A DNA stretch of 64,000 nt from NCBI GenBank assembly GCA_948144175.1, contig CANXME010000853.1:124001-188000 (forward strand), in the 5' to 3' direction. Position 1 is the stretch's first letter; each line of letters begins with the position of its first letter. Positions 1 through 64,000 of the stretch are shown here, piece by piece. The stretch comes from Closterium sp. NIES-65 (taxonomy: Eukaryota > Streptophyta > Zygnematophyceae > Desmidiales > Closteriaceae). The notes beneath the pieces are model-generated. The model was given only the letters and a program-made list of their open reading frames with translations, was not told where the DNA came from and did not search any database. A program made the position numbers and the translations under genes.

Positions 1-504
1 CCCTAGCGGCCCCGACGCCGCCCCCTAGCGGCCCCGTCGCTGCCCCTCACCCTAAGCGGCCCCGTTGCCGCCCCTAAGCGGCCCCGTCGCCGACCCCTAT
101 GCGGCCCCGTTGCCGCCCCTACGCGGCCCTTTCGCCGCCTCTAAGGGGCCCTATCGCCGCCACTACACGGCCCCGTCGCCGCTCCCCTCTCTAAGCGGCC
201 CCGTCGCCACCCCTAACGGTCCCAACGCCGCCCCTACCAAGCAGCCCAGCAGCAGAGCCGCCGAGCCGCCTAGCAACCGAGCAGCCGAGCCGCCGAGCCG
301 CCCAGCAGCCGAGCCGCCGAGCCGCCCAGCAGCCGAACCGCCGAGCCGCCCTGCAGCCGAGCCGCCCAGCAGCCGAGCCGCCGAGCAACCGAGCCGATGA
401 GCATCCGAGCCGCCCTGCCGTCGAGCCGCTCCTTGTCCTACCGGCGCACCCCTGCCCTACTTACTCCGACTGGTGAGCTCACTCCTTGCTAGGCCACTGC
501 AGTC
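1..504 (+). repeat. GC-rich tandem leader of Copia A
   Basis: The leader is built from variants of a unit close to ggccccgtcgccgcccctaa, followed by a second pattern close to gccgagccgcccagcagcc (about 235-400). Open frames across it encode only Pro/Ala/Arg low-complexity sequence and I do not count them as genes. The same kind of leader sits between primer site and gag in B and C and in the non-autonomous relatives G and L. Confidence 0.75.
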
Positions 505-1780
505 ATGGCAACCCCCAGTGTTCTTACCTTTGATACTGAGGGTCGTGCTGTTGACTTTGAGGTCTGGGTCGATGACCTCCAGCTGTTCCTCCAGTGCGAT
601 TGGGCAGACGGCCTCTCCCTGTTCGACCTCACCTCAGGTGCCTCCCCTGCCCCGCCTGCCACTGCTGACAGCAATGTTCGCTCACAGTGGGCGACACGCG
701 ATGCTGCTGCCCGTCTTGTTGTGCGTCGCCACTTACCGACCACTGAGCGTGCGCACTTTAGCCAGTACAAGAGTGCTCAGACCTTGTACGACGCTGTAGT
801 TGCATGCTACTCTTCCCCTGCCACTACTGCACTGAGCCGCCTCATGCTACCGTACCTCTTCCCTGACCTTGCTGCCTTTCCCACAGTCGCTGACCTCATC
901 ACGCACCTCCGCACTAGTGACACTCGCTACCGCGCTGCGCTTCCCACTGAGTTCTGCGCCAAGAACCCGCCCCCCCATGTACATCACCCTCTACTACATA
1001 GTCACCCGGCTCCCTGACTCTCTTCGCGTAGTCAGGGACCACTTCCTCTCAGTTTGCCCGACCACACTCACCGTTGACCTCCTCGAGGAGCGCCTCCTAG
1101 CAGCAGAGAAGAGCATAGTCGCTGTAGGAGCCTCTCGTGGTGACCCTCGCACCCCAGTCTTTGAGGGGTGTTCCCCCTCCCCCCTCTTGCCCTCTGTTGC
1201 TTCTGCTGCTGCGGCCGACCTCGTTGGTTTCTACGGGGTCGGCGCTGCGTCTGCCCCCAGAGGGAGACGCCGCACCGGCAAGGGCAAGGGGGGCAAGGGA
1301 GCTGGAGGGGCTAGCGGGGGTGGTGGAGGTGGTGGTGGTGGCAGTGGAGGGGGTGGGGATGGTGGTGGGAGTGGTGGCGGGGGTGGCGGCGGCGGTGGGA
1401 GCAGTGGAGGCGGAGGAGGCGGCTGTGGTGGCGGAGGGAGCGGAGGTGGCGGAGGTGGCGGAGGTGGCGGGGGTGGCGGAGGCGGCGGAGGCGGCGGCGG
1501 CGGCGGCGGTGGAGCTTGTCGCTACTCTGCGCAGAGGAGTGGGTCCGGTGGTGGTCCGCGCCAGCAGCACCAGCAGCAGCAGCAGCGCGGTCGTGAGACC
1601 CTGTCCCCTCAGCAACTTCGTAAGTGGTACACTGCGCGTCAGCGCGGTGGGGGTACTGGTCCCTGCACTTACGTCCTCCGTACCGGCGACCGCGCTGGTG
1701 AGCAGTGCGGGGGCCCGCACTCCACCCAGCGCTGCTTCGGCCGCTTGACGGATGCGTGGCGTCACCAGTTCCCTGAGGCG
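505..1780 (+). pseudogene. Copia A gag
   Basis: The start context and N-terminus (MATPSVLTFDTEGRAVDF) match the gag of B and D. The N-terminal 170 residues are a Copia-type Gag core. Next come a long Gly tract, a Gln-rich segment, and a conserved block with spaced Cys, Cys, His and Cys residues ending near RCFGRL. This copy is a fossil; it is nearly colinear with the D gag. Confidence 0.75.
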
Positions 1781-2128
1781 TCAGAGATCCCTCGCTGGGG
1801 AGATCTGTCTAGGGCGGGGGTTGCCATCTTTGATCTTGACTATGATGCTATCCGTGTTGCCATGTATGCTGTGACTGCTAGTGTTGAGGGTGACTGTTAC
1901 CTGTGTGTATCGCCTAACCTGGGCATTGAGGCTACTGCTCTAGGTGCTGGTGAGGCTGCTGCTCTAGGTGCTAGTGAGTCTACTGCCCCAGGTGCTAGTG
2001 CGTCTGCTGCCCCAGGTGCTGGTGAGTGTGCTCTCTCAGGTACTACGTCGGCGCAGGCCTTACACACCTTCACCCTTGACTCGGGTGCGTCCCGCTCCTT
2101 CTTTCGAGACCGCACCACGCTTACGCGC

Positions 2129-3340
2129 CTTGAAGACAGGCGGAGAACCCGGCGGCCGCTTCACCCTGAAAATCCACATGCCACTGACGATGTTCGCCCC
2201 AGGTGGGGGAACCTCGTCGACGTAGGTGCCTGTGGACTTCGAGGAAGCCATCTCTGCGTCCATGGCTGACTGCCACTGATAGGAGTAGGGACCCTCGATC
2301 GCCTCAGCGTACGATCGAGGAGTCGGGATGTCTGGTGCATCCGGGTCTCCCTCAGGGGCAATCAGCGTGGACACGAGATGAGGCAAAGCAGCAGCAAAAC
2401 ACTGGAACTCCTCCTGTCTGTCCTTAAGGATGTCCGTGCTAAGAGCACACCCACCCCCGACGGACGGAGGACAGACAGACTCGGACTCAGCAACAAGACT
2501 AGTGGCGTAGTCTAGACTACAGCGAGCAGCGAAGTCGACAAGCTCAGCCACTAAGGTAAACGCAGCAGTGGACTCAAAGGAAGGGTCAGTGACAACAGTG
2601 GCCAGGAGACGCATGACAGTAGGACTGGCAGCACGAAGAGAGTCAGACTCAGGGTCAGGAAGGAAAGGAAGAGATGACTCTGGAGGAGACGGCAACGGGA
2701 CACGAAGGGGAGCAGTGGAAGGACGCAGTGCCATCTGGTGTGTGCCCGAAAACACAGAAGGACGCGGACGCGGAGCACGACGACTAGTGCGAGCGGTGCA
2801 AACAGGCAACGCAGGACGAGACGCAGGCTCACGACGCTCAGCAAGACCTCCAGTAGGACCAGTGTAGGGAGAAGGAGCAGGTAGAGGGGAGGCGGGTTGT
2901 AACTGTGACTGCGACTGGACACGCTGTGGACACTCTTAGGGAGGAGCAGGACCAGTAGAGGGCAAGAGACCAAGAACCTGCTCAAGGAGCAGAACGAAGT
3001 ACGGCCGCGGCCGCGCAGCGCCTCAAGAACCAGCAGGGACAGCACCAGTACCCCAAGCGGCAGCACCATCGCCAGCAGCACCTCCAGCTCCAACAGCGCC
3101 AACTCTAGCACCCTCAGACGCACCAGCGCCAGCAGAACCACCAACGCCAACACCCCCACCAGCTCCAGCTCCAGCAGCTTCAGCAGCACCAACTCCAGCA
3201 GGACCCGCAGCTCCAGTACCGCCAGCAGCTCCAGCAGGACCAACTCCAGCAACCCCAGCAGCACCCTCAAGCCCAGCAGCTCCAGCACCGCCAGTACGAG
3301 CACCTCTGGGACAAGTAGCAACAGTAGTACCTCCAGCTCT
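2129..3340 (-). pseudogene. Copia B linker and reverse-transcriptase start
   Basis: The minus strand encodes the Ser/Pro-rich linker between integrase and reverse transcriptase. It then encodes the start of the RT domain, with the family signatures SYAEAI, SGMWIFRVKRPPGSPP and FKAR, which are also found in C, D and F. The segment ends at the head-to-head junction with A. Fossil. Confidence 0.75.
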
Positions 3341-5290
3341 AGCAGCACGGCTCCAGCGGAGAGAGTGGCTCCCGCCTCGACGAAGCACCGCCGGCGGCCA
3401 CACGAGCAGACCTAGCGCCCCCAGGCTCCGCACCCCCAGGCTCCGCACCCCCAGGCTCCGCACCCCCCGGCTCAGCACCTCCAGACCCAGCACCCCCAAA
3501 CTCAGCATCCCCAATCTCAGCACCCCCAAGCTCAGCACCCCCAGACCCGGCACCCGCAGGCTCAGCACCTCTAGCAGCAGCAGAGTCAACAGCTACCTCG
3601 ACATGCTCGAGTGCATCTACCTGGGACACACTTGACGGGGCAGGACCCTGAGGGGGGAGGGGGTCTACCGGGGGAGGACCTGGTGCAAGGAAGAGCGGCG
3701 GCGGGGGAAGGGGCGCGGCGCGGTAGGGGAAGAGACGGTAGTAAGGCACCGACTCGTCAAAGGTGACGTCCTGGGAGGACAATACACGGCGCGAGGTGGG
3801 GTGGTAAAACTGCCAACCAGGCGCGTCAGGGGGGAAGCCAAGGAAGACGCCGGGAACAGCACGGGGGGAGAGCTTGTCCACAGACAAGTCGCGGACAAAC
3901 GCCCGAGATCCCCAGACCCGAAACGCAGACGCATCGCCAACCTTCCCCGTCCACCGCAAGGTGGGGGAGGTCTCTGGCAAGGAGAATCGAGGCTGAAGGT
4001 TGAGCTGATGTGCCGCGTACTGAACTGCAAACGGCCATAGAAAATGGGGGGCAGCCGCATGGATCATGGACGTACGAGCGACGTCCATGACCATGCCAAT
4101 GCGGCGCTCAGCAATCCCATTTTGCTGTGGAGAGGCCGGAAGCGTGAAGGTCTGGCGGATGCCCTGTGCCCGACAGAAGGCTCCCAGACGGGCAGAGGAA
4201 AACTCCCCGCCTCTGTCAGAGTGCAGACGCAGAACAGGAAAGTCCGAGCCGAAACTCTCTCTGAGCTGGAGACGAGCTGCACGGATCCAGTCGATCAACA
4301 CCTCATTCACGTCGCCCTTGCTGCGCAAGGGGAAGACCATGGTGTAACACGAGTAGTCATCAACCACCAACAGGAAGTAACGCTCGTGCCTCTGGCCACG
4401 GACACGCGCGGGGCCCCACATGTCCATGTGAAGAGTCTGCAACGGAGCCACTATCGGAGAAAACTCGGAGGAGTGAGGGGCGGCGCGCTGTCGCCCCTCG
4501 ACGCAGGGGACGCAGGTAGGGGCAGGCCCCGGAGGTAGAGGAGGGAGAGATCGGGGGAGACCAGAGACAAGGACATGGGAGGCCATGCCTCGGAGACGAG
4601 GCAGAGAGGGGTGACCAAGGCGGTGGTGCCAAAGGAGGGTGTGGTGAGACAGGAGATGACATGAGCGTGGAGCAGACTCAGGGCTGGACCTAGACGCTGC
4701 AGCAAACACCTGACTCGATGCAGCGACCTGACCAGGCTCAGCAACCGGAGGAGACTCAGTAGTGAGGGTGTACAGGCTCGACCCCGGCCGACGGGTGAAC
4801 GTGGCCAAGTGTCGGCCTGTCCGAGCACACGTGCAGTGGGTCACCCGCTGACTCGCAGGAGTGAACTGGTCAACCCCCCTATCCTGTAGATCAGCTCCAC
4901 TCACCAAGTTCGTAGAGAACGAGGGGAGGTAGAGACCTGATAGGGTGCCAGAGGGGGCTGCCGGACAGGGTAAGACAGTGGAGAAGGGAGCAAAGACAGG
5001 ACCCCCAGAGGGGTCCGCCAGGGAGACCGCAACCGGCCGACTAAGCGGTGTAAGTGTGGTGCGGTCCCGAATGAAGGAGCGGGAAGCACGCGAGTCAAGG
5101 GTGAAGGTGTGTAAGGCCTGAGCCGACGTGGTACCTGAGAGGGCAGACTCACCAGCACCTGGGGCAGCAGACGCGCTAGCACCTAGAGCAGCAGCCTCAC
5201 CAGCACCTAGAGCAGCAGGCTCAATGCCCGGATCAGGCGGAACACACAGGTAACAGTCACCCTCAACACTATCAGCAACAGCATACATGG
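3340..5290 (-). pseudogene. Copia B protease and integrase
   Basis: One long minus-strand frame covers the protease region, the GAG-pre-integrase zinc-binding block (HRLGHPSLPRLRGM) and the integrase core. The core carries the Asp of the HMDMWGP block, the second Asp in LHSDRGGEF, and the Glu in the SPQQNGIAERR block. A proline-rich C-terminal linker follows. Order protease-integrase-RT identifies Ty1/Copia. It is one of the better preserved coding stretches of the family in this window. Confidence 0.85.
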
Positions 5291-5499
5291 CAGCAAGAAT
5301 AGCATCAAAATCAAGATCAAAGATAGCAACCCCCGCCCTAGACAGCTCTCCCCAGCGAGGGATCTCAGAGGCCTCAGGGAACTGGTGACGCCACGCATCC
5401 GTCAGGCGACCGAAGCAGCGCTGGGTGGAGTGCGGGCCCCCGCACTGCTCACCAGCGCGGTCGCCGGTGCGGAGAACGTAGGTGCAGGGACCCGTACCC

Positions 5500-6631
5500 C
5501 CACCGCGCTAACGCGCAGCGTACCACTCACGAAGCTGCTGAGGGGACAGGGTCTCACGATTGCGCTGCTGCTGCAGGTGCGTACCACCACCGGAGCCACT
5601 CCTCTTCGCAGAGCCGCGACCAGGTCCACTACTGCCGCCGCCGCCTCCGCCACCTCCGCCGCCTCCGCCGCCTCCACCACCTCCGCCGCCTCCGCTCCCT
5701 CCGCCACCGCCGCCGCCTCCTCCGCCTCCACTGCTGCCACCAACACCTCCACCCCCGCCACCACTCCCACCACCACCCCTACCCCCTCCACTGCCTCCAC
5801 CACCACCTCCACCGCCCCCGCCAGCCCCTCCAGCGCCCTTGCCCCCCTTGCCCTTGCCGGTGCGGCGTCTCCCGCTCGGGGCAGACGCAGCGCCGACCGA
5901 CTCGAAACCAACGAGGTCGGCCGCAGCAGCAGAGGCAACAGAGGGCAAGAGGGGGGAGGGGGAACACCCCTCAAAGACGGGGGGTGCGAGGGTCACCACG
6001 AGAGGCTCCTACAGCGACTATGCTCTTCTCTGCTGCTAGGAGGCCCTTCTCGAGGAGGTCAACGGTGAGAGTGGTGGGGCAAACTGAGAGGAAGTGGTCC
6101 CTAACTACGCGGAGAGAGTCAGGGAGGCGGGTGACTATGTAGTAGAGGGTGATGTACATGGGGGGGGGGGTTCTTGGCGCAGAACTCAGCAGGAAGCGAA
6201 GCGCGGTAGCGAGTGTAACTAGTGCAGAGGTGCGTAATGAGGTCAGCGACTGTGGGAAAGGCAGCAAGGTCAGGGAAGAGGTACGGTAGCATGAGGCGGC
6301 TCAGTGCAGCAGTGGCAGGGGAAGAGTAGCGTGCAACTTCGGCGTCGTACAAGGTCTGAGCACTCATGTACTGGCTAAAGTGTGCACGCTCAGTGGTCGG
6401 TAAGTGGCGACGCACAGCAAGGCGAGCAGCAGCATCGCGTGTGGCCCACTGTGAGCGAACAGTGCTGTCAGCAGTAGCAGGCGGGGCAGGAGAGACACGA
6501 GAGGTGAGATCGAACAGAGAGAGTCCGTCTGCCCTATCGCACTGGAGAAACAGCTGGTGGTCATCGACCCAGACCTCAAAGTCAATGGCACGGCCCTCAG
6601 CATTAAAAGTAAGGACACAGGGGGTAGCCAT
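5500..6631 (-). pseudogene. Copia B gag
   Basis: The gag core begins at the minus-strand ATG at 6,631 (MATPCVLTFNAEGRAIDF). It is followed by a glycine-rich stretch whose opposite strand reads as polyproline, then the QQLREWY block. It aligns with gag of A and D throughout. Fossil copy with a few breaks. Confidence 0.75.
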
Positions 6632-7694
6632 GACTACAGTGGCCTAGTAGGGAGTGAGCTCACCAGTCCGAGGAAGGAGGGCCGGGGCGCACCGGTAGGA
6701 ACAGCAGCTGCTCGACAGTAGGGCGGCTCGGCGGCAAGGCGGCTCGGCTGCTGGGCGGCTCGGCAGCTGGGCGGCTCGGCGGCTCGGCCGGTGGGCGGCT
6801 CGGCTGCTCGGCGGCTCGGCTGCTCGGCGGCTCAGCTGCTTGGCAGGTGGGCGGCTCGGCTGCTGGGCGGCTCGGCTGCTGGGCAGCTCGGCGGCTCGGC
6901 TGGTGGGCGGCTCGGCTGCTGGGCTGCTCGGCGGCTCGGTCGCTGGGCGGCTGAGCGGTGACAGGGCCGGTAGAGGCGGCAACGTGGCCGCTACGAGAGG
7001 GCGACGGGGCCGCAGGTGACGGCGACGAGGCCGCACGTGGCGGCGATGGGGCCGTAGGTGGCGGCGAGGGGGCCGCAGGTGGCGGCGGGGCCGAAGGTGG
7101 CGGCTGCGTGGCCGCAGTTGGCGGCGACGAGGCCGTAGGTGGTGGCGACAGGGCCGCAGGTGGCGGCGACGGGGCCGCAGGTGGCGGCGACGGGGCCGCA
7201 GGTGGCGGCGACGGGGCCGCAGGTGACGGCGACGGGGCCGCAGGTGGCGGCGACGGGGCCGCAGGTGGCGGCGACGGGGTCTCAGAGGGGCCGCAGAGGG
7301 GCCGCAAGGGGCCTAGACGGGGCCGCAGAGGGGCCGCAAAGGGCCTAGACGGGGCCGAAGAGGGGCTGCAAGGGGCCTAAACGGGGCGGCGACGGGGCCG
7401 TAAGGGGCCGGAAAGGGCGCCGCGAGGGGCCGAAAGGGGGCCGCGCGAGGGCCGTAAGGGCGGCGTGAGGGGCCGTAAGGGGTCGTAAGGGCAGCGCGAG
7501 GGGCCGTAAGGGGCCGTAAGGGCGGCGCGAGGGGCTGTAGAGGGCGGCGCGAGGGGCCGTAAGGGCGGCGTAAGGGGCCGTGAGAGGGGCCACTAAGGGC
7601 GGCGCGAAGGTAGGGAGGGCACACAGAGCGCGACTCGGGCAGGAGTGAAGCGCACTCCGGGCAGGAAAAAAATATCGTGGTGGGCCCTAGGTAG
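6632..7694 (-). repeat. GC-rich tandem leader of Copia B
   Basis: On the plus strand this reads as repeats close to ggcggcgacggggccgcagg (7,140-7,270), a different array close to gctcggctgctgggcggctcgg (6,720-6,960), and a third array with ggggccgtaagggcggcgcgag (7,310-7,600). The leader continues on the far side of M at 13,258-13,282. I see no credible protein-coding gene in it. Confidence 0.7.
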
Positions 7695-7699
7695 CGTTC

Positions 7700-8041
7700 T
7701 GTTACGAGTGCAATTGAGTGAACGAACGAGAATTGCACTATCGAAGCAAGAATACAATGAGCGAGGGCGTGAGCGAAGAATATATAGCGAAACTACAGTG
7801 GTAACGGTAATGGTCTGTGGTAGTCGCGCGACGAGCCTGGGACTGAGGTTGGGAAAGTGTCGAGGCGTAGGCCCGGAGCGCGGGTTACCAGCCGAGCCGT
7901 GAGGTCGGGATGCGATGTGCGAAAAATGGCGGGATGATTGTCGATGCGATGATCGCGAGTGGTTACGGTGCTGACTGAGGTACTACAGTGATGTACGCGT
8001 TGAGCAGGGATGCGAAGTAAGGAAAAGGGATTTTCCTTACA
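7700..8041 (-). repeat. M 3' LTR
   Basis: This 342-bp terminal repeat is nearly identical to 12,911-13,252. It begins tgttacgagt and ends ttccttaca on the plus strand. The duplication cgttc lies immediately to its left. The polypurine tract abuts it at 8,042. Confidence 0.95.
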
Positions 8042-8076
8042 CTACCCCTCCCCCCCCCCCCCCCCCCCCCCTCCTA
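8042..8076 (-). other. M polypurine tract
   Basis: A nearly pure C run on the plus strand (G run on the coding strand) abuts the inner edge of the 3' LTR. This is where plus-strand DNA synthesis is primed in LTR elements. The uninterrupted run of more than 20 identical bases is unusually homopolymeric and may be length-variable. Confidence 0.8.
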
Positions 8077-8088
8077 AGGAGGTCCTTC

Positions 8089-10632
8089 TTACGAAAGTGT
8101 GTGGACATCTTTGAAGTTTCGACAGCGCAGATATTCGGTGAGGACAGGGTGATTTTCAATTCTGTCCAGGGGAACCCAGTTGTCCTTGGTAGGTGTACGG
8201 TCTTTCCAGCAGATCAGGAACTCGATCTTTCGGGCTCCTCGGGGGTCGCGAACTCTGTGACTCAGGATTTTGTCGGGGGTGATGATTGGTTCGGATGGTG
8301 GTCGTGCCATGCTCGATGGTCGGTGTCGTGGGAGTTGGCCGGTGGATGGTACGTAAGGGCGAAGCAAGCTTATGTGGAACGAGGGGCTGACGTACCAGTC
8401 AGCAGGGAGGAGGAGGTGCACGGTGACAGGTGTGATCATGTGGCTAATTCGAAATGGCCCACAGTATCGGGGGCGGAGTTTTGGAGTGATGGGCAGGCGG
8501 AGGTTTTGAGTGTCGAGTAAAACGAGGTCGTCGGGCTGATAAGTGACAGGTCTGCGGTGGCGGTCGGCGTTGCGTTTAGCGAGGATGTTCGATTTTTTTA
8601 TTGCTTCTGCTGCCCTGGTCCATGCTGCTTGCAAAATCTCGGCAAATTGTTGCGCACGTGGAACTGGGTTGTCGGGATTTGGGGTCATGGGTACTGTGGG
8701 GTCTTGTCCGTAATTCAGGTAAGACGGCGACTGTTGGGTCGTGGCAGATGGCGCGTTGTTGTATGCGAATTCGATGAGTGGCAGCTGCTGCTCCCTAATG
8801 AGCTGCTCCATGGTCTGGTTTGTCCGTTCTGTCTGTCCGTCGGTTTCGGGGTGATACGATGAACTGAATTGTAGTCGCGTGCCGAACTGCTGCCACAGGT
8901 TCCGCCAGAAATTGCTGGTAAACTTCGTGTCTCTGTCGCTGATGATCGATGCTGGTATCCCGTGCAGTCGAACGACGGTGGTGATGAAGAGTCGGGCTGT
9001 TTCCTCGGCTATGATTGTTTTCTTGCAGGCTGCGAAGTGTGCCATTTTCGTCAGTCGATCGACGACGACCACGATCGCGTCATTCCCACTCGCCCCGGCT
9101 GGTAACCCCGTGACGAAGTCCATCGTCACTTTTTGCCAAGCACGCTCTGGAGGTGGGATTGGTTGTAATTGTCCCGCCGGCCGCTTCCTGGTTGACTTCA
9201 TGAGCTGGCAAGTGGGACACGATGCCACGTGTCGTTGCACGTCGGTCAACATTTCAGGCCAGTAATAGTACCGCTGCAGCTGCTGCCGTGTTTTCTCTAC
9301 TCCGAAATGTCCCGAGGTAACTCCGTCGTGTGCCTCCTGTAACAGTAATTCCCGTAGTAGTGTGTACCCTGGTACCCAGATGCGGTCGGTTCCAGCTTTT
9401 ACGTAATAGACTCCCTTGGCTGCTGCGAATTGGTGCGAGTTTCCTCCTGTGAAGAATGGGTCTGTTTGATATCCGTGGGTAAATAGTCCTGTCAGTAGCG
9501 GACTGGTCTGGGCGGGTAGTATCGCATGGATCTGGGCAGTGGGGCGGGTCAGTGCGTCGGCGATATTGGAGGCTCCTTTTTTATAGGTGACCGTATAATG
9601 GAAGTTCGACTCGAGGAAGTCGAGCCACCGAATCTGTCGTGGGTTGAGGTGGGGCTGTGCACGGAGGTACTGTAGGGATCGATGGTCTGTTCGTACTGTC
9701 ACGTCTGCGCCGGTCAAGTAGCAGCGCCACACTTTGAATGCATGCACGATCGCGAGCATTTCGCGGTCGTGTATCGGGTAATTTCGCTCAGGCGGATGCA
9801 GTTTGCGTGATTCGTAGGCAATGGGTTGGAGGCTGTTGCCGAAGTCCTGTAACAGTACGGCTCCGATGGCGATGTCGCTCGCGTCTGTAACAACCTCCAA
9901 GGGGCGATGTGGGTCAGCGATGCGTAGGACGGGTGGTGAACAGAGAACAGTTTTCAGGGCAGAGAAGGCAGCATGCTCTTTCTCCCCCCACGTAAAAACG
10001 ACCCCCTTACGCAGTAAATCTGTGAGTGGGGCTGTTAAGCGTGCCATGTCGGAGACGAACCGACGGACGTAATTAACGAACCCTAAAAAACTCTGCAGTT
10101 CCGTGATGTTCGTCGGGGGACGCCACGCGTTGACAGTATCCAGCTTCTTAGGGTCGATTTCAACTCCAGCCTCCGAAATAACGTGTCCTAAAAATTCTAG
10201 CCTGTCCCGAAAAAACTCGCACTTGGAGCCCTTGGTGAGTAACCGATGTTCCGCTAAAATTTTAAAAACTGCTTCGAGATCGACTAAGTGCTGCTGCTTG
10301 TCCCGACTGTAAACGAGAATGTCGTCAAGGTAAACTATCACGCATTTATCTAAAAGTGGCCTAAACGCCTCGTTCATGGTCATTTGAAATGTGGCGGGCG
10401 CGTTGGTCAGCCCGAAAGGCATCACCGTATACTCGAATGACCCGTACCTAGTTCTAAATGCTGTCTTGGCGCAGTCCGATGGTTCGACCCGAATCTGATG
10501 GTAACCTCCTCGTAAGTCTATTTTCGAAAATACCCGTGCGGTTTGTAACCGGTCGATCAGTTCGTCGGCGCGGGGGATGGGGTACCGTGATTTGACTGTT
10601 ACCCTGTTAAGCGCTCGGTAGTCGATGCACAT
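8089..10632 (-). CDS. M pol: reverse transcriptase, RNase H, integrase, chromodomain
   Basis: A continuous frame of 847 codons starts within the RT fingers ([13 protein letters not shown]). It shows the RT block [13 protein letters not shown] and catalytic YLDDILVYS, an RNase H domain, the integrase HHCC block (HFGVEKTRQQL then CPTCQLMKS) and the DDE core with ISDRDTKFTSNFW and SSYHPETDGQTER. A C-terminal chromodomain-like segment follows (ICWKDRTPTKDNWVPLDRI). Order RT-RH-IN-chromodomain defines a chromovirus; such chromodomains are known to steer integration to marked chromatin. Confidence 0.93.
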   Translation of the reverse strand: MCIDYRALNRVTVKSRYPIPRADELIDRLQTARVFSKIDLRGGYHQIRVEPSDCAKTAFRTRYGSFEYTVMPFGLTNAPATFQMTMNEAFRPLLDKCVIVYLDDILVYSRDKQQHLVDLEAVFKILAEHRLLTKGSKCEFFRDRLEFLGHVISEAGVEIDPKKLDTVNAWRPPTNITELQSFLGFVNYVRRFVSDMARLTAPLTDLLRKGVVFTWGEKEHAAFSALKTVLCSPPVLRIADPHRPLEVVTDASDIAIGAVLLQDFGNSLQPIAYESRKLHPPERNYPIHDREMLAIVHAFKVWRCYLTGADVTVRTDHRSLQYLRAQPHLNPRQIRWLDFLESNFHYTVTYKKGASNIADALTRPTAQIHAILPAQTSPLLTGLFTHGYQTDPFFTGGNSHQFAAAKGVYYVKAGTDRIWVPGYTLLRELLLQEAHDGVTSGHFGVEKTRQQLQRYYYWPEMLTDVQRHVASCPTCQLMKSTRKRPAGQLQPIPPPERAWQKVTMDFVTGLPAGASGNDAIVVVVDRLTKMAHFAACKKTIIAEETARLFITTVVRLHGIPASIISDRDTKFTSNFWRNLWQQFGTRLQFSSSYHPETDGQTERTNQTMEQLIREQQLPLIEFAYNNAPSATTQQSPSYLNYGQDPTVPMTPNPDNPVPRAQQFAEILQAAWTRAAEAIKKSNILAKRNADRHRRPVTYQPDDLVLLDTQNLRLPITPKLRPRYCGPFRISHMITPVTVHLLLPADWYVSPSFHISLLRPYVPSTGQLPRHRPSSMARPPSEPIITPDKILSHRVRDPRGARKIEFLICWKDRTPTKDNWVPLDRIENHPVLTEYLRCRNFKDVHTLS

Positions 10633-10829
10633 GCGAAACCCTCCGTCTTTTTCGGTGTGAACAGTATCGGTGCGGCGAACGGTGACGAGCTCGGTCGGAT
10701 AAACTGCTTCTCTAACAGATAATCTAACTGCTTCCTTAGTTCGTCGAGCTCGGGCTGTGTCAGTCTGAACTGGCGCTGTACAGTTGGCTGTGCCCCCGGT
10801 TCTAACTCGATCCTATGGTCATGCGCCCG

Positions 10830-11657
10830 CTAAGGTGGCAGCCCTTGTGGTAAGTCATCCGGAAAGATACCCGGGAATCGTTTCAGTAGTGCCTGAAGTT
10901 CGGGTGGTACAGCTGCCAATAGTTTCTGAAAATCGCTCGGCAGCTCCTCTTCTTGCACTAATGCTATATCCACTGCGTACACGTCAGCTCCAGCAGCGAC
11001 AGCCCGTTTCATCGTGATGGCGTTGACCTGGACCGTCGAAGACTCGGGTGGCTGCCAGCGAGGTAGGACGACCCAGTTACCACTATTTCGCACTGTGCAG
11101 CTACCCGTCGTCCAGTCAATTCGCGGGTTATACCGTCGCAGCCAATCACGTCCCAGTAAAATGTCGTGCCCATCCAGTGTCGTTGGGAGCATTTCCTGTG
11201 TAAACCCGAAGTTTCCTCCGAAGCGGACTTTTACTCGCTCCACCTTTTCCCGTATGGCTAGTGGCGTTCCGTCGTCTAAGCGTGCATCTATCTCAGGTAA
11301 GCATCGGTTAAGTGTTAACTGTAATTTCCGTGCGGTTGCGATATTAACTAAGCTGTGACTTGCTCCCCCGTCAATAAAAATCTTCACTACTGCTCCATGT
11401 ATTTTCCCGTAGATCAGTACCGGGCAATCCGTCGCTGTACCCTCCTTATTCATCCGAGCCCGATCGATGGCGTGAATCGGTACTGTGACTCGGTGAGGGT
11501 CGGTGTGGTTGGGCGAGCAGGCAGTCTCGTCAGTAGTTGGCCCAACTTCTACTGACTGCTGGCGTTTCCCTGCCTCTGAGACTCCCTCTTCTGCTCTGCT
11601 CCTCGGCGCCTCAGCTCCTCTGGGCATTCGCTCTTGCAATGGCCCGGCCTGTTGCAA
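10830..11657 (-). CDS. M protease region
   Basis: This minus-strand frame encodes a retropepsin-like aspartic protease with the active-site block FIDGGASHSLV, where the usual D-S/T-G appears as DGG. The second conserved block is DILLGRDWLRRY. It lies between gag and the RT frame, as expected for a Gypsy polyprotein. The overlap with gag in another frame may reflect programmed frameshifting, which many Gypsy elements use, or age. Confidence 0.85.
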   Translation of the reverse strand: MQQAGPLQERMPRGAEAPRSRAEEGVSEAGKRQQSVEVGPTTDETACSPNHTDPHRVTVPIHAIDRARMNKEGTATDCPVLIYGKIHGAVVKIFIDGGASHSLVNIATARKLQLTLNRCLPEIDARLDDGTPLAIREKVERVKVRFGGNFGFTQEMLPTTLDGHDILLGRDWLRRYNPRIDWTTGSCTVRNSGNWVVLPRWQPPESSTVQVNAITMKRAVAAGADVYAVDIALVQEEELPSDFQKLLAAVPPELQALLKRFPGIFPDDLPQGLPP

Positions 11658-12727
11658 GCAAAGCAGCGCCCTTTAAACGGTGCGGCAGCTGCATTTGTTG
11701 CAACGGCGTGTACAGTGGCGTGCTCGGTCGGTCCCCGAGGGCGATGTCCGTAATAGGACCCCGGTCTCGGTCGGCGTAGAATGTCGATCTTCTCGGCGAG
11801 CGCGAGAATCTCGTTAAAATTAGAGAGTCCGCGCAGCATTATTTCGTGCGAGATATCCGGCTTCAGCCCTCCGACATAACGGTCCACCCGCTCCGCTTCG
11901 TGCATGTAGCCGACCTGCTCGCAAAGTGCCAGAAAACCGCTTGTATAATCTTGAACTGACCCGAGCTGGCGCCAAGTGCGTAATCTCAGACGCGCCGAAA
12001 TCGAAGCCGCGATCGGCTCAAAACGCGCCCGAAGCCCTGCGCACCACGCATCCCACGTGCTGTATTGGGCGGTCTCACAGAACGAACTCCAGGTGACAGC
12101 TGGACCCGTGGGCCCTTCCTCGTGCGACGGTGGCTCGTAGGCGCGTGGCGACGTCACGATGACTCGCCACCAGTCCATGGCGGGGCCCCTTAGCAGTGAA
12201 ACTGCATACCGGATCTTCGCGGCGTCCGACTCGACGTAATTTCCGTCGAAGAAGACGTTCATCGTGAAGACCCACGATTGAACCGTCGGACCGCCGCGTT
12301 GGCTAGGGTCGAAGCAGGGCGGGCGTTGCGGCTTGAGCGGCATTGGTGCCATGATGGCTTGTTCGCCACTTGTCGCCGCAAATTCCACGTGCCGACGGGC
12401 TTCTCGGGGCTCCCGCGGGCTTGGTGCGATCCTGTTTCCTCCCATGCCAGGCATCGGCTGGGCGGCGCCATTACTGGTTGTGCCTGAGCGTTGTCCCATG
12501 CTGTCGTGTTGTGTTGGTGTGCCGGACGAGATGACGATCGGTTCATCCGAATGTGCCGATACATTTGTTGGTGTGTGTGATGTCGTCGGAACGTTCACCG
12601 TGGACTGTTGACGGGCGGAGTCACGTTCCGCCGTGAGCGTCGCGATTTCGAGCGCTGAATCTTCCAGTTGACGCACGAGACGATCAAGTTGCTCCTGCGT
12701 TAATGTGGCGAGCGTGAATTCGGCCAT
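11549..12727 (-). CDS. M gag
   Basis: The frame runs from a likely start at MAEFTLATLTQEQ (12,727); an upstream in-frame Met at 12,793 lies close to the primer site and is less likely. A leucine-rich coiled segment comes first, then the retrotransposon Gag core (W-rich block around DWWRVI and the LRTWRQLGSVQDYTSGF block), then a canonical CCHC zinc knuckle CFACNRPGHCKSEC near the C-terminus. Gag forms the virus-like particle and binds the element's RNA. Confidence 0.88.
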   Translation of the reverse strand: MAEFTLATLTQEQLDRLVRQLEDSALEIATLTAERDSARQQSTVNVPTTSHTPTNVSAHSDEPIVISSGTPTQHDSMGQRSGTTSNGAAQPMPGMGGNRIAPSPREPREARRHVEFAATSGEQAIMAPMPLKPQRPPCFDPSQRGGPTVQSWVFTMNVFFDGNYVESDAAKIRYAVSLLRGPAMDWWRVIVTSPRAYEPPSHEEGPTGPAVTWSSFCETAQYSTWDAWCAGLRARFEPIAASISARLRLRTWRQLGSVQDYTSGFLALCEQVGYMHEAERVDRYVGGLKPDISHEIMLRGLSNFNEILALAEKIDILRRPRPGSYYGHRPRGPTEHATVHAVATNAAAAPFKGRCFACNRPGHCKSECPEELRRRGAEQKRESQRQGNASSQ

Positions 12728-12894
12728 GGCGGGGGTGTCGGGCAAGCTCAGCGAGAGCCTCGGTCGTGGCCGTGCGTGCTTGCGAGAGAGCACTACGAGC
12801 GGCGGTGCTGTATCGCTGAGAGACGTCTACCCCCCCAAAAAAATTGAGATAGTGGGGAAGCGAAGGTGTGGATGCGGTCCGAGCTGAGATCGTA

Positions 12895-13252
12895 GGCTCT
12901 GATAACCAAGTGTTACGAGTGCAATTGAGTGAACGAACGAGAATTGCACTATCGAAGCAAGAATACAATGAGCGAGGGCGTGAGCGAAGAATATATAGCG
13001 AAACTACAGTGGTAACGGTAATGGTCTGTGGTAGTCGCGCGACGAGCCTGGGACTGAGGTTGGGAAAGTGTCGAGGCGTAGGCCCGGAGCGCGGGTTACC
13101 AGCCGAGCCGTGAGGTCGGGATGCGATGTGCGAAAAATGGCGGGATGATTGTCGATGCGATGATCGCGAGTGGTAACGGTGCTGACTGGGGTACTACAGT
13201 GATGTACGCGTTGAGCAGGGATGCGAAGTAAGGAAAAAGGATTTTCCTTACA
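12895..13252 (-). repeat. M 5' LTR and primer-binding site
   Basis: The LTR covers 12,911-13,252. Immediately inside it (12,895-12,908 on the plus strand) is the reverse complement of a sequence close to the initiator tRNA-Met primer site tggtatcagagc, with one extra base. The duplication cgttc lies directly to the right of the LTR. Confidence 0.9.
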
Positions 13253-13268
13253 CGTTCCCACTAGGGAA

Positions 13269-13403
13269 CCTGCTCGATACCATGATAAGAAACGAGGAAT
13301 GAGTGCATTGAGCAGAATGAGGAGTACAAGTACCCTAAAGTGTTGTACCCCATATGAACTGCCATACTACAGCCTACACAGACTATAGCAGATATGCCTG
13401 ACA
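13269..13403 (-). repeat. Copia B 5' LTR and primer site
   Basis: The 121-bp LTR (13,283-13,403) starts tgataagaaac and ends cctgaca on the plus strand. It is preceded by the complement of tggtatcgagcagg, the same primer-site variant that follows the D 5' LTR. Length and internal landmarks (a block near gttgtaccccatat, then gcctacaca) match the LTRs of C, D and F. Confidence 0.85.
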
Positions 13404-13922
13404 AAAATAATATAAATTAGCCATTTTATGCCATTTTACACTAAAAAATTCATAGTTTTTCCTGTTTTTTTCCAAAAAAAATTCTGAAAAATCAGCCCTG
13501 GTTCTAAACGAAGTCGGAAATCTCAGCCTTTTTTTTTACGTAAATCAGCCTTTTTTCTCTGACTTCTGAGGCCCTGGTCAAAGGTTAGCGACCTTTGACC
13601 TGACAAATACGGTACAGCGCGGCAGCAAGGACAAACAACTGACTCGTTATTGCGCAGGTGCCCGAGTCGTCTCTGTATCGAAGCGCAACAGCAACAGTAA
13701 AACGGTTATTAGGTGTATCTCTTCGTATTATTTGTACTCTTATAAAAACCTTGTATCTCCTTGTTTTAATTAATAGATCTTGCCCACACATACTAGCGCA
13801 AGGTGGTCCAATACTTTCATTAAAACGTTTCCGCAACTACAACATTCTTATCTTGCCCTGCAAAGATCCTAAATTTTATGATTTAATCCCATTTCTGATT
13901 TTTGTTTGGACCCCTTTTGGGG
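13404..13922. other. AT-rich host spacer downstream of U2
   Basis: I see no gene here. The base composition drops sharply from the GC-rich retroelement to AT-rich DNA with T runs. A perfect 10-bp stem with 5-nt loop lies at 13,576-13,600 (ggtcaaaggt and its complement). This is probably host sequence lying 3' of the U2 gene. Confidence 0.6.
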
Positions 13923-14118
13923 GAGGGGTGCGCCTTCCTCTGAGTTAGTGCAATACAGAGACAACGCTCGCAGGGCCGACCAGCTAGCTGGCCATTGGCA
14001 CCTGCCCCCAAAAAGAAATTAATTTAATATCATGTGGACCAATGGTCCACGTATCAGATATTAAACTGATAAGAACAGATACTACACTTGATCTTAGCCA
14101 AAAGGCCGAGAAAGGTAT
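13923..14118 (-). ncRNA. U2: U2 spliceosomal snRNA
   Basis: The minus strand from 14,118 reads atacctttctcggcctttt, the classic U2 5' end. It continues through the branch-point-pairing segment gtgtagtatc, stem IIa (cttatcagtttaatatc) and an Sm-type site (atttctttttgg near 14,000). It ends near cacccctc, giving about 196 nt, the length of plant U2. U2 pairs with the intron branch point in the spliceosome. The 5' end and core are unmistakable; the exact 3' end is inferred from the expected length and terminal sequence. Confidence 0.95.
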
Positions 14119-14140
14119 GGTTACAACGAACAAGAATTCA

Positions 14141-14190
14141 GCCTTTATTTTCCGCTTTGGCAGTTCCCAGCCCTGTTCCGTGGGTCTCAC
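14141..14190 (-). promoter_or_regulatory. Putative U2 promoter elements
   Basis: On the minus strand an A/T-rich block ggaaaataaagg lies about 26-35 bp upstream of the U2 start, where plant snRNA genes carry a TATA element. A weak match to the centre of the plant upstream sequence element (cccac within gagacccacgg) lies about 62-72 bp upstream. Spacing fits plant Pol II snRNA genes, but the upstream element match is partial. Confidence 0.4.
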
Positions 14191-14815
14191 CGACCATCGG
14201 TTCCTTCATCCTGGTGCCACGTGTATAGCATGGCTGTCTGCCTGGCTTGGTTTCAACTGAAACTGGACAGGTGAGCCACTATATTGAGTGATATCACTCA
14301 CAACACACGCGTAATGCTAAGCAGTTTGATTTAGCGAAGTCCTCTCCACTGCGCGCGCTGCAGTACGAACAGTTTTCAGCCCAGCATGCCCCACCGCGAC
14401 GCGATTCCCATGCGTCACCTCACCTCCATGGTATCGCGTCATGGCTTTTCGAGAGTAACTGTACCCGTTTGCGCCGCGGCGGCGAGCTTCGTGTTCCTGC
14501 CAGCACCCCTTCGTAATCCTTCCCATCGTTCGCCGCCGCCGGGGAGCCCTCATGAGCAGCGCCGCTCGTCGTAGTACCGCCTCCGCCGCACCACTCGAGT
14601 CCACCTCCGCGTGCCCAGCGCCTCTCAAGCTTCCGCGCGCCGTTCAGCGCAACGCCATCCGCCCCGACGCGGCCAGCGACGCGCGACGCGACGACTCTCT
14701 ACGCTGACGACGCGCAACGCTCGAGTCGGATGGGAAGTCTGACCGCCGGGGAGGAGTGAGCTGGGAGCGAGCAGCCTTGGAAGGCAGGCTTCGCGAGACG
14801 TGGCGAAGGCTGGCT
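14191..14815. other. Spacer, no gene recognised
   Basis: Mixed-composition sequence between the U2 promoter region and the minisatellite. Open frames here are short and GC-biased with no recognisable domain. I see nothing I can name. Confidence 0.4.
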
Positions 14816-15345
14816 CTCTCATCTTCTCCCCACCCTCTCATTCCCTCCCCACCCTCTCATTCCCTCCCCACCCTCTCATTCCCTCTCCACCCTCTCATTC
14901 CCTCCCCACCCTCTCATTCCCTCCCCACCCTCTCATTCCCTCCCCACCCTCTCATTCCCTCCCCACCCTCTCATTCCCTCCCCACCCTCTCATTCCCTCT
15001 CCACCCTCTCATTCCCTCCCCACCCTCTCTCTCCCTCCCCACCCTCTCATTCCCTCCCCACCCTCTCATTCCCTCTCCACCCTCTCATTCCCTCCCCACC
15101 CTCTCATTCCCTCCCCACCCTCTCATTCCCTCCCCACCCTCTCATTCCCTCCCCACCCTCTCATTCCCTCCCCACCCTCTCATTCCCTCCCCACCCTCTC
15201 ATTCCCTCCCCACCCTCTCATTCCCTCCCCACCCTCTCATTCCCTCCCCACCCTCTCATTCCCTCCCCACCCTCTCATTCCCTCCCCACCCTCTCATTCC
15301 CTCCCCACCCTCTCATCCCCTCCCCACCCTCTCATCCCCTCCCCA
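14816..15345. repeat. 19-bp pyrimidine minisatellite
   Basis: About 27 near-perfect head-to-tail copies of a unit close to tctcattccctccccaccc. Rare variants are ccctctccacc and one ctctctccctc. Apparent open frames across it only reflect the repeat length. One strand is almost purely pyrimidine. Confidence 0.95.
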
Positions 15346-16204
15346 ACCTCTCCTCCTCTCCTGACCCTCTCCTCCTCTCCTCACCCTCTCCTCCCCTCCC
15401 TAACGCGGCACTACGACCTACCGTGCAAAGACAGCTTCTCCGTGCTACGATGCGTGCAATCCGTCTCGCACTCGTGCGACTTCATTCCGACTCCTGTCAC
15501 CCCCATTGCTAATACTTCACCCTTACAACTTATCACTCATACAACCTCCGCTCGCCCCCCGCTCCCACCCCCCGGCGTTTCCCACACCCGATTTCAAGCT
15601 CCTGCTGCCAATTGTCGGCTGTTTTGAAGTCCACGTTTTTTGCTGGTGGGAGATCACATCACAGACTGCCACCATTTGTCGGCTGCTTTTAAGTCCACAG
15701 ACATCTACTTCCCTCTCCTCTCCAGCCCCCCGACCTCCCCCTCCTCCTCCCCCTCCTCCCCCTCCCTCCCCACCCCGCGCTCTTTCCCCCTCCCGTCACC
15801 GTCAGGATCCTGTCGCCACATGTCGGCTCTGGATAGGTCCGCGACCTTCTGCTGGTGGGCAGTGACGGGGACGATCCACCCACCCATGCACGTGGTGCTG
15901 GAAGGGCCCGTTCGTTGCGTTCCCGGAGACTTTTTGAGTCGACTCAAAAGTCACCTGCTGGTGGGCACTGGGCAGTAAAGGGGATGATCCACCCACCCAC
16001 GTGGTGATGAAAGGGCATGTTCGTTGCGTTCCCGGACCTCATGAGCAACTCTGCTGGGGTGGCGTGGCGGCGATGCTTCGGTTTATGCATACGGCAATGG
16101 GTGCAAGTATCTAAGGAGCAGCACCAGCAACGCTTTTCTACTAAACGCATGTACGTGTGGGGCTGATACGGTAACGGGTGCAAGGACCGCATGAGCAGCT
16201 CCAG
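15346..16204. repeat. Spacer with diverged ~80-bp and ~90-bp duplications
   Basis: I recognise no gene. Two related segments, about 15,855-15,930 and 15,955-16,035, share a core that includes gatccacccaccca and ttcgttgcgttcccgga. A second pair, about 16,080-16,130 and 16,165-16,210, shares gggtgcaag and ccagcaacgc. These look like local tandem duplications, as also seen in the VPS36 introns. Confidence 0.5.
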
Positions 16205-16380
16205 CAACGCGTTCCTTCCCTCTCCTCCCCTCCCCGCCCCTTCCCTCCCTCCTGTCCCCTCCCCTCCCCTCCCCTCCACTCCCCTCCCCTCTCCTCCCCT
16301 CCCCTCCCCTCCCTCCATTCCCCTCCCCTCCCCTCCCCTCACCTCCCCTCCCCTCCCCTCCCCTCCCGTCCCATCCCTTC
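16205..16380. repeat. Pyrimidine tract (cccct repeats)
   Basis: Low-complexity C/T sequence dominated by cccctcccct units. Open frames on either strand are Pro/Ser or Gly/Glu low-complexity and are not genes. Confidence 0.85.
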
Positions 16381-16459
16381 TCTGGCCTACTGGGCATCGT
16401 GTTGTGCCCTCACCTCGCCTGCTTCGCCTTGTCCCACTATCTGCCCCTCTCTGCACCAC

Positions 16460-17045
16460 CCCTTACAGGAAGGAGCACAGCAAAACTGATTCTTACCGTG
16501 TGCAGTGCTCTCTCCTTGGCCTCACCTTTCCGTTTCATCTCTCCCTTTGCATCACCCCTCACATGGAAGCAGAGAAGCAAGGCCGACTCTCGCTCTGCCA
16601 ACTGCTATGCACCACTCGAGTCCGCCTGCCGCTAACCTGTCTCTTGGAGCCTCATAGCCTGCCCCTTTCTCTCCTGTCACCTATCACCTGGCACCTGCTC
16701 TCGCCCCCCCCCCCCCCCCCCTTGCATGGAAGCAGAGCAGCAAGGCCGACTCACTTTGTGCCACTCTCAATGCCTGTGTGCTCCCTTGTTGCCTCTTCTT
16801 ACCAGCTTGATTTCCCCTTTCTCTTCCTTCTGTCACCTCTTACCTTTAACACTCCCGCACCACCCCTTATAGGGAAGGAGTACAGCGAGGCTGAGTCACC
16901 CGCGATACCCTGTCTTTCCTGCCCCGCTTACCCCGCTTGCTCCGCTTGTTTCTCCCCCTCGCAGGGAAGGAGTACAGCAGGGGCCGATTCACGCTGTGCC
17001 ACTCTCAATGCCCGTGTGCTCTCCAACGGCACTCCTGCATCTACA
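16460..17045. repeat. Five imperfect repeats resembling intron-exon borders
   Basis: Copies near 16,468, 16,563, 16,728, 16,872 and 16,966 share a core close to gggaaggagtacagcaaggc. Several continue into tgtgccactctcaatgcc. Each core is preceded by a pyrimidine stretch ending in a splice-acceptor-like ag or at. The pattern resembles an exon and its upstream intron end copied several times, but I cannot identify a protein. Confidence 0.5.
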
Positions 17046-17067
17046 TCCCGTGAGTGACCCTGAATCT

Positions 17068-17415
17068 GTGAGCCTTGTCCTGTATGCCTTGTCCTGTATG
17101 CCTTGTCCTGTATGCCTTGTCCTGTATGCCTTGTCCTGTATGCCTTGTCCTGTATGCCTTATCCTGTATGCCTTATCATGTATGCCTTATCATTCATGCC
17201 TTATCCTGTATGCCTTATCCCGTATGCTCTAGCCTGTATGCCCTAGCCTGTATGGCCTAGCCTGTATGCCCTAGCCTGTATGCCCTAGCCTGTATGCCCT
17301 AGCATGTATGCCTTATCCTGTATGCCCTAGCCTGTATGCCCTATCATGTATGCCTTATCCTGTATGCCCTATCCTGTATGCCCTCTCCCGTATGCCCTAG
17401 CCTGTATGCCCTAGC
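17068..17415. repeat. 14-bp minisatellite
   Basis: Tandem array of a 14-bp unit close to ttgtcctgtatgcc, about 24 copies. Variants (tagcctgtatgccc, tatcctgtatgcct) are clustered, which suggests several rounds of expansion. Confidence 0.9.
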
Positions 17416-17439
17416 CTGTAAGACGTTCAAAGACTCGTC

Positions 17440-17840
17440 AACTTCCTTGCTTTCCCCCCCTCCCCATTTCCCCCTCCCCTTGACCTCCCCCTTCCCCCTC
17501 CCCTTTCCCCTTTCCTCGTTCGCCCTTCCTTCTTCCCGTCCCTCCTCCATTCCCCCTCCCTTTCCCTTTCCCACTCCCTTCCCCCCTCCCTTCCCCACTC
17601 CCTTCCCCCCTCCCCGCCCTCCTCCTTTCCCTCTTCCCTTCCCCCCTCCCTTCCCCCTCCCTTCCCCCCTCCCTTCCCCCTTCCCTTCCTCCCTCCCTTT
17701 CCCCATCCCTCCTCCCCTTCCGCTTCCCTTCCCTCCTCCCTTCTCTCCTCCCTTCCCTTTTTCCTTCCCTCCTCCCATCCCTCCTCCCTTCCCTCCTCCC
17801 TGCCCTCCTTCCTTCATCCTCCCTTCCCTCCTGCACATTT
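17440..17840. repeat. Long pyrimidine tract
   Basis: About 400 bp of almost pure C/T on the plus strand, made of ccctccctt-like units without fixed period. It is a candidate triplex-forming tract. Frames through it are low-complexity only. Confidence 0.85.
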
Positions 17841-18746
17841 GGCCTTCTCAAACCTTCCTCCTCCATCCTTCACTCTACGGTCTCCCTTCCTAGCCCAGCT
17901 ACATCCACACATCATCCACCGCCCTCCCTCACTGCACCACAAGCCGCTTCCCGTCTCAGCGACATTGTGACGTCATCTGCTTCTCATCGTGCTCCCACCC
18001 TTCTCATACCCCTCCAACGCCAATCCCCCACACCCCACAAAAACCCTCACAGGTATGCCATGGCATCACGAGCGCCCTTCTTCCCTCTCCTACTGTAAGG
18101 CCATCTCCCTCGGCCAGCTATAAGGCGATGTCATATGACCCATCCAAACCCATCCAAACCGTCCCAAACCCACCCCAACCCACGCACCCCATCCCTCACA
18201 GGTACGGAATGTCATTTTGAGGTCTTCCCTCGCCATCCCTCCCATCCCAATTCGGTCCCTCCCATCCAATCATGGCATGTTGGCGCCCCTTCTCTCCGCT
18301 CCTCTAGTTCGCCGTCTCCCTCGGCTTTTGAGACGTCTCAACCGCCAGCTGTAAGGCGGCGTCATCCACTTTGTGACAAGCTTCCTGGAAGGTTCCAAGC
18401 ACGGCCCTCCAGACCCCATCTACTTGTGGAAATCTTCGGGCAATTAAGGAACCTACCTACCTTTAGGGCGGAGAAGCTACCTGTGGGGCGGAGAAGCTAC
18501 CTGTGGGGCATAAATCAGGAGAGCCGACCTTGTGCACTGGCCTATCTCTAGAGGCGCTTCATTCGTCAGCATGGATGCCAAATGAACCGCTCTGCACCAT
18601 CTAAATGTCATCTGAACCACCCTGCACTTTGCCATCCTCCTCTCTAGGTCCACTTCTACAGATGGTGCAGCAGGTCCTATAGCCGGCATAAAACACTCTA
18701 TTCTGATAGTATTTGCTGCATTATCACAAGCTACAAAACACAGTTG
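17841..18746. other. Spacer downstream of the glycosyltransferase gene
   Basis: I recognise no gene. Two diverged segments (about 18,040-18,130 and 18,195-18,370) share an acceptor-like start (cctcacaggta), then ctccctcggc and a gctgtaaggcg-like or gctataaggcg-like block, so they look like an old local duplication. The right end forms the 3' flank of the minus-strand gene at 18,747. Confidence 0.4.
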
Positions 18747-20231
18747 CTATTCCATCCCTTCAAACGCAATGGCATCCAAAGTCCCATTTTCCACTATCTC
18801 ATTCACCACCCCCCTCTTCAGCTTATCCCCAGATTGGTGGAAAATACATGGATACGCTTTAGTAACCCTAGAATACACCTTGATTTCACGCCCCGAGCCC
18901 TGCACTTCAAACTGCTCGAATCGCCGCCCTCCCAGCAGTTCCATCAGAGCGTTGTAGTGGTCCAGCTTGATAAACGGCGGCGGCGCTGCCTGCCTGGCCG
19001 CCTCTAGCTTCTCCGGGGTGACATCCTCTGGGATCAGGTCTTGTAATGGACCGGGTAGAGCGCATAAGTACTTCAGAGTGCCGGGGGTAGGCGTGCGGGA
19101 CGAGGTGGCTGCTTCAGCGGTAGCAGTTAGTGCTGTCTGTTGCGAAAAATATGACTGCATCGAAGTGAAATTTGTTTCAGGGTAAGGCGTCCGTGGGAGG
19201 GAGTTGAAGAGGTACGGTTGGGCCAAGTAACCAGTAACGAATTGTCGCTGATCCTCCATACAGTCACTCGTGTACGTCACGTCTATCATCTCTGATAAAG
19301 CCCAAGCATACCCGATACAAGACCCTGCGTTAAGGTGCCGATTCGGAAATGGGTACTTCAGCTTTTGCCCGTAAAACGGGATGACATCGACTGTCGGATA
19401 CGCGAAAATTTCGGCTCCGAAAACAACAGGAGCGTTGACTGAGAGGAACGCTTTAACGAGTTGATCTGGTCCGCACAGCTCGCGATTCGGCAGGAACAAG
19501 ACGTCGTCAGCATCTGTTACAATCACAATCCGGTCACGCGGGAGAGTCCTTAAGTACTCCCTATAGTACCTCACACGGCCGCCGAGTCCCTTCCAAGTTT
19601 CGTTCAGACCGAGTATTGCAAACGGAACTCCCACCAAGTCGCAGAACTTAGCTAAGCGTTGAACGCCTTTTCCACACCTGGTGGAGAAAGTGATCCATTC
19701 GATCTGGCAGCCGGAGTGGTTGAAGGACGAAGTGGGCTTTATATCACGAGGGTCAACGCTGGAGTTATATAGGACTTGACAACCGTCTCTCTCCGGATTC
19801 TCCGTTTCTGAATATCCTATAGTGGAACTAAGGTTTCTTGTTCCAGAGCTAGTACCCACTTCGATGCTGTTGCCGCTGGTGTTGCTGCTGTCACCTCCAG
19901 TCGCCAAGATGTGACGGTAATGAATCTCGCTTCCTTTATCGAAGCCTGCTTTACCGCGTATGGCGGCTGCGTTTACCAAATCGGAACACGCAATACCGCG
20001 GAAGAACGACATGCTGTGCATTCCGTTATACGCAAGGCCGACTCCCACGCACGAATCTAAGGAATCTCGGAAGGCTGTGACACCAGGACTCGCGCCGGAC
20101 GAGAAATTGTACACCCACACTAGCAGCATCGCGAACGACATGGTCGCCAGAAAAGTCACCACGAACGCCCTTCTCGCGACGAGCCATAGCGACGACACCC
20201 AGTGGGTATAACGAACGGGTACGTCCATCAC
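18747..20231 (-). CDS. PLOD-like glycosyltransferase, type II membrane protein
   Basis: An uninterrupted frame of 494 codons in a single exon. A basic N-terminus precedes one membrane segment (about residues 22-43), as in Golgi type II glycosyltransferases. The lumenal part has several N-glycosylation sequons. The catalytic half resembles the glycosyltransferase domain of procollagen lysyl hydroxylases: a metal-binding TDADDVLF block at 239-246, VVFGAEIFAYPT (about 269-280), the acceptor-side block NAGSCIGYA (301-309), EDQRQF (326-331) and a late HQSGD (465-469). No dioxygenase domain follows, so only sugar transfer is predicted; the acceptor is unknown. The ATG at 20,231 is followed directly by another ATG. 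VPS36 lies upstream in the opposite orientation. Confidence 0.8.
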   Translation of the reverse strand: MMDVPVRYTHWVSSLWLVARRAFVVTFLATMSFAMLLVWVYNFSSGASPGVTAFRDSLDSCVGVGLAYNGMHSMSFFRGIACSDLVNAAAIRGKAGFDKGSEIHYRHILATGGDSSNTSGNSIEVGTSSGTRNLSSTIGYSETENPERDGCQVLYNSSVDPRDIKPTSSFNHSGCQIEWITFSTRCGKGVQRLAKFCDLVGVPFAILGLNETWKGLGGRVRYYREYLRTLPRDRIVIVTDADDVLFLPNRELCGPDQLVKAFLSVNAPVVFGAEIFAYPTVDVIPFYGQKLKYPFPNRHLNAGSCIGYAWALSEMIDVTYTSDCMEDQRQFVTGYLAQPYLFNSLPRTPYPETNFTSMQSYFSQQTALTATAEAATSSRTPTPGTLKYLCALPGPLQDLIPEDVTPEKLEAARQAAPPPFIKLDHYNALMELLGGRRFEQFEVQGSGREIKVYSRVTKAYPCIFHQSGDKLKRGVVNEIVENGTLDAIAFEGME

Positions 20232-21419
20232 TAGGGGCGATGAAGACTATTTTCGGCTCAACAATCCACAGCATCACGAAAAACGGCGTGGGCACAGGTT
20301 CTATAGACGGGTCTGAAAACTTGGCGCCATTTAGGGTTAGCCAGCTGATGTGTTTGTGCGGAGCTTCTTGTGAGGTTATCGGCTTGCTTGCCGTGGAACA
20401 AGCCTCAACTCAGATTCCTCCTCGTGACTTCTCTCGCAGGGCCTGGCAGCGATGCTGCTGGTGTCGTTGGTCACTCGCAGCGATGGTTCAGGAGGGGCCT
20501 GGGTGGCCCAGATTCCGTTTCGTCGTGACTCGTCGCAAGAATATGGTCGTACTGTACTGTGCGAGAACAACTCCTCGTTGACCTACGTAGACTTGCGAGC
20601 AAACCAGTCATCATCACTGAAGAGCTCCGCCAGCCGCATCAACCCAAATTCGTTTGTACTCTCCAAAGAGCAACTCACCGTAGCCTAAAAACTACGACTA
20701 CGACATCTATATATATTTTTAAATATTGTACCCTTATTGACTTCGAGGTGAAAGAGAAGTCGACTATATAAAAGAAAGGCCCTTGTCTCTGGATCAATGG
20801 AGCTGTGTCCATGGATAATCATATGGCATGGCATCAGTAGGTACATTTGATGCATCATGCAGGCTTGTGCAAAATTGTCTCAGAGCATAACACTCGATAG
20901 TGTGAATGTTACAGCGTTAATAATGAAGCGAATTGGCCCTTCGACTTGTAGCGCGAAGTTTGGGTTGGGCATCTATTTTACACTATGGCGGTCAACACTG
21001 TCAGTGTGGAACGTTGCGCATAAACAGCTCTCGAGTCGTGTCTAGTCAGTCAGAGCAGAAACAAGGGGTACGTAGATAAACTATGCGGCACGTACTAGCA
21101 TCTCGAATAATAAGCCACGTCCCACCGCTCTCGCCACGGTTTAAGTGAAGTGTTAGCACTTATTCCACCAAAATGTCGTGGAAACGTTTCCGCGCGTCGT
21201 CAAGTAACGTTTCCAAGTAAGTGAAGCGCTTCGTCAGGAAACGTTACTAGGTAACGCGCCGTGAGGCGGCATGACGTATCACCACCACTCTCTACTTGTG
21301 ATCGGAGTTCCTTCTTGAGACACCTGAGTAATCGCCTCGAGAATATCCTCGATATTAGCTCTCAGAACTGCCTCGGAACTGCCCCCAATCTCCCATAGAA
21401 ATCCTCTCAACTCGCGGTG
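20232..21419. promoter_or_regulatory. Divergent promoter region between the glycosyltransferase gene and VPS36
   Basis: About 1.2 kb separates two host genes that are transcribed away from each other, so it should hold both promoters. Open frames inside are short and without domains. An A/T-rich stretch (about 20,700-20,770) and a palindrome cluster (21,180-21,248) stand out. The role is inferred from position. Confidence 0.5.
21180..21248. promoter_or_regulatory. Palindrome cluster with aacgtt cores
   Basis: A self-complementary ggaaacgtttcc (21,180-21,191) is followed by a perfect 12-bp inverted repeat, agtaacgtttcc (21,203-21,214) and ggaaacgttact (21,237-21,248). Its loop holds another palindrome, gaagcgcttc (21,222-21,231). 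It lies about 170-240 bp upstream of the VPS36 ATG. It could be a transcription-factor site cluster or a cruciform. Confidence 0.55.
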
Positions 21420-24400
21420 ATGGCTCACCAGCGCGCCGCCTCCACACCCTTGGCCGAGCGCATGCTGCATCCGGTAGAGTTAACTCCCTCCGGCCGGCCC
21501 GTGCTGTTCCCTGGCGAGGTGGAGAGCCTTTTAATCGACGACGCGGGGATAGAATTTGAAGAGGTAGCAAATTCCGGCTCGGTTCTTGAAGCGGAGTCGC
21601 TTCGTGATGGCGTCGCGTCGCTCACCACGCACCGGCTGATTTGGATCGACGAACGGCCGGCGACAGGTGGTAACCAGAAGCGAGCTTTCGCCGTGCCACT
21701 CGTCGCCATCGCGAATGCTTCCGCTGCGGGGTGGCGACTCACCTCAGTTTTCGCCTCCCCTCGTGTTCGCATGTACGTCTTATTAGACCCGCAAGGGCGG
21801 GCGGTTTTGTCGTCTTCTGCCATTGGCAGCAGCAGCCACAGCACGCAGAGCAGCAACTTAGGGTCGAATTTAGGACGGACCGCGTCATTAGTAGCCGTTC
21901 TAAGAGGCCAGGCCCCTGCTGATGTGTTCTTAAAAAAACTCAACGAAGCTCTAGCGGCTAGAAAATGGCAAGATTCACCTTTTCCGGGGCTAGTAACCCC
22001 CCCTACTGCTGCCTCCGCATCTCTCCCTGCCCTGCCGATCGGCGCAGCAGCAGCAGCAGCAGCAGCAGCAGCGGTCGGCGCGTATGGGGGGAGCGGAATG
22101 GGGGGATCAGCAACTGGCGGAGCGAACCCCCTGTATTGGGGCAGTGCGGGGTATGGAAGCGGGGAAGTGGGGACAGCAGGGGGAGCGGGGGGAGCAGGGG
22201 GACCTCCCCCGGTGCAGTTCAGCACAGCAATGGCGGGGGTGGGGGGGATTCTGAGGCGCGAGGCGGAGCAGAAGCAGGCCACGGATCGCAGCCTGCAAGA
22301 AGCGTTCTCGGACCTGAATGCACTCATGGTGAGTGCAGGGGCCCACTGAAAGCAAGCATTCCTTCGGATACACATACACCTACAAGCAGAAGCGTTCTCC
22401 GACCTGAATGCGCTCATGGTGAGTGGAGTAGAGGGTATGAGCCAACCACCTACCTACAGTGTTGAGCCTATCGCTCCAGTGGTCTCCGGATCGAATCCTG
22501 CAGGTGGCATTCTCCGTCCGACCTGACTGCGCTCGTGGTGGGATTGAGTCGCTTTTGGGAAGTCCTTAAATGGCAGCAGCTTATGACCTGACTGACACCT
22601 TTCGTGTCTTCCTGCTTTCCCGCACCCACTCCATCCGTGCAGGCCAAGGTTAGTGAGACGGTGCTATTGGCCGAGAGAATGTGACAGAAGCTGTTGCTGC
22701 TGCAGCATCATGGGGAGCAGCAGCAGATATCCTTCCATTTTCATGCGTGTATCCTGCCTTCCCTCCCTTTCCTCTATGCAGGCCAAGGCGAGCGAGATGG
22801 TGAAACTGGCAGAGAGAATGCGACACAAGCTGCAGCAGCGGATAGCCCATCCTTACATGTGTGTATCCTGCTTTTCCTCGCTTTCTTCCTTGCAGGCCAA
22901 GGCGAGTGAGATGGTGAAACTGGCCGAGAGAATGCGACAGAAATTGCAGCATCAGCATGGAAGGGAGGAGGGTGGGAGGGTTTGAGGCGTTTCACAAAAT
23001 CTGCTGTTTTACGCGTTTTCCAACTGTCACTCCCTTTCCTTTTTGCAGGCCAAGGCGAGCGAGATGGTGAAACTGGCAGAGAGAATGCGACAGAAGCTGC
23101 AGCAGCAGCAGGGGGCGGCGAGTGGGGAAATCGCCCCTTCCCTCTCTTCCTCCTCCTCCTCTTCCTCAGCAGCAGCAGCATCGGAGGAGCTGCAGGACCT
23201 GCTGCTGAAGATGGGCATTGAGTCTCCTGTCACACGAGAGACAGCAGGCGCATTGTATCACAGACAGCTGTCCAGAGAGGTGAGCGCTCTATCCCTTCTC
23301 TCTTCTTCTTCTCCTCCTCCTCCTCCTCCTCCTCCTCCTCCTCCTCCTCCTCCTCCTCCTCCTCCTCCTCCTCCTCCTCCTCCTCCTCCACTTCCTCCTC
23401 CTCCTCCTCCTCCTCCTCCTCCTCCTCCTCCTCCTCCTCCTCCTCCTCCTCCTCCTCCTCCTCCTCCTCCTCCTCCTCCTCCTCCTCCTCCTCCTCGTCC
23501 TCCTCCTCCTCCTCCTCCTCCTCCTCCTCCTCCTCCTCCTCCTCCTCCTCCTCCTCCTCCTCCTCCTCCTCCTCCTCCTCCTCCTCCTCCTCTTCTTCCT
23601 CCTCCTCCCCCTCCTCCTCCTCCCCTCTTCCTTTGCAGAAGGGGGTGGGGGGGGCTGTATCACAGGCAATTGTCCATTGAGGAGGGGGTGAAGGGGGCTG
23701 TGACACAGGCAGCTGTCAGTGGGGTGGGGTGAAGAGGGCTGTGACACAGGCAGCTGTCAGTGGGGTGGGGTGAAGAGGGCTGTGACACAGGCAGCTGTCA
23801 GTGGGGTGGGGTGAAGAGGGCTGTGACACAGGCAGTTGTCAGTGGGGTGGGGTGAAGAGGGCTGTGACACAGGCAGCTGTCAGTGGGTTGGGGTGAAGAG
23901 GGCTGTGACACAGGCAGCTGTCAGTGGGGTGGGGTGAAGAGGGCTGTGACACAGGCAGCTGTCAGTGGGGTGGGGTGAAGAGGGCTGTGACACAGGCAGC
24001 TGTCAGTGGGGTGGGGTGAAGAGGGCTGTGACACAGGCAGTTGTCAGTGGGGTGGGGTGAAGAGGGCTGTGACACAGGCAGCTGTCAGTGGGGTGGGGTG
24101 AAGAGGGCTGTGACACAGGCAGCTGTCAGTGGGGTGGGGTGAAGAGGGCTGTGACACAGGCAGCTGTCAGTGGGGTGGGGTGGGTGGTCTGATCTGCTCG
24201 GCCACAAGCAAGCTGGCGCTTCATCATTCTTTGCTTTTGCCACTTGCAGTGAATCACAATGGAAGCGTGCTGCTCTCTCTCTCACGCACGCACGGCGCTC
24301 AGAGTTGAACAAAGTACCACAAGTGCTCATCCCTCTCATCTCATGCACTCTTCATGTCGCTAAGCTGAAGCATCCTTCTCACTCGACTGTCTCGCCTAAA

Positions 24401-27400
24401 ATACTTACAAGTTCTCAGCTCTTTGATGAATCGTTTCCTCTCTTGAGACCGTTGCTGGTATTGTCTGCTGGCTCACCTGCTCACCTGCTCACCTCCTCAC
24501 CTCATTCCTCTCCCCTGCCCCATTCCTCTCCCCTGCCCCCATTCCTCTCCCCTGCCCCCATTCCTCTCCCCTGCCCCCATTCCTCTCCCCTGCCCCCATT
24601 CCTATCCCCTGCTCTTCTCGCAGCTTGCAGATTTCATAGGCCCAGTGCTGGAGAAGACAGGTGGCACGATGCTATTGGTCGACGTGTACTGCATATTCAA
24701 CCGCGCCAGAGGCACAGGTGCGTAATGAACCGCTCTCAACCCAACTCTCTTCGCTGAGGCGAATCGAAAGTGTCGTGCTGGTAGTGCTGTGCTTAAAGTG
24801 CTGTGCTGGCAGTGCTGAGCTCAGCAGGCCAGTTTGCCAGTTGGTGAGATGAAAACTACCCATCTGTTGCGGTGAAGAGTTTGCAGAGCGACGGTTTTGG
24901 TGATGAGAAACTGTCAGCATGCAAGCGTGTAAGGCGAATGTCGTGCATTTCTGCTTCTGTGTGGGCTGTATGACTGTGTGACTGTGCGGCTATGTGGTTG
25001 CGGTTATGTGTTTATGTGAATCTGTGTGTGTGTGTGTGTGGGCGCGCATGCATGTGCGCATGCATATGCGCATGCATGTGCGCATGCATGTGCGCATGCA
25101 TGTGCGCATGTATGTGTGTATCTGTGCTCGCCCGTTCCTCTCAGAGCTCATATCACCAGACGATCTACTCAAGGCGTGTTCGCTCTGGTCCTCTTTCACC
25201 TCGTGAGTCAAACAAACTTACAACTTAGAACTTGCAAGTCATAGTCGAGTCGGTGGATAAATGTGTAGGGTACAACCAGTTCGCAAGCTTCCAAAAATGT
25301 CTCTCGCAAACGGCCCTTGTTTGTAGTATTAGACAGCCTGGGTCCAGAGAGGTATAAATGGAGGAACAGCCTTATACACTACAGCAGCTCTATCTGCGGC
25401 TCCAACACTATAAATCAATCTCCAGATGGAATATTGTCACCCGTGATACTTATACTCGGGTTCTCAGCCTGGGTCGCCTCGTCCAACTTGATTGAGTAGC
25501 TGAGGGCTTGTGCTTGCTGCAATGCTATTTTCTGGGTCTGCATTGACAAGCGCTGGCGGAACTGTTGAGGGGGATTTGCAGCCTGGTCTGTGGACAGTTG
25601 GCAGAGGGGTCTGCATTGACCAGTCGTCCCTGCAGCTGAGGGCTTGTCGTCCCTGCAGGGCTGGTATGCGCTGCCTGGTTTGTTGGCAGCTCTGCATTTA
25701 CCAGCAGCGCTGGTGGAACTGTTGGAGAAGCATCCTGGCTTGGTATGTGGACAGTGGACAGATGTGCGTTCACCAGCCTCCTCGCTGCTGTTTCGGCCAA
25801 CAGCTTGAGCAATTGAGGCACCTCCCCGCAGGGACAGCTGTAGGTCTCCACGGCCCGCTGGAAGAAGTTCACTGTTCACGTGCTCGGCCTGATTGGTGAT
25901 GATATATCGTCTTATCTTCCGGCGCCGCTTCCCTTGCTGCCCAGCCCTGTCCGTTGACAGCATGGCCGTCACGTATGCTGACGGGGCCCGTGATGTGATG
26001 GTCACATCACAGATCCAAATGGTGTCGTCTTGGCAGTGCTTGGCAGTGCATTGCGCAGGTGATTGTCGCGAAACGGCTCTCGTCAGGCGAGATTTGGCGA
26101 CGGGGTTGGTTGGTCAGGTTGGGTGCCTCAGACGTGGGTTGGTATTGATTTTGGTTTCCCTCCTGTTGCCACGGGTTCCAGGTGCGGCTCGGGTTGGTGG
26201 CCTTGAGTGGAAGATGAGTTGAGTTGAGGCCACCAACCCGAAGTCTAGTGGTGGAAGATGAGTTGAGTCTAGTGTCGGCTCCCTCCCTCTCCTCTCCCCC
26301 GAAGCTAAGTCTCCTTGAAAGAGTCTTCTTCCAAGCTGGGGGGAATATAACAAGCACCCTTCTCCTCCCTGCCAGTGGCAATGTGCGTGTGCCAGTGGCA
26401 ATGTGCGTGTGCCGGTGGCAATGTGCGTGTGCCGGTGGCAATGCGCGTGTGCCGGTGGCAATGCGCGTGTGCCGGTGGCAATGCGCGTGTGCCAGTGGCA
26501 ATGTGCGTGTGCCAGTGGCAATGCGCAAAGCCCATCGCATTGGTGGTCTCCTCCGCTCGAGCGGCCAATGTGGGTGGCGAAACGGCTTGTGGGGGGGGAA
26601 GGGTGGAGGGGGGGGGAAGGGGGGAGGGGGGAGGAAAAAGCGAAACAGTTTTGGGCGTGACTTAGCGACCGATGTGGTGAGCGGGGCGGGCGTGTCTTTA
26701 GTCGGCCAGTGCGGGTGGCGAAACGGCTTGTGGGGGGGGAAGGGGGGAGGGGGGAGGAAAAAGCGAAACAGTTTTAGGCGTGACTTAGCGACCGCTGTGG
26801 AGAGCGGGGCAGCCGTGTCTTTAGTCGGCCGGTGCGGGTGGCGAAACGGCTTGTGGGGGGGGGAAGGGGGGAGGGGGGAGGAAAAAGCGAAACAGTTTTG
26901 GGCGTGACTTAGTGAACGGTGTTGCTGCTGCCTTCAACCGCTTGTGGCAGGGCTCGGACAAAAGTTGGGGGCGGAGGAACAAAAGTTGTAGGCACCCCCA
27001 TCCGCATGTTGTGTCGCTTGTTGTCGTGCCTGCGCGTTGTTGCGTTGTTGTTATTTGTGTCAGAATCCCAATCACTAAACCATTGGGATAAAAAGGCTTG
27101 TTACGTAGCGGGTCAGTGCGCCCATAACCCCCCAGGACAACGAACCTGTAACCCTTCCCTAGGATCAATCGGGGATCACCAGTGGACCTCTGACACCCCC
27201 CCGCACTGGGATGCCCGAAATGCACACACTGGAATTCGAACCCGTGACCTTCGCTCTGATACCATGTCAGAATTCCAGCCATTAACCACTTGGATAAAAT
27301 GGCTTGTTTGTGTAGCGGGTCAGTGCGCCCATAACCCTCTATGACAACGAGCCTGTAACCCTTCCCTAGGATCAACCGGGGATCACCAGTAGACCTCTGA

Positions 27401-28383
27401 CAATTTGTGTTATTTGTCACTCCATTCCCTTATCTCTCTGGCTATCTTCCATTCTGTCTTTTCTCTCCTCTCTCTGGCTGTCCTTCTTGTTCTCTTTCAT
27501 TCTGTCCTCTCTCCAATCCCCAGCCCTGTGACTGTAGTATCCTTGTGATGCAGCTGAATACGCACATCAGTTTTTCACTACTACTTTCTCTCATCTCCTT
27601 CCTCCCTCCTGCCTTCCCCTCTGTCTCTCTCGCTCTCTCCCATCCCCAGTCCTGCAGTGCTAAGGCGCTTTGACAGCGGCATTCTTGTGGTGCAGCTCAA
27701 GACTCACAGCGACGAGCATGTAGGTGCAGTGCAGTGCAGTGCGGTGCTTTCCGTGAATTAGATGTACGGTACTTCAGTGAATCCCGCGCCGTACATGCAA
27801 TAGCACGCATGGCTCTCATCTTTGCCCCCGTGCATGCAGTCTTCTGATCCCCTCCCCATTCTCTACCCCAGCCCAACGACTTCCCCTCCCATCAAATTCC
27901 CTTCAACATGCCACCTCCCACATTCTCGGCATGCCAGCTTACATGCAAGACCCATTCCTTCTTCCATTATCCCCCTGCATGCCAGGTCACGCGCAGGATC
28001 CAGGAGTTGGTCTCGACCAATGAGGCGCAGCGAGTCGGGGTGTCCATTGCTGATGTGGCGCAGGCGCTCGGCGTCTCGCCAGCTGTCGCCAAGGAGGAAT
28101 TGTTAGCAGCCGAGGCCAAGGGTGAGAAGAGTAGTGCTGCTTTGCTAAGTGCAGTTTTTTTCTGAGTGTGCGTAATGCTGCTTTGCTAAGTGCTCTTCAG
28201 TGTCGAGACGATCCAGCCGATGGCCTCTCTGTTTCCTAACCTCACTGTTATCCGTGTTTCCTCATGCCATTTTGTCCTTTTCCTCTACCCCACCCACCCC
28301 CCCAATCAGCTCTTCTGTGCCGAGACGATGCAGCCGATGGCCTCCGCTTCTTCGAAAACTTCTTTGCCACGGCTCATATGTGA
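21420..28383 (+). CDS. VPS36: VPS36, ESCRT-II subunit (seven exons)
   Basis: Exons: 21,420-22,328; 23,049-23,279; 24,624-24,717; 25,145-25,202; 27,650-27,719; 27,986-28,121; 28,310-28,383. Every intron begins GT and ends AG, and phases agree through to TGA, giving 523 residues. Exon 1 holds the GLUE (PH-like) domain that binds ubiquitin and phosphoinositide (VLFPGEVESLLIDDAGI and LTTHRLIWIDE), a low-complexity Ala/Gly linker, and EAFSDLNALM. Exon 2 has AKASEMVKLAERMRQKLQ and SPVTRETAGALYHRQLSRE. Later exons give the two winged-helix domains, with FNRARGTELISPDDLL, LRRFDSGILVVQLKTHSDEHV and GVSIADVAQALGVSPAVAKE, ending LLCRDDAADGLRFFENFF. VPS36 joins VPS22 and VPS25 to sort ubiquitinated membrane proteins into multivesicular bodies. 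The start is the ATG at 21,420. Introns carry decayed exon copies and a mini-LTR element. Confidence 0.93.
22384..22535 (+). repeat. Copies of the 3' end of VPS36 exon 1
   Basis: The segment 22,384-22,418 repeats the last codons of exon 1 (encoding EAFSDLNALM-like sequence) and keeps a GTGAGT-type donor right after it. A weaker copy lies near 22,500-22,535. Both are inside intron 1. They are tandem duplications of an exon end together with its donor site and could act as alternative donors. Confidence 0.75.
22643..22960 (+). pseudogene. Three partial copies of VPS36 exon 2 in intron 1
   Basis: Segments starting at 22,643, 22,782 and 22,896 each follow a polypyrimidine tract and ag acceptor and repeat the first 60-75 bases of exon 2 (reading as AKASEMVKLAERMR in the second and third). 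The first copy is the most diverged and has an in-frame stop (TGA at 22,672) where the others have CGA. None retains the downstream part of exon 2 or a donor. The functional copy, continuous with the rest of exon 2, starts at 23,049. Usable acceptors upstream could cause mis-splicing. Confidence 0.85.
23311..23615 (+). repeat. CCT trinucleotide tract in VPS36 intron 2
   Basis: About 100 nearly uninterrupted cct triplets begin some 30 bp after the exon 2 donor. Rare interruptions (acttcc, cgt, ctt) are present. Open frames through it are polyproline or polyglutamate artefacts of the repeat. Confidence 0.95.
23642..24183 (+). repeat. 41-bp minisatellite derived from VPS36 exon 2
   Basis: About 12 copies of a 41-bp unit containing gctgtgacacaggcagctgt and gtcagtggggtgggg follow one more diverged starter copy at 23,652-23,690. 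The unit aligns with the end of exon 2 (cattgtatcacagacagctg then tccagagaggtgag), with an agggctgtgaca stretch in place of gcgcattgtatca. The array looks like an amplified decayed exon copy. Confidence 0.85.
25022..25125 (+). repeat. Alternating purine-pyrimidine tract
   Basis: A tg run followed by repeats of a unit close to gcgcatgcatgt, lying just upstream of the acceptor of exon 4. Such alternation favours left-handed DNA in principle. It lies where the polypyrimidine tract and branch point of intron 3 should start. Confidence 0.8.
25541..25785 (+). repeat. Diverged ~95-bp duplication in VPS36 intron 4
   Basis: Segments near 25,541-25,635 and 25,692-25,785 share gcattgac/gcatttac, cagcgctgg, ggaactgttg and gtggacagt blocks. 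I see no coding potential. It is another local tandem duplication of the type found across this gene. Confidence 0.5.
26371..26527 (+). repeat. 20-bp minisatellite in VPS36 intron 4
   Basis: Almost eight tandem copies of a unit close to gccggtggcaatgcgcgtgt. The two base variants (cagt/cggt, atgt/atgc) are arranged in blocks, indicating stepwise expansion. Confidence 0.9.
26563..26905 (+). repeat. Three ~125-140-bp tandem repeats in VPS36 intron 4
   Basis: Copies beginning near 26,563, 26,704 and 26,827 share gggtggcgaaacggcttgtg, a G run, gaggaaaaagcgaaacagtt and ggcgtgacttag. They are highly similar to each other, so the array is recent. Confidence 0.85.
27058..27402 (-). mobile_element. 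TRIM/SMART-type mini-LTR element in VPS36 intron 4
   Basis: Two 138-bp direct repeats (27,058-27,195 and 27,265-27,402), each starting tgtcagaat and ending cctctgaca, flank only 69 bp. The internal part ends in gctctgatacca (27,253-27,264), a perfect complement of the tRNA-Met primer site. It begins with a C-rich stretch next to the other LTR, which serves as polypurine tract on the minus strand. The 5-bp duplication atttg flanks it (27,053-27,057 and 27,403-27,407). It has no coding capacity; it must have moved with proteins of another element. LTRs differ at roughly 13% of positions, so it is old. Confidence 0.93.
27520..27570 (+). pseudogene. Decayed copy of VPS36 exon 5
   Basis: After a ccccag acceptor the sequence repeats parts of exon 5 (agtatccttgtgatgcagct against ggcattcttgtggtgcagct) with a gap and substitutions. 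It lies about 130 bp upstream of the functional exon 5. Confidence 0.65.
28136..28245 (+). pseudogene. Duplicated segment and decayed copy of VPS36 exon 7
   Basis: The block gctgctttgctaagtgc occurs twice (28,136-28,152 and 28,172-28,188). The second is followed by ctcttcagtgtcgagacgat and a partial copy of exon 7 (about 28,189-28,245). The real exon 7 starts at 28,310 after cccaatcag. Confidence 0.7.
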
Positions 28384-28726
28384 CGTGTGACATCTAATCA
28401 GACAAGCACTACTGGGGCTCTTGTTATCAGACCAAATTGGTCTGATGGTCTGATTTTCAGACCTTGATTTTTGCTTTCATCTGATTTTTAAAGCCACGAT
28501 CTCAAGTACGAAAAATTGATGTCAATTGCAAAACAGTTGCAGCTCTCGTTACCCTATCTGTGTAGGCGAAGTGACTGGCTGGTTAGGAGGTTGAGTGTGC
28601 GACACACCCGCGTTTTTGCCCCTGGGTCAATTGCAAAACACATTTCTGATACCGTATTACCCCGGATAGTACGGTAGCGCATATGCGCTTGTAATAAAAT
28701 CAGTTTTTTTTGGGGGGGGTGCTTTT
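28384..28726. other. 3' flank of VPS36
   Basis: AT-richer sequence with short inverted copies of cagacca/tggtctga near 28,430-28,470 and a T run followed by a G run near 28,705-28,720. I see no gene. It presumably contains the VPS36 polyadenylation region. Confidence 0.5.
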
Positions 28727-28869
28727 TGTCAGAATAGCAAGCAGGAATGGTTGCATTGAATTGATTGTGGGTACAAGTACTAACCATAATATTGGGTTGT
28801 ACCCAACTTGGGCTACCCCACTATAGCTTACACACAACTAGCACCCCCATAGGCAAAGTGGGGGAGAAC
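28727..28869 (-). repeat. Copia F 3' LTR and polypurine tract
   Basis: The LTR (28,727-28,842) begins tgtcagaatagcaagcagg and ends aactagca on the plus strand. It shares the layout of the C LTR, including gttgtaccc, gctaccccactatag and cttacaca. To its right cccccataggcaaagtggg is the polypurine tract complement typical of this family. The partner 5' LTR is outside the window. Confidence 0.7.
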
Positions 28870-28874
28870 AAGTG

Positions 28875-30657
28875 TGTGAAGAAAGAGGAATGAAGAAGAG
28901 AGGAGGAGTTCACTAGCAAACATTGGGATACATATAGCAAACCCTAAAAGGGTTGTACTCACTATAGAGTACCCCATTGCAGACTAGAGAAACATAATAT
29001 TCTAACACACCCCCATAACCAAAGTGGGGTGTAATCAGCACAACAAGCAAAGCAGAACAAGCTCAGGGTGGATCACAATGTCACCACACATTCTGAGCAC
29101 AAGTACAAGAAGCAACAGTTTAAAGTTCACAAATGTAAGCAAAGCTAGAGGCTATCGCAGAGAGCAAGTGTGGAGGAGGGACTATGGGAGGAGAGGAGGT
29201 AGTGGGCGGCAGCTGAAGCTGCTGGCACACGGCGCAACTGGAGCAACTGGCACACGGGCAACTGGAGCAACTGGCACACTGGCAACTAGAGCAACTGGCA
29301 CACGGGCTACTGGAGTAACTGGCTCCGCGGCTAACTCTAAGCGGTAGGAGCAACGGACTCACAGGCGACTGGAGCAACGGGCTCACGGGCGACTGGCGCA
29401 ACGGTCTCACGGGCGACTGGAGCTGCGGGCTTCACGGCGGCCACCCGCTTCAAACTCCCCAAACTATCCCACCCCCATTTCACACACCCCCTACTGCACC
29501 CTTAGGTTCACTCACACCCCACCCCCTAGCACCACTCCGTCGACTCCCACACACCCACCCCCCTCAGCGGCAGCTGCAGCAATGGGAAACAGAGGAGGAG
29601 GAGGAGCAGGGGAGACCACACACCCGCCACCTCCTACTCGCCACCCCCAGACCCTAACACAGGGCAGGGCGGGACGGCGGGTAGGGAGGTTACGGGGGGG
29701 GGGGGGGGGGCGACGCGCGGCCTCCCAGGGCGCCAAAACAGGCGGCAGAAAGGGCGGCGCTCGCCCCCCCCCCCCCCCGGCGCGCGGCCCCCTCAGGTCG
29801 CCTCGACAGGCGACGGGAAAAGAGGGGGGGGGGGGTGGTGCACGGGTCCCCGGTGCGCCGCGCCAGGAGACGAAGCATGGCCGGGGCATGGCCGGGGCAG
29901 GGTCGGGGCAGGGCCGGGGCATGGCCGGGGCAGGGCCTCGATAGGGGCGGCGACGGGGCCGCAAAGGGCGGCGACAGGGCCGGCAGAGGCGGCGACGCGG
30001 CCGCGAAGGGCGACGGGGCCGCTAGAGGCGGCGACGCGGCCGCGAAGAGCGGCGACGGGGCTGCTAGGGGCGGCGACGGGGCCGCGAAGGGCGGCGACGT
30101 GGCCGCGAAGGGCGGTGACGGGGCCGCGAAGGGCGGCGACGGGGCCGTTAGGGGCGGCGACGGGACCGCTAGGGGCGGCGACGGGACCGTTAGGGGCGGC
30201 GACGGGACCGCTAGGGGCGGCGACGGGACCGCTAGGGGCGGCGACGGGGCCGCGAAGGGGCCGCGAGGGGCCTGGAAGGGCGGCGACGCGCCGCGAAGGG
30301 GCTGCGGGGGGCCGAGAAGGGCGGCGACGGGGCCGCGAAGGGGCCGCGAGGGGCCTGGAAGGGCGGCAACGGGGCCGGGAAGGGGCCGCGAGGGGCCTAG
30401 AAGGGCGGCGAGGGGGCCGCGAAGAGTAGCGCGAGGGGCACGCCACGGGGCGTGCAGTACACAGAGTAGCAGTGGAAGCAGTTAGGTGGGCCCACAGGCC
30501 AGGAGCGTAGATGCTCTGATAGCATGTGAAGAAAGAGGAATGAAGAAGAGAGGAGGAGTTCACTAGCAAACATTGGGATACATATAGCAAACTCTAAAAG
30601 GGTTGTACTCAGTATAGAGTACCCCACTGCAGACTAGAGAAACATAATATTCTGACA
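28875..30657 (-). mobile_element. Non-autonomous Copia-derived element G
   Basis: The 133-bp LTRs (28,875-29,007 and 30,525-30,657) differ at about 4 positions. The flanking duplication is aagtg on the left and aaatg on the right, one base apart. A primer site (30,513-30,524) and polypurine tract are present. The internal 1.5 kb has a GC-rich leader (about 29,935-30,512), a middle part shared with L, a short repeat array close to ggcaactggagcaactggca (29,225-29,430), and a 3' part shared with full Copia copies. No gag or pol domain is present, so it depends on proteins from relatives. It sits in the 3' end of F. Confidence 0.85.
29935..30512 (-). repeat. GC-rich leader repeats of G
   Basis: Tandem variants of ggcggcgacggggccgcgaa or ggcggcgacgggaccgctag lie between primer site and internal region. 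They resemble the leader of Copia B and A. Frames through them are Gly/Ala/Arg low-complexity only. Confidence 0.75.
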
Positions 30658-30662
30658 AAATG

Positions 30663-31308
30663 GTCACAAGACCAGTCAAGAAAACCAAAGCAAGCTCAGG
30701 GTGGATCACAACGTCATATCACACTCCGAGCACAAGCAAAGGGGCCACAAGGTCAGTTCACCTACAAAGGTATATATGCAACAACAATATTATAGTGATC
30801 ACTACCTAGCAAGAGTAAACATGCACGTATATATATATTTATAGATCACAGTACAACCAGAGTCTACAGCAAGTGAGGAAACGTAGGCACCAGGCCTAGA
30901 ACAGTGCAGAAGCGCTGATGATCACCAGCCGGAAGGGCCTTGGTGAACAAATCAGCCGTGTTGGCCCGGGTGGGCACGTGAGCGACATGAAGCTGACCAC
31001 GCTGCTGCAACTCTCAAAAAAGGAAGTAACGCAGAGCGATGTGCTTTGTTCTGTGCTCCAGTCTGTGGTCCTGACATAAAGCAATGGCAGCCTTGTTGTG
31101 GACGTACAGAAGTGGAGGAGAACGAGGCCTCTCTCCCAAGTCGGTCAGCAGGTAGGTGAGCCAGCGTAGATCCTGTGCAGCCATGGCTATGGCGTAGATC
31201 TCAGCCTCACAACTGGAGTTGAGAACAGAAGACGAGCGTGAAGATCGCCAAGAAACAGAGCCAGGATCAAGGCTGAACGTGTAACCCTGTGAAGACCGCT
31301 GCGTAGCC
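30663..31308 (-). pseudogene. Copia F RNase H end and 3' untranslated region
   Basis: The minus strand carries the end of the Copia RNase H domain up to the junction with C at 31,309, followed by the stretch with atatatata and the family's conserved segment ending in the polypurine tract beyond G. It aligns with 33,004-33,470 of C. Fossil. Confidence 0.7.
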
Positions 31309-31313
31309 AGGTC

Positions 31314-31446
31314 TGTTAGAATCTAGCAGCAAGAATGGATGAACTATGAAAAAGTTGGGTACAAATATGAAACCCTAAAAGGGGCTGTACCCCATATTGG
31401 CTACCCACTACAACCTACACATATATTACATACATATACTTTGACA
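31314..31446 (-). repeat. Copia C 3' LTR
   Basis: Begins tgttagaatctagcagc and ends catatactttgaca. It matches 51,423-51,556 with about 12-13 differences. The family polypurine tract complement cccccataggcaaagtgggg follows from about 31,448. Confidence 0.9.
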
Positions 31447-31570
31447 CACCCCCATAGGCAAAGTGGGGGATAGCAAGGGGTCAAAAGACCAATTCACATG
31501 CAGAGGTATATATGCAACAACAATAGTACAGTGATCTCTACCTAGCAGAGCAAACATGCAGGTATATATA

Positions 31571-32976
31571 TGTCAGAATATTATTCTTATGTTCTAGCCT
31601 GTAGTGGGGTGCTCTATAGCGAGTACAACCCTTCTAGGGTTTGCTATTTGTATCCCCATTTCTGCTAGTTCATCCCTCTTTTCTTTCTTCTAAACTTTGA
31701 CATGCTATCAGAGCAGGTCGATCCCCTTGGATCGATCCTGTGGGTGTGTCCCCACCTTGCTTCCGCTGCTACTTTTTCCTCCCGCCGTGCGCCCCGAGGC
31801 GCGCGGCGGTTTTCTGCCCGCCGTGCGCCCCGAGGCGCGCGGCGGTTCATTGCCCGCTGTGCGCCCCGTGGCGCGCGGCGGGCTTCTCCTCTACGTCGCG
31901 GCCCCGCCCCGGCCCGTCGCCGCCCGTGCGCCTGCCCGGCTCGGCCCCGCCCTTCGTCGCGGCCCCGCCCCGGCCCGTCGCCGCCCGTGCGCCTGCCCGG
32001 CTCGGCCCCGCCCTTCGTCGCGGACCCGCCCCGACCCGTCGCCGCCCGTGCGCCTGCCCGCCTCGGCCCCGCCCTACCTGCTCGGCCCCGCCCTTCGTCA
32101 CGGCCCCGCCCCTCGAAGCGGCCCCGCCCTACGTCGCGGCCCCGCCCCGACCGTCGCGGCCCCGCCCCTTGTCGCGGCCCCGCCCTACGTCGCGGCCCCG
32201 CCCTATGTCGCGGCCCCGCCCTATGTCGCGGCCCCGCCCCTCGAAGCGGCCCCGCCCTACGTCGCGGCCCCGCCCCTTGTCGCGGCCCCGCCCTCCCACC
32301 AGGCTCGTGGTGGGCCCCTTTCACCACACCGCCTCCCCCCCCCCCCCTGCCATTTCCCGTCGTCCGTCGTGGCGACCTGAGGGGCGAGCTGTGGGGTGGC
32401 GGGTATGGGGGTGGTCGTTGTGCCTTCCTCCCTTTCTCCTCCTCCTCCTTCGTCTCCCACTGCTGCAGCTGTCGCTGAGGGGGGTGGTTGTGTGGGAGAC
32501 TGGGTTTAGGGTTTAAGGGGGGTGCGTGGGAGTGGAGCTAGCGGTGTAGCAGTGGGTGTGTATGAGGGGGGTGGGACTGTGTGTGGGATGTTGAGCAGAG
32601 GTTGCCAGTTTGTCGTCCGCAGCACCTGTAGTCCGGGGCGCTGTCCCGGTAGCCCAGTGAGCTTGTCGCTGAGCCGGTCGCCTGTGGGTCCGTTGCCCGT
32701 CTGCCGCTACTTGAGCCGCGGGGCCTGTTACTCCCGTAGTCCGGGGCGCTGTCCCGGTAGCCACTGTGCTCGCCACTCCTGTTGCCCGTGTGTCTGCAGC
32801 TTCAGCCGCCGCCTTCTATCTCCTCTCCTCTCACTCTCCCTCCTCCTCCTCACTTGCCCGTTGTGACCACTGCTAGCTTTGCTCATAATTGTTAACTTTG
32901 AACTATTTCTTATTGACCTTGTGCTCAGAATGCGTGGTGACATTGTGATCCACCGTGAGCTTGTACTGTTTTGCCA
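31571..32976 (+). mobile_element. Non-autonomous element L inside Copia C
   Basis: A 132-bp LTR (31,571-31,702) on the plus strand is followed by a primer site (31,703-31,714, one mismatch to tggtatcagagc), a GC leader built from gtcgcggccccgccct units (about 31,880-32,300), and an internal part shared with G (the ctcctcctcctt...tcccactgctgcagctg region near 32,435-32,480). The end matches the 3' part of G. Only one LTR is visible, yet atata occurs on both sides (31,566-31,570 and 32,977-32,981). In this AT-rich spot that could be chance. No coding domain is present. Confidence 0.7.
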
Positions 32977-33003
32977 ATATATAGATCACAGTACATGCAA
33001 AGT

Positions 33004-34623
33004 CTACAGCAAGTGAGGAAAAGTGGGCACAAGGCCTAACAAAGTGCAGAAACGCTGATGATCACCAGACGGAAGTGCCTTGGTGAATATATCAGCACTG
33101 TTGGCCCGAGTGTCCACGTGAGCAAGACGAAGGAGACCACGCTGCTGCAACTCTCGAGCCAGGAAGTAACGCAGCGTGATGTTCTTTGTTTTGTGCTCCA
33201 GTCTGTGCTCCTCACACAAGGCAATGGCGGCCTTGTTGTCGACGTACAGCACAAGAGGAGAAGGAGGCCGCTCTCCCAAGTCAGTCAGCAGGTAGGTGAG
33301 CCAGCGTAACTCCTGTGCAGCCATGGCTGTGGCGTAGATCTCAGCCTCACAACTGGAGCTGAGAACTGAAGACAAGCGTGTAGCACGCCAAGAAACAGAA
33401 CCAGAGCCAAGCCTGAAGGTGTAACCCTGTGACGACTGCTGCGTAGCCTGGTCGTCAATCCAAGAAGCGTCCGAGTGACCAGTGAGGACAACGTCGCCAC
33501 GTCCTCCAAGCACGAGCCCCATGCCTGATGTACTGCACAAGTAGCGCAGTACCCTCTTAGCAGCATCCATGTGCACCTTTCGGTGCCGACCAAGAGCCAC
33601 GTAGCGAGCCAAAAGGCCAAGAGGGTACGCAAGGTAAGGACGAGTGCAGGTCATCAGGTACAAGAGGCAGCCAACTAGCTCTGGGTAAGGACCACTCGGC
33701 TCTACGGACTCGTCCGAAGGTGGAGCTGAGAGCGAGTGGCCTGTAGCCAGAGGAGTGTGCTGTGGCGAGGACCAGGTGAAGCCGGAGTGCTGAAGGACCT
33801 GCTAAACCATGTGTGAGTGAGTCAGTGTGATGGTGCGGCGTGCTCTGTCCCGGGCGATCTGCAAGCCAAGGTAGCTGCACAGCTCACCCAGATGCGTGCA
33901 CGTGTGTCTCTTCTGCAGCTCCGACTTCACCAGGGCGAGAGCCTGAGTGTCAGCAAAGGCAAAGACCAAGTCGGCGACGTACACGAGGATGTAGAACGGC
34001 GGCAACGAAGTGTCGGTGCTTAGAAACAGCGACGGGTCAGCAGTCGACTGAGCAAACCCAAGAGCAGCAAGTGTCGTCCTCAGTGTGTCGTGCCACTCAC
34101 GTGGCGCCTGGCGGAGACCATAGACCGGCCGCCGGAGGCTCCACTGGGTACCAGGAGGGAACGACCGAGTGAAGCTAGGAGGGCGGCGCAGCTAGATCTC
34201 CTCGTGCAGGGTGCCCTGTAAGAAAGCTGTGCTGAAGTCAAAAGAGTGAAGCTCGTAGTCACGCTGAGCGGCGACATGCAGCAGTACCCGAAGAGTGGTC
34301 ATCTTCATGGTGGGGGAGAAGGTCTGGAAGAAGTCAACTCCTTCTTGCTGATTGAAGCCTCGAGCAACGTAACGAGCCTTGAAGACAGGCGGAGAACCCG
34401 GCGGCCGCTTCACCCTGAAAATCCACATGCCACTAACGATGTTCGCCCCAGGAGGGGGAACCTCGTCGACGTAAGTGCCAGTGGACTTCCAGGATGCCAT
34501 CTTTGCGTCCATGGCTGTCTGCCACTGACAGGAGTACTCACCCGCGATCGCCTCAGCGTAAGAGCGCGGGGTCAGGATGTCTGGAGCATCCGGGTCTCCC
34601 TCAGGGGCAAGCAGCATGGACAC
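33004..34623 (-). pseudogene. Copia C reverse transcriptase and RNase H
   Basis: The minus strand encodes RT blocks SGMWIFRVKRPPGSPP, FFQTFSPTMKMTTLRV and HSFDFSTAFLQGTLHEEI, then the RNase H block LTGHSDASWIDDQATQQSS and SSSCEAEIYATAMAAQELRW. Order and sequence match D and F. Fossil. Confidence 0.8.
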
Positions 34624-35499
34624 CAGATGAGGCGCAGCGGCTGCAAGACACTCAAGGTCCTCGTGCCTGTCCTCAAGGACGTCCGTGCCAAGAGCACACT
34701 CACCCCCGACGGACGGAGGTCAGACAGACTCAGACTCAGCAACAAGACTAGCGGGGTAGTCTAGACGACAGGCAGCAATAAAGTGAACAAGCTCAGCGAC
34801 TAAGGCAGACGCAACAGCAGACTCAATCGACGGGTCAGTGACAACTATGGCTAGCAGACGCGTGATAGTAAGGTGAGCAGCACGGGTGCGGTCAGACTCA
34901 GGCTCAGGAACGGTAGGCAGAGAAGAAGCAGGAGGGGACGGCAGGGGAACACGCTGCGGAGGAGAGGAAGAACGACGGACTACGAGGTGGGTGCCGGGGA
35001 CAGCCGGCTGACGTGAACGAGGAACACGACGACCGGAACGACCAGAACGGACAGGCGAGTAAGGACACGACGCACGCTCACGACACTCAGTGTAAGGAGA
35101 AGGAGTAGGTAGTGGTGAGGCAGGCTGTAACGGAAGACCAGTAGACGAAGGGAGATTAAGACTTTGGCAAAGCACAGAGTCAAGCGGTGGCTGAGACGAC
35201 GGAGACGGTGGAGTGAAGAACAGGCGCGGCTGTGCAGTGCCACCAGCACCAGCAGCACTAATACCCCCAACAGCTCTAGCACCTCCAAGACCAGCACCAC
35301 CAGCAGCAGCACCCCCAGAACCGGCACCTTTAGTCCCAGGGTCTCCAGCCTCAGTGTCTCCAGCAGTAGCACCCCCAGACCCAGGGTCTCCAGCAGTAGC
35401 ACCCTCAGGCTCAGCAGCACCTCCTGCCCCAGAAGCTCCAGTACCTCCAGTTTGAGCACCTCCGGGACCAGCACCACTCCCACCTCCAGTGATGGCACT

Positions 35500-37364
35500 A
35501 GAAGTACCTCCAGCGGAAGAGCCCCGGGCTCCAGAAGCGCGACCCTGACGGCGACTGTACCAGTCGTGCAGCTGCTGTCAGATGAGAGGTAAAAAGGAAC
35601 CGACTCGTCGAACGTGACGTTATGAGATGGGAAAGCATGGCGGGAGGTGGGGTGGTAAAACTGCCAACCAGGCGCGTCAGGGATAAAGCCAAGGAAGACA
35701 CAGGGAACAGCGCGGGCAGAGAGCTTGTCCGCGATGGTATCGCAGACAAAGGCACGAGAACCCCAGACCCGGAACACCAACGCATCGCCAACCTCTCCCG
35801 TCCACCGCAGTGTGGACGAGGTCTCCGGCAAGGAGACACGGGGCCAGAGGTTGAGCTGATGCGCGGCGTAGCGAACCGCAAACGGCCACAGAAAATGGGG
35901 GGCAGCCGCATGGACCATGGAGGTACGAGCGACCTCCATGACCAAGCCATTTCTGCGCTCAGCAACCCCATTCTGCTACGGAGAGGCCGGAAGCGTGAAC
36001 GACTGGCGAATGCCCTCCCCACGACAAAAGCTCTGCAGAAGGTCGGAGGAAAACTCCCCACCTCTATCAGAGTGCAGGCGCAGGACGGGAAACTCCGTCC
36101 CGAACCGCTCGCGGAGCTAGAGACGGGCAGCGTGGATCCAAGGGATCAAAACATCAGGGACCTCACCCTTGGTGCGCAAGGGGAAGACCGTGGTGTAACG
36201 CGAGTAGTGGTCAACAACAAGCAGGAAGTACCGCTCGCGGTCGTGCCCAGTGACGCGGGGTGGGCCCCACACGTCTACGTGCAGGGTCTGCAGGGGAGCA
36301 GTTGTCGGGGGAAACGAGGAGTGAGGAGCGGCGCGCTGCCGCCCCTCGACAAAGGGAATACTGGGAGGAACAGGCGAGGGAGGGAGGGGAGGGAGAACCC
36401 GGTGAAGTCCAGAGACAAGGACTCAGCGGTGCATGCTACGAAGGCGCTACACGGAGGGGTGACCAAGACGGTGGTGCCAAAGGACGGTCTGGTGCGACAA
36501 AGCGCGACACGAGCAGGGGGCCGCTAGCTGACTTGACCCAGACGCAGACGCAACGACATGAGGAGACACGGTAGTCAGTGTGTACAGACTCGAGCAAGGC
36601 GCACGGGTAAACGTGGCCAGGTGCCGGCCCGTCCGGGAGCACGTACAGTGGGTCACGCGCTAACCTCTTGGAGTGAACTGGTCAACCCACTGGTCCTGGA
36701 GGTCAGCACCACTCACCAAGTTTGTAGAGAACGAGGGGAGGTGAAGACCTGACAGGGAGCTATACAGGACCGCCGGACATGGCAGGACCGTAGAGGAGTG
36801 CGCAAGGACTAAACCCCCAGAGGGGTCTGCCAGGGAGACTGCAACCGGCCGACTGAGTGGCGTGAGGGTGGTGCTGTCACGAAAGAAGGAGCGGGAAGCA
36901 CTTGAGTCAAGTGTGAAGGTGTACAAGGCCTCTGCAAGCGCAGTATCAGAGAGAGCAGACTCACCAGTACCTGGAGCAGCAGCCTCACCAGCATTTAGAG
37001 CAGCAACCTCACCAGCTTCTAGAGAAGGAGACACACTAGCACCTAGAGCAGCAGCCTCACCAGCACCTAGAGCAGCAGGCTCTATACCCGGATCAGGCGG
37101 TACGCACAGGTAACAGGCACGGCCAGTACTAGTAGGCAATGCATGTAAGGCAGTGAGAATAGCATCATAGTCAAGAGCAAAGATATCTACCCTCTGTCCA
37201 AGCACCTCCAGCCAGGTGGGTAGCTCAGCCTCGTCGCCAAACTCGGTACGCCAGGCGTCGCTCAAACGGGCGAAGCAGCGGGACTGTGTGTGACTAAGCG
37301 TCCCGCAAGTCTGACTAGCCCGATCACCTATGCGAATGACGTACGGGCAGCGAACGTTACTCAA
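35500..37364 (-). pseudogene. Copia C protease and integrase
   Basis: The Gag C-terminal Cys/His block (CPYVIRIGDRASQTCG), the protease region around TFTLDSSASRSFFRD and the integrase segments around HRLGHPS and HFLWPFAVRYAAHQLN are recognisable on the minus strand, spread over several frames. Fossil. Confidence 0.75.
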
Positions 37365-37679
37365 AGACCCTCTACTCTGAGCGTAACACTCACGAAGCTG
37401 CTAGGGCGTAAGTGTCTCGCGCGGACGCCGCTGCAGCTGCAGCTGCCCACTGCCAGACGCTCCCGGCTGACCAGCTCCAGGGCGACAGCCACGACGGCTA
37501 CCGCCACAACCCCAGCTAGTGTACCACTCACTAAGCTGCTGGGGCGTGAGAGACTCGCGCGGATGTCGCTGGAGCTGCATCTGGCCACCGCCAGTAGCAG
37601 TAGTAGCAGCGCGGGCAGGGCAGGCGCGACAGGCAGGCAGGCAGATGGCGCGGCAGCGCGCTGACAAGGCAGGTGCTCA

Positions 37680-38600
37680 CCAGTGACGGTAAGAGCAGGC
37701 GCTCGCCGGGCGAGCACGGCCAGCGCTCGGCGGGCGGCGGCAGGGTAGGCGCACGACGGCGGGAACGGCGGCTGCAGAGTAGGGCCGCGTCAGCTGTAGG
37801 GCGGGGCCGCGTCAGCGGCAGGTCGGGGCTGCGTCACTTGCAGGGCGGGGCCGCGTCAGCGGTAGGTCGGGGTCGAGTCAGCGGCAGGGCGGGGCCGCGT
37901 CAGCTGCAGGGCGGGGCCGAGTCAGCGGCAGGGTGGGGCCGCGTGAGCTGTAGGGCGGGGCCGCGTCAGCGGCAGGTCGGGGCGGAGTCAACGGCAGGGA
38001 GGGGCCGCGACAGCGTCCTGGCAGGGCTGCGTCGGCGGCAGAGCGTGGCCGCAAAAGCGGCAGGGCGGGGGCGCATTGGCGGCAGGGCGAGGCCGTGTCA
38101 GCGGCCGGGCGGGGTCGCGACAGCGTCCTGGCGGGGCCGCGTCGGTGGTAGGGCGGAGCCGCGACAACGACCTGGCGGGGCCGCGGCGGCAGGGTGGGGC
38201 CGCGACAGCGACAGGGCGGCGCCGCGGTAGCGGCAAGGCGGGGCTGCGTCAGCGACAGGTCGGGGCCGCGACCTGATGGGGCTGCGTCAGCGGCAGGGTG
38301 GGGCCGCGACAGCGGTAGGGCGGCGCCGCGTCAGTAGCAAGGCGGGGCCGCGTCAGCGACAGGGCAGGGCCGCGACCTGGCGGCACCGCGTCAACGGCAA
38401 GGAGGGGTCGCGACTGCAACAGGGCGGGGCCGCGTCAGCGACCTGGCGGGGCGGCGCTCTGGCCTGACGGGCCTGCAGGGGCGGCTCGCGGGCCTGACGG
38501 GCCTGCAGGGGCGGTTCGCGGGCTTGACAAGCCTACAGGGGGGCGGTCGCAGGCCTGACATGTCTGCAGGGGCGGCGCTCTGGCTTGACGGGCCTGTAGG
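37680..38600 (-). repeat. GC-rich leader of Copia C, inner part
   Basis: Tandem variants of ggggccgcgtcagcggcagg fill about 37,780-38,440. A second array near 38,455-38,600 uses gcctgacgggcctgcagggg. The second array resumes at 51,195 on the other side of chromovirus E, which inserted in it with duplication gtagg. Confidence 0.8.
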
Positions 38601-39016
38601 TGTGAGAGGACGTCCCCGTTATAATATTTTCTCACTGTTATAGTTTTCTGTTATCCTATTCTCCCTTTTCTCCTCTTTATTTTGGTCTTTATCTCATCTC
38701 AATCGGCCTACTATTCTATTTTCTAGAGCCTTCTATTTATCTCTCTTATTTCCTACTTTTCCCACCGACATACCTATTATACGGCACCGACAGCGCCGAC
38801 AGTGGTGTATACGGTGTAATCTGGGCGTAATCCCAAGTGCCAATAGCCTTGCGTGCTTGTGCGCACTTGTGATTGTAGTATCGGGAAGGGCGTGTTCCCG
38901 AAGGTTCGTTTTATCTCGTTTATCCTTGTATTTTCCGAGTATAAAAATGCCTTGTATTCAGTTTTAGTGACAAGTTTTGATTGAGAATTCGATCCTGTGA
39001 CACTTGGTATCAGAGC
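38601..39016 (+). repeat. E 5' LTR and primer site
   Basis: The 402-bp LTR ends at 39,002 with gatcctgtgaca; two bases later the primer site tggtatcagagc (39,005-39,016) is a perfect match to the initiator tRNA-Met 3' end complement. An A/T-rich TATA-like stretch (gagtataaaaatg) near 38,937-38,949 is a plausible element promoter. Confidence 0.93.
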
Positions 39017-40140
39017 CATTCTCACTCGACGACTCTCGGCTAAGCAGCGGTCGCGGAAAAAATGGCCTCGAAAAACCGCCGGGGGCGACCAGTTCGACGC
39101 CGATTTCTGGCAAGCACCAGTTCCGCGCTTTTCGAATTAACCCCCTCGCGTGGTTTCTGAACAGGATGGGTTCGCCGGCGACCAACGACGTTACGCAGCA
39201 GCTCTTCGCGCAAATCGCCAAGATGGAAGCGGAGATGCGAGTGACGACTGAACGGTCGCGATTGGAGAACGAGCAGCTGCGAAACGAATTGCAGCGCGTT
39301 ACGCAGCTCCTCTCGACCATGAACATTCCTGCTTCGACGACTTCGCATCAGTCGCAGCTTCAGTTCGAGGTTCCGAAACTTCGCTCGCCGGAATCGTTCG
39401 ACCCTAGCGATCGAAAATCTGACGTCAGGAGGTGGCTCGCGACGATGGAAATATATTTTGCGGCGATCGGATGGTCGACGACAGAGTACGACGGCAAGAA
39501 AATTCGTCTCGCGACAACGTTGATGCGCGGTCCAGCTCTCGAGTGGCTCGGAAGCAACAGTAGCATTTTCCAGGGCGAAGCCACGTGGCAGCAGTTCCAG
39601 GCAGACCTTCTGGAACGTTTTGAGCCGATTAATTCCACTTATATTGCGCGCGAAAAATTACATCACCATAGGCAATTCGGGAGTGTCGCGCAATACACGC
39701 AGCAGATGGAGGAATTTTATAATCGCATTCCTGACATTACCGAGGGCGAAAAAATTTAGTCCTACATCGCGGGGCTGAAAACCGACATTCGACGCCAGGT
39801 TGCAGCAGCGAATTGCAGCAGCTACAGCGAAATCGTATCGGCCGCGGAGCGTTTTGACTTGGTCAACTCCGGAACACGACGGCCCCACGTCGTCGGATCA
39901 CGACAAGGGGATCGCTCGGCTTCAACCACGTTCGCCGACCCCATGGAAGTCGACAAATTCGATGCGAATTCACGACCTGCAAAAAACAAAACGTTTTGCG
40001 AATTTTGCGGCGGAAACGGACATCGGATTGTCGACTATTTTCACATGAAATCTTCATGTGCGGCATTCCGAGCTCCTGGGAGTGACGAAACTAAAGACAA
40101 AAAGTCAAAAAACGGATCTCGCCAGTGATTGCGGATCGTG
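39004..40140 (+). pseudogene. Chromovirus E gag
   Basis: The frame opens after the primer site. A coiled region with LARLE-like heptads (residues near QLFAQIAKMEAEMRV) precedes the Gag core block MRGPALEWLGSNSS and FGSVAQYTQQMEEFYNRIP. A zinc-knuckle-like block CEFCGGNGHRIVDYF follows near 40,000. Gag packages the element RNA. Fossil with few breaks. Confidence 0.82.
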
Positions 40141-40479
40141 CTGGCGAGGAAAAGCAGATCCGAAAGCGTCAGCGCAATCTGGACCGAATCGAAATTGAAG
40201 GACAGCATTGGGCGCGAGATTTCGAGAATCAAGGGCGAAATCCCAAGCCCCTTGACCGAAATTTGTCAGAGGGATTCGCCGAGGAAAATAAAACCTCCGC
40301 GAAAACAGACTCGACCAAGACGGGAACTCTCCAATTCGACCCCGGAAAAAAACAGAATTCGTTAAAGTTATCTTTCAAAGATGCTTTAATAAAGACTGGT
40401 AATTTTCGCGGGTCCAGAGCCATAAACAAATTCCGGGAAGAACTCCAGAGGAAGCAGACAATTAAAGAAGTGGTACCGG

Positions 40480-40600
40480 TGTCAAATTATAATATTGTGT
40501 AGGCTATAGTGGGGTAGCCTATATGGGGTACACATTTCTAGGGTTGCATATTTGTATCACTTCCATTCCTTAGTCATTCATTCTCGTTCACATCTTCTCA
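40480..40600 (+). repeat. Copia D 5' LTR
   Basis: Begins tgtcaaattataatattg and ends catcttctca. At 121 bp it is very short for a Copia LTR. The primer site follows directly at 40,601. Confidence 0.95.
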
Positions 40601-40813
40601 TGGTATCGAGCAGGTCCCCCGAGCCGCCCGAGCCGCCTGATCAGCCGAGTCGTCGGTGCCGCGGAGCCGCAGTCGCTACTGAGCCGTCCGAGCAGCCGTG
40701 TTGCCGTATTACTGCACTACTGAGCTGCCCGACTTGCCCTGTCTGGTGAGACCAGCGCTTCTGTCACTGCACTGCCCCTGTCCTACAGTTGGTCTCACTA
40801 GTCTACTGCTGTC

Positions 40814-42050
40814 ATGGCTTCCCCTAGTGTTCTCGCTTTTGACGCTGAGGGTCGGGCCATTGACTTTGAGGTTTGGGTAGATGACCTGCAGCTCTTCTTA
40901 CAGTGCGATAGGGTAGACGGTCTCTCCCTCTTTGACCTCACCTCTGTCGCCTCTCCTGCCCATGCTGCTGATGGTGACCCCACTGTTCGCTCCCAGTGGG
41001 CCACGCACGATGCTGCTGCACGTCTTGCTGTGCGTCGCCACCTGCCTACCTCTGAGCGCGCGCACTTTAGTCAGTACAAGAGTGCTCACACCTTATACGA
41101 CGCTGTAGTTGCGCGCTACTCTTCCCCTGCCACTGCTGCACTGAGCCGCCTCATGCTACCGTACCTCTTTCCTGACCTTGCTGCCTTTCCCACAATCGCT
41201 GACCTTGTTACGCACCTCCGCACTAGTGACAGTCGCTACCGCGCCGCAGTTCCTGTTGAGTTCTGCGCCAAGAATCCCCCCCCCATGTACATCACTCTCT
41301 ATTATATAGTCACTCGCCTCCCTGACTCCCTTCGCGTAGTCAGGGACCACTTCCTCTCAGTCTGTCCCACCACTCTCACTGTTGACCTCCTAGAGAAGGC
41401 CCACCTTGCAGCGGAGAAGAGCATAGTCGCTGTAGGAGCCTCTCGTGGTGACCCTCGCACCCCCATCTTTGAGGGGTGTTCCCCTTCCCCCCTGTTGCCC
41501 TCTGTCGCCTCTTCTGCTGCGACCGACCTCGTTGGTCTTGAGTCGGTCGGTGCGGCGTCTGCCCCTAGCGGGAGACGCCGCTCCGGCAAGGGCAAGGGGA
41601 GCAAGGGCGCGGGTGGGGCTAGCGGGGGTGGTGGAGGTGGCGGTGGGGGCGGCGGGGGGACTGGGGGTGGCGGTGGGAGTGGTGGCGGGGGTGGAGGTGG
41701 CAGTGGCAGCGGCGGAGGCGGAGGCGGCGGTGGCGGTAGCGGTGGGAGCGGAGGCGGCGGTGGCGGCGGAGGTGGAGACGGCGGTGGTGGAGGAGGTGGA
41801 GCTGGTCGGGGTGGTACTTCTCAGTGGAGCGGCTCCGGGAGTGGTCAGCGCCAGCAGCAGCAGTAGCAGCAGCATTCTCGGGACATCCCCCCTCCTCAGC
41901 AGCTCCGTGAGTGGTACACGCAGCGTCAGCGTGGTGGGGGTTTTGGCCCGTGCACCTACGTCCTCCGCTCCAGTGACCGCGCGGGTGAGCAGTGTGGGGG
42001 TGCTCACCCCACCCAGCGCTGTTTTGGCCGCCTGACGCACGCTTGACGTC
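40814..42050 (+). pseudogene. Copia D gag
   Basis: The N-terminus (MASPSVLAFDAEGRAIDF) opens an almost 350-codon frame with the Gag core, the YITLYYIVTRLPDSLRVV block and a long glycine-rich tract. It is followed by the QQLREWY block and the Cys/His block CTYVLRSSDRAGEQCGG. It is the best-preserved copy of this gag in the window. Confidence 0.85.
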
Positions 42051-42148
42051 AGCAGTTCCCGTAGGCCACTGAGATCCCCCGCTGGGGAGAGCTGTCTAGG
42101 GCAGGCGTAGCTATCTTTGATCTTGACTTTGATGCTATCCTTGCTGCC

Positions 42149-43760
42149 ATGTATGCTGTGACAATTAGTGATGAGGGTGACTGTTACCGGTGTTTCCCGC
42201 CCGACCTGGGCATTGGTACTGCTGCTCTAGGTACTGGTGAGGCTGCTGCTCTAGGTGCCAGTGCGTCCGCGCCCTCAGGTGCTGGTGAGTCTGCGCTCTC
42301 AGGTACCAAGTCGGCTTCGGCCTCCCTCACCTTCACACTTGACTCAGGGGCTTCTCGCTCCTTCTTTCGAGACTGCACCACACTCATGCCGCTTGGTCGG
42401 CCAGTTGCAGTCTCCCTGGCAGACCCCTCTAGGGGTCCTGTCCTCTCTAACTTCTCCACTGTCCTCCCGTGTCCGGCTGCCCCCTCTGGCACCTTGTCAG
42501 GTCTTTACCTCCCCTCGTTCTCTACAAACTTGGTGAATGGTGCTGACCTGCAGGATACGGGGGTTCACCAGTTCACTCCTACGAGTCAGCGGGTGACCCA
42601 CTGCACGGACGCTCGGACAGGCCGACACCTAGCCACGTTTACACGTCGGCCAGGGTCGAGCCTGTACACACTGAGTCTCCTCCAGTCAGTGCGTCTGGTC
42701 AGGTAGCTGCGTCGGGTCAGGTGTTTGCTGCAGCGTCCAGGTCTGGTCCAGAGTCTGCCCCCTGCTCGTGCGCCTCCTGTCTCACGAGAATCTCCTCTGG
42801 CACCACTGTCTTGGTCACCCCTCCCTGCCTCGTCTCCGAGGCATGGCTTCCCGTGTCCTTGTCTCTGGTCTTCCCCGGTCCCTCCCTCCCCTTCCTCCGG
42901 GGCCTGGTCCTTCCTTTGTCCCTTGTGTCGAGGGGCGGCTCCGAGCTGCCCCTCACTCCTCTCAGTTTCCCCCGACAAAGGCTCCGCTGCAGACGCTTCA
43001 CATGGACGTGTGGGGCCCGGCCCGCGTACGTGGACAGGGTCACGAGCGCTACTTCCTGCTGGTGGTTGACGACTACTCGCGTTACACCACAGTCTTCCCC
43101 TTGCGCAGCAAGGGTGATGTCGTTGAGGTGTTGATCAACTGGATCCGCGCAGCTCATCTCCAGCTCAGGAGGAGCTTCGCCTCGGACTTTCCTGTTCTGC
43201 GTCTGCACTCTGACCGAGGCGGAGAGTTCTCCTCTGGCCTTCTGCGAGCCTACTGCTGTGCGCGAGGCATCTGCCAGACCTTTACGCTTCCGGACTCTCC
43301 ACAGCAAAATGAGATTGCTGAGCGCCGCATTGGCATGGTCATGGACGTCGCTCGTACGTCCATGATGCATGCGGCTGCCCCCCATTTTCTGTGGCCGTTT
43401 GCGGTTCAGTATGCGGCGCATCAGATCAACCTTCACCCCAGAGTCTCTAGACCGGAGACCTCCCCAGCCTTGCTGTGGACAGGGAAGGTCGGCGATGCGT
43501 CTGCGTTCCGTGTCTGGGGATCTCGGGCGTTTGTGCGCAACTTGTCTGCGGACTAGCTGTCCCCTGGTGCTGCTCCTTGTGTCTTCCTTGGCTTCCCCCC
43601 TGACGCCCCTGGGTGGCAGTTCTACCACCCCACCTCTCGTCGTGTTCTGTCCTCCCAGGACGTCACGTTCGACGAGTCAGTACCCTACAACCGCCTCTTC
43701 CCATACCGCACTCCTTCCCTCCCCCCGCCACCGCACTTCCTTGTGCCAGGTCCCCCCCTG
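42149..43760 (+). pseudogene. Copia D protease and integrase
   Basis: The protease block LTFTLDSGASRSFFRD lies near 42,330. The zinc-binding GAG-pre-integrase segment (WHHCLGHPSLPRLRGM) and the integrase core with LHMDVWGP, LHSDRGGEFSS and SPQQNEIAERR follow. Order and spacing match B. Fossil with a few breaks. Confidence 0.85.
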
Positions 43761-45179
43761 GTAGACCCCCTCCCCCCTCAGGGTCCTGCCCCTTCAGGTG
43801 TGTCCCAGGTAGATGCAGTTGATCCAGTCGAGGTTGCTGGTGACTTTGGTATTGCTCCGGGTGCTGAGCTTGGGGGTGCTGCGTCTAGGGATGGTGCGAC
43901 AGGGGGTGCTGAGCCTGGGGGTGCTGAGCGTGGGGGTGCTACGACTTGGGGTGCTGAGCCTGGGGGTGCTATGACTGGGGGTGCTGAGCCTAGGGGTCCT
44001 TCGCCTGGGGGTGCTGCGTCTGGAGCTGCTGAGCCTGGGGGTGCTGAGTCTGGAGCTAGTGAGCCTGGGGGTGCAGAGCCCGCGGCCGCAGGACCTGCTC
44101 GTGTGGCGTCTGGCGGTGCTGGGCCTGCTGGTTCTTCGGGTGCTTCGTTTCGGCAGGAGCCACTCTCTCCACTGGAACTGCGTGAGTGGTTTGCCCGGCG
44201 CTGGAGGCGTACTACTGGAGCTGGTGCTTCTTCCACTGCTGAGGGTGTTGGTGCCGCCGGTCTCGGAGGTGCTAGTGCTGCGAGTGCTACTGGAGTCGGA
44301 GCTGCTGAGGGTGTTGGCGCTGAGGCTACTGCTGTCAGTCCTGGCGGCGGTCCTGCTGCAGGTGCTACAGGTGCTGCTGGAGGTACTTAAGCTGGAGGTG
44401 CTGTTGACGCTGGTGCTGCCGCTGGGGGTACTGATGCTGTCCGTGCTGTGTCTGGAGTCGCCGCGCGGCCTCGGCCGTACTTTGTTCCGCTCCTTCAGCA
44501 GGTTCTTGGTCTTCCTCCTCCCTTAGAGTGTCCACCGCCTGTCCAGTCGCAGTCGCAGTTACCACCGGTCTCCCCACTGCCTTCTCCTTCTCCGTACACT
44601 GGTCCTTCTGGAGGTCTTGCTGAGCGTCGTGAGCCTGCGTCTCGTTCTGCGTCGCCTGTTCGTGCTGCTTGCACTAGTGGTCGCAGTTCGCGTCAGCGTC
44701 CTCCTCCTGTCCTTGGCATGCACCGGATGTCTCTGCGTCCGTCCACTGCTCCTCTGCGTGCCCCTTTGCCTTCTCCTCCTGAGTCCTCTCTTCCTGTGCT
44801 TGCCGACCCTGAGTCGGACTCTCTTCGTGCTGCCAGTCCTACCGTCCCGCGTCTCCTTGCTACTATCGTCACTGACCCCTCCTTTGAGTCCACTGCTGCG
44901 TCTTCTCTTGTTGCTGAGCGTCGACTTTGCTGCTTGCTGTCGTCTAGACTACGCTGCTAGTCTTGTTGCTGAGTCTGCGTCTGTCTGTCCTCCGTCCGTC
45001 GGGGGTGAGTGTGCTCTTGGCACGGACGTCCTTGAGGACAGGCAGGAGGAGTTCTAGGGTCTGGCTGCTGCTTCACCTCATCTCGCGTCCGTACTGCTTA
45101 CCCCTGAGGGAGACCCGGATGCACTAGACATCGCGACGCTGCGCTCTTACGCGGAGGCCGTAGAGGGTCCCTACTCCTC

Positions 45180-46640
45180 TCAGTGGCAGGCAGCTATGGA
45201 TGCAGAGATGGCTTCTTGGAGGTCCACAGGCACCTACGCTTACGCGGTTCCTCCTCCTGGGGCGAGCATCATCAGTGGCATGTGGATCTTCAGGGTGAAG
45301 CGGCCGCCGGGCTCTCCACCTGTCTTCAAGGCGCGGTACGTGGCTCGTGGCTTCAGTCAGCGGCAGGGAGTTGACTACTTTCAGACCTTCTCTCCCACCC
45401 CAAAGATGACCACTCTTCGGGTGCTGCTACACATAGCCGCGCAGCGTGACTACGAGCTTCACTCCCTTGACTTCAGCACTCCTTTCCTGCAGGGTAGCCT
45501 GCACGAGGAGATCAGGCTGCGCCGTCCACCTGGCTTCACTGGGACTTTCCCTCCTTGCACCCAGTGGAGCCTCCGGCGGCCAGTCTACGGTCTTCGCCAG
45601 GCACCGCGTGAGTGGCACGACACACTGAGGACTACGCTTGCAGCTCTTGGGTTTGCTCCCTCTACTGGTGACCCGTCGTTGTTTCTGCACACCGACACCT
45701 TTCTGCCGCTGTTCTACATCCTCCTGTACGACGACGACTTGGTCTTTGCCACTGCTGACACTGCTGGACTCGCCCACGTGAAGTCCGAGCTGCAGAAGAG
45801 ACACACATGCACAGACCTGGGTGAACTGCGCAGCTACCTTGGCTTGCAGATCACCCGGGACAGAGCACGCCGCACCATTACCCTGACTCAGTCACACATG
45901 GTGCAGCAGGTCCTTCAGCGCTTCGACTTTACGTACTCCTCGCCTCAGGCCACTCCTCTGCCTACTCGCCACTCGCTCTCAGCTCTGCCTTCGGATGAGT
46001 CCGTAGAGTCGAGAGGCCCGTACCCAGAGCTTGTTGGCTGCCTCATGTACCTGATGACCTGCACACGACCTGACCTTGCATACCCTCTTAGCATTCTTGC
46101 ACGCTATGTTGCTCTTGGGAGACACAGACCAGAGCACATGGCTGCAGCGAAGAGGGTGTTGCGCTACTTGTGCAGTACGTCGGGCATGGGGCTAGTGCTT
46201 GGAGGGCGGAGTCCAGTGGTCCTCACTGGGCACGCGGACTCTTCTTGGGCAGACGACCAGGCTACGCAGCGGTCGTCACAGGGTTACACCTTCAGCCTTG
46301 GTTCCGGCTCTGTTTTGTGGCGGGCTACTCGCTCGTCTTCTGTTCTCGGCTCCAGTTGTGAGGCTGAGATCTACGCCGGGGCCATGGCTGCTCTGGAGCT
46401 TCGCTAGCTTTCCTACCTGCTGAGTGACCTCGGAGAGCCGCCTCGTTCTCCTCCGGTGCTGTACGTAGACAACAAGGCCATGCTAGCCTTGTGTTGGGAG
46501 CAGCGCTTGGAGAACAGAACGAAGCACATTGCTCTTCGCTCCTTTCTTGCTCGTGACTTGCAGCAGTGTGGTCAGTTGCGACTTGCGTACGTGGCCTCTG
46601 AGGCCAACAGTGCTGATGTTTTCACCAAGGTACTCCGCCT
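45180..46640 (+). pseudogene. Copia D reverse transcriptase and RNase H
   Basis: The frame runs over about 400 codons: SGMWIFRVKRPPG, FSPTPKMTTLRVLLH, LDFSTPFLQGSLHEEI, the catalytic block reading ILLYDDDLVFA, GELRSYLGLQITRD, then RNase H with LTGHADSSWADDQ and SSCEAEIYAGAMAALELR. A Ser/Pro-rich linker from 43,760 to 45,180 joins it to integrase. Confidence 0.88.
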
Positions 46641-46913
46641 TGTGATCATCAGCGCTTCTGCACTCAGCTGGGTCTTGTGCCTGTCTTGCCTCACTTGCTC
46701 ACCCCTTGACCTTGCTTGTACTCTTACATATATATATACCTGCTCTTGCTTGTTTAGCCTTATATATATGTGTACTCCTGCATGTGAACTGGCCTTGTGG
46801 CCTTGACCTTGTGCTTGGACTGTGTGGTGACGTTGTGATCCACCCCGAGCTTTGTCTGCTTTGCTTGACTGGTCTTGTGACCCTTGTTATTCCCCACTTT
46901 GCCTATGGGGGTG

Positions 46914-47034
46914 TGTCAAATTATAATATTGTGTAGGCTATAGTAGGGTAGCCTATATGGGGTACACATTTCTAGGGTTGCATATTTGTATCACTTCCAT
47001 TCCTTAGTCATTCATTCTTGTTCACATCTTCTCA
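46914..47034 (+). repeat. Copia D 3' LTR
   Basis: The 121-bp repeat is identical to the 5' LTR but for two positions, both transitions. The duplication accgg follows at 47,035-47,039. The polypurine tract (tatgggggtg) lies directly upstream. Confidence 0.95.
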
Positions 47035-47039
47035 ACCGG

Positions 47040-49740
47040 TGCCTACGGAGATGGGGAAAAAATTAAGGAGTGTGGAAAGGAGTAGACCTTTTCACGGCGT
47101 TAACGTTCTCTCCCGGATCCAGCCCAAGACGACTCTCCACTCCCCAGGGAAGAAGTCTATGGAGCTGAAGCAGCTGAAGAGGCAGCTGGGAGTTCAAAAG
47201 AAGCTGCGGGAACACCGAAAACCCCTCCAGGATGCATCCAGTGGATCGCAGGTGTCAACCGGATCCACCCTCTCAGGGTCAACCTGTACGGTTACTACCT
47301 CTACTCGTGGCGTTGGAGAGGAGCTTTTCTCCACCCAGCCCAGGCCAGCTGGTTGTCCAGGAGCAAACAGTGGAACCACGGTGTGTACTGAATATTGGGA
47401 TGTACCATATGATCCTATTAATGAGACTATTTTTGGGTACTTCGAGCAACGCTCACCACTCCTGCTCGAGGTGATCTGCAACGGACTGCGCCTCCAAGCA
47501 CTCGTGGACAGCGGGGCGTCGCACCGCGTCTATGACAAAAAGGCAATCAATCGAATCGAAGGTGAAATCAAGTCCTCAAGCTTCTCTACAACGATGGTGG
47601 ATGGCAGTAAGCTACCTATCTACGGGGAAACACGGTTACTACTCCAGATTGGACCCCTCAGATGGAAGCCTGCTCTCCCCGTCACAAATATCAAAGGACT
47701 CGACGTAATCTTCGGGAGAGACTTTCTTAAAAAGTTCAACCTTGAGATCAACTGGGTTAACCGGACGGCCAACATCAACAACAACGGGAGGAAAATCAGC
47801 CTTCCCAAATGGGGTTAACACGGGAAATATTCCAGTCGAGACACTCGCACGCTTTGAAAAGGACGTCAAACGGACCACGGCGGGATTCATGGCGATAGTC
47901 AACGAAGCAGACAACGGGGAGAAGCAGACCCAGGAACTTCCTCCAGCAGTCAAGAAAATTCTTGAAGAGTTCCAGGACGTTCTCCCCGATGATTTACCTG
48001 ATCAACTACCGCCATACCGAACACATCAACACGAGATCGTAGAAGAGCCGGGGTCCAAGCCAACGTTCCGAGCACCATACCGGCTGAGCCCGACAGAGCT
48101 TGCCAATATGAAAAAACAAATAGAGTATCTCCCGGAGAAAGGGCTGATTCGACCTTCGACTTCGCCGTACGGAGCTCCACTTCTCTTCACTCCAAAGCTA
48201 GACGGAGGTCTGCGAATGTGCATCGACTACCGAGCCTTGAACAAGCAGACTGTAAAAAATAAATACCCGATACCACGGATCGACGACTTACTCGATCAAC
48301 TTCGCGGTGCTACGGTATTCTCCAAGCTCGACCTCAGATCGGGATACTGGCAAATTCGTATGGTGGACAACTCTATCCACAAAACCGCCTTTCGAACTCG
48401 GTATGGGTCATACGAGTATCTCGTGATGCCGTTCGGACTCACTAACGCACCACCCACATTTCAGGCGGAAATGAACCACATCCTTCGGCCCCTTCTGGAC
48501 GAGTGCGTGGTGGTATATTTGGACGATATCCTGATCTACTCGAAAGACATGAAGAAGCACATTGAGCATCTGCGACGGGTGTTTGAAATTCTTCAACGAG
48601 AACGCTTCTACGTGAAACTATCCAAGAGCGATTTTGCGTTGGAAAAAGTCCAGTTCCTTGGACATATGGTGAGCGCTCAAGGAGTTCACGTTGATCCTAA
48701 GAAGATCGAAGCAGTGCGAACGTGGAAGACCCCTGAGAACGTGAAGGAGTTACAACAGTTCCTTGGATTCGCCTTCTACTACAACCGGTTCGTACCGAAC
48801 TACGCCAAGATTGCCGCACCATTAACGAACCTGTTGAAGAAGAATACACCATATCAATGGGAGGCGAAGCACCAGGAAGCCGTGGAACAACTTAAAACCG
48901 CACTCACGTCCGCACCTGTCCTTATCCTGCCAGACACTGAACTTGACTATGTCATCGAGGCCGATGCTAGCGATCAAGCAGTGGGCGCAGTACTCATGCA
49001 CGATCAAGGGAAGGGACTGCAACCCATTGCATACCTCAGTAAAAAACTTCACGGGGCAGATGTCAATTACCCCATCCATGACAAAGAGGCCCTCGCCATC
49101 GTCAACACATTTAAGGCATGGAGGTGTTATCTTGAAGGAAGAAAAACGACTGTCTACACCGACCACTGCTGCCTCAAGTACCTGAAGACCCAACCAACAC
49201 TCTCCAGGCGGCAGGTCCGGTGGATTGACTTTCTCGAAACCCACTTCCATTACGACATCGTGTATAAGCCGGGGCACAAGAACAAGGCAGACGCACTAAG
49301 TCGCCCTGCACACGTTGCCGCCTTACAAATCGATGGCATGAACCCACTTTTGAAGGGACTCTTCACGCATGGATACACCATCGACCCCGAAGTCTCCGTA
49401 GCAGAAAAGCGCCATCTTCTATATTGGGATCAAGACATCGCATACCGCAAGGGCTCCACAAAAATATGGGTACCTAATTACCCTCCCTTACGCCAGTTAC
49501 TGCTCGAAGAATATCATGATGTTCTCTACGCAGGCCACTTTGGTAGTAACAAGACGCTTGCCGGTATTGCGAAGCATTATTATTGGCCCCACATGGCGGA
49601 TGACGTACACAAATTCGTCACCTCGTGCGACACATGCCAACGGATGAAGAGCAGCAAACAGAAGAAAGCAGGGTTACTACAGCCTCTTCCAGTCCCTGAA
49701 CAGCCTTGGCAAGTGGTTAGCCTCGACTTCATCACCGGGT
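47040..49740 (+). pseudogene. Chromovirus E protease, reverse transcriptase, RNase H
   Basis: The protease site ALVDSGASHRVYD lies near 47,505 and [12 protein letters not shown] near 47,710. RT follows with [42 protein letters not shown] and catalytic [10 protein letters not shown], then RNase H with [11 protein letters not shown] and the integrase zinc block [20 protein letters not shown]. Most of it is one open stretch. Confidence 0.9.
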
Positions 49741-50786
49741 AATCACCTACCAAAGCTGGTTACGACGCCTTTCTAGTCGTCATCGACAAATTCTCCAAAA
49801 TGGGACACTTCATTCCGACACACACAACGGCTCGTACCGAGGAGACAGCGCTATTATTCTTCCGCTACGTCATCTCGCAACATGGCATTCCAACTACGCT
49901 GATCTCCGACAGAGACCCGAAATTCACGAGTAAGTTCTGGAAGGAGCTCATGTCGCTCATGGGGACCAAACTCGCCATGTCATCAGCCTATCATCCCCAA
50001 ACGGATGGTCAGACAGAGCGCCTCAACCAGATTGTCGAACAACTTCTGCGAACAGCGTGTAAGGACGATATCTCTAAATGGGATGCACATCTGCCAGTTC
50101 TCGAGTTTGCGTATAACAACGCCACGCACGCCGCAACAGGGCAAACTCCTTTCTTCCTCTGTTACGGTCGCAACCCACTCACGCCTCAGAAACCAACAGT
50201 ACCCGCCACGGTGCAACCCGCACATGACTTCATTTCCACTATGCACCAATTGTGGGAGCGCACGCATAAACGTCTTCTGACTATCCAGCAGCATCAAAAG
50301 AAGCTCGCTGATCGGAGTCGCAATGATCATTCCATCAAGATTGGCGATCAAGTGCTTCTGGATACATGCAATCTCGACATTAGCCATCTTCCGTCTAAGC
50401 TCCGACCTCGCTTCTGCGGACCTTTTCTCGTCGAGGCGCAGGTCACTCCAGTAACCTTCCGCTTGCGTTTACCAGCTACCTGGAGAATTCACAATGCCTT
50501 CCATGTTCAACTTCTCAAGCCCTATCGGGACCCAAACACGGTCTTCAAAGGTCGCCAGCCGCCGCCGCCACTGCCAGTGATCGTTAATGGGGAACCCGAG
50601 TACGAAGTCGAAGCCGTTCTGGCGCACCGACGACGACGTCGCGACACCTTGGAGCTCTTGATTCGTTGGAAAGGCTATGATCCTTCCGAGGATACCTGGG
50701 TACCTGAACACGACATGGATAACGCCCGCCGTCCTCTCCAGGACTACCTTGTAAAGCAGGGTGTTACTTCTACCACCCAGCTTTGA
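49740..50786 (+). pseudogene. Chromovirus E integrase core and chromodomain
   Basis: The DDE core shows LISDRDPKFTSKFWKEL and SSAYHPQTDGQTERLN. The C-terminus carries a chromodomain with LLIRWKGYDPSEDTWVPE, the classical aromatic-cage type. This places E in the chromoviruses. The domain in E is closer to a canonical chromodomain than the one in M. Confidence 0.92.
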
Positions 50787-50792
50787 GGGAAG

Positions 50793-51194
50793 TGTGAGAG
50801 GACGTCCGCGTTATAATATTTTCTCACTATTATATTTTTCCGTTATCCTATTCTCCCTTTTCTCCTCTTTATTTTGGTATTTATCTCATCTCAATCGGCC
50901 TACTATTCTATTTTCTAGAGCCTTCTATTTATCTCTCTTATTTCCTACTTATCCCAGCGACATACCTATTATACGGCACCGACAGCGCCGACAGTGGTGT
51001 ATACGGTGTAATCTGGGCGTAATCCCAAGTGCCAATAGCCTTGCGTACTTGTGCGCACTTGTGATTGTAGTATCGGGAAGGGCGTGTTCCCGAAGGTTCG
51101 TTTTATCTCGTTTATCCTTGTATTTTCCGAGTATAAAAATGCCTTGTATTCAATTTTAGTGACAAGTTTCGATTGAGAATTCGATCCTGTGACA
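50793..51194 (+). repeat. E 3' LTR
   Basis: The 402-bp partner of 38,601-39,002, with about 10 differences. It starts after a purine-rich tract (tttgagggaag) and is followed by the duplication gtagg at 51,195. Confidence 0.95.
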
Positions 51195-51410
51195 GTAGGG
51201 GCGGCTTGTGGGCCTTACGGGCCTGTAGGGGCGGCGCTCTGGCCTAGGGCAGCAGTGGGCAGCACGAGGGCTGCAGGACGGCGCGCGCAGTGCAGCACGT
51301 CACAAGGCAAGGCAAGGGAGGGGAAGGCAAGCACAAGACAACACGTGGGGTACCGCGGTAACCACAACGGTAGGTGGGCCCGAAAACAAAGACGGTCCTA
51401 CGGACCTAGT

Positions 51411-51556
51411 GCTCTGATACCATGTTGGAATTTAGCAGCAGGAATGGATGAGCTATGAAAGCGTTGGGTACAAGTATGGAACCCTAAAAGGGGCTGTACT
51501 CCATATTGGCTACCCCACTATAGCCTACACATATATAACATGCATATACTTTGACA
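51411..51556 (-). repeat. Copia C 5' LTR and primer site
   Basis: The LTR (51,423-51,556) starts tgttggaatttagcagc. Beside it gctctgatacca (51,411-51,422) is the perfect complement of the tRNA-Met primer site. The duplication aggtc follows on the right, where F coding sequence resumes. Confidence 0.93.
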
Positions 51557-51561
51557 AGGTC

Positions 51562-53087
51562 GTCACTCAAGAAGCGTCTGAGTGCCTAGTGAGGACAACT
51601 GAGCTCCGCCCTCCAACCACGAGCCCCGTGCCCGATGTACTGCACAAGTAGCGCAGTACCCTCTTCGCAGCATCCCAGTGCACCTTTTCGTGCCTACCAG
51701 GAGCCACGTAGCGTGCCAGAAGGCCAAGAGGGTACGCGAGGTTAAGACGAGTGCAGGTCATCAGGTACATGAGGCCGCCCACTAGCTCTGGGTACGGGCC
51801 ATTCGGCTCTACGGACTCGTCCGAAGGTGGAGCTGAGAGCGAGTGACCGGTAGCCAGAGGAGTGGACTGTGGCGAGGACCAAGTGAAGCCGAAGCGCTGA
51901 AGGACCTGCTGCACTATGTGTGGCTGAGTCAGTGTGATGGTGCACCGTGCTCCGTCCCGGGTGATCTGCAGCCCAAGGTAGCTGCACAGCTCACCTAGGT
52001 CTGTGCATGTGTGTCTCTTCTGCAGCTCCGACTTCACAAGGGCGAGAGCCTCGGTTCCAGCAGTGGCAAAGTCCAAGTCGTTGACGTAGACGAGGATGTA
52101 GAACGACAGCAACGAAGTGTCGGTGCGCAGAAACAGCGACGGGTCAGTAGTGGAAGGTGCAAACCCAAGAGCCGCAAGTGTCGTCCTCAGTGTGTCGTGC
52201 CACTTACGAGGCGCCTGACGGAGACCGTAGACTGGCCGCTGGAGGCTCCATTGGGTACCATGAGGGAACGACCCAGTGAAGCCAGGTGGGCGGCGCAGCC
52301 GGATCTCCTCGTGCAGACTGCCCTGTAAGAACGCTGTGCTGAAGTCCAGAGAGTGAAGCTCGTAGTCACGCTGAGTGGCGACGTGCAGCAGTCGCCAAAG
52401 AGTGGTCATCTTCGGGGTGGGGGAGAAGGTCTGGAAGAAGTCAACTCCCTGTTGCTGACGGAATCCTTGTGCAACGTAACGAGCCTTGAAGACAGGCAGA
52501 GAACCCGACGGCCGCTTCACCATGAAAATCCACATGCCATCAACTACGTTCGCCCCAGGAGGGGGAACTGCGTCGACGTAAGTGCCTGAGGACTTCTGCC
52601 ACTGAGAGGAGTACTCACCCGCGATCGCCTCCGCGTAAGAGCGCGGGGTCGGGATGTCTGGAGCATCCGGGTCTCCCTCAGGGGCACGCATCATGGCCAC
52701 GAGATGAGACATAGTGGCTGCAAGACACTCAAAGTCCTCCTGCCTATCCTCAAGGACGTCCGTGCCAAGAGCACACTCACCCCCGATGGACGGAGGACAG
52801 ACAGATTCAGACTCAGCAACAAGACTAGGAGCGAAGTCTAGACGACAGGCGGCAGCAAAGTCAACAAGGTTAGGGACTAAGGCAGACGCAGTAGTAGACT
52901 CAAACGACGGTTTAGTGACAACAGTGGCTAGCAAACGAGTGACAGTAGGGTGAGCAGCACGAACCAGGTCAGACTCAGGGTCCTGAACGTCAGGCAGAGA
53001 AGACTCAGGAGGAGACGGCAGGGGAACACGCTGTGGAACAGAGGAAGGACGAAGTGCCATAGCGTGCACGCCAGGGTTAGGAGGCGA
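51562..53087 (-). pseudogene. Copia F linker and reverse transcriptase
   Basis: An open stretch of about 500 codons on the minus strand. It includes the linker, SYAEAIAGEYSSQW, FMVKRPSGSLPVFKARY, VDFFQTFSPTPKMTTL, LDFSTAFLQGSLHEEIRL, the catalytic segment ILVYVNDLDFA and GELCSYLGLQITRD. It ends at the C insertion in the RNase H block. It is well preserved for a layer this old. Confidence 0.85.
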
Positions 53088-53092
53088 ACGCT

Positions 53093-53510
53093 TGTCACTG
53101 CATATGCAGTTAATGCATATGCAATAACAGTAGAATGATGGTATAGTGTGGGCTTCATACTAAGACCATAGGAAGACTATATAGGAATAAGAGTATAAGT
53201 AATAGGAGTAGTATGTAGCGAAGTTACTATTAGGAGCGAGGGTGTAGAAGGGGGGAAACCGGATAGGAGCGGTTGAGATAAAAAGGGGGAAAGACTTCGA
53301 AGGGCGAAATGTGAAACCAATCAACCCCAGCCTCGAGCCGCACATTTGGAAATGTACAGCCAGGGGTGGGGTAAGGTCACTCACCTCCAACCCATCGATA
53401 CTTTCTTGTTGTTATTGTCTCGAACTAGTGAAGGTTGTTGATTCCAGCTTTAGCACACTGCAGCACATCACTAAGAGGGAACCTACGGGGTGTAGGACTG
53501 AGCTCCTTCA
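53093..53510 (+). repeat. Element I 5' LTR
   Basis: Begins tgtcactgcatatgcagtta and ends gagctccttca. It matches 58,687-59,104 at equal length. I could not assign the tRNA for the primer site that should follow; sequence after 53,510 does not fit initiator tRNA-Met. Confidence 0.88.
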
Positions 53511-53597
53511 TAACAACGAGAAAGGTGAGACGGTAGTCTTGTAGCGCGGGCTATATGGACAAGTACAAGCTGCGCTGGGGTAGGGTGTTCAGCCGAC

Positions 53598-54180
53598 GTG
53601 AGGAAGAGCGGGTGCGACGTGAACCGTCACGAGAACGTGGGCGGTCCTGAGAGCGATCGCCACGCCGACCAGCCTTCCGCGTGGATCGGGTCCCGGCCAC
53701 GAGGGACGGTCGAACAGAAAATGCGAGAGCGGATGCCGAAGGATCGGATCGAAATGCGTGGCTGCGCGAGGGCGCACGCGGGACTGGCGCGGAGGGCGGA
53801 AGCCACCGCGACGCAGGGGTGTTCTACCCGCCGGAAGATCGCGGACAGCGCCGCGATGAGAGAGGTCGTTGGCGAGTATTCGAGGAACGACGCCGCGGAC
53901 TGGGAGAGAACAGCAGTGGCGACGCTCGCGAAGGGGGCTCGCAGGAGAAGGTGGCCCAGGAACCGACGCAGGAGAGGGACGCGGGAGAAGATGAAGGGGA
54001 ATAAAGAATGCCGGATGAGGAGGCGGAGGTGGAAAGGGCGGATGAGACGCAATCAGAGGGAACGGGCGAGGCGGAAACCCTGCCGGCGGAAGAGCACAGG
54101 GGGATAAGCCAGGCGACGGTGTATGGTAGAGATGAGGAAGGGGAGGAAGTGGAGCAGGATGTGTAGTGTGCCCTTATGGC
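53598..54180 (+). pseudogene. Element I gag-like charged region
   Basis: Frames here are very rich in Arg, Glu, Asp and Gly, as in the C-terminal parts of Gag proteins of some algal Gypsy elements. I do not see a Gag core or zinc knuckle and the assignment rests on position. Confidence 0.4.
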
Positions 54181-54329
54181 CTGGAGAAGAAGGGAGGAAA
54201 TAGGGCTGCGGAGCGGGGGTAAAGATGGCAGGCGTGAGCTGGGAAAGAAGGAACAGGTGAAGGGAGAGAAGCCAGCCGAGCCAGCCCTGGAGCGAGCCCC
54301 CGCACGACATCCCCAAGAGAGGCTGGCGT

Positions 54330-54790
54330 GCCAGACCTCCGTGCTATTGCTGGAGAAGGGGGCCACGGAAGTGGAAGGGGAGAAGGTAAAGGCAGCCATC
54401 ATAGATACGGGGGCGCAGAGCGTGATGTTGGGCAAGGGGATGGCTGAAAGGCAAGGGGATGGCTGAAAGGCTAGGGCTGCTGGCGCCGGAGAGACATGTG
54501 AAAAAGGGGATGTTGGTGATGACAGCGGAAGGGGGGGAACCTAAGTGGATGCCGTGCACACGAACGCCCATAGAAGTGACGCTGCTGCCGGGGGGGGAGC
54601 ACGAGACCAAAATCCGCACGAAGTGCGGAATCTCTGAGTCGGAAGACTTTGACGTGTTGGTGGGCACCGAGCTGGTGTATGCGGTAGGGATGAGAATATG
54701 CACATGGACGGAGAAGGTTGAGTTTAGGATGAGGTACTGGAAGAAGGAGGGGCCGCTGGGAGAGCTGCCAGTGCGGTTTGTGAAGGTAGT
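54330..54790 (+). pseudogene. Element I aspartic protease
   Basis: The active-site block AAIIDTGAQSVMLGKGM lies near 54,390-54,440, followed by the flap region and DVLVGTELVYAVGMRI, the second conserved retropepsin block. It precedes the methyltransferase-like region. Confidence 0.8.
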
Positions 54791-55640
54791 GGTGAGGAGG
54801 ATGGCAGAGCACCATGCGAGGAAGCTGCAAGCGGATTATCCAGAATTGTTGAGTGAGAGAGTGATCAGAGAAGCTATGGGGGGGACGGCCCACGATGTGA
54901 AGGAGATGAGTGAGGCGGAGGTGGCGAGCTGGGGGCAGGTAGATCTGCTTGTGGCAGGGTGGGAATGCCAAGGGGTGTCATGGGCAGGCAAATGGAAGGG
55001 AGAAGGAGATCAGAGGACAAGGCTGATGGAGGAGCTGTTCCGAATCCTGGAATGGCTATAGGAGAGGCAGGGCAGGGTGGCGTACTTGCTAGAGAACATG
55101 GACCTAGAGGGAGATAGCAGGGAGCCGATCCGACTGGTGAGGGACAGAATCAGGGGGCAGTTGGGAGAAAGGGTGAGCTGTGATGCGGCCAGAATGGGGT
55201 CGTATGCGCGCAGGCTCAGAATGTATTGGCAGAATGTGGTCCCTGCCGTGCAGCTGCAAGCAGAGATAGAGGGGGTAAAGCGAGCAGCAGAGCGGAAGGT
55301 GCAGGAAATCAAGGCGCCAGGACGTACCCCAGCGCCAGTGTGTCGCAAGAGCTACAACAGGCATGAGCAATGCAACCAAGCGGGGCAAGAGCGGCGAGCC
55401 CTGCCCACTCTGGTGGCATATGTGGGGGCAGTAGGGTGCAAGTGGGAAGCAGGGCAGCCTGGTCCGGGGATGGTGTATGATCATGGGAGGAAGAGATGGG
55501 AGGAGCCCACGGCACTCGAGCGGGAGCTGGCTATGGGGTACGGAGAAGATGCAACAGCTGCACCCGGGGCGAGTGAGGCGGACAGGAGGAGGGCTCTGGG
55601 GAATGCAATGGACGGCCACGTGCTGAGGTGGCTAGTGCAG
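54790..55640 (+). pseudogene. Cytosine-5 DNA methyltransferase-like domain in element I
   Basis: Visible C5-methyltransferase signatures are motif IV with the catalytic Cys (DLLVAGWECQGVSWAGK; ECQ in place of the usual PCQ), motif VI (YLLENMDLEG, the E-N pair), a motif VIII-like stretch (DAARMGSYARRLRMYWQN), a target-recognition-like stretch (ALPTLVAYVGAVG then GMVYDHGRKRWEEP), an ERELAMGYG block and motif X (LGNAMDGHVLRWL). Spacing fits prokaryotic and algal C5 methyltransferases. It lies between protease and RT. From memory, cytosine-methyltransferase-bearing retrotransposons are known in dinoflagellates and a charophyte alga. Whether this copy was ever active is not knowable here; the copy is broken. 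Confidence 0.85.
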
Positions 55641-55849
55641 CGGATGTGGCGAGAGATGGTCGTGAGCTGGGGGCAGGAAGAAGAGAAGGGAGGAGTGGAT
55701 GCAGAGCCGCGGGGAGCATGGAGCTGCCAGGAGATGGGGGAAGAGAGCTGGGTGGTAGGGGAAGCAATGAGCAAGGAAGGGAAGGATGCCATGCAGGAGC
55801 TGCTGGCCAGGCACAGGAATTGCTTCGCCTTCACAATGCAAGAACTGGG

Positions 55850-57150
55850 GAGGTGCAAGGTGAAGGAGATGGAGCTGAAGCTGAGCAGCACAGAACAAGT
55901 GTTCCACCGCAGGAGGAAGATGCCGCCAGGGGACGAGGAAATCTGCAAGGAGAAGATCAAGGAGCTGCTGGAAGCGGGGCTGATTAGGAGATTAGAATCC
56001 GAGTACGCCACACCGACAGTGGTGGCAGCCAGGCGAGACCTGACAGGGGAGGTGCTGAGCAGGATGATGTGCGGGGACTACCGGGCGCTTAACAAAATCA
56101 CCGTAGCAGATAGGTACCCGATGTGGATGGCAGAAGAGATCTTTGATAAGTTAGCGGAAGGGGTGTTCTTCACCACGCTGGACCTGTGGTAGGGGTTCAA
56201 CCAGATCAAGATCCGGGAAGAGGGCATCAAGAAGACGGCCTTTCATGGGCCAGAAGGCCTAAACGAGTGGTTGTACATGCCATTTGGACTGGGGAACGCA
56301 TCAGCGGTGTTCCAGAGGGTCATGGACAGTGTGCTGCGGGGGGTGGAGTGCACGGCCTGCTACATCGATGATGTGGTAATCTTCAGCACGACCGAGCAGC
56401 AGCACCTTCTGGATATGGAGAGGACCCTGACGGCGATCGAAGTAGCAGGACTCACCTGCCACCCGAAGAAGTGCATATGGGGGGAACAGACAGTGCAGTA
56501 TCTGGGGTATGAGGTGAAAGGGGGGCAGATCGGGATCCAACAGGCCAAGGTAGAAGTCCTGGACAGACTAAGGGAGCCAAAGGACAAGTCAGGGCTGAGG
56601 GCGGTGCTGGGCTTTCTGAGCTACTACAGGCGGTTTGTACCCAACTTCAGCAAGAGAGCAGCGGTGCTGAATGGACTGTTGCGGGAGGACAAGGCATGGG
56701 AGTGGGGAGAGGCACAGAAAGGGGCACTCCAGGATCTGATGGCAGCAGTGAAGACTGCAACGGTGCTCAAGCTGCCCACGGCCGACCTCCCGTTCACATT
56801 GTACACTGACTGGAGCAGCCAAGGGATGGGGGGGATACTCTGTCAAGAGGTGGAGGGAGAGGAGAAGGTGGTGGCATACGCCAACAGGAGCTGCAACTCG
56901 GCAGAGGCGCAGTACATCTCATACATAGGGGAAGGACTGGCGGCCATGTGGGTTGTGGGGCACTTCAGAGTATACTTGCAGGGGAGGGAGTTCACCTTGG
57001 TGACAGATCACCAGCCCTTGACGTGGCTAATGACCACCCCGGGGTTGACGGGAAGGAATGCACGGTGGGCTATGAAGCTGCAAGAGCATGACTTCAAAAT
57101 TAAGCACAGGCCAGGGAAGACACTGCAGCACGTGGACGGTCTCTCACGGA
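55850..57150 (+). pseudogene. Element I reverse transcriptase and RNase H
   Basis: RT blocks include RRRKMPPGDEEICKEKI, CGDYRALNKITVADRYP, MPFGLGNASAVFQRVM and catalytic CYIDDVVIFS. RNase H shows LYTDWSSQGMGGIL, the REFTLVTDHQPLTWLM block and HRPGKTLQHVDGLSR. The order protease-RT-RH-integrase defines Ty3/Gypsy. Confidence 0.88.
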
Positions 57151-57399
57151 ACCCCCCACCGCCAGAGCCCACCGTTACCTTAACACTGCTGGCTAGGCAA
57201 GCAGAGTTGAGTGGGGCCAAGGGGGAGAAGGGGCCAGCAGACATTTGGGAGGATGAACCGGCCATGCGGTGGGTGAAGGGAGAGACAGGAGAGGACGAGG
57301 AGCTGACAGTGTGGGTGAGGGCAAGGGGACTGCACTACAGATGGTACCAGCAGCAGCTGCAGGTGCAGACGGAAGATGGGTGGAAGCTGGTGCCGGCAC

Positions 57400-58550
57400 C
57401 AAGTGAGAGGGAGGCGGTGATCAAAGAAATACACACCAAGCTAGGGCACTTTGGGCACGACAGGACAGTGCAGCTGCTAAAGATAGGGTGGTGGTGGGAA
57501 GGGATGCGGAGGCAAGTGAAGGGGTGGGTGGAGGGCTGTGAGGCATGCCAAAGAAGCAGGGCAAACCTCATCCAAGCCAAGGCGGAGTTGCAGTCGCTGC
57601 CCATCCGAGGCTTAGGTTTCAGATGGTCCCTAGATCTGGCGCGGGAGCTGCCGCTGAGCCGGGGAGGGAAGCAATACATAGTGCTCATGGTCGAGCATGT
57701 GAGCAAGTGGCTGGAGGTGAGGGCCATCCCGAGCAAGAGCTCTAGGCACGTAGCAGCAGCGTTCAAGGAACAAGTGGTATGCAGGTTTGGGGCATGTGCA
57801 GAGGTTCTCACGGATCAAGGGACAGAGTTTCAAGGGGAGTTCAAGAATCTTCTAGAGGAGACAGGGATCACCCACAGGCGCACCTCCCGGTACCACCCAC
57901 AGAGCGATGGGCTAACTGAGCGACTTGTGCAGACCTTGAAACGGGGATTGCGAGCGTATGGGGAAAAGAGGAAGCGGGACTGGGATGAGGAGCTGCATTG
58001 GATTGCTGCAGGGTACATGTTTGGGAAGCAGGCGGCCCTGAGGGATCACTCTCCTTATAGTCTCCTATACGATTGTGAGCCGCTGCTGCCGGTGTGAGCA
58101 GCCCGGGTCCTCACAGACACGGTGACCGCAGGAACGATAGAGAACTGGGTGACGCTGTCATAGGCCAGGGCTAGATACCTACGAGTGATGATGCCAGCGG
58201 CATTGGAGAATCTCCACACCGCACAGCTGAGGGATGCGCGGAGATATGAGCAGCGGCAACAGCAAGGGGCAGGGGGGAGACCCAGGAAGGGAGTGAGTCA
58301 GGGGCAGGAAGTGTACCTAAAGCGGGCAAAGCAAGACACGCTGGATGTTGGGGAGGGCACAGAGAGATGGAGGGTGAAGGAGGTACGTCCCTCAGGGGTC
58401 TTGGTGCTGGAAAATGACAAAGGGGCACTCCTGAAGGAGCACCAGAGTAACACGGCCATGGTCAGGGGGAGCAAGCCTCAAGAGAAGGGTCCTGTGACAC
58501 GGGCTCAAGTAGCTAGAGCACGAGCACAGGAGGGGGCAGTGGGTAAGTGA
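57400..58550 (+). pseudogene. Element I integrase
   Basis: The zinc block is HTKLGHFGHDRTVQL with CEACQRSRANL. The core has RWSLDLARELP, VLTDQGTEFQGEFKN and SRYHPQSDGLTERLVQ. The C-terminal tail (about 58,180-58,550) is basic and Gln-rich with WRVKEVRPSGVLVLEN, resembling the GPY/F-type integrase end. Confidence 0.85.
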
Positions 58551-58686
58551 GGCTATGCAACCAGGAGAAGGAAGAAACAAGAGATACAGCAGGAGAAGAA
58601 CAGGTGCAGGGAGAAGAGCAGTGCAGGATGAAGAGGAGGTGCATGAAGAAGAGCAGGGGCTGAGAGGAGAAAGATTCTCCGACAGC

Positions 58687-59251
58687 TGTCATCGCATATG
58701 CACTTAATGCATATGCAATAACGGTAGAATGATGGTATAGTGTGGGCTTCATACTAAGACCATAGGAAGACTATATAGGAATAAGAGTATAAGTAATAGG
58801 AGTAGCATGTAGCGAAGTTACTGCTAGGAGCGGGGGTGTAGAAGGGGGGAAACTGGATAAGAGCGGTTGAGATAAAAAGGGGGAAAGACTTCGAAGGGCG
58901 AAATGTGAAACCAATCAACCCCAGCCCCGAGCCGCACATTTGGAAATGTGCAGCCAGGGGTGGGGTAAGGTCACTCACCTCCAACCCATCGATGCTTTCT
59001 CGTTGTTATTCTCTCGAACTAGTGAAAGTTGTTGATTCCAGCTTTAGCACACTGCAGCACATCACTAAGAGGGAACCTACGGGGTGTAGGACTGAGCTCC
59101 TTCATGTGGGTAAGTGAGGCTATGCAACCAGGAGAAGGAAGAAACAAGAGATACAGCAAGAGAAGAACATGTGCAGGGAGAGGAGCAGGTGCAGGATGAA
59201 GAGGAGGTGCATGAAGATGAGCAGGGGCTGAGAGGAGAAAGGTTCTCCGAC
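58687..59251 (+). repeat. Element I 3' LTR and trailing duplication
   Basis: The 418-bp LTR (58,687-59,104) is followed by 59,107-59,251, which repeats 58,540-58,684, the segment just upstream of the LTR (starting tgggtaagtgaggctatgca and ending ttctccgac). The flank acgct comes only after this extra copy. The duplication therefore inserted together with the element. Confidence 0.75.
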
Positions 59252-59256
59252 ACGCT

Positions 59257-59487
59257 CACGAGGAACACGACTACCAGTGCAACGCGCGCGAACATGTGAG
59301 GCAGAACGAGACGCAGGCTCACGGCGCTCTGTAAGCGATTCTGTCTGCTCAGTGTAAGGAGAAGGAGCAGGCAGTGGAGAGCCTGGCTGTAACGGAAGGC
59401 CAGTAGAAGATGGGAGGCTAAGAACCTGGCGAAGCGCGGAGTCAGGCGGTGGCAGAGACGACGGTGACGGCGGAGCGAAGAACAGTC
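59257..59487 (-). pseudogene. Copia F linker piece
   Basis: The minus strand continues the F linker beyond I, matching C at about 35,010-35,215 (shared gaggaacacgac and gcgaagaacag). It ends exactly where the J LTR begins. Confidence 0.7.
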
Positions 59488-60260
59488 TGTTGTTCAGGAT
59501 CCGTCACTTTGAGAGCTTACGACGAACTCATTACTCAACTAAACGCAAATCCGCTCGGTAGGATTGTGCGCCTTAGGCTTAGCTACCATCTCCAAGTTGA
59601 ATCTGTTGTCAAGATGGTCTATAGAGTGAGAACTGATTGAAAACGTCCAGCAGCTGCATGACTAGAATGGTGGAGGAAGTACAAGCATTAAGGCATAGGA
59701 AGTTGGAGTTGGGAACCTCCAAGAGAACCATGAGACGGAAGGGGTTCTCCAAGAGCTAGGGAAGGATGGTAGGAACCTTCCTAGCAGCAAGGATGCAACT
59801 CTCATCATGAAGTCCTTGAGGTGTCACATGCAAAATCCAATCTAGTTGGATTTTGCCTAGGTGTTGCAACATTTGCAACCCATGCTAGAAACTTCTAGCC
59901 ACCCCAATCCAAAAGTCAAAGTTGCCTTCCCTAACCACCCAACCAAAGATCCCTTTATAGTCATGTCCCAAGTAATCACCCAAATTAGATATAACCCCAA
60001 AAGGTAATAAGAAATCCAAGTCTTGGAAATCTTGTAACTTGGGCGATCTTGGTCGGAATAAGTCGATCTTGGTATCGTTGGAAAGCTCTGGATTTCTCCT
60101 TCATGATCAAGCATTTAGACTTGGTGAAAAACACAGAGATGATAATATCCAACGGCCATGCACAATGACATATGCTCATGCAGGTCATGCAAGCACAAAT
60201 AGCACGAGCACTGGGCAGGACGTTAGGATGACATGCACTCAGAATGACGTGCATCCAACA
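59488..60260 (-). repeat. Probable J 3' LTR
   Basis: Starts tgttgttcagg exactly where F homology ends and ends gtgcatccaaca directly before the polypurine tract complement. The region near 60,040-60,110 has the cttgtaact...ggaaagctc layout seen in many plant LTRs. A weakly similar segment lies at 63,130-63,300 and may be the 5' counterpart. No second copy is clear enough to measure age. Confidence 0.6.
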
Positions 60261-60344
60261 AACTCCCCCTCAGACTAACGGACTGCATGCACACACACTC
60301 ATACACATGCAAACTCTCATGCACTCATGACACTGCTGCCCACA

Positions 60345-62345
60345 CTAGTGCAATGCCATGCCACACATCTTAGCACACTTCCAATGTGCGCTCTCGAGAA
60401 GTCTCTTGGTGAGAAAATCTGCCGCCTGCTTGCTAGCCTTCACATGGTGAAGCTCAACAATCCCCTCCTTCACCATCTGCCTCACCCAGTGCCACTTAAT
60501 CTTCATGTGCTTGTTCAGCCCATTCAGGATATGATTATTGGCCATGCTAATAGCAGCCTCGCTGTCAGAGAAAAGTGGTGTAGGTCCCTGCTGTTCAGCT
60601 CCCATGTCCTCCAGTAGCTTCCTCAAGAGCACGATCTCCTTGATGGCATGGTACATCGCCATGTACTCTGCCTCTCCGGAAGACTGAGCAATCTCACTCT
60701 GCTTCTTGGACTTCCAGCTCACTGGTCCACCTCCGACCATGCACACAAAGCCGCCAACCGATGACTGATCCTCATCCTCTGAGGCCCATGTGGCGTCGGT
60801 GAAGCACGAGAGCTTCAAGGTTCCAGGTGTGACCCCATCTGGTCCAATCTGTTTCAGCTGGCCGCCAGCTGAAAACTGAACACCAGCAGATGCCGTTGAT
60901 CCGAGGTAGTGCACCAAGCGCTTTGCCACCTCCAACTGCTCCTTAGTGGGCCGCTGCACAACTCTGGCCAGCTGCCCCACTCCGAATGAAGCATCAGGTC
61001 GCGTATGTACAGCTGCATACATCACACTCCCAATGAGTGACTGGTACTCATTCTGTTGCTCATCCTCAAGTACATTATCCTCCTCAGCTGCCTTCTTCAT
61101 TTTGAAGCCCGCAGGGAATTGTGTCATCACAGTGCGACCCCCAGTCACACCATACCGCTCCATGACACCAGAGATGTAGTGTGACTGATGCACCTTCAGC
61201 CACCTCCTCTCAACATCCCTCTCAATCTGTAGCCCCAAGTAATAGTGGACATCCCCCAGCATCTTGCACTTGAAGTTGTCCATCAGCAGCTTCTGTGTCC
61301 TCTCAATCTGCTCCATGGAAGGCGAGAACAGCAGTATGTCATCGACATACACCCGCAGCAAGAGCAGCTGCTCCCCCTTTCCAAGCAGAAACAAGCTGTG
61401 ATCCGCCTGGGACGTCTTGAAGCCTCCACCCAGCAGCACCTCCTCCAGCTTCTCGTACCAACACCTGGGCGCTTGCTTAAGGCCATAGATGGCCTTCTTA
61501 AGCTTGCACACCTGGCTGGTTCCATCCTCATAGCCGTCGGGCTGCGCCATGTAGATATCCTCCAGCAGCAGTCCATTGAGGAACGCAGTGGTGATATCCA
61601 TCTGCTTCACATGCCATCCCTTCACAGCTGCGCCAGCCATCAAAGTCCTCAATGTCAATGGCTTAGCAACGGGAGCGAAGATCTCCCCAAAGTCAACCTT
61701 CTCTTTCTGATGAAACCCCTTGGCGACCAAACGGCTCTTGAACCGCTCCAACGCACCATCAGCTCCACTCTTCACCTTGAAGACCCACTTGCTGCTGATC
61801 GGCCGTCGCCCCTCGGGTAACTCAACAAGCTCCCAAGTCCCATTCTCAATGAGACTGTTGAGCTCCGCATCCATGGCAGCCTTCCACTCCTCCTTCTGGG
61901 GTCCACTCAGTGCCTCCTCCACTGTGGCTGGTTCTCCAGGCAAGGGTGTGAAGAAACAGAAGGCCATCTCCTCATCCTCTCCCTCATCCGCCTGAATCGC
62001 CATGGCACCTTGCTTGGGTCCTCCAAAACGGCTATACTTCAGCCTTGAGGGTGCTACTACCACTCTCTTCTTGCGGGTTGCACTCTGCTGCCCATATGGT
62101 GAAGCTCCTCTCTGCACACTCCTCTTGGTGACCTTGGCGGTTGCAGCAGGCTTGGGCTGAAATGGTGAGTCCACACGTGCCGACTCATCCTCCAACCCCT
62201 CCTCTGCAGCACGACCAGAAACTTGCTGCTCACCACCGCCACTGTGGTCACTGATCAGCTCTGACCCAGGGAGATCCTCAAGGTGCAGCTGAACCTCCTC
62301 CACTGCAGACCGCTCAATCTCCTGTAGACGCAAGCAAATCTGCAC
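60345..62345 (-). CDS. J reverse transcriptase and RNase H
   Basis: One open frame of 666 codons. A charged linker precedes RT, which has EWKAAMDAELNSLIENGTWE, SKWVFKVKSGADG, KQMDITTAFLNGLLLEDIYM, GLKQAPRCWYEKL and the catalytic block RVYVDDILLFS. RNase H follows with CFTDATWASEDEDQSSVGG and SSGEAEYMAMYHAIKE, ending with the ASKQAADFLTKRL tail typical of Copia. It is the most intact Copia pol stretch in the window. Confidence 0.92.
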   Translation of the reverse strand: MQICLRLQEIERSAVEEVQLHLEDLPGSELISDHSGGGEQQVSGRAAEEGLEDESARVDSPFQPKPAATAKVTKRSVQRGASPYGQQSATRKKRVVVAPSRLKYSRFGGPKQGAMAIQADEGEDEEMAFCFFTPLPGEPATVEEALSGPQKEEWKAAMDAELNSLIENGTWELVELPEGRRPISSKWVFKVKSGADGALERFKSRLVAKGFHQKEKVDFGEIFAPVAKPLTLRTLMAGAAVKGWHVKQMDITTAFLNGLLLEDIYMAQPDGYEDGTSQVCKLKKAIYGLKQAPRCWYEKLEEVLLGGGFKTSQADHSLFLLGKGEQLLLLRVYVDDILLFSPSMEQIERTQKLLMDNFKCKMLGDVHYYLGLQIERDVERRWLKVHQSHYISGVMERYGVTGGRTVMTQFPAGFKMKKAAEEDNVLEDEQQNEYQSLIGSVMYAAVHTRPDASFGVGQLARVVQRPTKEQLEVAKRLVHYLGSTASAGVQFSAGGQLKQIGPDGVTPGTLKLSCFTDATWASEDEDQSSVGGFVCMVGGGPVSWKSKKQSEIAQSSGEAEYMAMYHAIKEIVLLRKLLEDMGAEQQGPTPLFSDSEAAISMANNHILNGLNKHMKIKWHWVRQMVKEGIVELHHVKASKQAADFLTKRLLESAHWKCAKMCGMALH

Positions 62346-62354
62346 CTGCTGCTG

Positions 62355-63119
62355 CTACTGCCAGTCCTTGTACATGACGTCCTCCACAAACTTGACGTCA
62401 CGGCTGACCAGCGTCTTCTTGCTCTTGGGGTCCCACATCAGCCACCCCTTCAAGTCAGTAGCCATCCCAAGATGGACAGCCCACACAGCAGCAACTTCTA
62501 GCTTGTGCCTCTTCTCCTTAGGCACCATCACAAGCCCCATGCAGCCCCACACCCGCAGCATGTCAATAGATGGCTTCTTCTCAAGCCAACGCTCGTACGG
62601 CACCCAATGCTTGTCGCCAACATGTGTTAAGACCCTGTTCTTGACCGTGATGACATGGCGAATGGCATCGGGCCAGAACTTGTAGGGCATCCCAGCAGCC
62701 CCCAACAAGGTCTTAGCCGCCTCGCCAATGGTCCGGTTCGCACGCTCAGCAATGCCGTTCTGCTGCGGTGTTCCTGGGCAGGTCAGCTGGTGTCGGATGC
62801 CATTCCTCTTGAGAAACTTGGTGAATTCCGCTCCAAGGAACTCCTCACCACGGTCGCTCCTCAGCACCTTCACCAGCCGCATCGCTTGCCGCTCCACCAT
62901 CGGCAACCAATCCTCCTTGATTGCCGCTCCAGCATCGCTCTCCTTGGACAGGGGACGTGCCCACGTGAAACGGCTCCATTCGTCCACCATGGTGAGGAAG
63001 TATCCCATAGGCAACCCAACTTTGACCTTTGTCACTATCCCAACCTCCACAATCCACCACAACCCAACTTGGCCACACTTGCCAACCTGGTTTGGCACCT
63101 CCCAACCACTTGGCAGCAT
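62355..63119 (-). pseudogene. J integrase core
   Basis: The minus strand carries FLTMVDEWSRFTWARPL, VLRSDRGEEFLGAEF, CPGTPQQNGIAERANRT and the downstream WGCMGLVMVPKEKRHKLE block of Copia integrases. Homology is clear from FLTMVDEW onward (about 63,010 and lower); the N-terminal flank does not look like integrase. Confidence 0.85.
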
Positions 63120-63305
63120 CTACAGTGATGTTGACGAATTTCCCAACCACCAAAAGTCTATACCCCTTATGGAGTCAACCCCACAACTTCCCATAGTCAC
63201 CACAACCAAATATCAAAAGCATACGAACTTCCAACGTTCGTAACTTTCTTGTTCGTGCTCCGATTGAAGCGATACTTGGTTCGTCGGAAAGCTCAAGCCA
63301 AATTA

Positions 63306-63336
<31 letters not shown>

Positions 63337-63409
63337 CACGCATGCAACGCACGAACATGTGATGGGAGGCAGACAGACGTGAATGCAAGTGATAGCATCA
63401 CATAACAGG
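63120..63409. other. LTR-like remnant and CA microsatellite
   Basis: No coding domain. A segment near 63,235-63,292 (cgtaactttcttgttcgtgc followed later by cggaaagctc) has the layout of plant LTRs. A perfect ca run lies at 63,308-63,336. It separates J from fragment K. Confidence 0.45.
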
Positions 63410-64000
63410 AAGAGACGGTAGAAAGGAACAAACTCGTCAAGGGTGACGTCCTGAGAGGGGAAGACACGGCGCGAGGTGGGGTGGTAAAACTGCCAGCCAG
63501 ACGCGTCAAGGACAAAGCCAAGGAAGACACAGGGAATGGTGCGGGAGGAGAGCTTGTCCGCGGACGTATCGCGGACAAGGGCACGAGCACCCCAGACTCG
63601 GAAACGTGACGCATCGCCAACCTCTCCCGTCCAACGCAGTGTGGGCGAGGTCTCCGGCAAGGAGACACGAGGCAAGAGGTTGAGTTGCAGCGCGGCCTAC
63701 CGGACCGCAAACGGCCACAAAAAATGGGGAGCCTCTGTATGGATCAAGGAGGTACGCGCGATCTCCATGACCAAGCCAATGCGGCGCTCATCAAGTCCAT
63801 TTTTTTGCGGTGAGCCCGCAAGCGTGAACGACTGCTCGATGCCCTCCCCCTGACAGAAGGCCCGCAAGAGGTCGGAGGTGAACTCACCACCTCTGCCAGA
63901 GTGCAGACGCAGGACAGGAAGGTCCTGGTGGAACCTCCGGCGGAGCTGAAGACGAACTGCTCGGATCCAAGGGATCAGGAAAGCAGGGACCCTACCCTTG
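63410..64000 (-). mobile_element. Copia fragment K (integrase), possibly the rest of F
   Basis: The minus strand encodes the C-terminal half of the A-D/F family integrase: VFLGFVLDASGWQFYHPTS, RVFPSQDVTLDEFVPFYRLF, and upstream sequence matching the DVARTS/HFLWPF region. It runs off the right edge. It occupies the place in the F coding order just upstream of the linker piece at 59,257-59,487, so J may have split F here, though I cannot prove continuity. Confidence 0.7.

Follow-up and report, generated by a model that had tools for sequence, protein, structure and literature searches.

The stretch of Closterium sp. NIES-65 DNA analysed here, 64,000 nucleotides long and hereafter called the window, contains a Ty3/Gypsy-type retrotransposon that is inserted in a Copia gene and carries a C5-methyltransferase (DNMT) domain of Dnmt3 kinship within its coding region. 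The window copy is dead, a fossil of a known, if thinly described, kind; the family to which it belongs is alive in Closterium or was so recently, and in this family the DNMT is under constraint. As far as our searches reach, the novelty lies in the Closterium family itself and in a DNMT clade that takes in Haematococcus, Dunaliella, Cymbomonas and environmental members, in the move of the DNMT to a place before the integrase together with a PHD finger in some members, and in the presence of Glu for Pro beside the catalytic Cys in most of them. We think it probable, if well short of assured, that the enzyme methylates the element's own DNA, such that new copies would enter the genome pre-methylated, the ends of the element being restored from an internal block of repeats (B-GC-A).

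The window copy and its decay

When the element and one copy of its CGCT target duplication are taken out, a 590-aa minus-strand Copia frame becomes continuous, and this joining of the flanks fixes the borders of the insertion. The interrupted Copia element occupies 51567-53092 and 59253-59503, and the insertion lies antisense within its reverse transcriptase (RT) region. The parts of the element are as follows.

53093..59252, plus strand: whole element, with TGTC...GACA termini and the 4-bp duplication CGCT at 53089-53092 and 59253-59256
53093..53511, plus strand: terminal repeat A1 (419 bp), 403/419 identical to A2
53657..54094, plus strand: probable Arg-rich N-terminal gag remnant (P0025 residues 734-878, 38.6% identity, E 3e-13; a low-complexity, weak match)
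54098..54770, plus strand: gag-protease linker and aspartic protease (DTGA at 54404; relatives by tblastn; PF13975 weak, below cut-off)
54801..55664, plus strand: C5-methyltransferase, Dnmt3-type, motifs II to X (PF00145; 345 bits with the family profile; relatives)
54957..54989, plus strand: motif IV with the catalytic Cys, G-W-E-C-Q, Glu replacing the usual Pro (sequence reading)
55059..55061, plus strand: in-frame TAG within the DNMT (sequence reading)
55665..57160, plus strand: linker, RT and RNase H (PF00078, PF17917, PF17919), with an in-frame TAG at 56190-56192
57400..58550, plus strand: integrase (H2C2 part, DDE core) and C-terminal tail in the same frame (PF17921, PF00665; P0015 match to 58547)
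TGA 58095 and TAG 58161, plus strand: stops in the integrase/tail frame (sequence reading)
58539..58684, plus strand: internal repeat B1, 95.9% identical to B2
58687..59105, plus strand: repeat A2, separated from B1 by GC (two bases)
59106..59252, plus strand: terminal repeat B2, adjoining A2 with no gap

The domains thus listed follow the order gag remnant, protease, DNMT, RT, RNase H and integrase. The original prediction of a Ty3/Gypsy element is borne out by the Pfam matches, which place a Ty3-type RT, RNase H and DDE integrase in Gypsy order, and by Ty3 Gag-Pol, the best solved relative of the RT-integrase part (E 9.8e-56); the DNMT was also rightly placed between protease and RT, and the same order is seen in the related copies L109 and L111. 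The prediction holds in outline, and was silent on the death of the copy, the absence of motif I and the non-LTR ends.

The reading frame of the window copy is broken by four in-frame stops (TAG 55059, TAG 56190, TGA 58095 and TAG 58161) and by a frame shift at a short tandem duplication in the protease (about 54432-54457). Capsid and zinc-knuckle coding was not found by tblastn upstream in the window element, and both are present in the relatives P0012 and P0019. Motif I of the DNMT is deleted at about 54770-54801: relatives have some 80 extra residues, ELFGGIGAG included, from the end of the protease to 'VVRRM', and L090, a copy from the same genome, has 254 bases at this gap as against 20 in the window. 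Of the 419 sites of A1 and A2, 16 differ between the two repeats (K2P 0.0395), 14 of them by a transition.

Copy L089 is 98% identical to the window element and shares its target duplication, and the flanks of L089 match those of the window at 98.5 and 99.3% over 1500 bases on each side; the two are therefore one insertion, present in L089 on a duplicated or second-haplotype contig. Over the linker/protease segment 54098..54770, L089 has 654 bases and the window 673. The idea that the deletion form had itself transposed was rejected, since L089 is the identical insertion by duplication and flanks. The occurrence of this insertion twice with matching flanks (G000:C852 and G000:C520) reflects either assembly duplication or both haplotypes, and copy counts in the assembly may be inflated by duplicated contigs or haplotypes.

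The methyltransferase domain and its wider clade

The frame 54426-55058 matches PF00145 at E 1.6e-5 and 25 bits (cut-off 22), as the proposed C5-methyltransferase identity requires. The frame piece 55062-56189, which holds the later motifs, gave no Pfam match up to E 1 when searched alone; joined as one frame, with X at the TAGs, the two pieces score 345 bits over profile positions 35-317 of a family profile made from nine related DNMT domains, a match by which a chance resemblance to methyltransferases was rejected. The motifs named in the prediction were located at 54957-54989, 55086-55103, 55197-55235 and 55596-55634, and we take these to be motifs IV, VI, VIII and X, respectively. The catalytic Cys codon of motif IV is at 54966-54968.

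The nearest solved structures are DNMT3A and DNMT3B, whose catalytic domain is the best match both by sequence profile and by fold. Relatives of the window copy share this kinship and keep the unrearranged motif order I to X, the window copy being without motif I. Structural alignments of the element DNMTs with DNMT3A/DNMT3B give 21-25% identity; the element DNMTs have Glu-Cys-Gln in place of Pro-Cys-Asn. Dnmt2-type tRNA enzymes score 24.7 bits as against 83 bits for Dnmt3-family DNA enzymes. Pro-Cys in motif IV is usual in Dnmt3 methyltransferases and does not define them. Among rows having that column, the catalytic Cys is kept in 37/37 from Closterium and 70/70 others from the databases; the residue beside it is Glu or Asp in all 37 Closterium rows and Glu in 58 of the 70 others. 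The Glu of motif VI is present in 38/39 Closterium and 59/59 other rows, and the Arg pair of motif VIII is nearly invariant. Since the motif IV Pro is replaced in the Closterium rows, 'Dnmt3-type' denotes kinship here; de novo CG methylation is a predicted activity. A viral source was sought in viral contigs (viral_contigs), which yielded 116 relatives, of which 80 were kept, with 22-58% identity across parts of the domain; Pro was found in 77/77 motif IV instances of these loci and Glu in 0/77. A viral structure library gave matches at query TM-scores of 0.49 or less. For a C5-methyltransferase, a conserved Glu next to the catalytic Cys is biochemically puzzling.

Constraint on the domain was assessed with five copies that differ in their similarity to the window (L099, L101, L108, L109 and L111), compared at fixed codon coordinates. 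Between subfamilies, Ka/Ks was 0.08-0.17 for the DNMT in 9 of the 10 pairs, the tenth being saturated, and 0.05-0.29 for the start of the RT in all 10, values that are approximate because Ks exceeded 1 in several pairs. Purifying selection of this kind indicates that the element profits from the DNMT. Within the near subfamily, pooled pN/pS (55 pairs from 11 copies with a stop-free DNMT) was 0.36 for the DNMT, 0.25 for the RT and 0.38 for the linker; these values are as expected where recent decay is mixed in, and that of the DNMT was nonetheless counted against the idea that the enzyme marks its own element.

The first protein search returned 13 matches, all from Closterium sp. NIES-53 or NIES-54 (Closterium being a zygnematophyte), and two further searches returned 48 and 83 matches with a few repeats, the second including three phage-like rows. 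The named sources are Closterium NIES-53, NIES-54, NIES-65 and Naga37s-1, Klebsormidium nitens (P0044) and, on the chlorophyte side, Haematococcus lacustris (P0060), Dunaliella salina (P0109) and Cymbomonas tetramitiformis (P0105); many matches are environmental. Two architectures occur. In one, found in Closterium, P0044 and P0048, the protease is followed by the DNMT, after which P0044 and P0048 end; in the other, the DNMT lies between RNase H and integrase (P0041, P0050, P0052). The PF00145 score of P0041 is 17.5, below cut-off, and its membership rests on the family profile. A PHD finger is C-terminal to the integrase in P0041, P0045, P0046 and P0050, all of them Gypsy-type polyproteins in which the DNMT precedes the integrase, with none in P0052, and is annotated in 9 of the 48 matches of one search; a G-patch is found as well in P0046, and in P0045 there is a Tudor-like match below cut-off.

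In a DNMT tree of 62 rows picked for coverage, the rows from Closterium, the Klebsormidium-type rows and the environmental/chlorophyte rows, 49 in all, are separated by a branch with support 95/99 from 12 phage-like rows and DNMT3A fragments. These three groups also have support one by one, and their mutual order is not supported (86/52); as the tree includes no green-lineage host Dnmt3 genes, the clade does not prove a single acquisition. Rows with Pro in motif IV occur in Klebsormidium and in several environmental branches. The RT was considered as proof of a closest kinship, within Gypsy, between the Closterium elements and the environmental ones, and was rejected as such: RT identity is 39.2% between the two architectures and 34.8% between Closterium and the two DNMT-free Gypsy elements of the window, which served as outgroups.

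The family, its ends and known systems

The host genome searched comprises 874 Mb in 2400 contigs. A query spanning the latter half of the DNMT and the beginning of the RT scored at least 109 places, among which duplicated contigs are possible; many lie inside open frames of 1,000-2,490 aa (one of 3852), some of them 2,300-2,490 aa long. The PF00145 profile scored 123 places, all above cut-off, and an RT query 121. At 59 of the first 81 RT places the DNMT half is directly upstream of the RT; six of the remaining 22 were inspected, of which four had a whole DNMT (two of these interrupted by other sequence), one had only the last part of the DNMT and one had no DNMT in 3.5 kb. The DNMT therefore belongs to the family. 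Related Gypsy copies with the order protease, DNMT and RT, which the prediction had proposed to look for, are present (L109 and L111, for example), and other copies do not in general lack the segment, as they should if it were a host-gene fragment unique to this locus, an explanation that was rejected because the DNMT is equally placed in most relatives inspected. Damage in the window copy is all that speaks for a piece of host DNMT caught by chance in this single copy, and with purifying selection on the same domain elsewhere the chance of it is negligible.

Twenty-four copies of 10 kb were extracted (20 + 4). The L109 frame of 2379 aa encodes a zinc knuckle (743-760), protease (913-963), DNMT (1157-1228), RT (1551-1701), RNase H (1791-1892) and integrase (1999-2162), and the L111 frame of 2462 aa has the same order, its PF00145 match of 20.4 bits being slightly below cut-off. 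The DNMT is accordingly part of the polyprotein, as had been suggested, both copies encoding zinc knuckle to integrase in a single frame. Neither L109 nor L111 has a recombinase match at E 0.01, and a DDE integrase is present.

The ends of the elements were surveyed in the window and the 24 extracted copies. Thirteen independent insertions have a complete A-coding-B-A-B layout (the window, L090, L091, L092, L094, L095, L097, L099, L100, L106, L107, L109 and L110, the ends of L109 and L110 having been located by a search over small offsets). The remaining copies are L089, which is the window insertion, nine without the whole layout in the stretch extracted, and two of the far subfamily. All 13 complete insertions start with TGTCAC and end with CCGACA, 12 of them have the GC spacer, and in 12 a perfect 4-bp duplication, different each time, flanks A1 and B2 on the outside (L091 has none). 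Ordinary LTRs were rejected, since one end is A1 and the other A2B2, a further B1 is internal, and the duplications lie outside A1 and B2. With ends so unlike those of ordinary LTR retrotransposons, the element is filed as Gypsy-type by its pol only. Split direct repeats with Gypsy machinery clash with textbook strand transfer, which requires identical LTRs. Just inside the GACA end, at 58666-58680 and 59234-59248, both B copies have GGAGAA/TTCTCC, a 6-bp inverted repeat around a 3-base loop, which may be a signal for the integrase or for priming, or a chance feature.

The layout might instead be a rearranged ordinary LTR element and not the normal integrated form. In the far subfamily, the tandem units of L112 are joined by B-GC-A, as unequal crossing-over can produce, and L096 has the form A-coding-A-B; but L096 has also lost part of its integrase, as after an internal deletion, and the layout is common to 13 independent insertions in two subfamilies, 12 of them with differing perfect 4-bp duplications, so that we consider rearrangement most improbable. 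The L112 units (G000:C1923:2155906-2165905) are 7911 bp long and 99.95% identical over 2089 bases, with one B-GC-A junction between them covered; they are compatible with unequal crossing-over or a circular intermediate. PF00145 places at regular spacing on C995 (7064 bp) and C382 (7088 bp) resemble them.

The window's two DNMT-free Gypsy elements, at 7700-13253 (minus strand) and 38600-51194 (plus strand), served as local controls and have single repeat pairs at the LTR places instead. These pairs are of 343 bp (99.1% identity) in the first and 403 bp (97.5%) in the second, which has other sequence nested within it; the C-termini of both elements look chromodomain-like by eye.

The closest known thing is KnitGypsy-Dnmt3 of Klebsormidium nitens. 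In de Mendoza et al. (2018; PMC5890265), DNMT-bearing retrotransposons are described from one dinoflagellate genus and one charophyte, in agreement with the precedent that the original prediction had named. According to that paper KnitGypsy-Dnmt3 likewise has the Gypsy domain set, a Dnmt3-type DNMT in the pol polyprotein and purifying selection, and a sentence in the legend to its Fig. 4 calls the repeats 'the same as that of a DIRS retrotransposon'. The Closterium family shares both the Dnmt3-type DNMT in a Gypsy polyprotein and the combination of DIRS-like repeats with Gypsy domains, the latter likeness resting, on the KnitGypsy side, on the figure legend. P0044 from K. nitens (zinc knuckle, protease, then DNMT), which may not be KnitGypsy itself, falls in one DNMT clade with the Closterium rows, being grouped with them and P0048 at 95/99 against the phage-like and DNMT3A rows of the tree above; common descent of the elements themselves is a candidate reading of this. 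Klebsormidium nevertheless belongs to another algal class, and Closterium rows average 33.9% DNMT identity to P0044/P0048; motif IV has Glu in Closterium and Pro in P0044; gag to integrase are in one frame in Closterium, whereas P0044 (labelled partial) and P0048 stop after the DNMT; and target duplications and many copies are documented for the Closterium family, unlike KnitGypsy-Dnmt3. A second charophyte class now has the Gypsy form of the DNMT, as a family that is abundant and under selection, and with chlorophytes in the DNMT clade the Klebsormidium case seems less isolated.

SymbioDIRS-Dnmt3 and SymbioLINE-Dnmt of Symbiodinium are also retrotransposons with C5-DNMTs, and SymbioDIRS-Dnmt3 resembles the Closterium elements in its A-coding-B-A-B repeats and in having the DNMT in pol; by the same paper (PMC5890265) they use tyrosine recombinase or LINE machinery with no DDE integrase, whereas Closterium has the DDE integrase. 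The PAT group of DIRS elements is defined (PMC4157794) by the layout A1-B1-A2-B2 and by a tyrosine recombinase with no integrase, and has a methyltransferase domain as here. The split direct repeats A1-B1-A2-B2 are found in the Closterium family and the tyrosine recombinase without integrase is not, the DDE integrase, 4-bp duplications and C5 enzyme setting it apart from PAT. Our search of the open literature found no other report of a Gypsy-borne DNMT for Closterium, for chlorophytes or in the PHD-bearing form; the passages covered of PMC9861306, PMC11244446 and PMC10407611 name no DNMT-bearing Gypsy element of Closterium or chlorophytes, and the words Gypsy, LTR and methyltransferase are absent from the main text of the last, a paper on Closterium genome size.

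Possible role of the methyltransferase

The paradox posed by these elements is that of transposons encoding the kind of enzyme that is used for transposon silencing. In the reading that we favour, gag, protease, DNMT, RT, RNase H and integrase would be made as one protein, as the open frames of relatives indicate, and the location of the DNMT inside gag-pol suggests that it is packaged with RT and integrase and so meets new cDNA. Its target would be the double-stranded DNA of the element itself, at about the time of reverse transcription and integration, and new copies would enter chromatin methylated, with host CG and CHG methylation taking over afterwards. The internal B-GC-A block, a full copy of both ends, may be the template that restores the ends lost in the RNA: were the RNA to start in A1 and end in B2, both lost ends could be copied from this block, after which the DDE integrase would insert the DNA with a 4-bp duplication. 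Split repeats have been proposed to restore lost ends in DIRS-like elements.

CpG is depleted across the family. CpG over the DNMT, RT and integrase is 0.42-0.67 in 18 of 20 copies, and 0.50-0.62 over the DNMT and RT in four others, whereas the two DNMT-free Gypsy elements, at 0.97 and 1.16, are not depleted. The Copia flanks are at 0.78 and 0.54 (the whole window at 0.76 and the element's leader, 53512-54097, at 1.32), so that CpG depletion is not special to the DNMT element. Between the repeat pairs of 16 copies, transitions were found at 24/510 CG, 21/533 CHG and 32/2744 CHH sites; CHG is raised nearly as much as CG, which a CG-type Dnmt3 does not explain and for which host methylation suffices. 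Given this share of CHG, host methylation after integration would account for the signal, and CpG depletion is no proof of self-methylation.

The presence of Glu in the window where 77/77 viral-contig instances have Pro was also counted against self-methylation, and a tenable if rather doubtful alternative is that methylation was lost through the Pro to Glu change and that the DNMT persists in a non-catalytic role, for example DNA binding that guides or protects the cDNA. The acidic residue in 37/37 Closterium rows (and Glu in 58/70 others), with Glu in 0/77 motif instances of the viral-contig loci, would fit such a change of function; the almost invariant catalytic Cys and motif VI Glu and the nearly invariant motif VIII Arg pair speak against it. 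In yeast, by the account in PMC5890265, two SymbioDIRS copies methylated CG, and the Klebsormidium Gypsy DNMT gave no methylation; this result, which its authors call inconclusive, was counted for the non-catalytic alternative and against self-methylation. As P0044 of K. nitens has Pro, Glu does not explain the negative result if the enzyme assayed was alike. To our knowledge that assay is the sole one of a Gypsy DNMT, and we know of no demonstrated Gypsy DNMT activity.

It is unlikely that the enzyme works in trans to silence rivals, with host DNA, competing elements or DNA viruses as its target. At least 109 DNMT+RT places and 123 PF00145 places in one genome, two counts that may overlap, could supply enzyme for it, and an antiviral role has been proposed for such domains (PMC6338049), but the location of the DNMT within gag-pol favours packaging with RT and integrase; the lack of CpG depletion in the window's DNMT-free Gypsy elements also speaks against it, a weak test given that the Copia flanks are depleted. 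An RNA substrate (genomic RNA or primer tRNA), which de Mendoza et al. suggest for SymbioLINE (PMC5890265), is very unlikely here, since both profile and fold matches are to Dnmt3-family DNA enzymes and the Dnmt2-type score is 24.7 against 83 bits.

We tentatively raise, and would not lean on, the wider reading that the pairing of split direct repeats with a DNA methyltransferase recurs in retrotransposons that are otherwise unrelated, with the methylase serving a free double-stranded intermediate. If so, that intermediate might be circular, with ends restored from the B-A block inside the element; PAT/DIRS elements, whose enzyme is of adenine or Dnmt3 type, would be paralleled by DDE-integrase Gypsy elements with Dnmt3; and the Gypsy branch would represent an old lineage of green-algal elements in which a Glu-type Dnmt3 arose, its chlorophyte-like branch having added a PHD reader to a methyl writer. 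Ngaro and Viper elements have split direct repeats and no methyltransferase (PMC4157794), which counts against such a pairing.

Whether the element methylates itself is testable with young long-frame copies and with DNMT-free Gypsy controls in the same genome, and nanopore reads of Closterium strains exist (PMC10407611). Elsewhere in the window, self-matches revealed minisatellite-like tandem repeats at 14816-15404 (period about 57) and 23642-24182 (about 83 bases).
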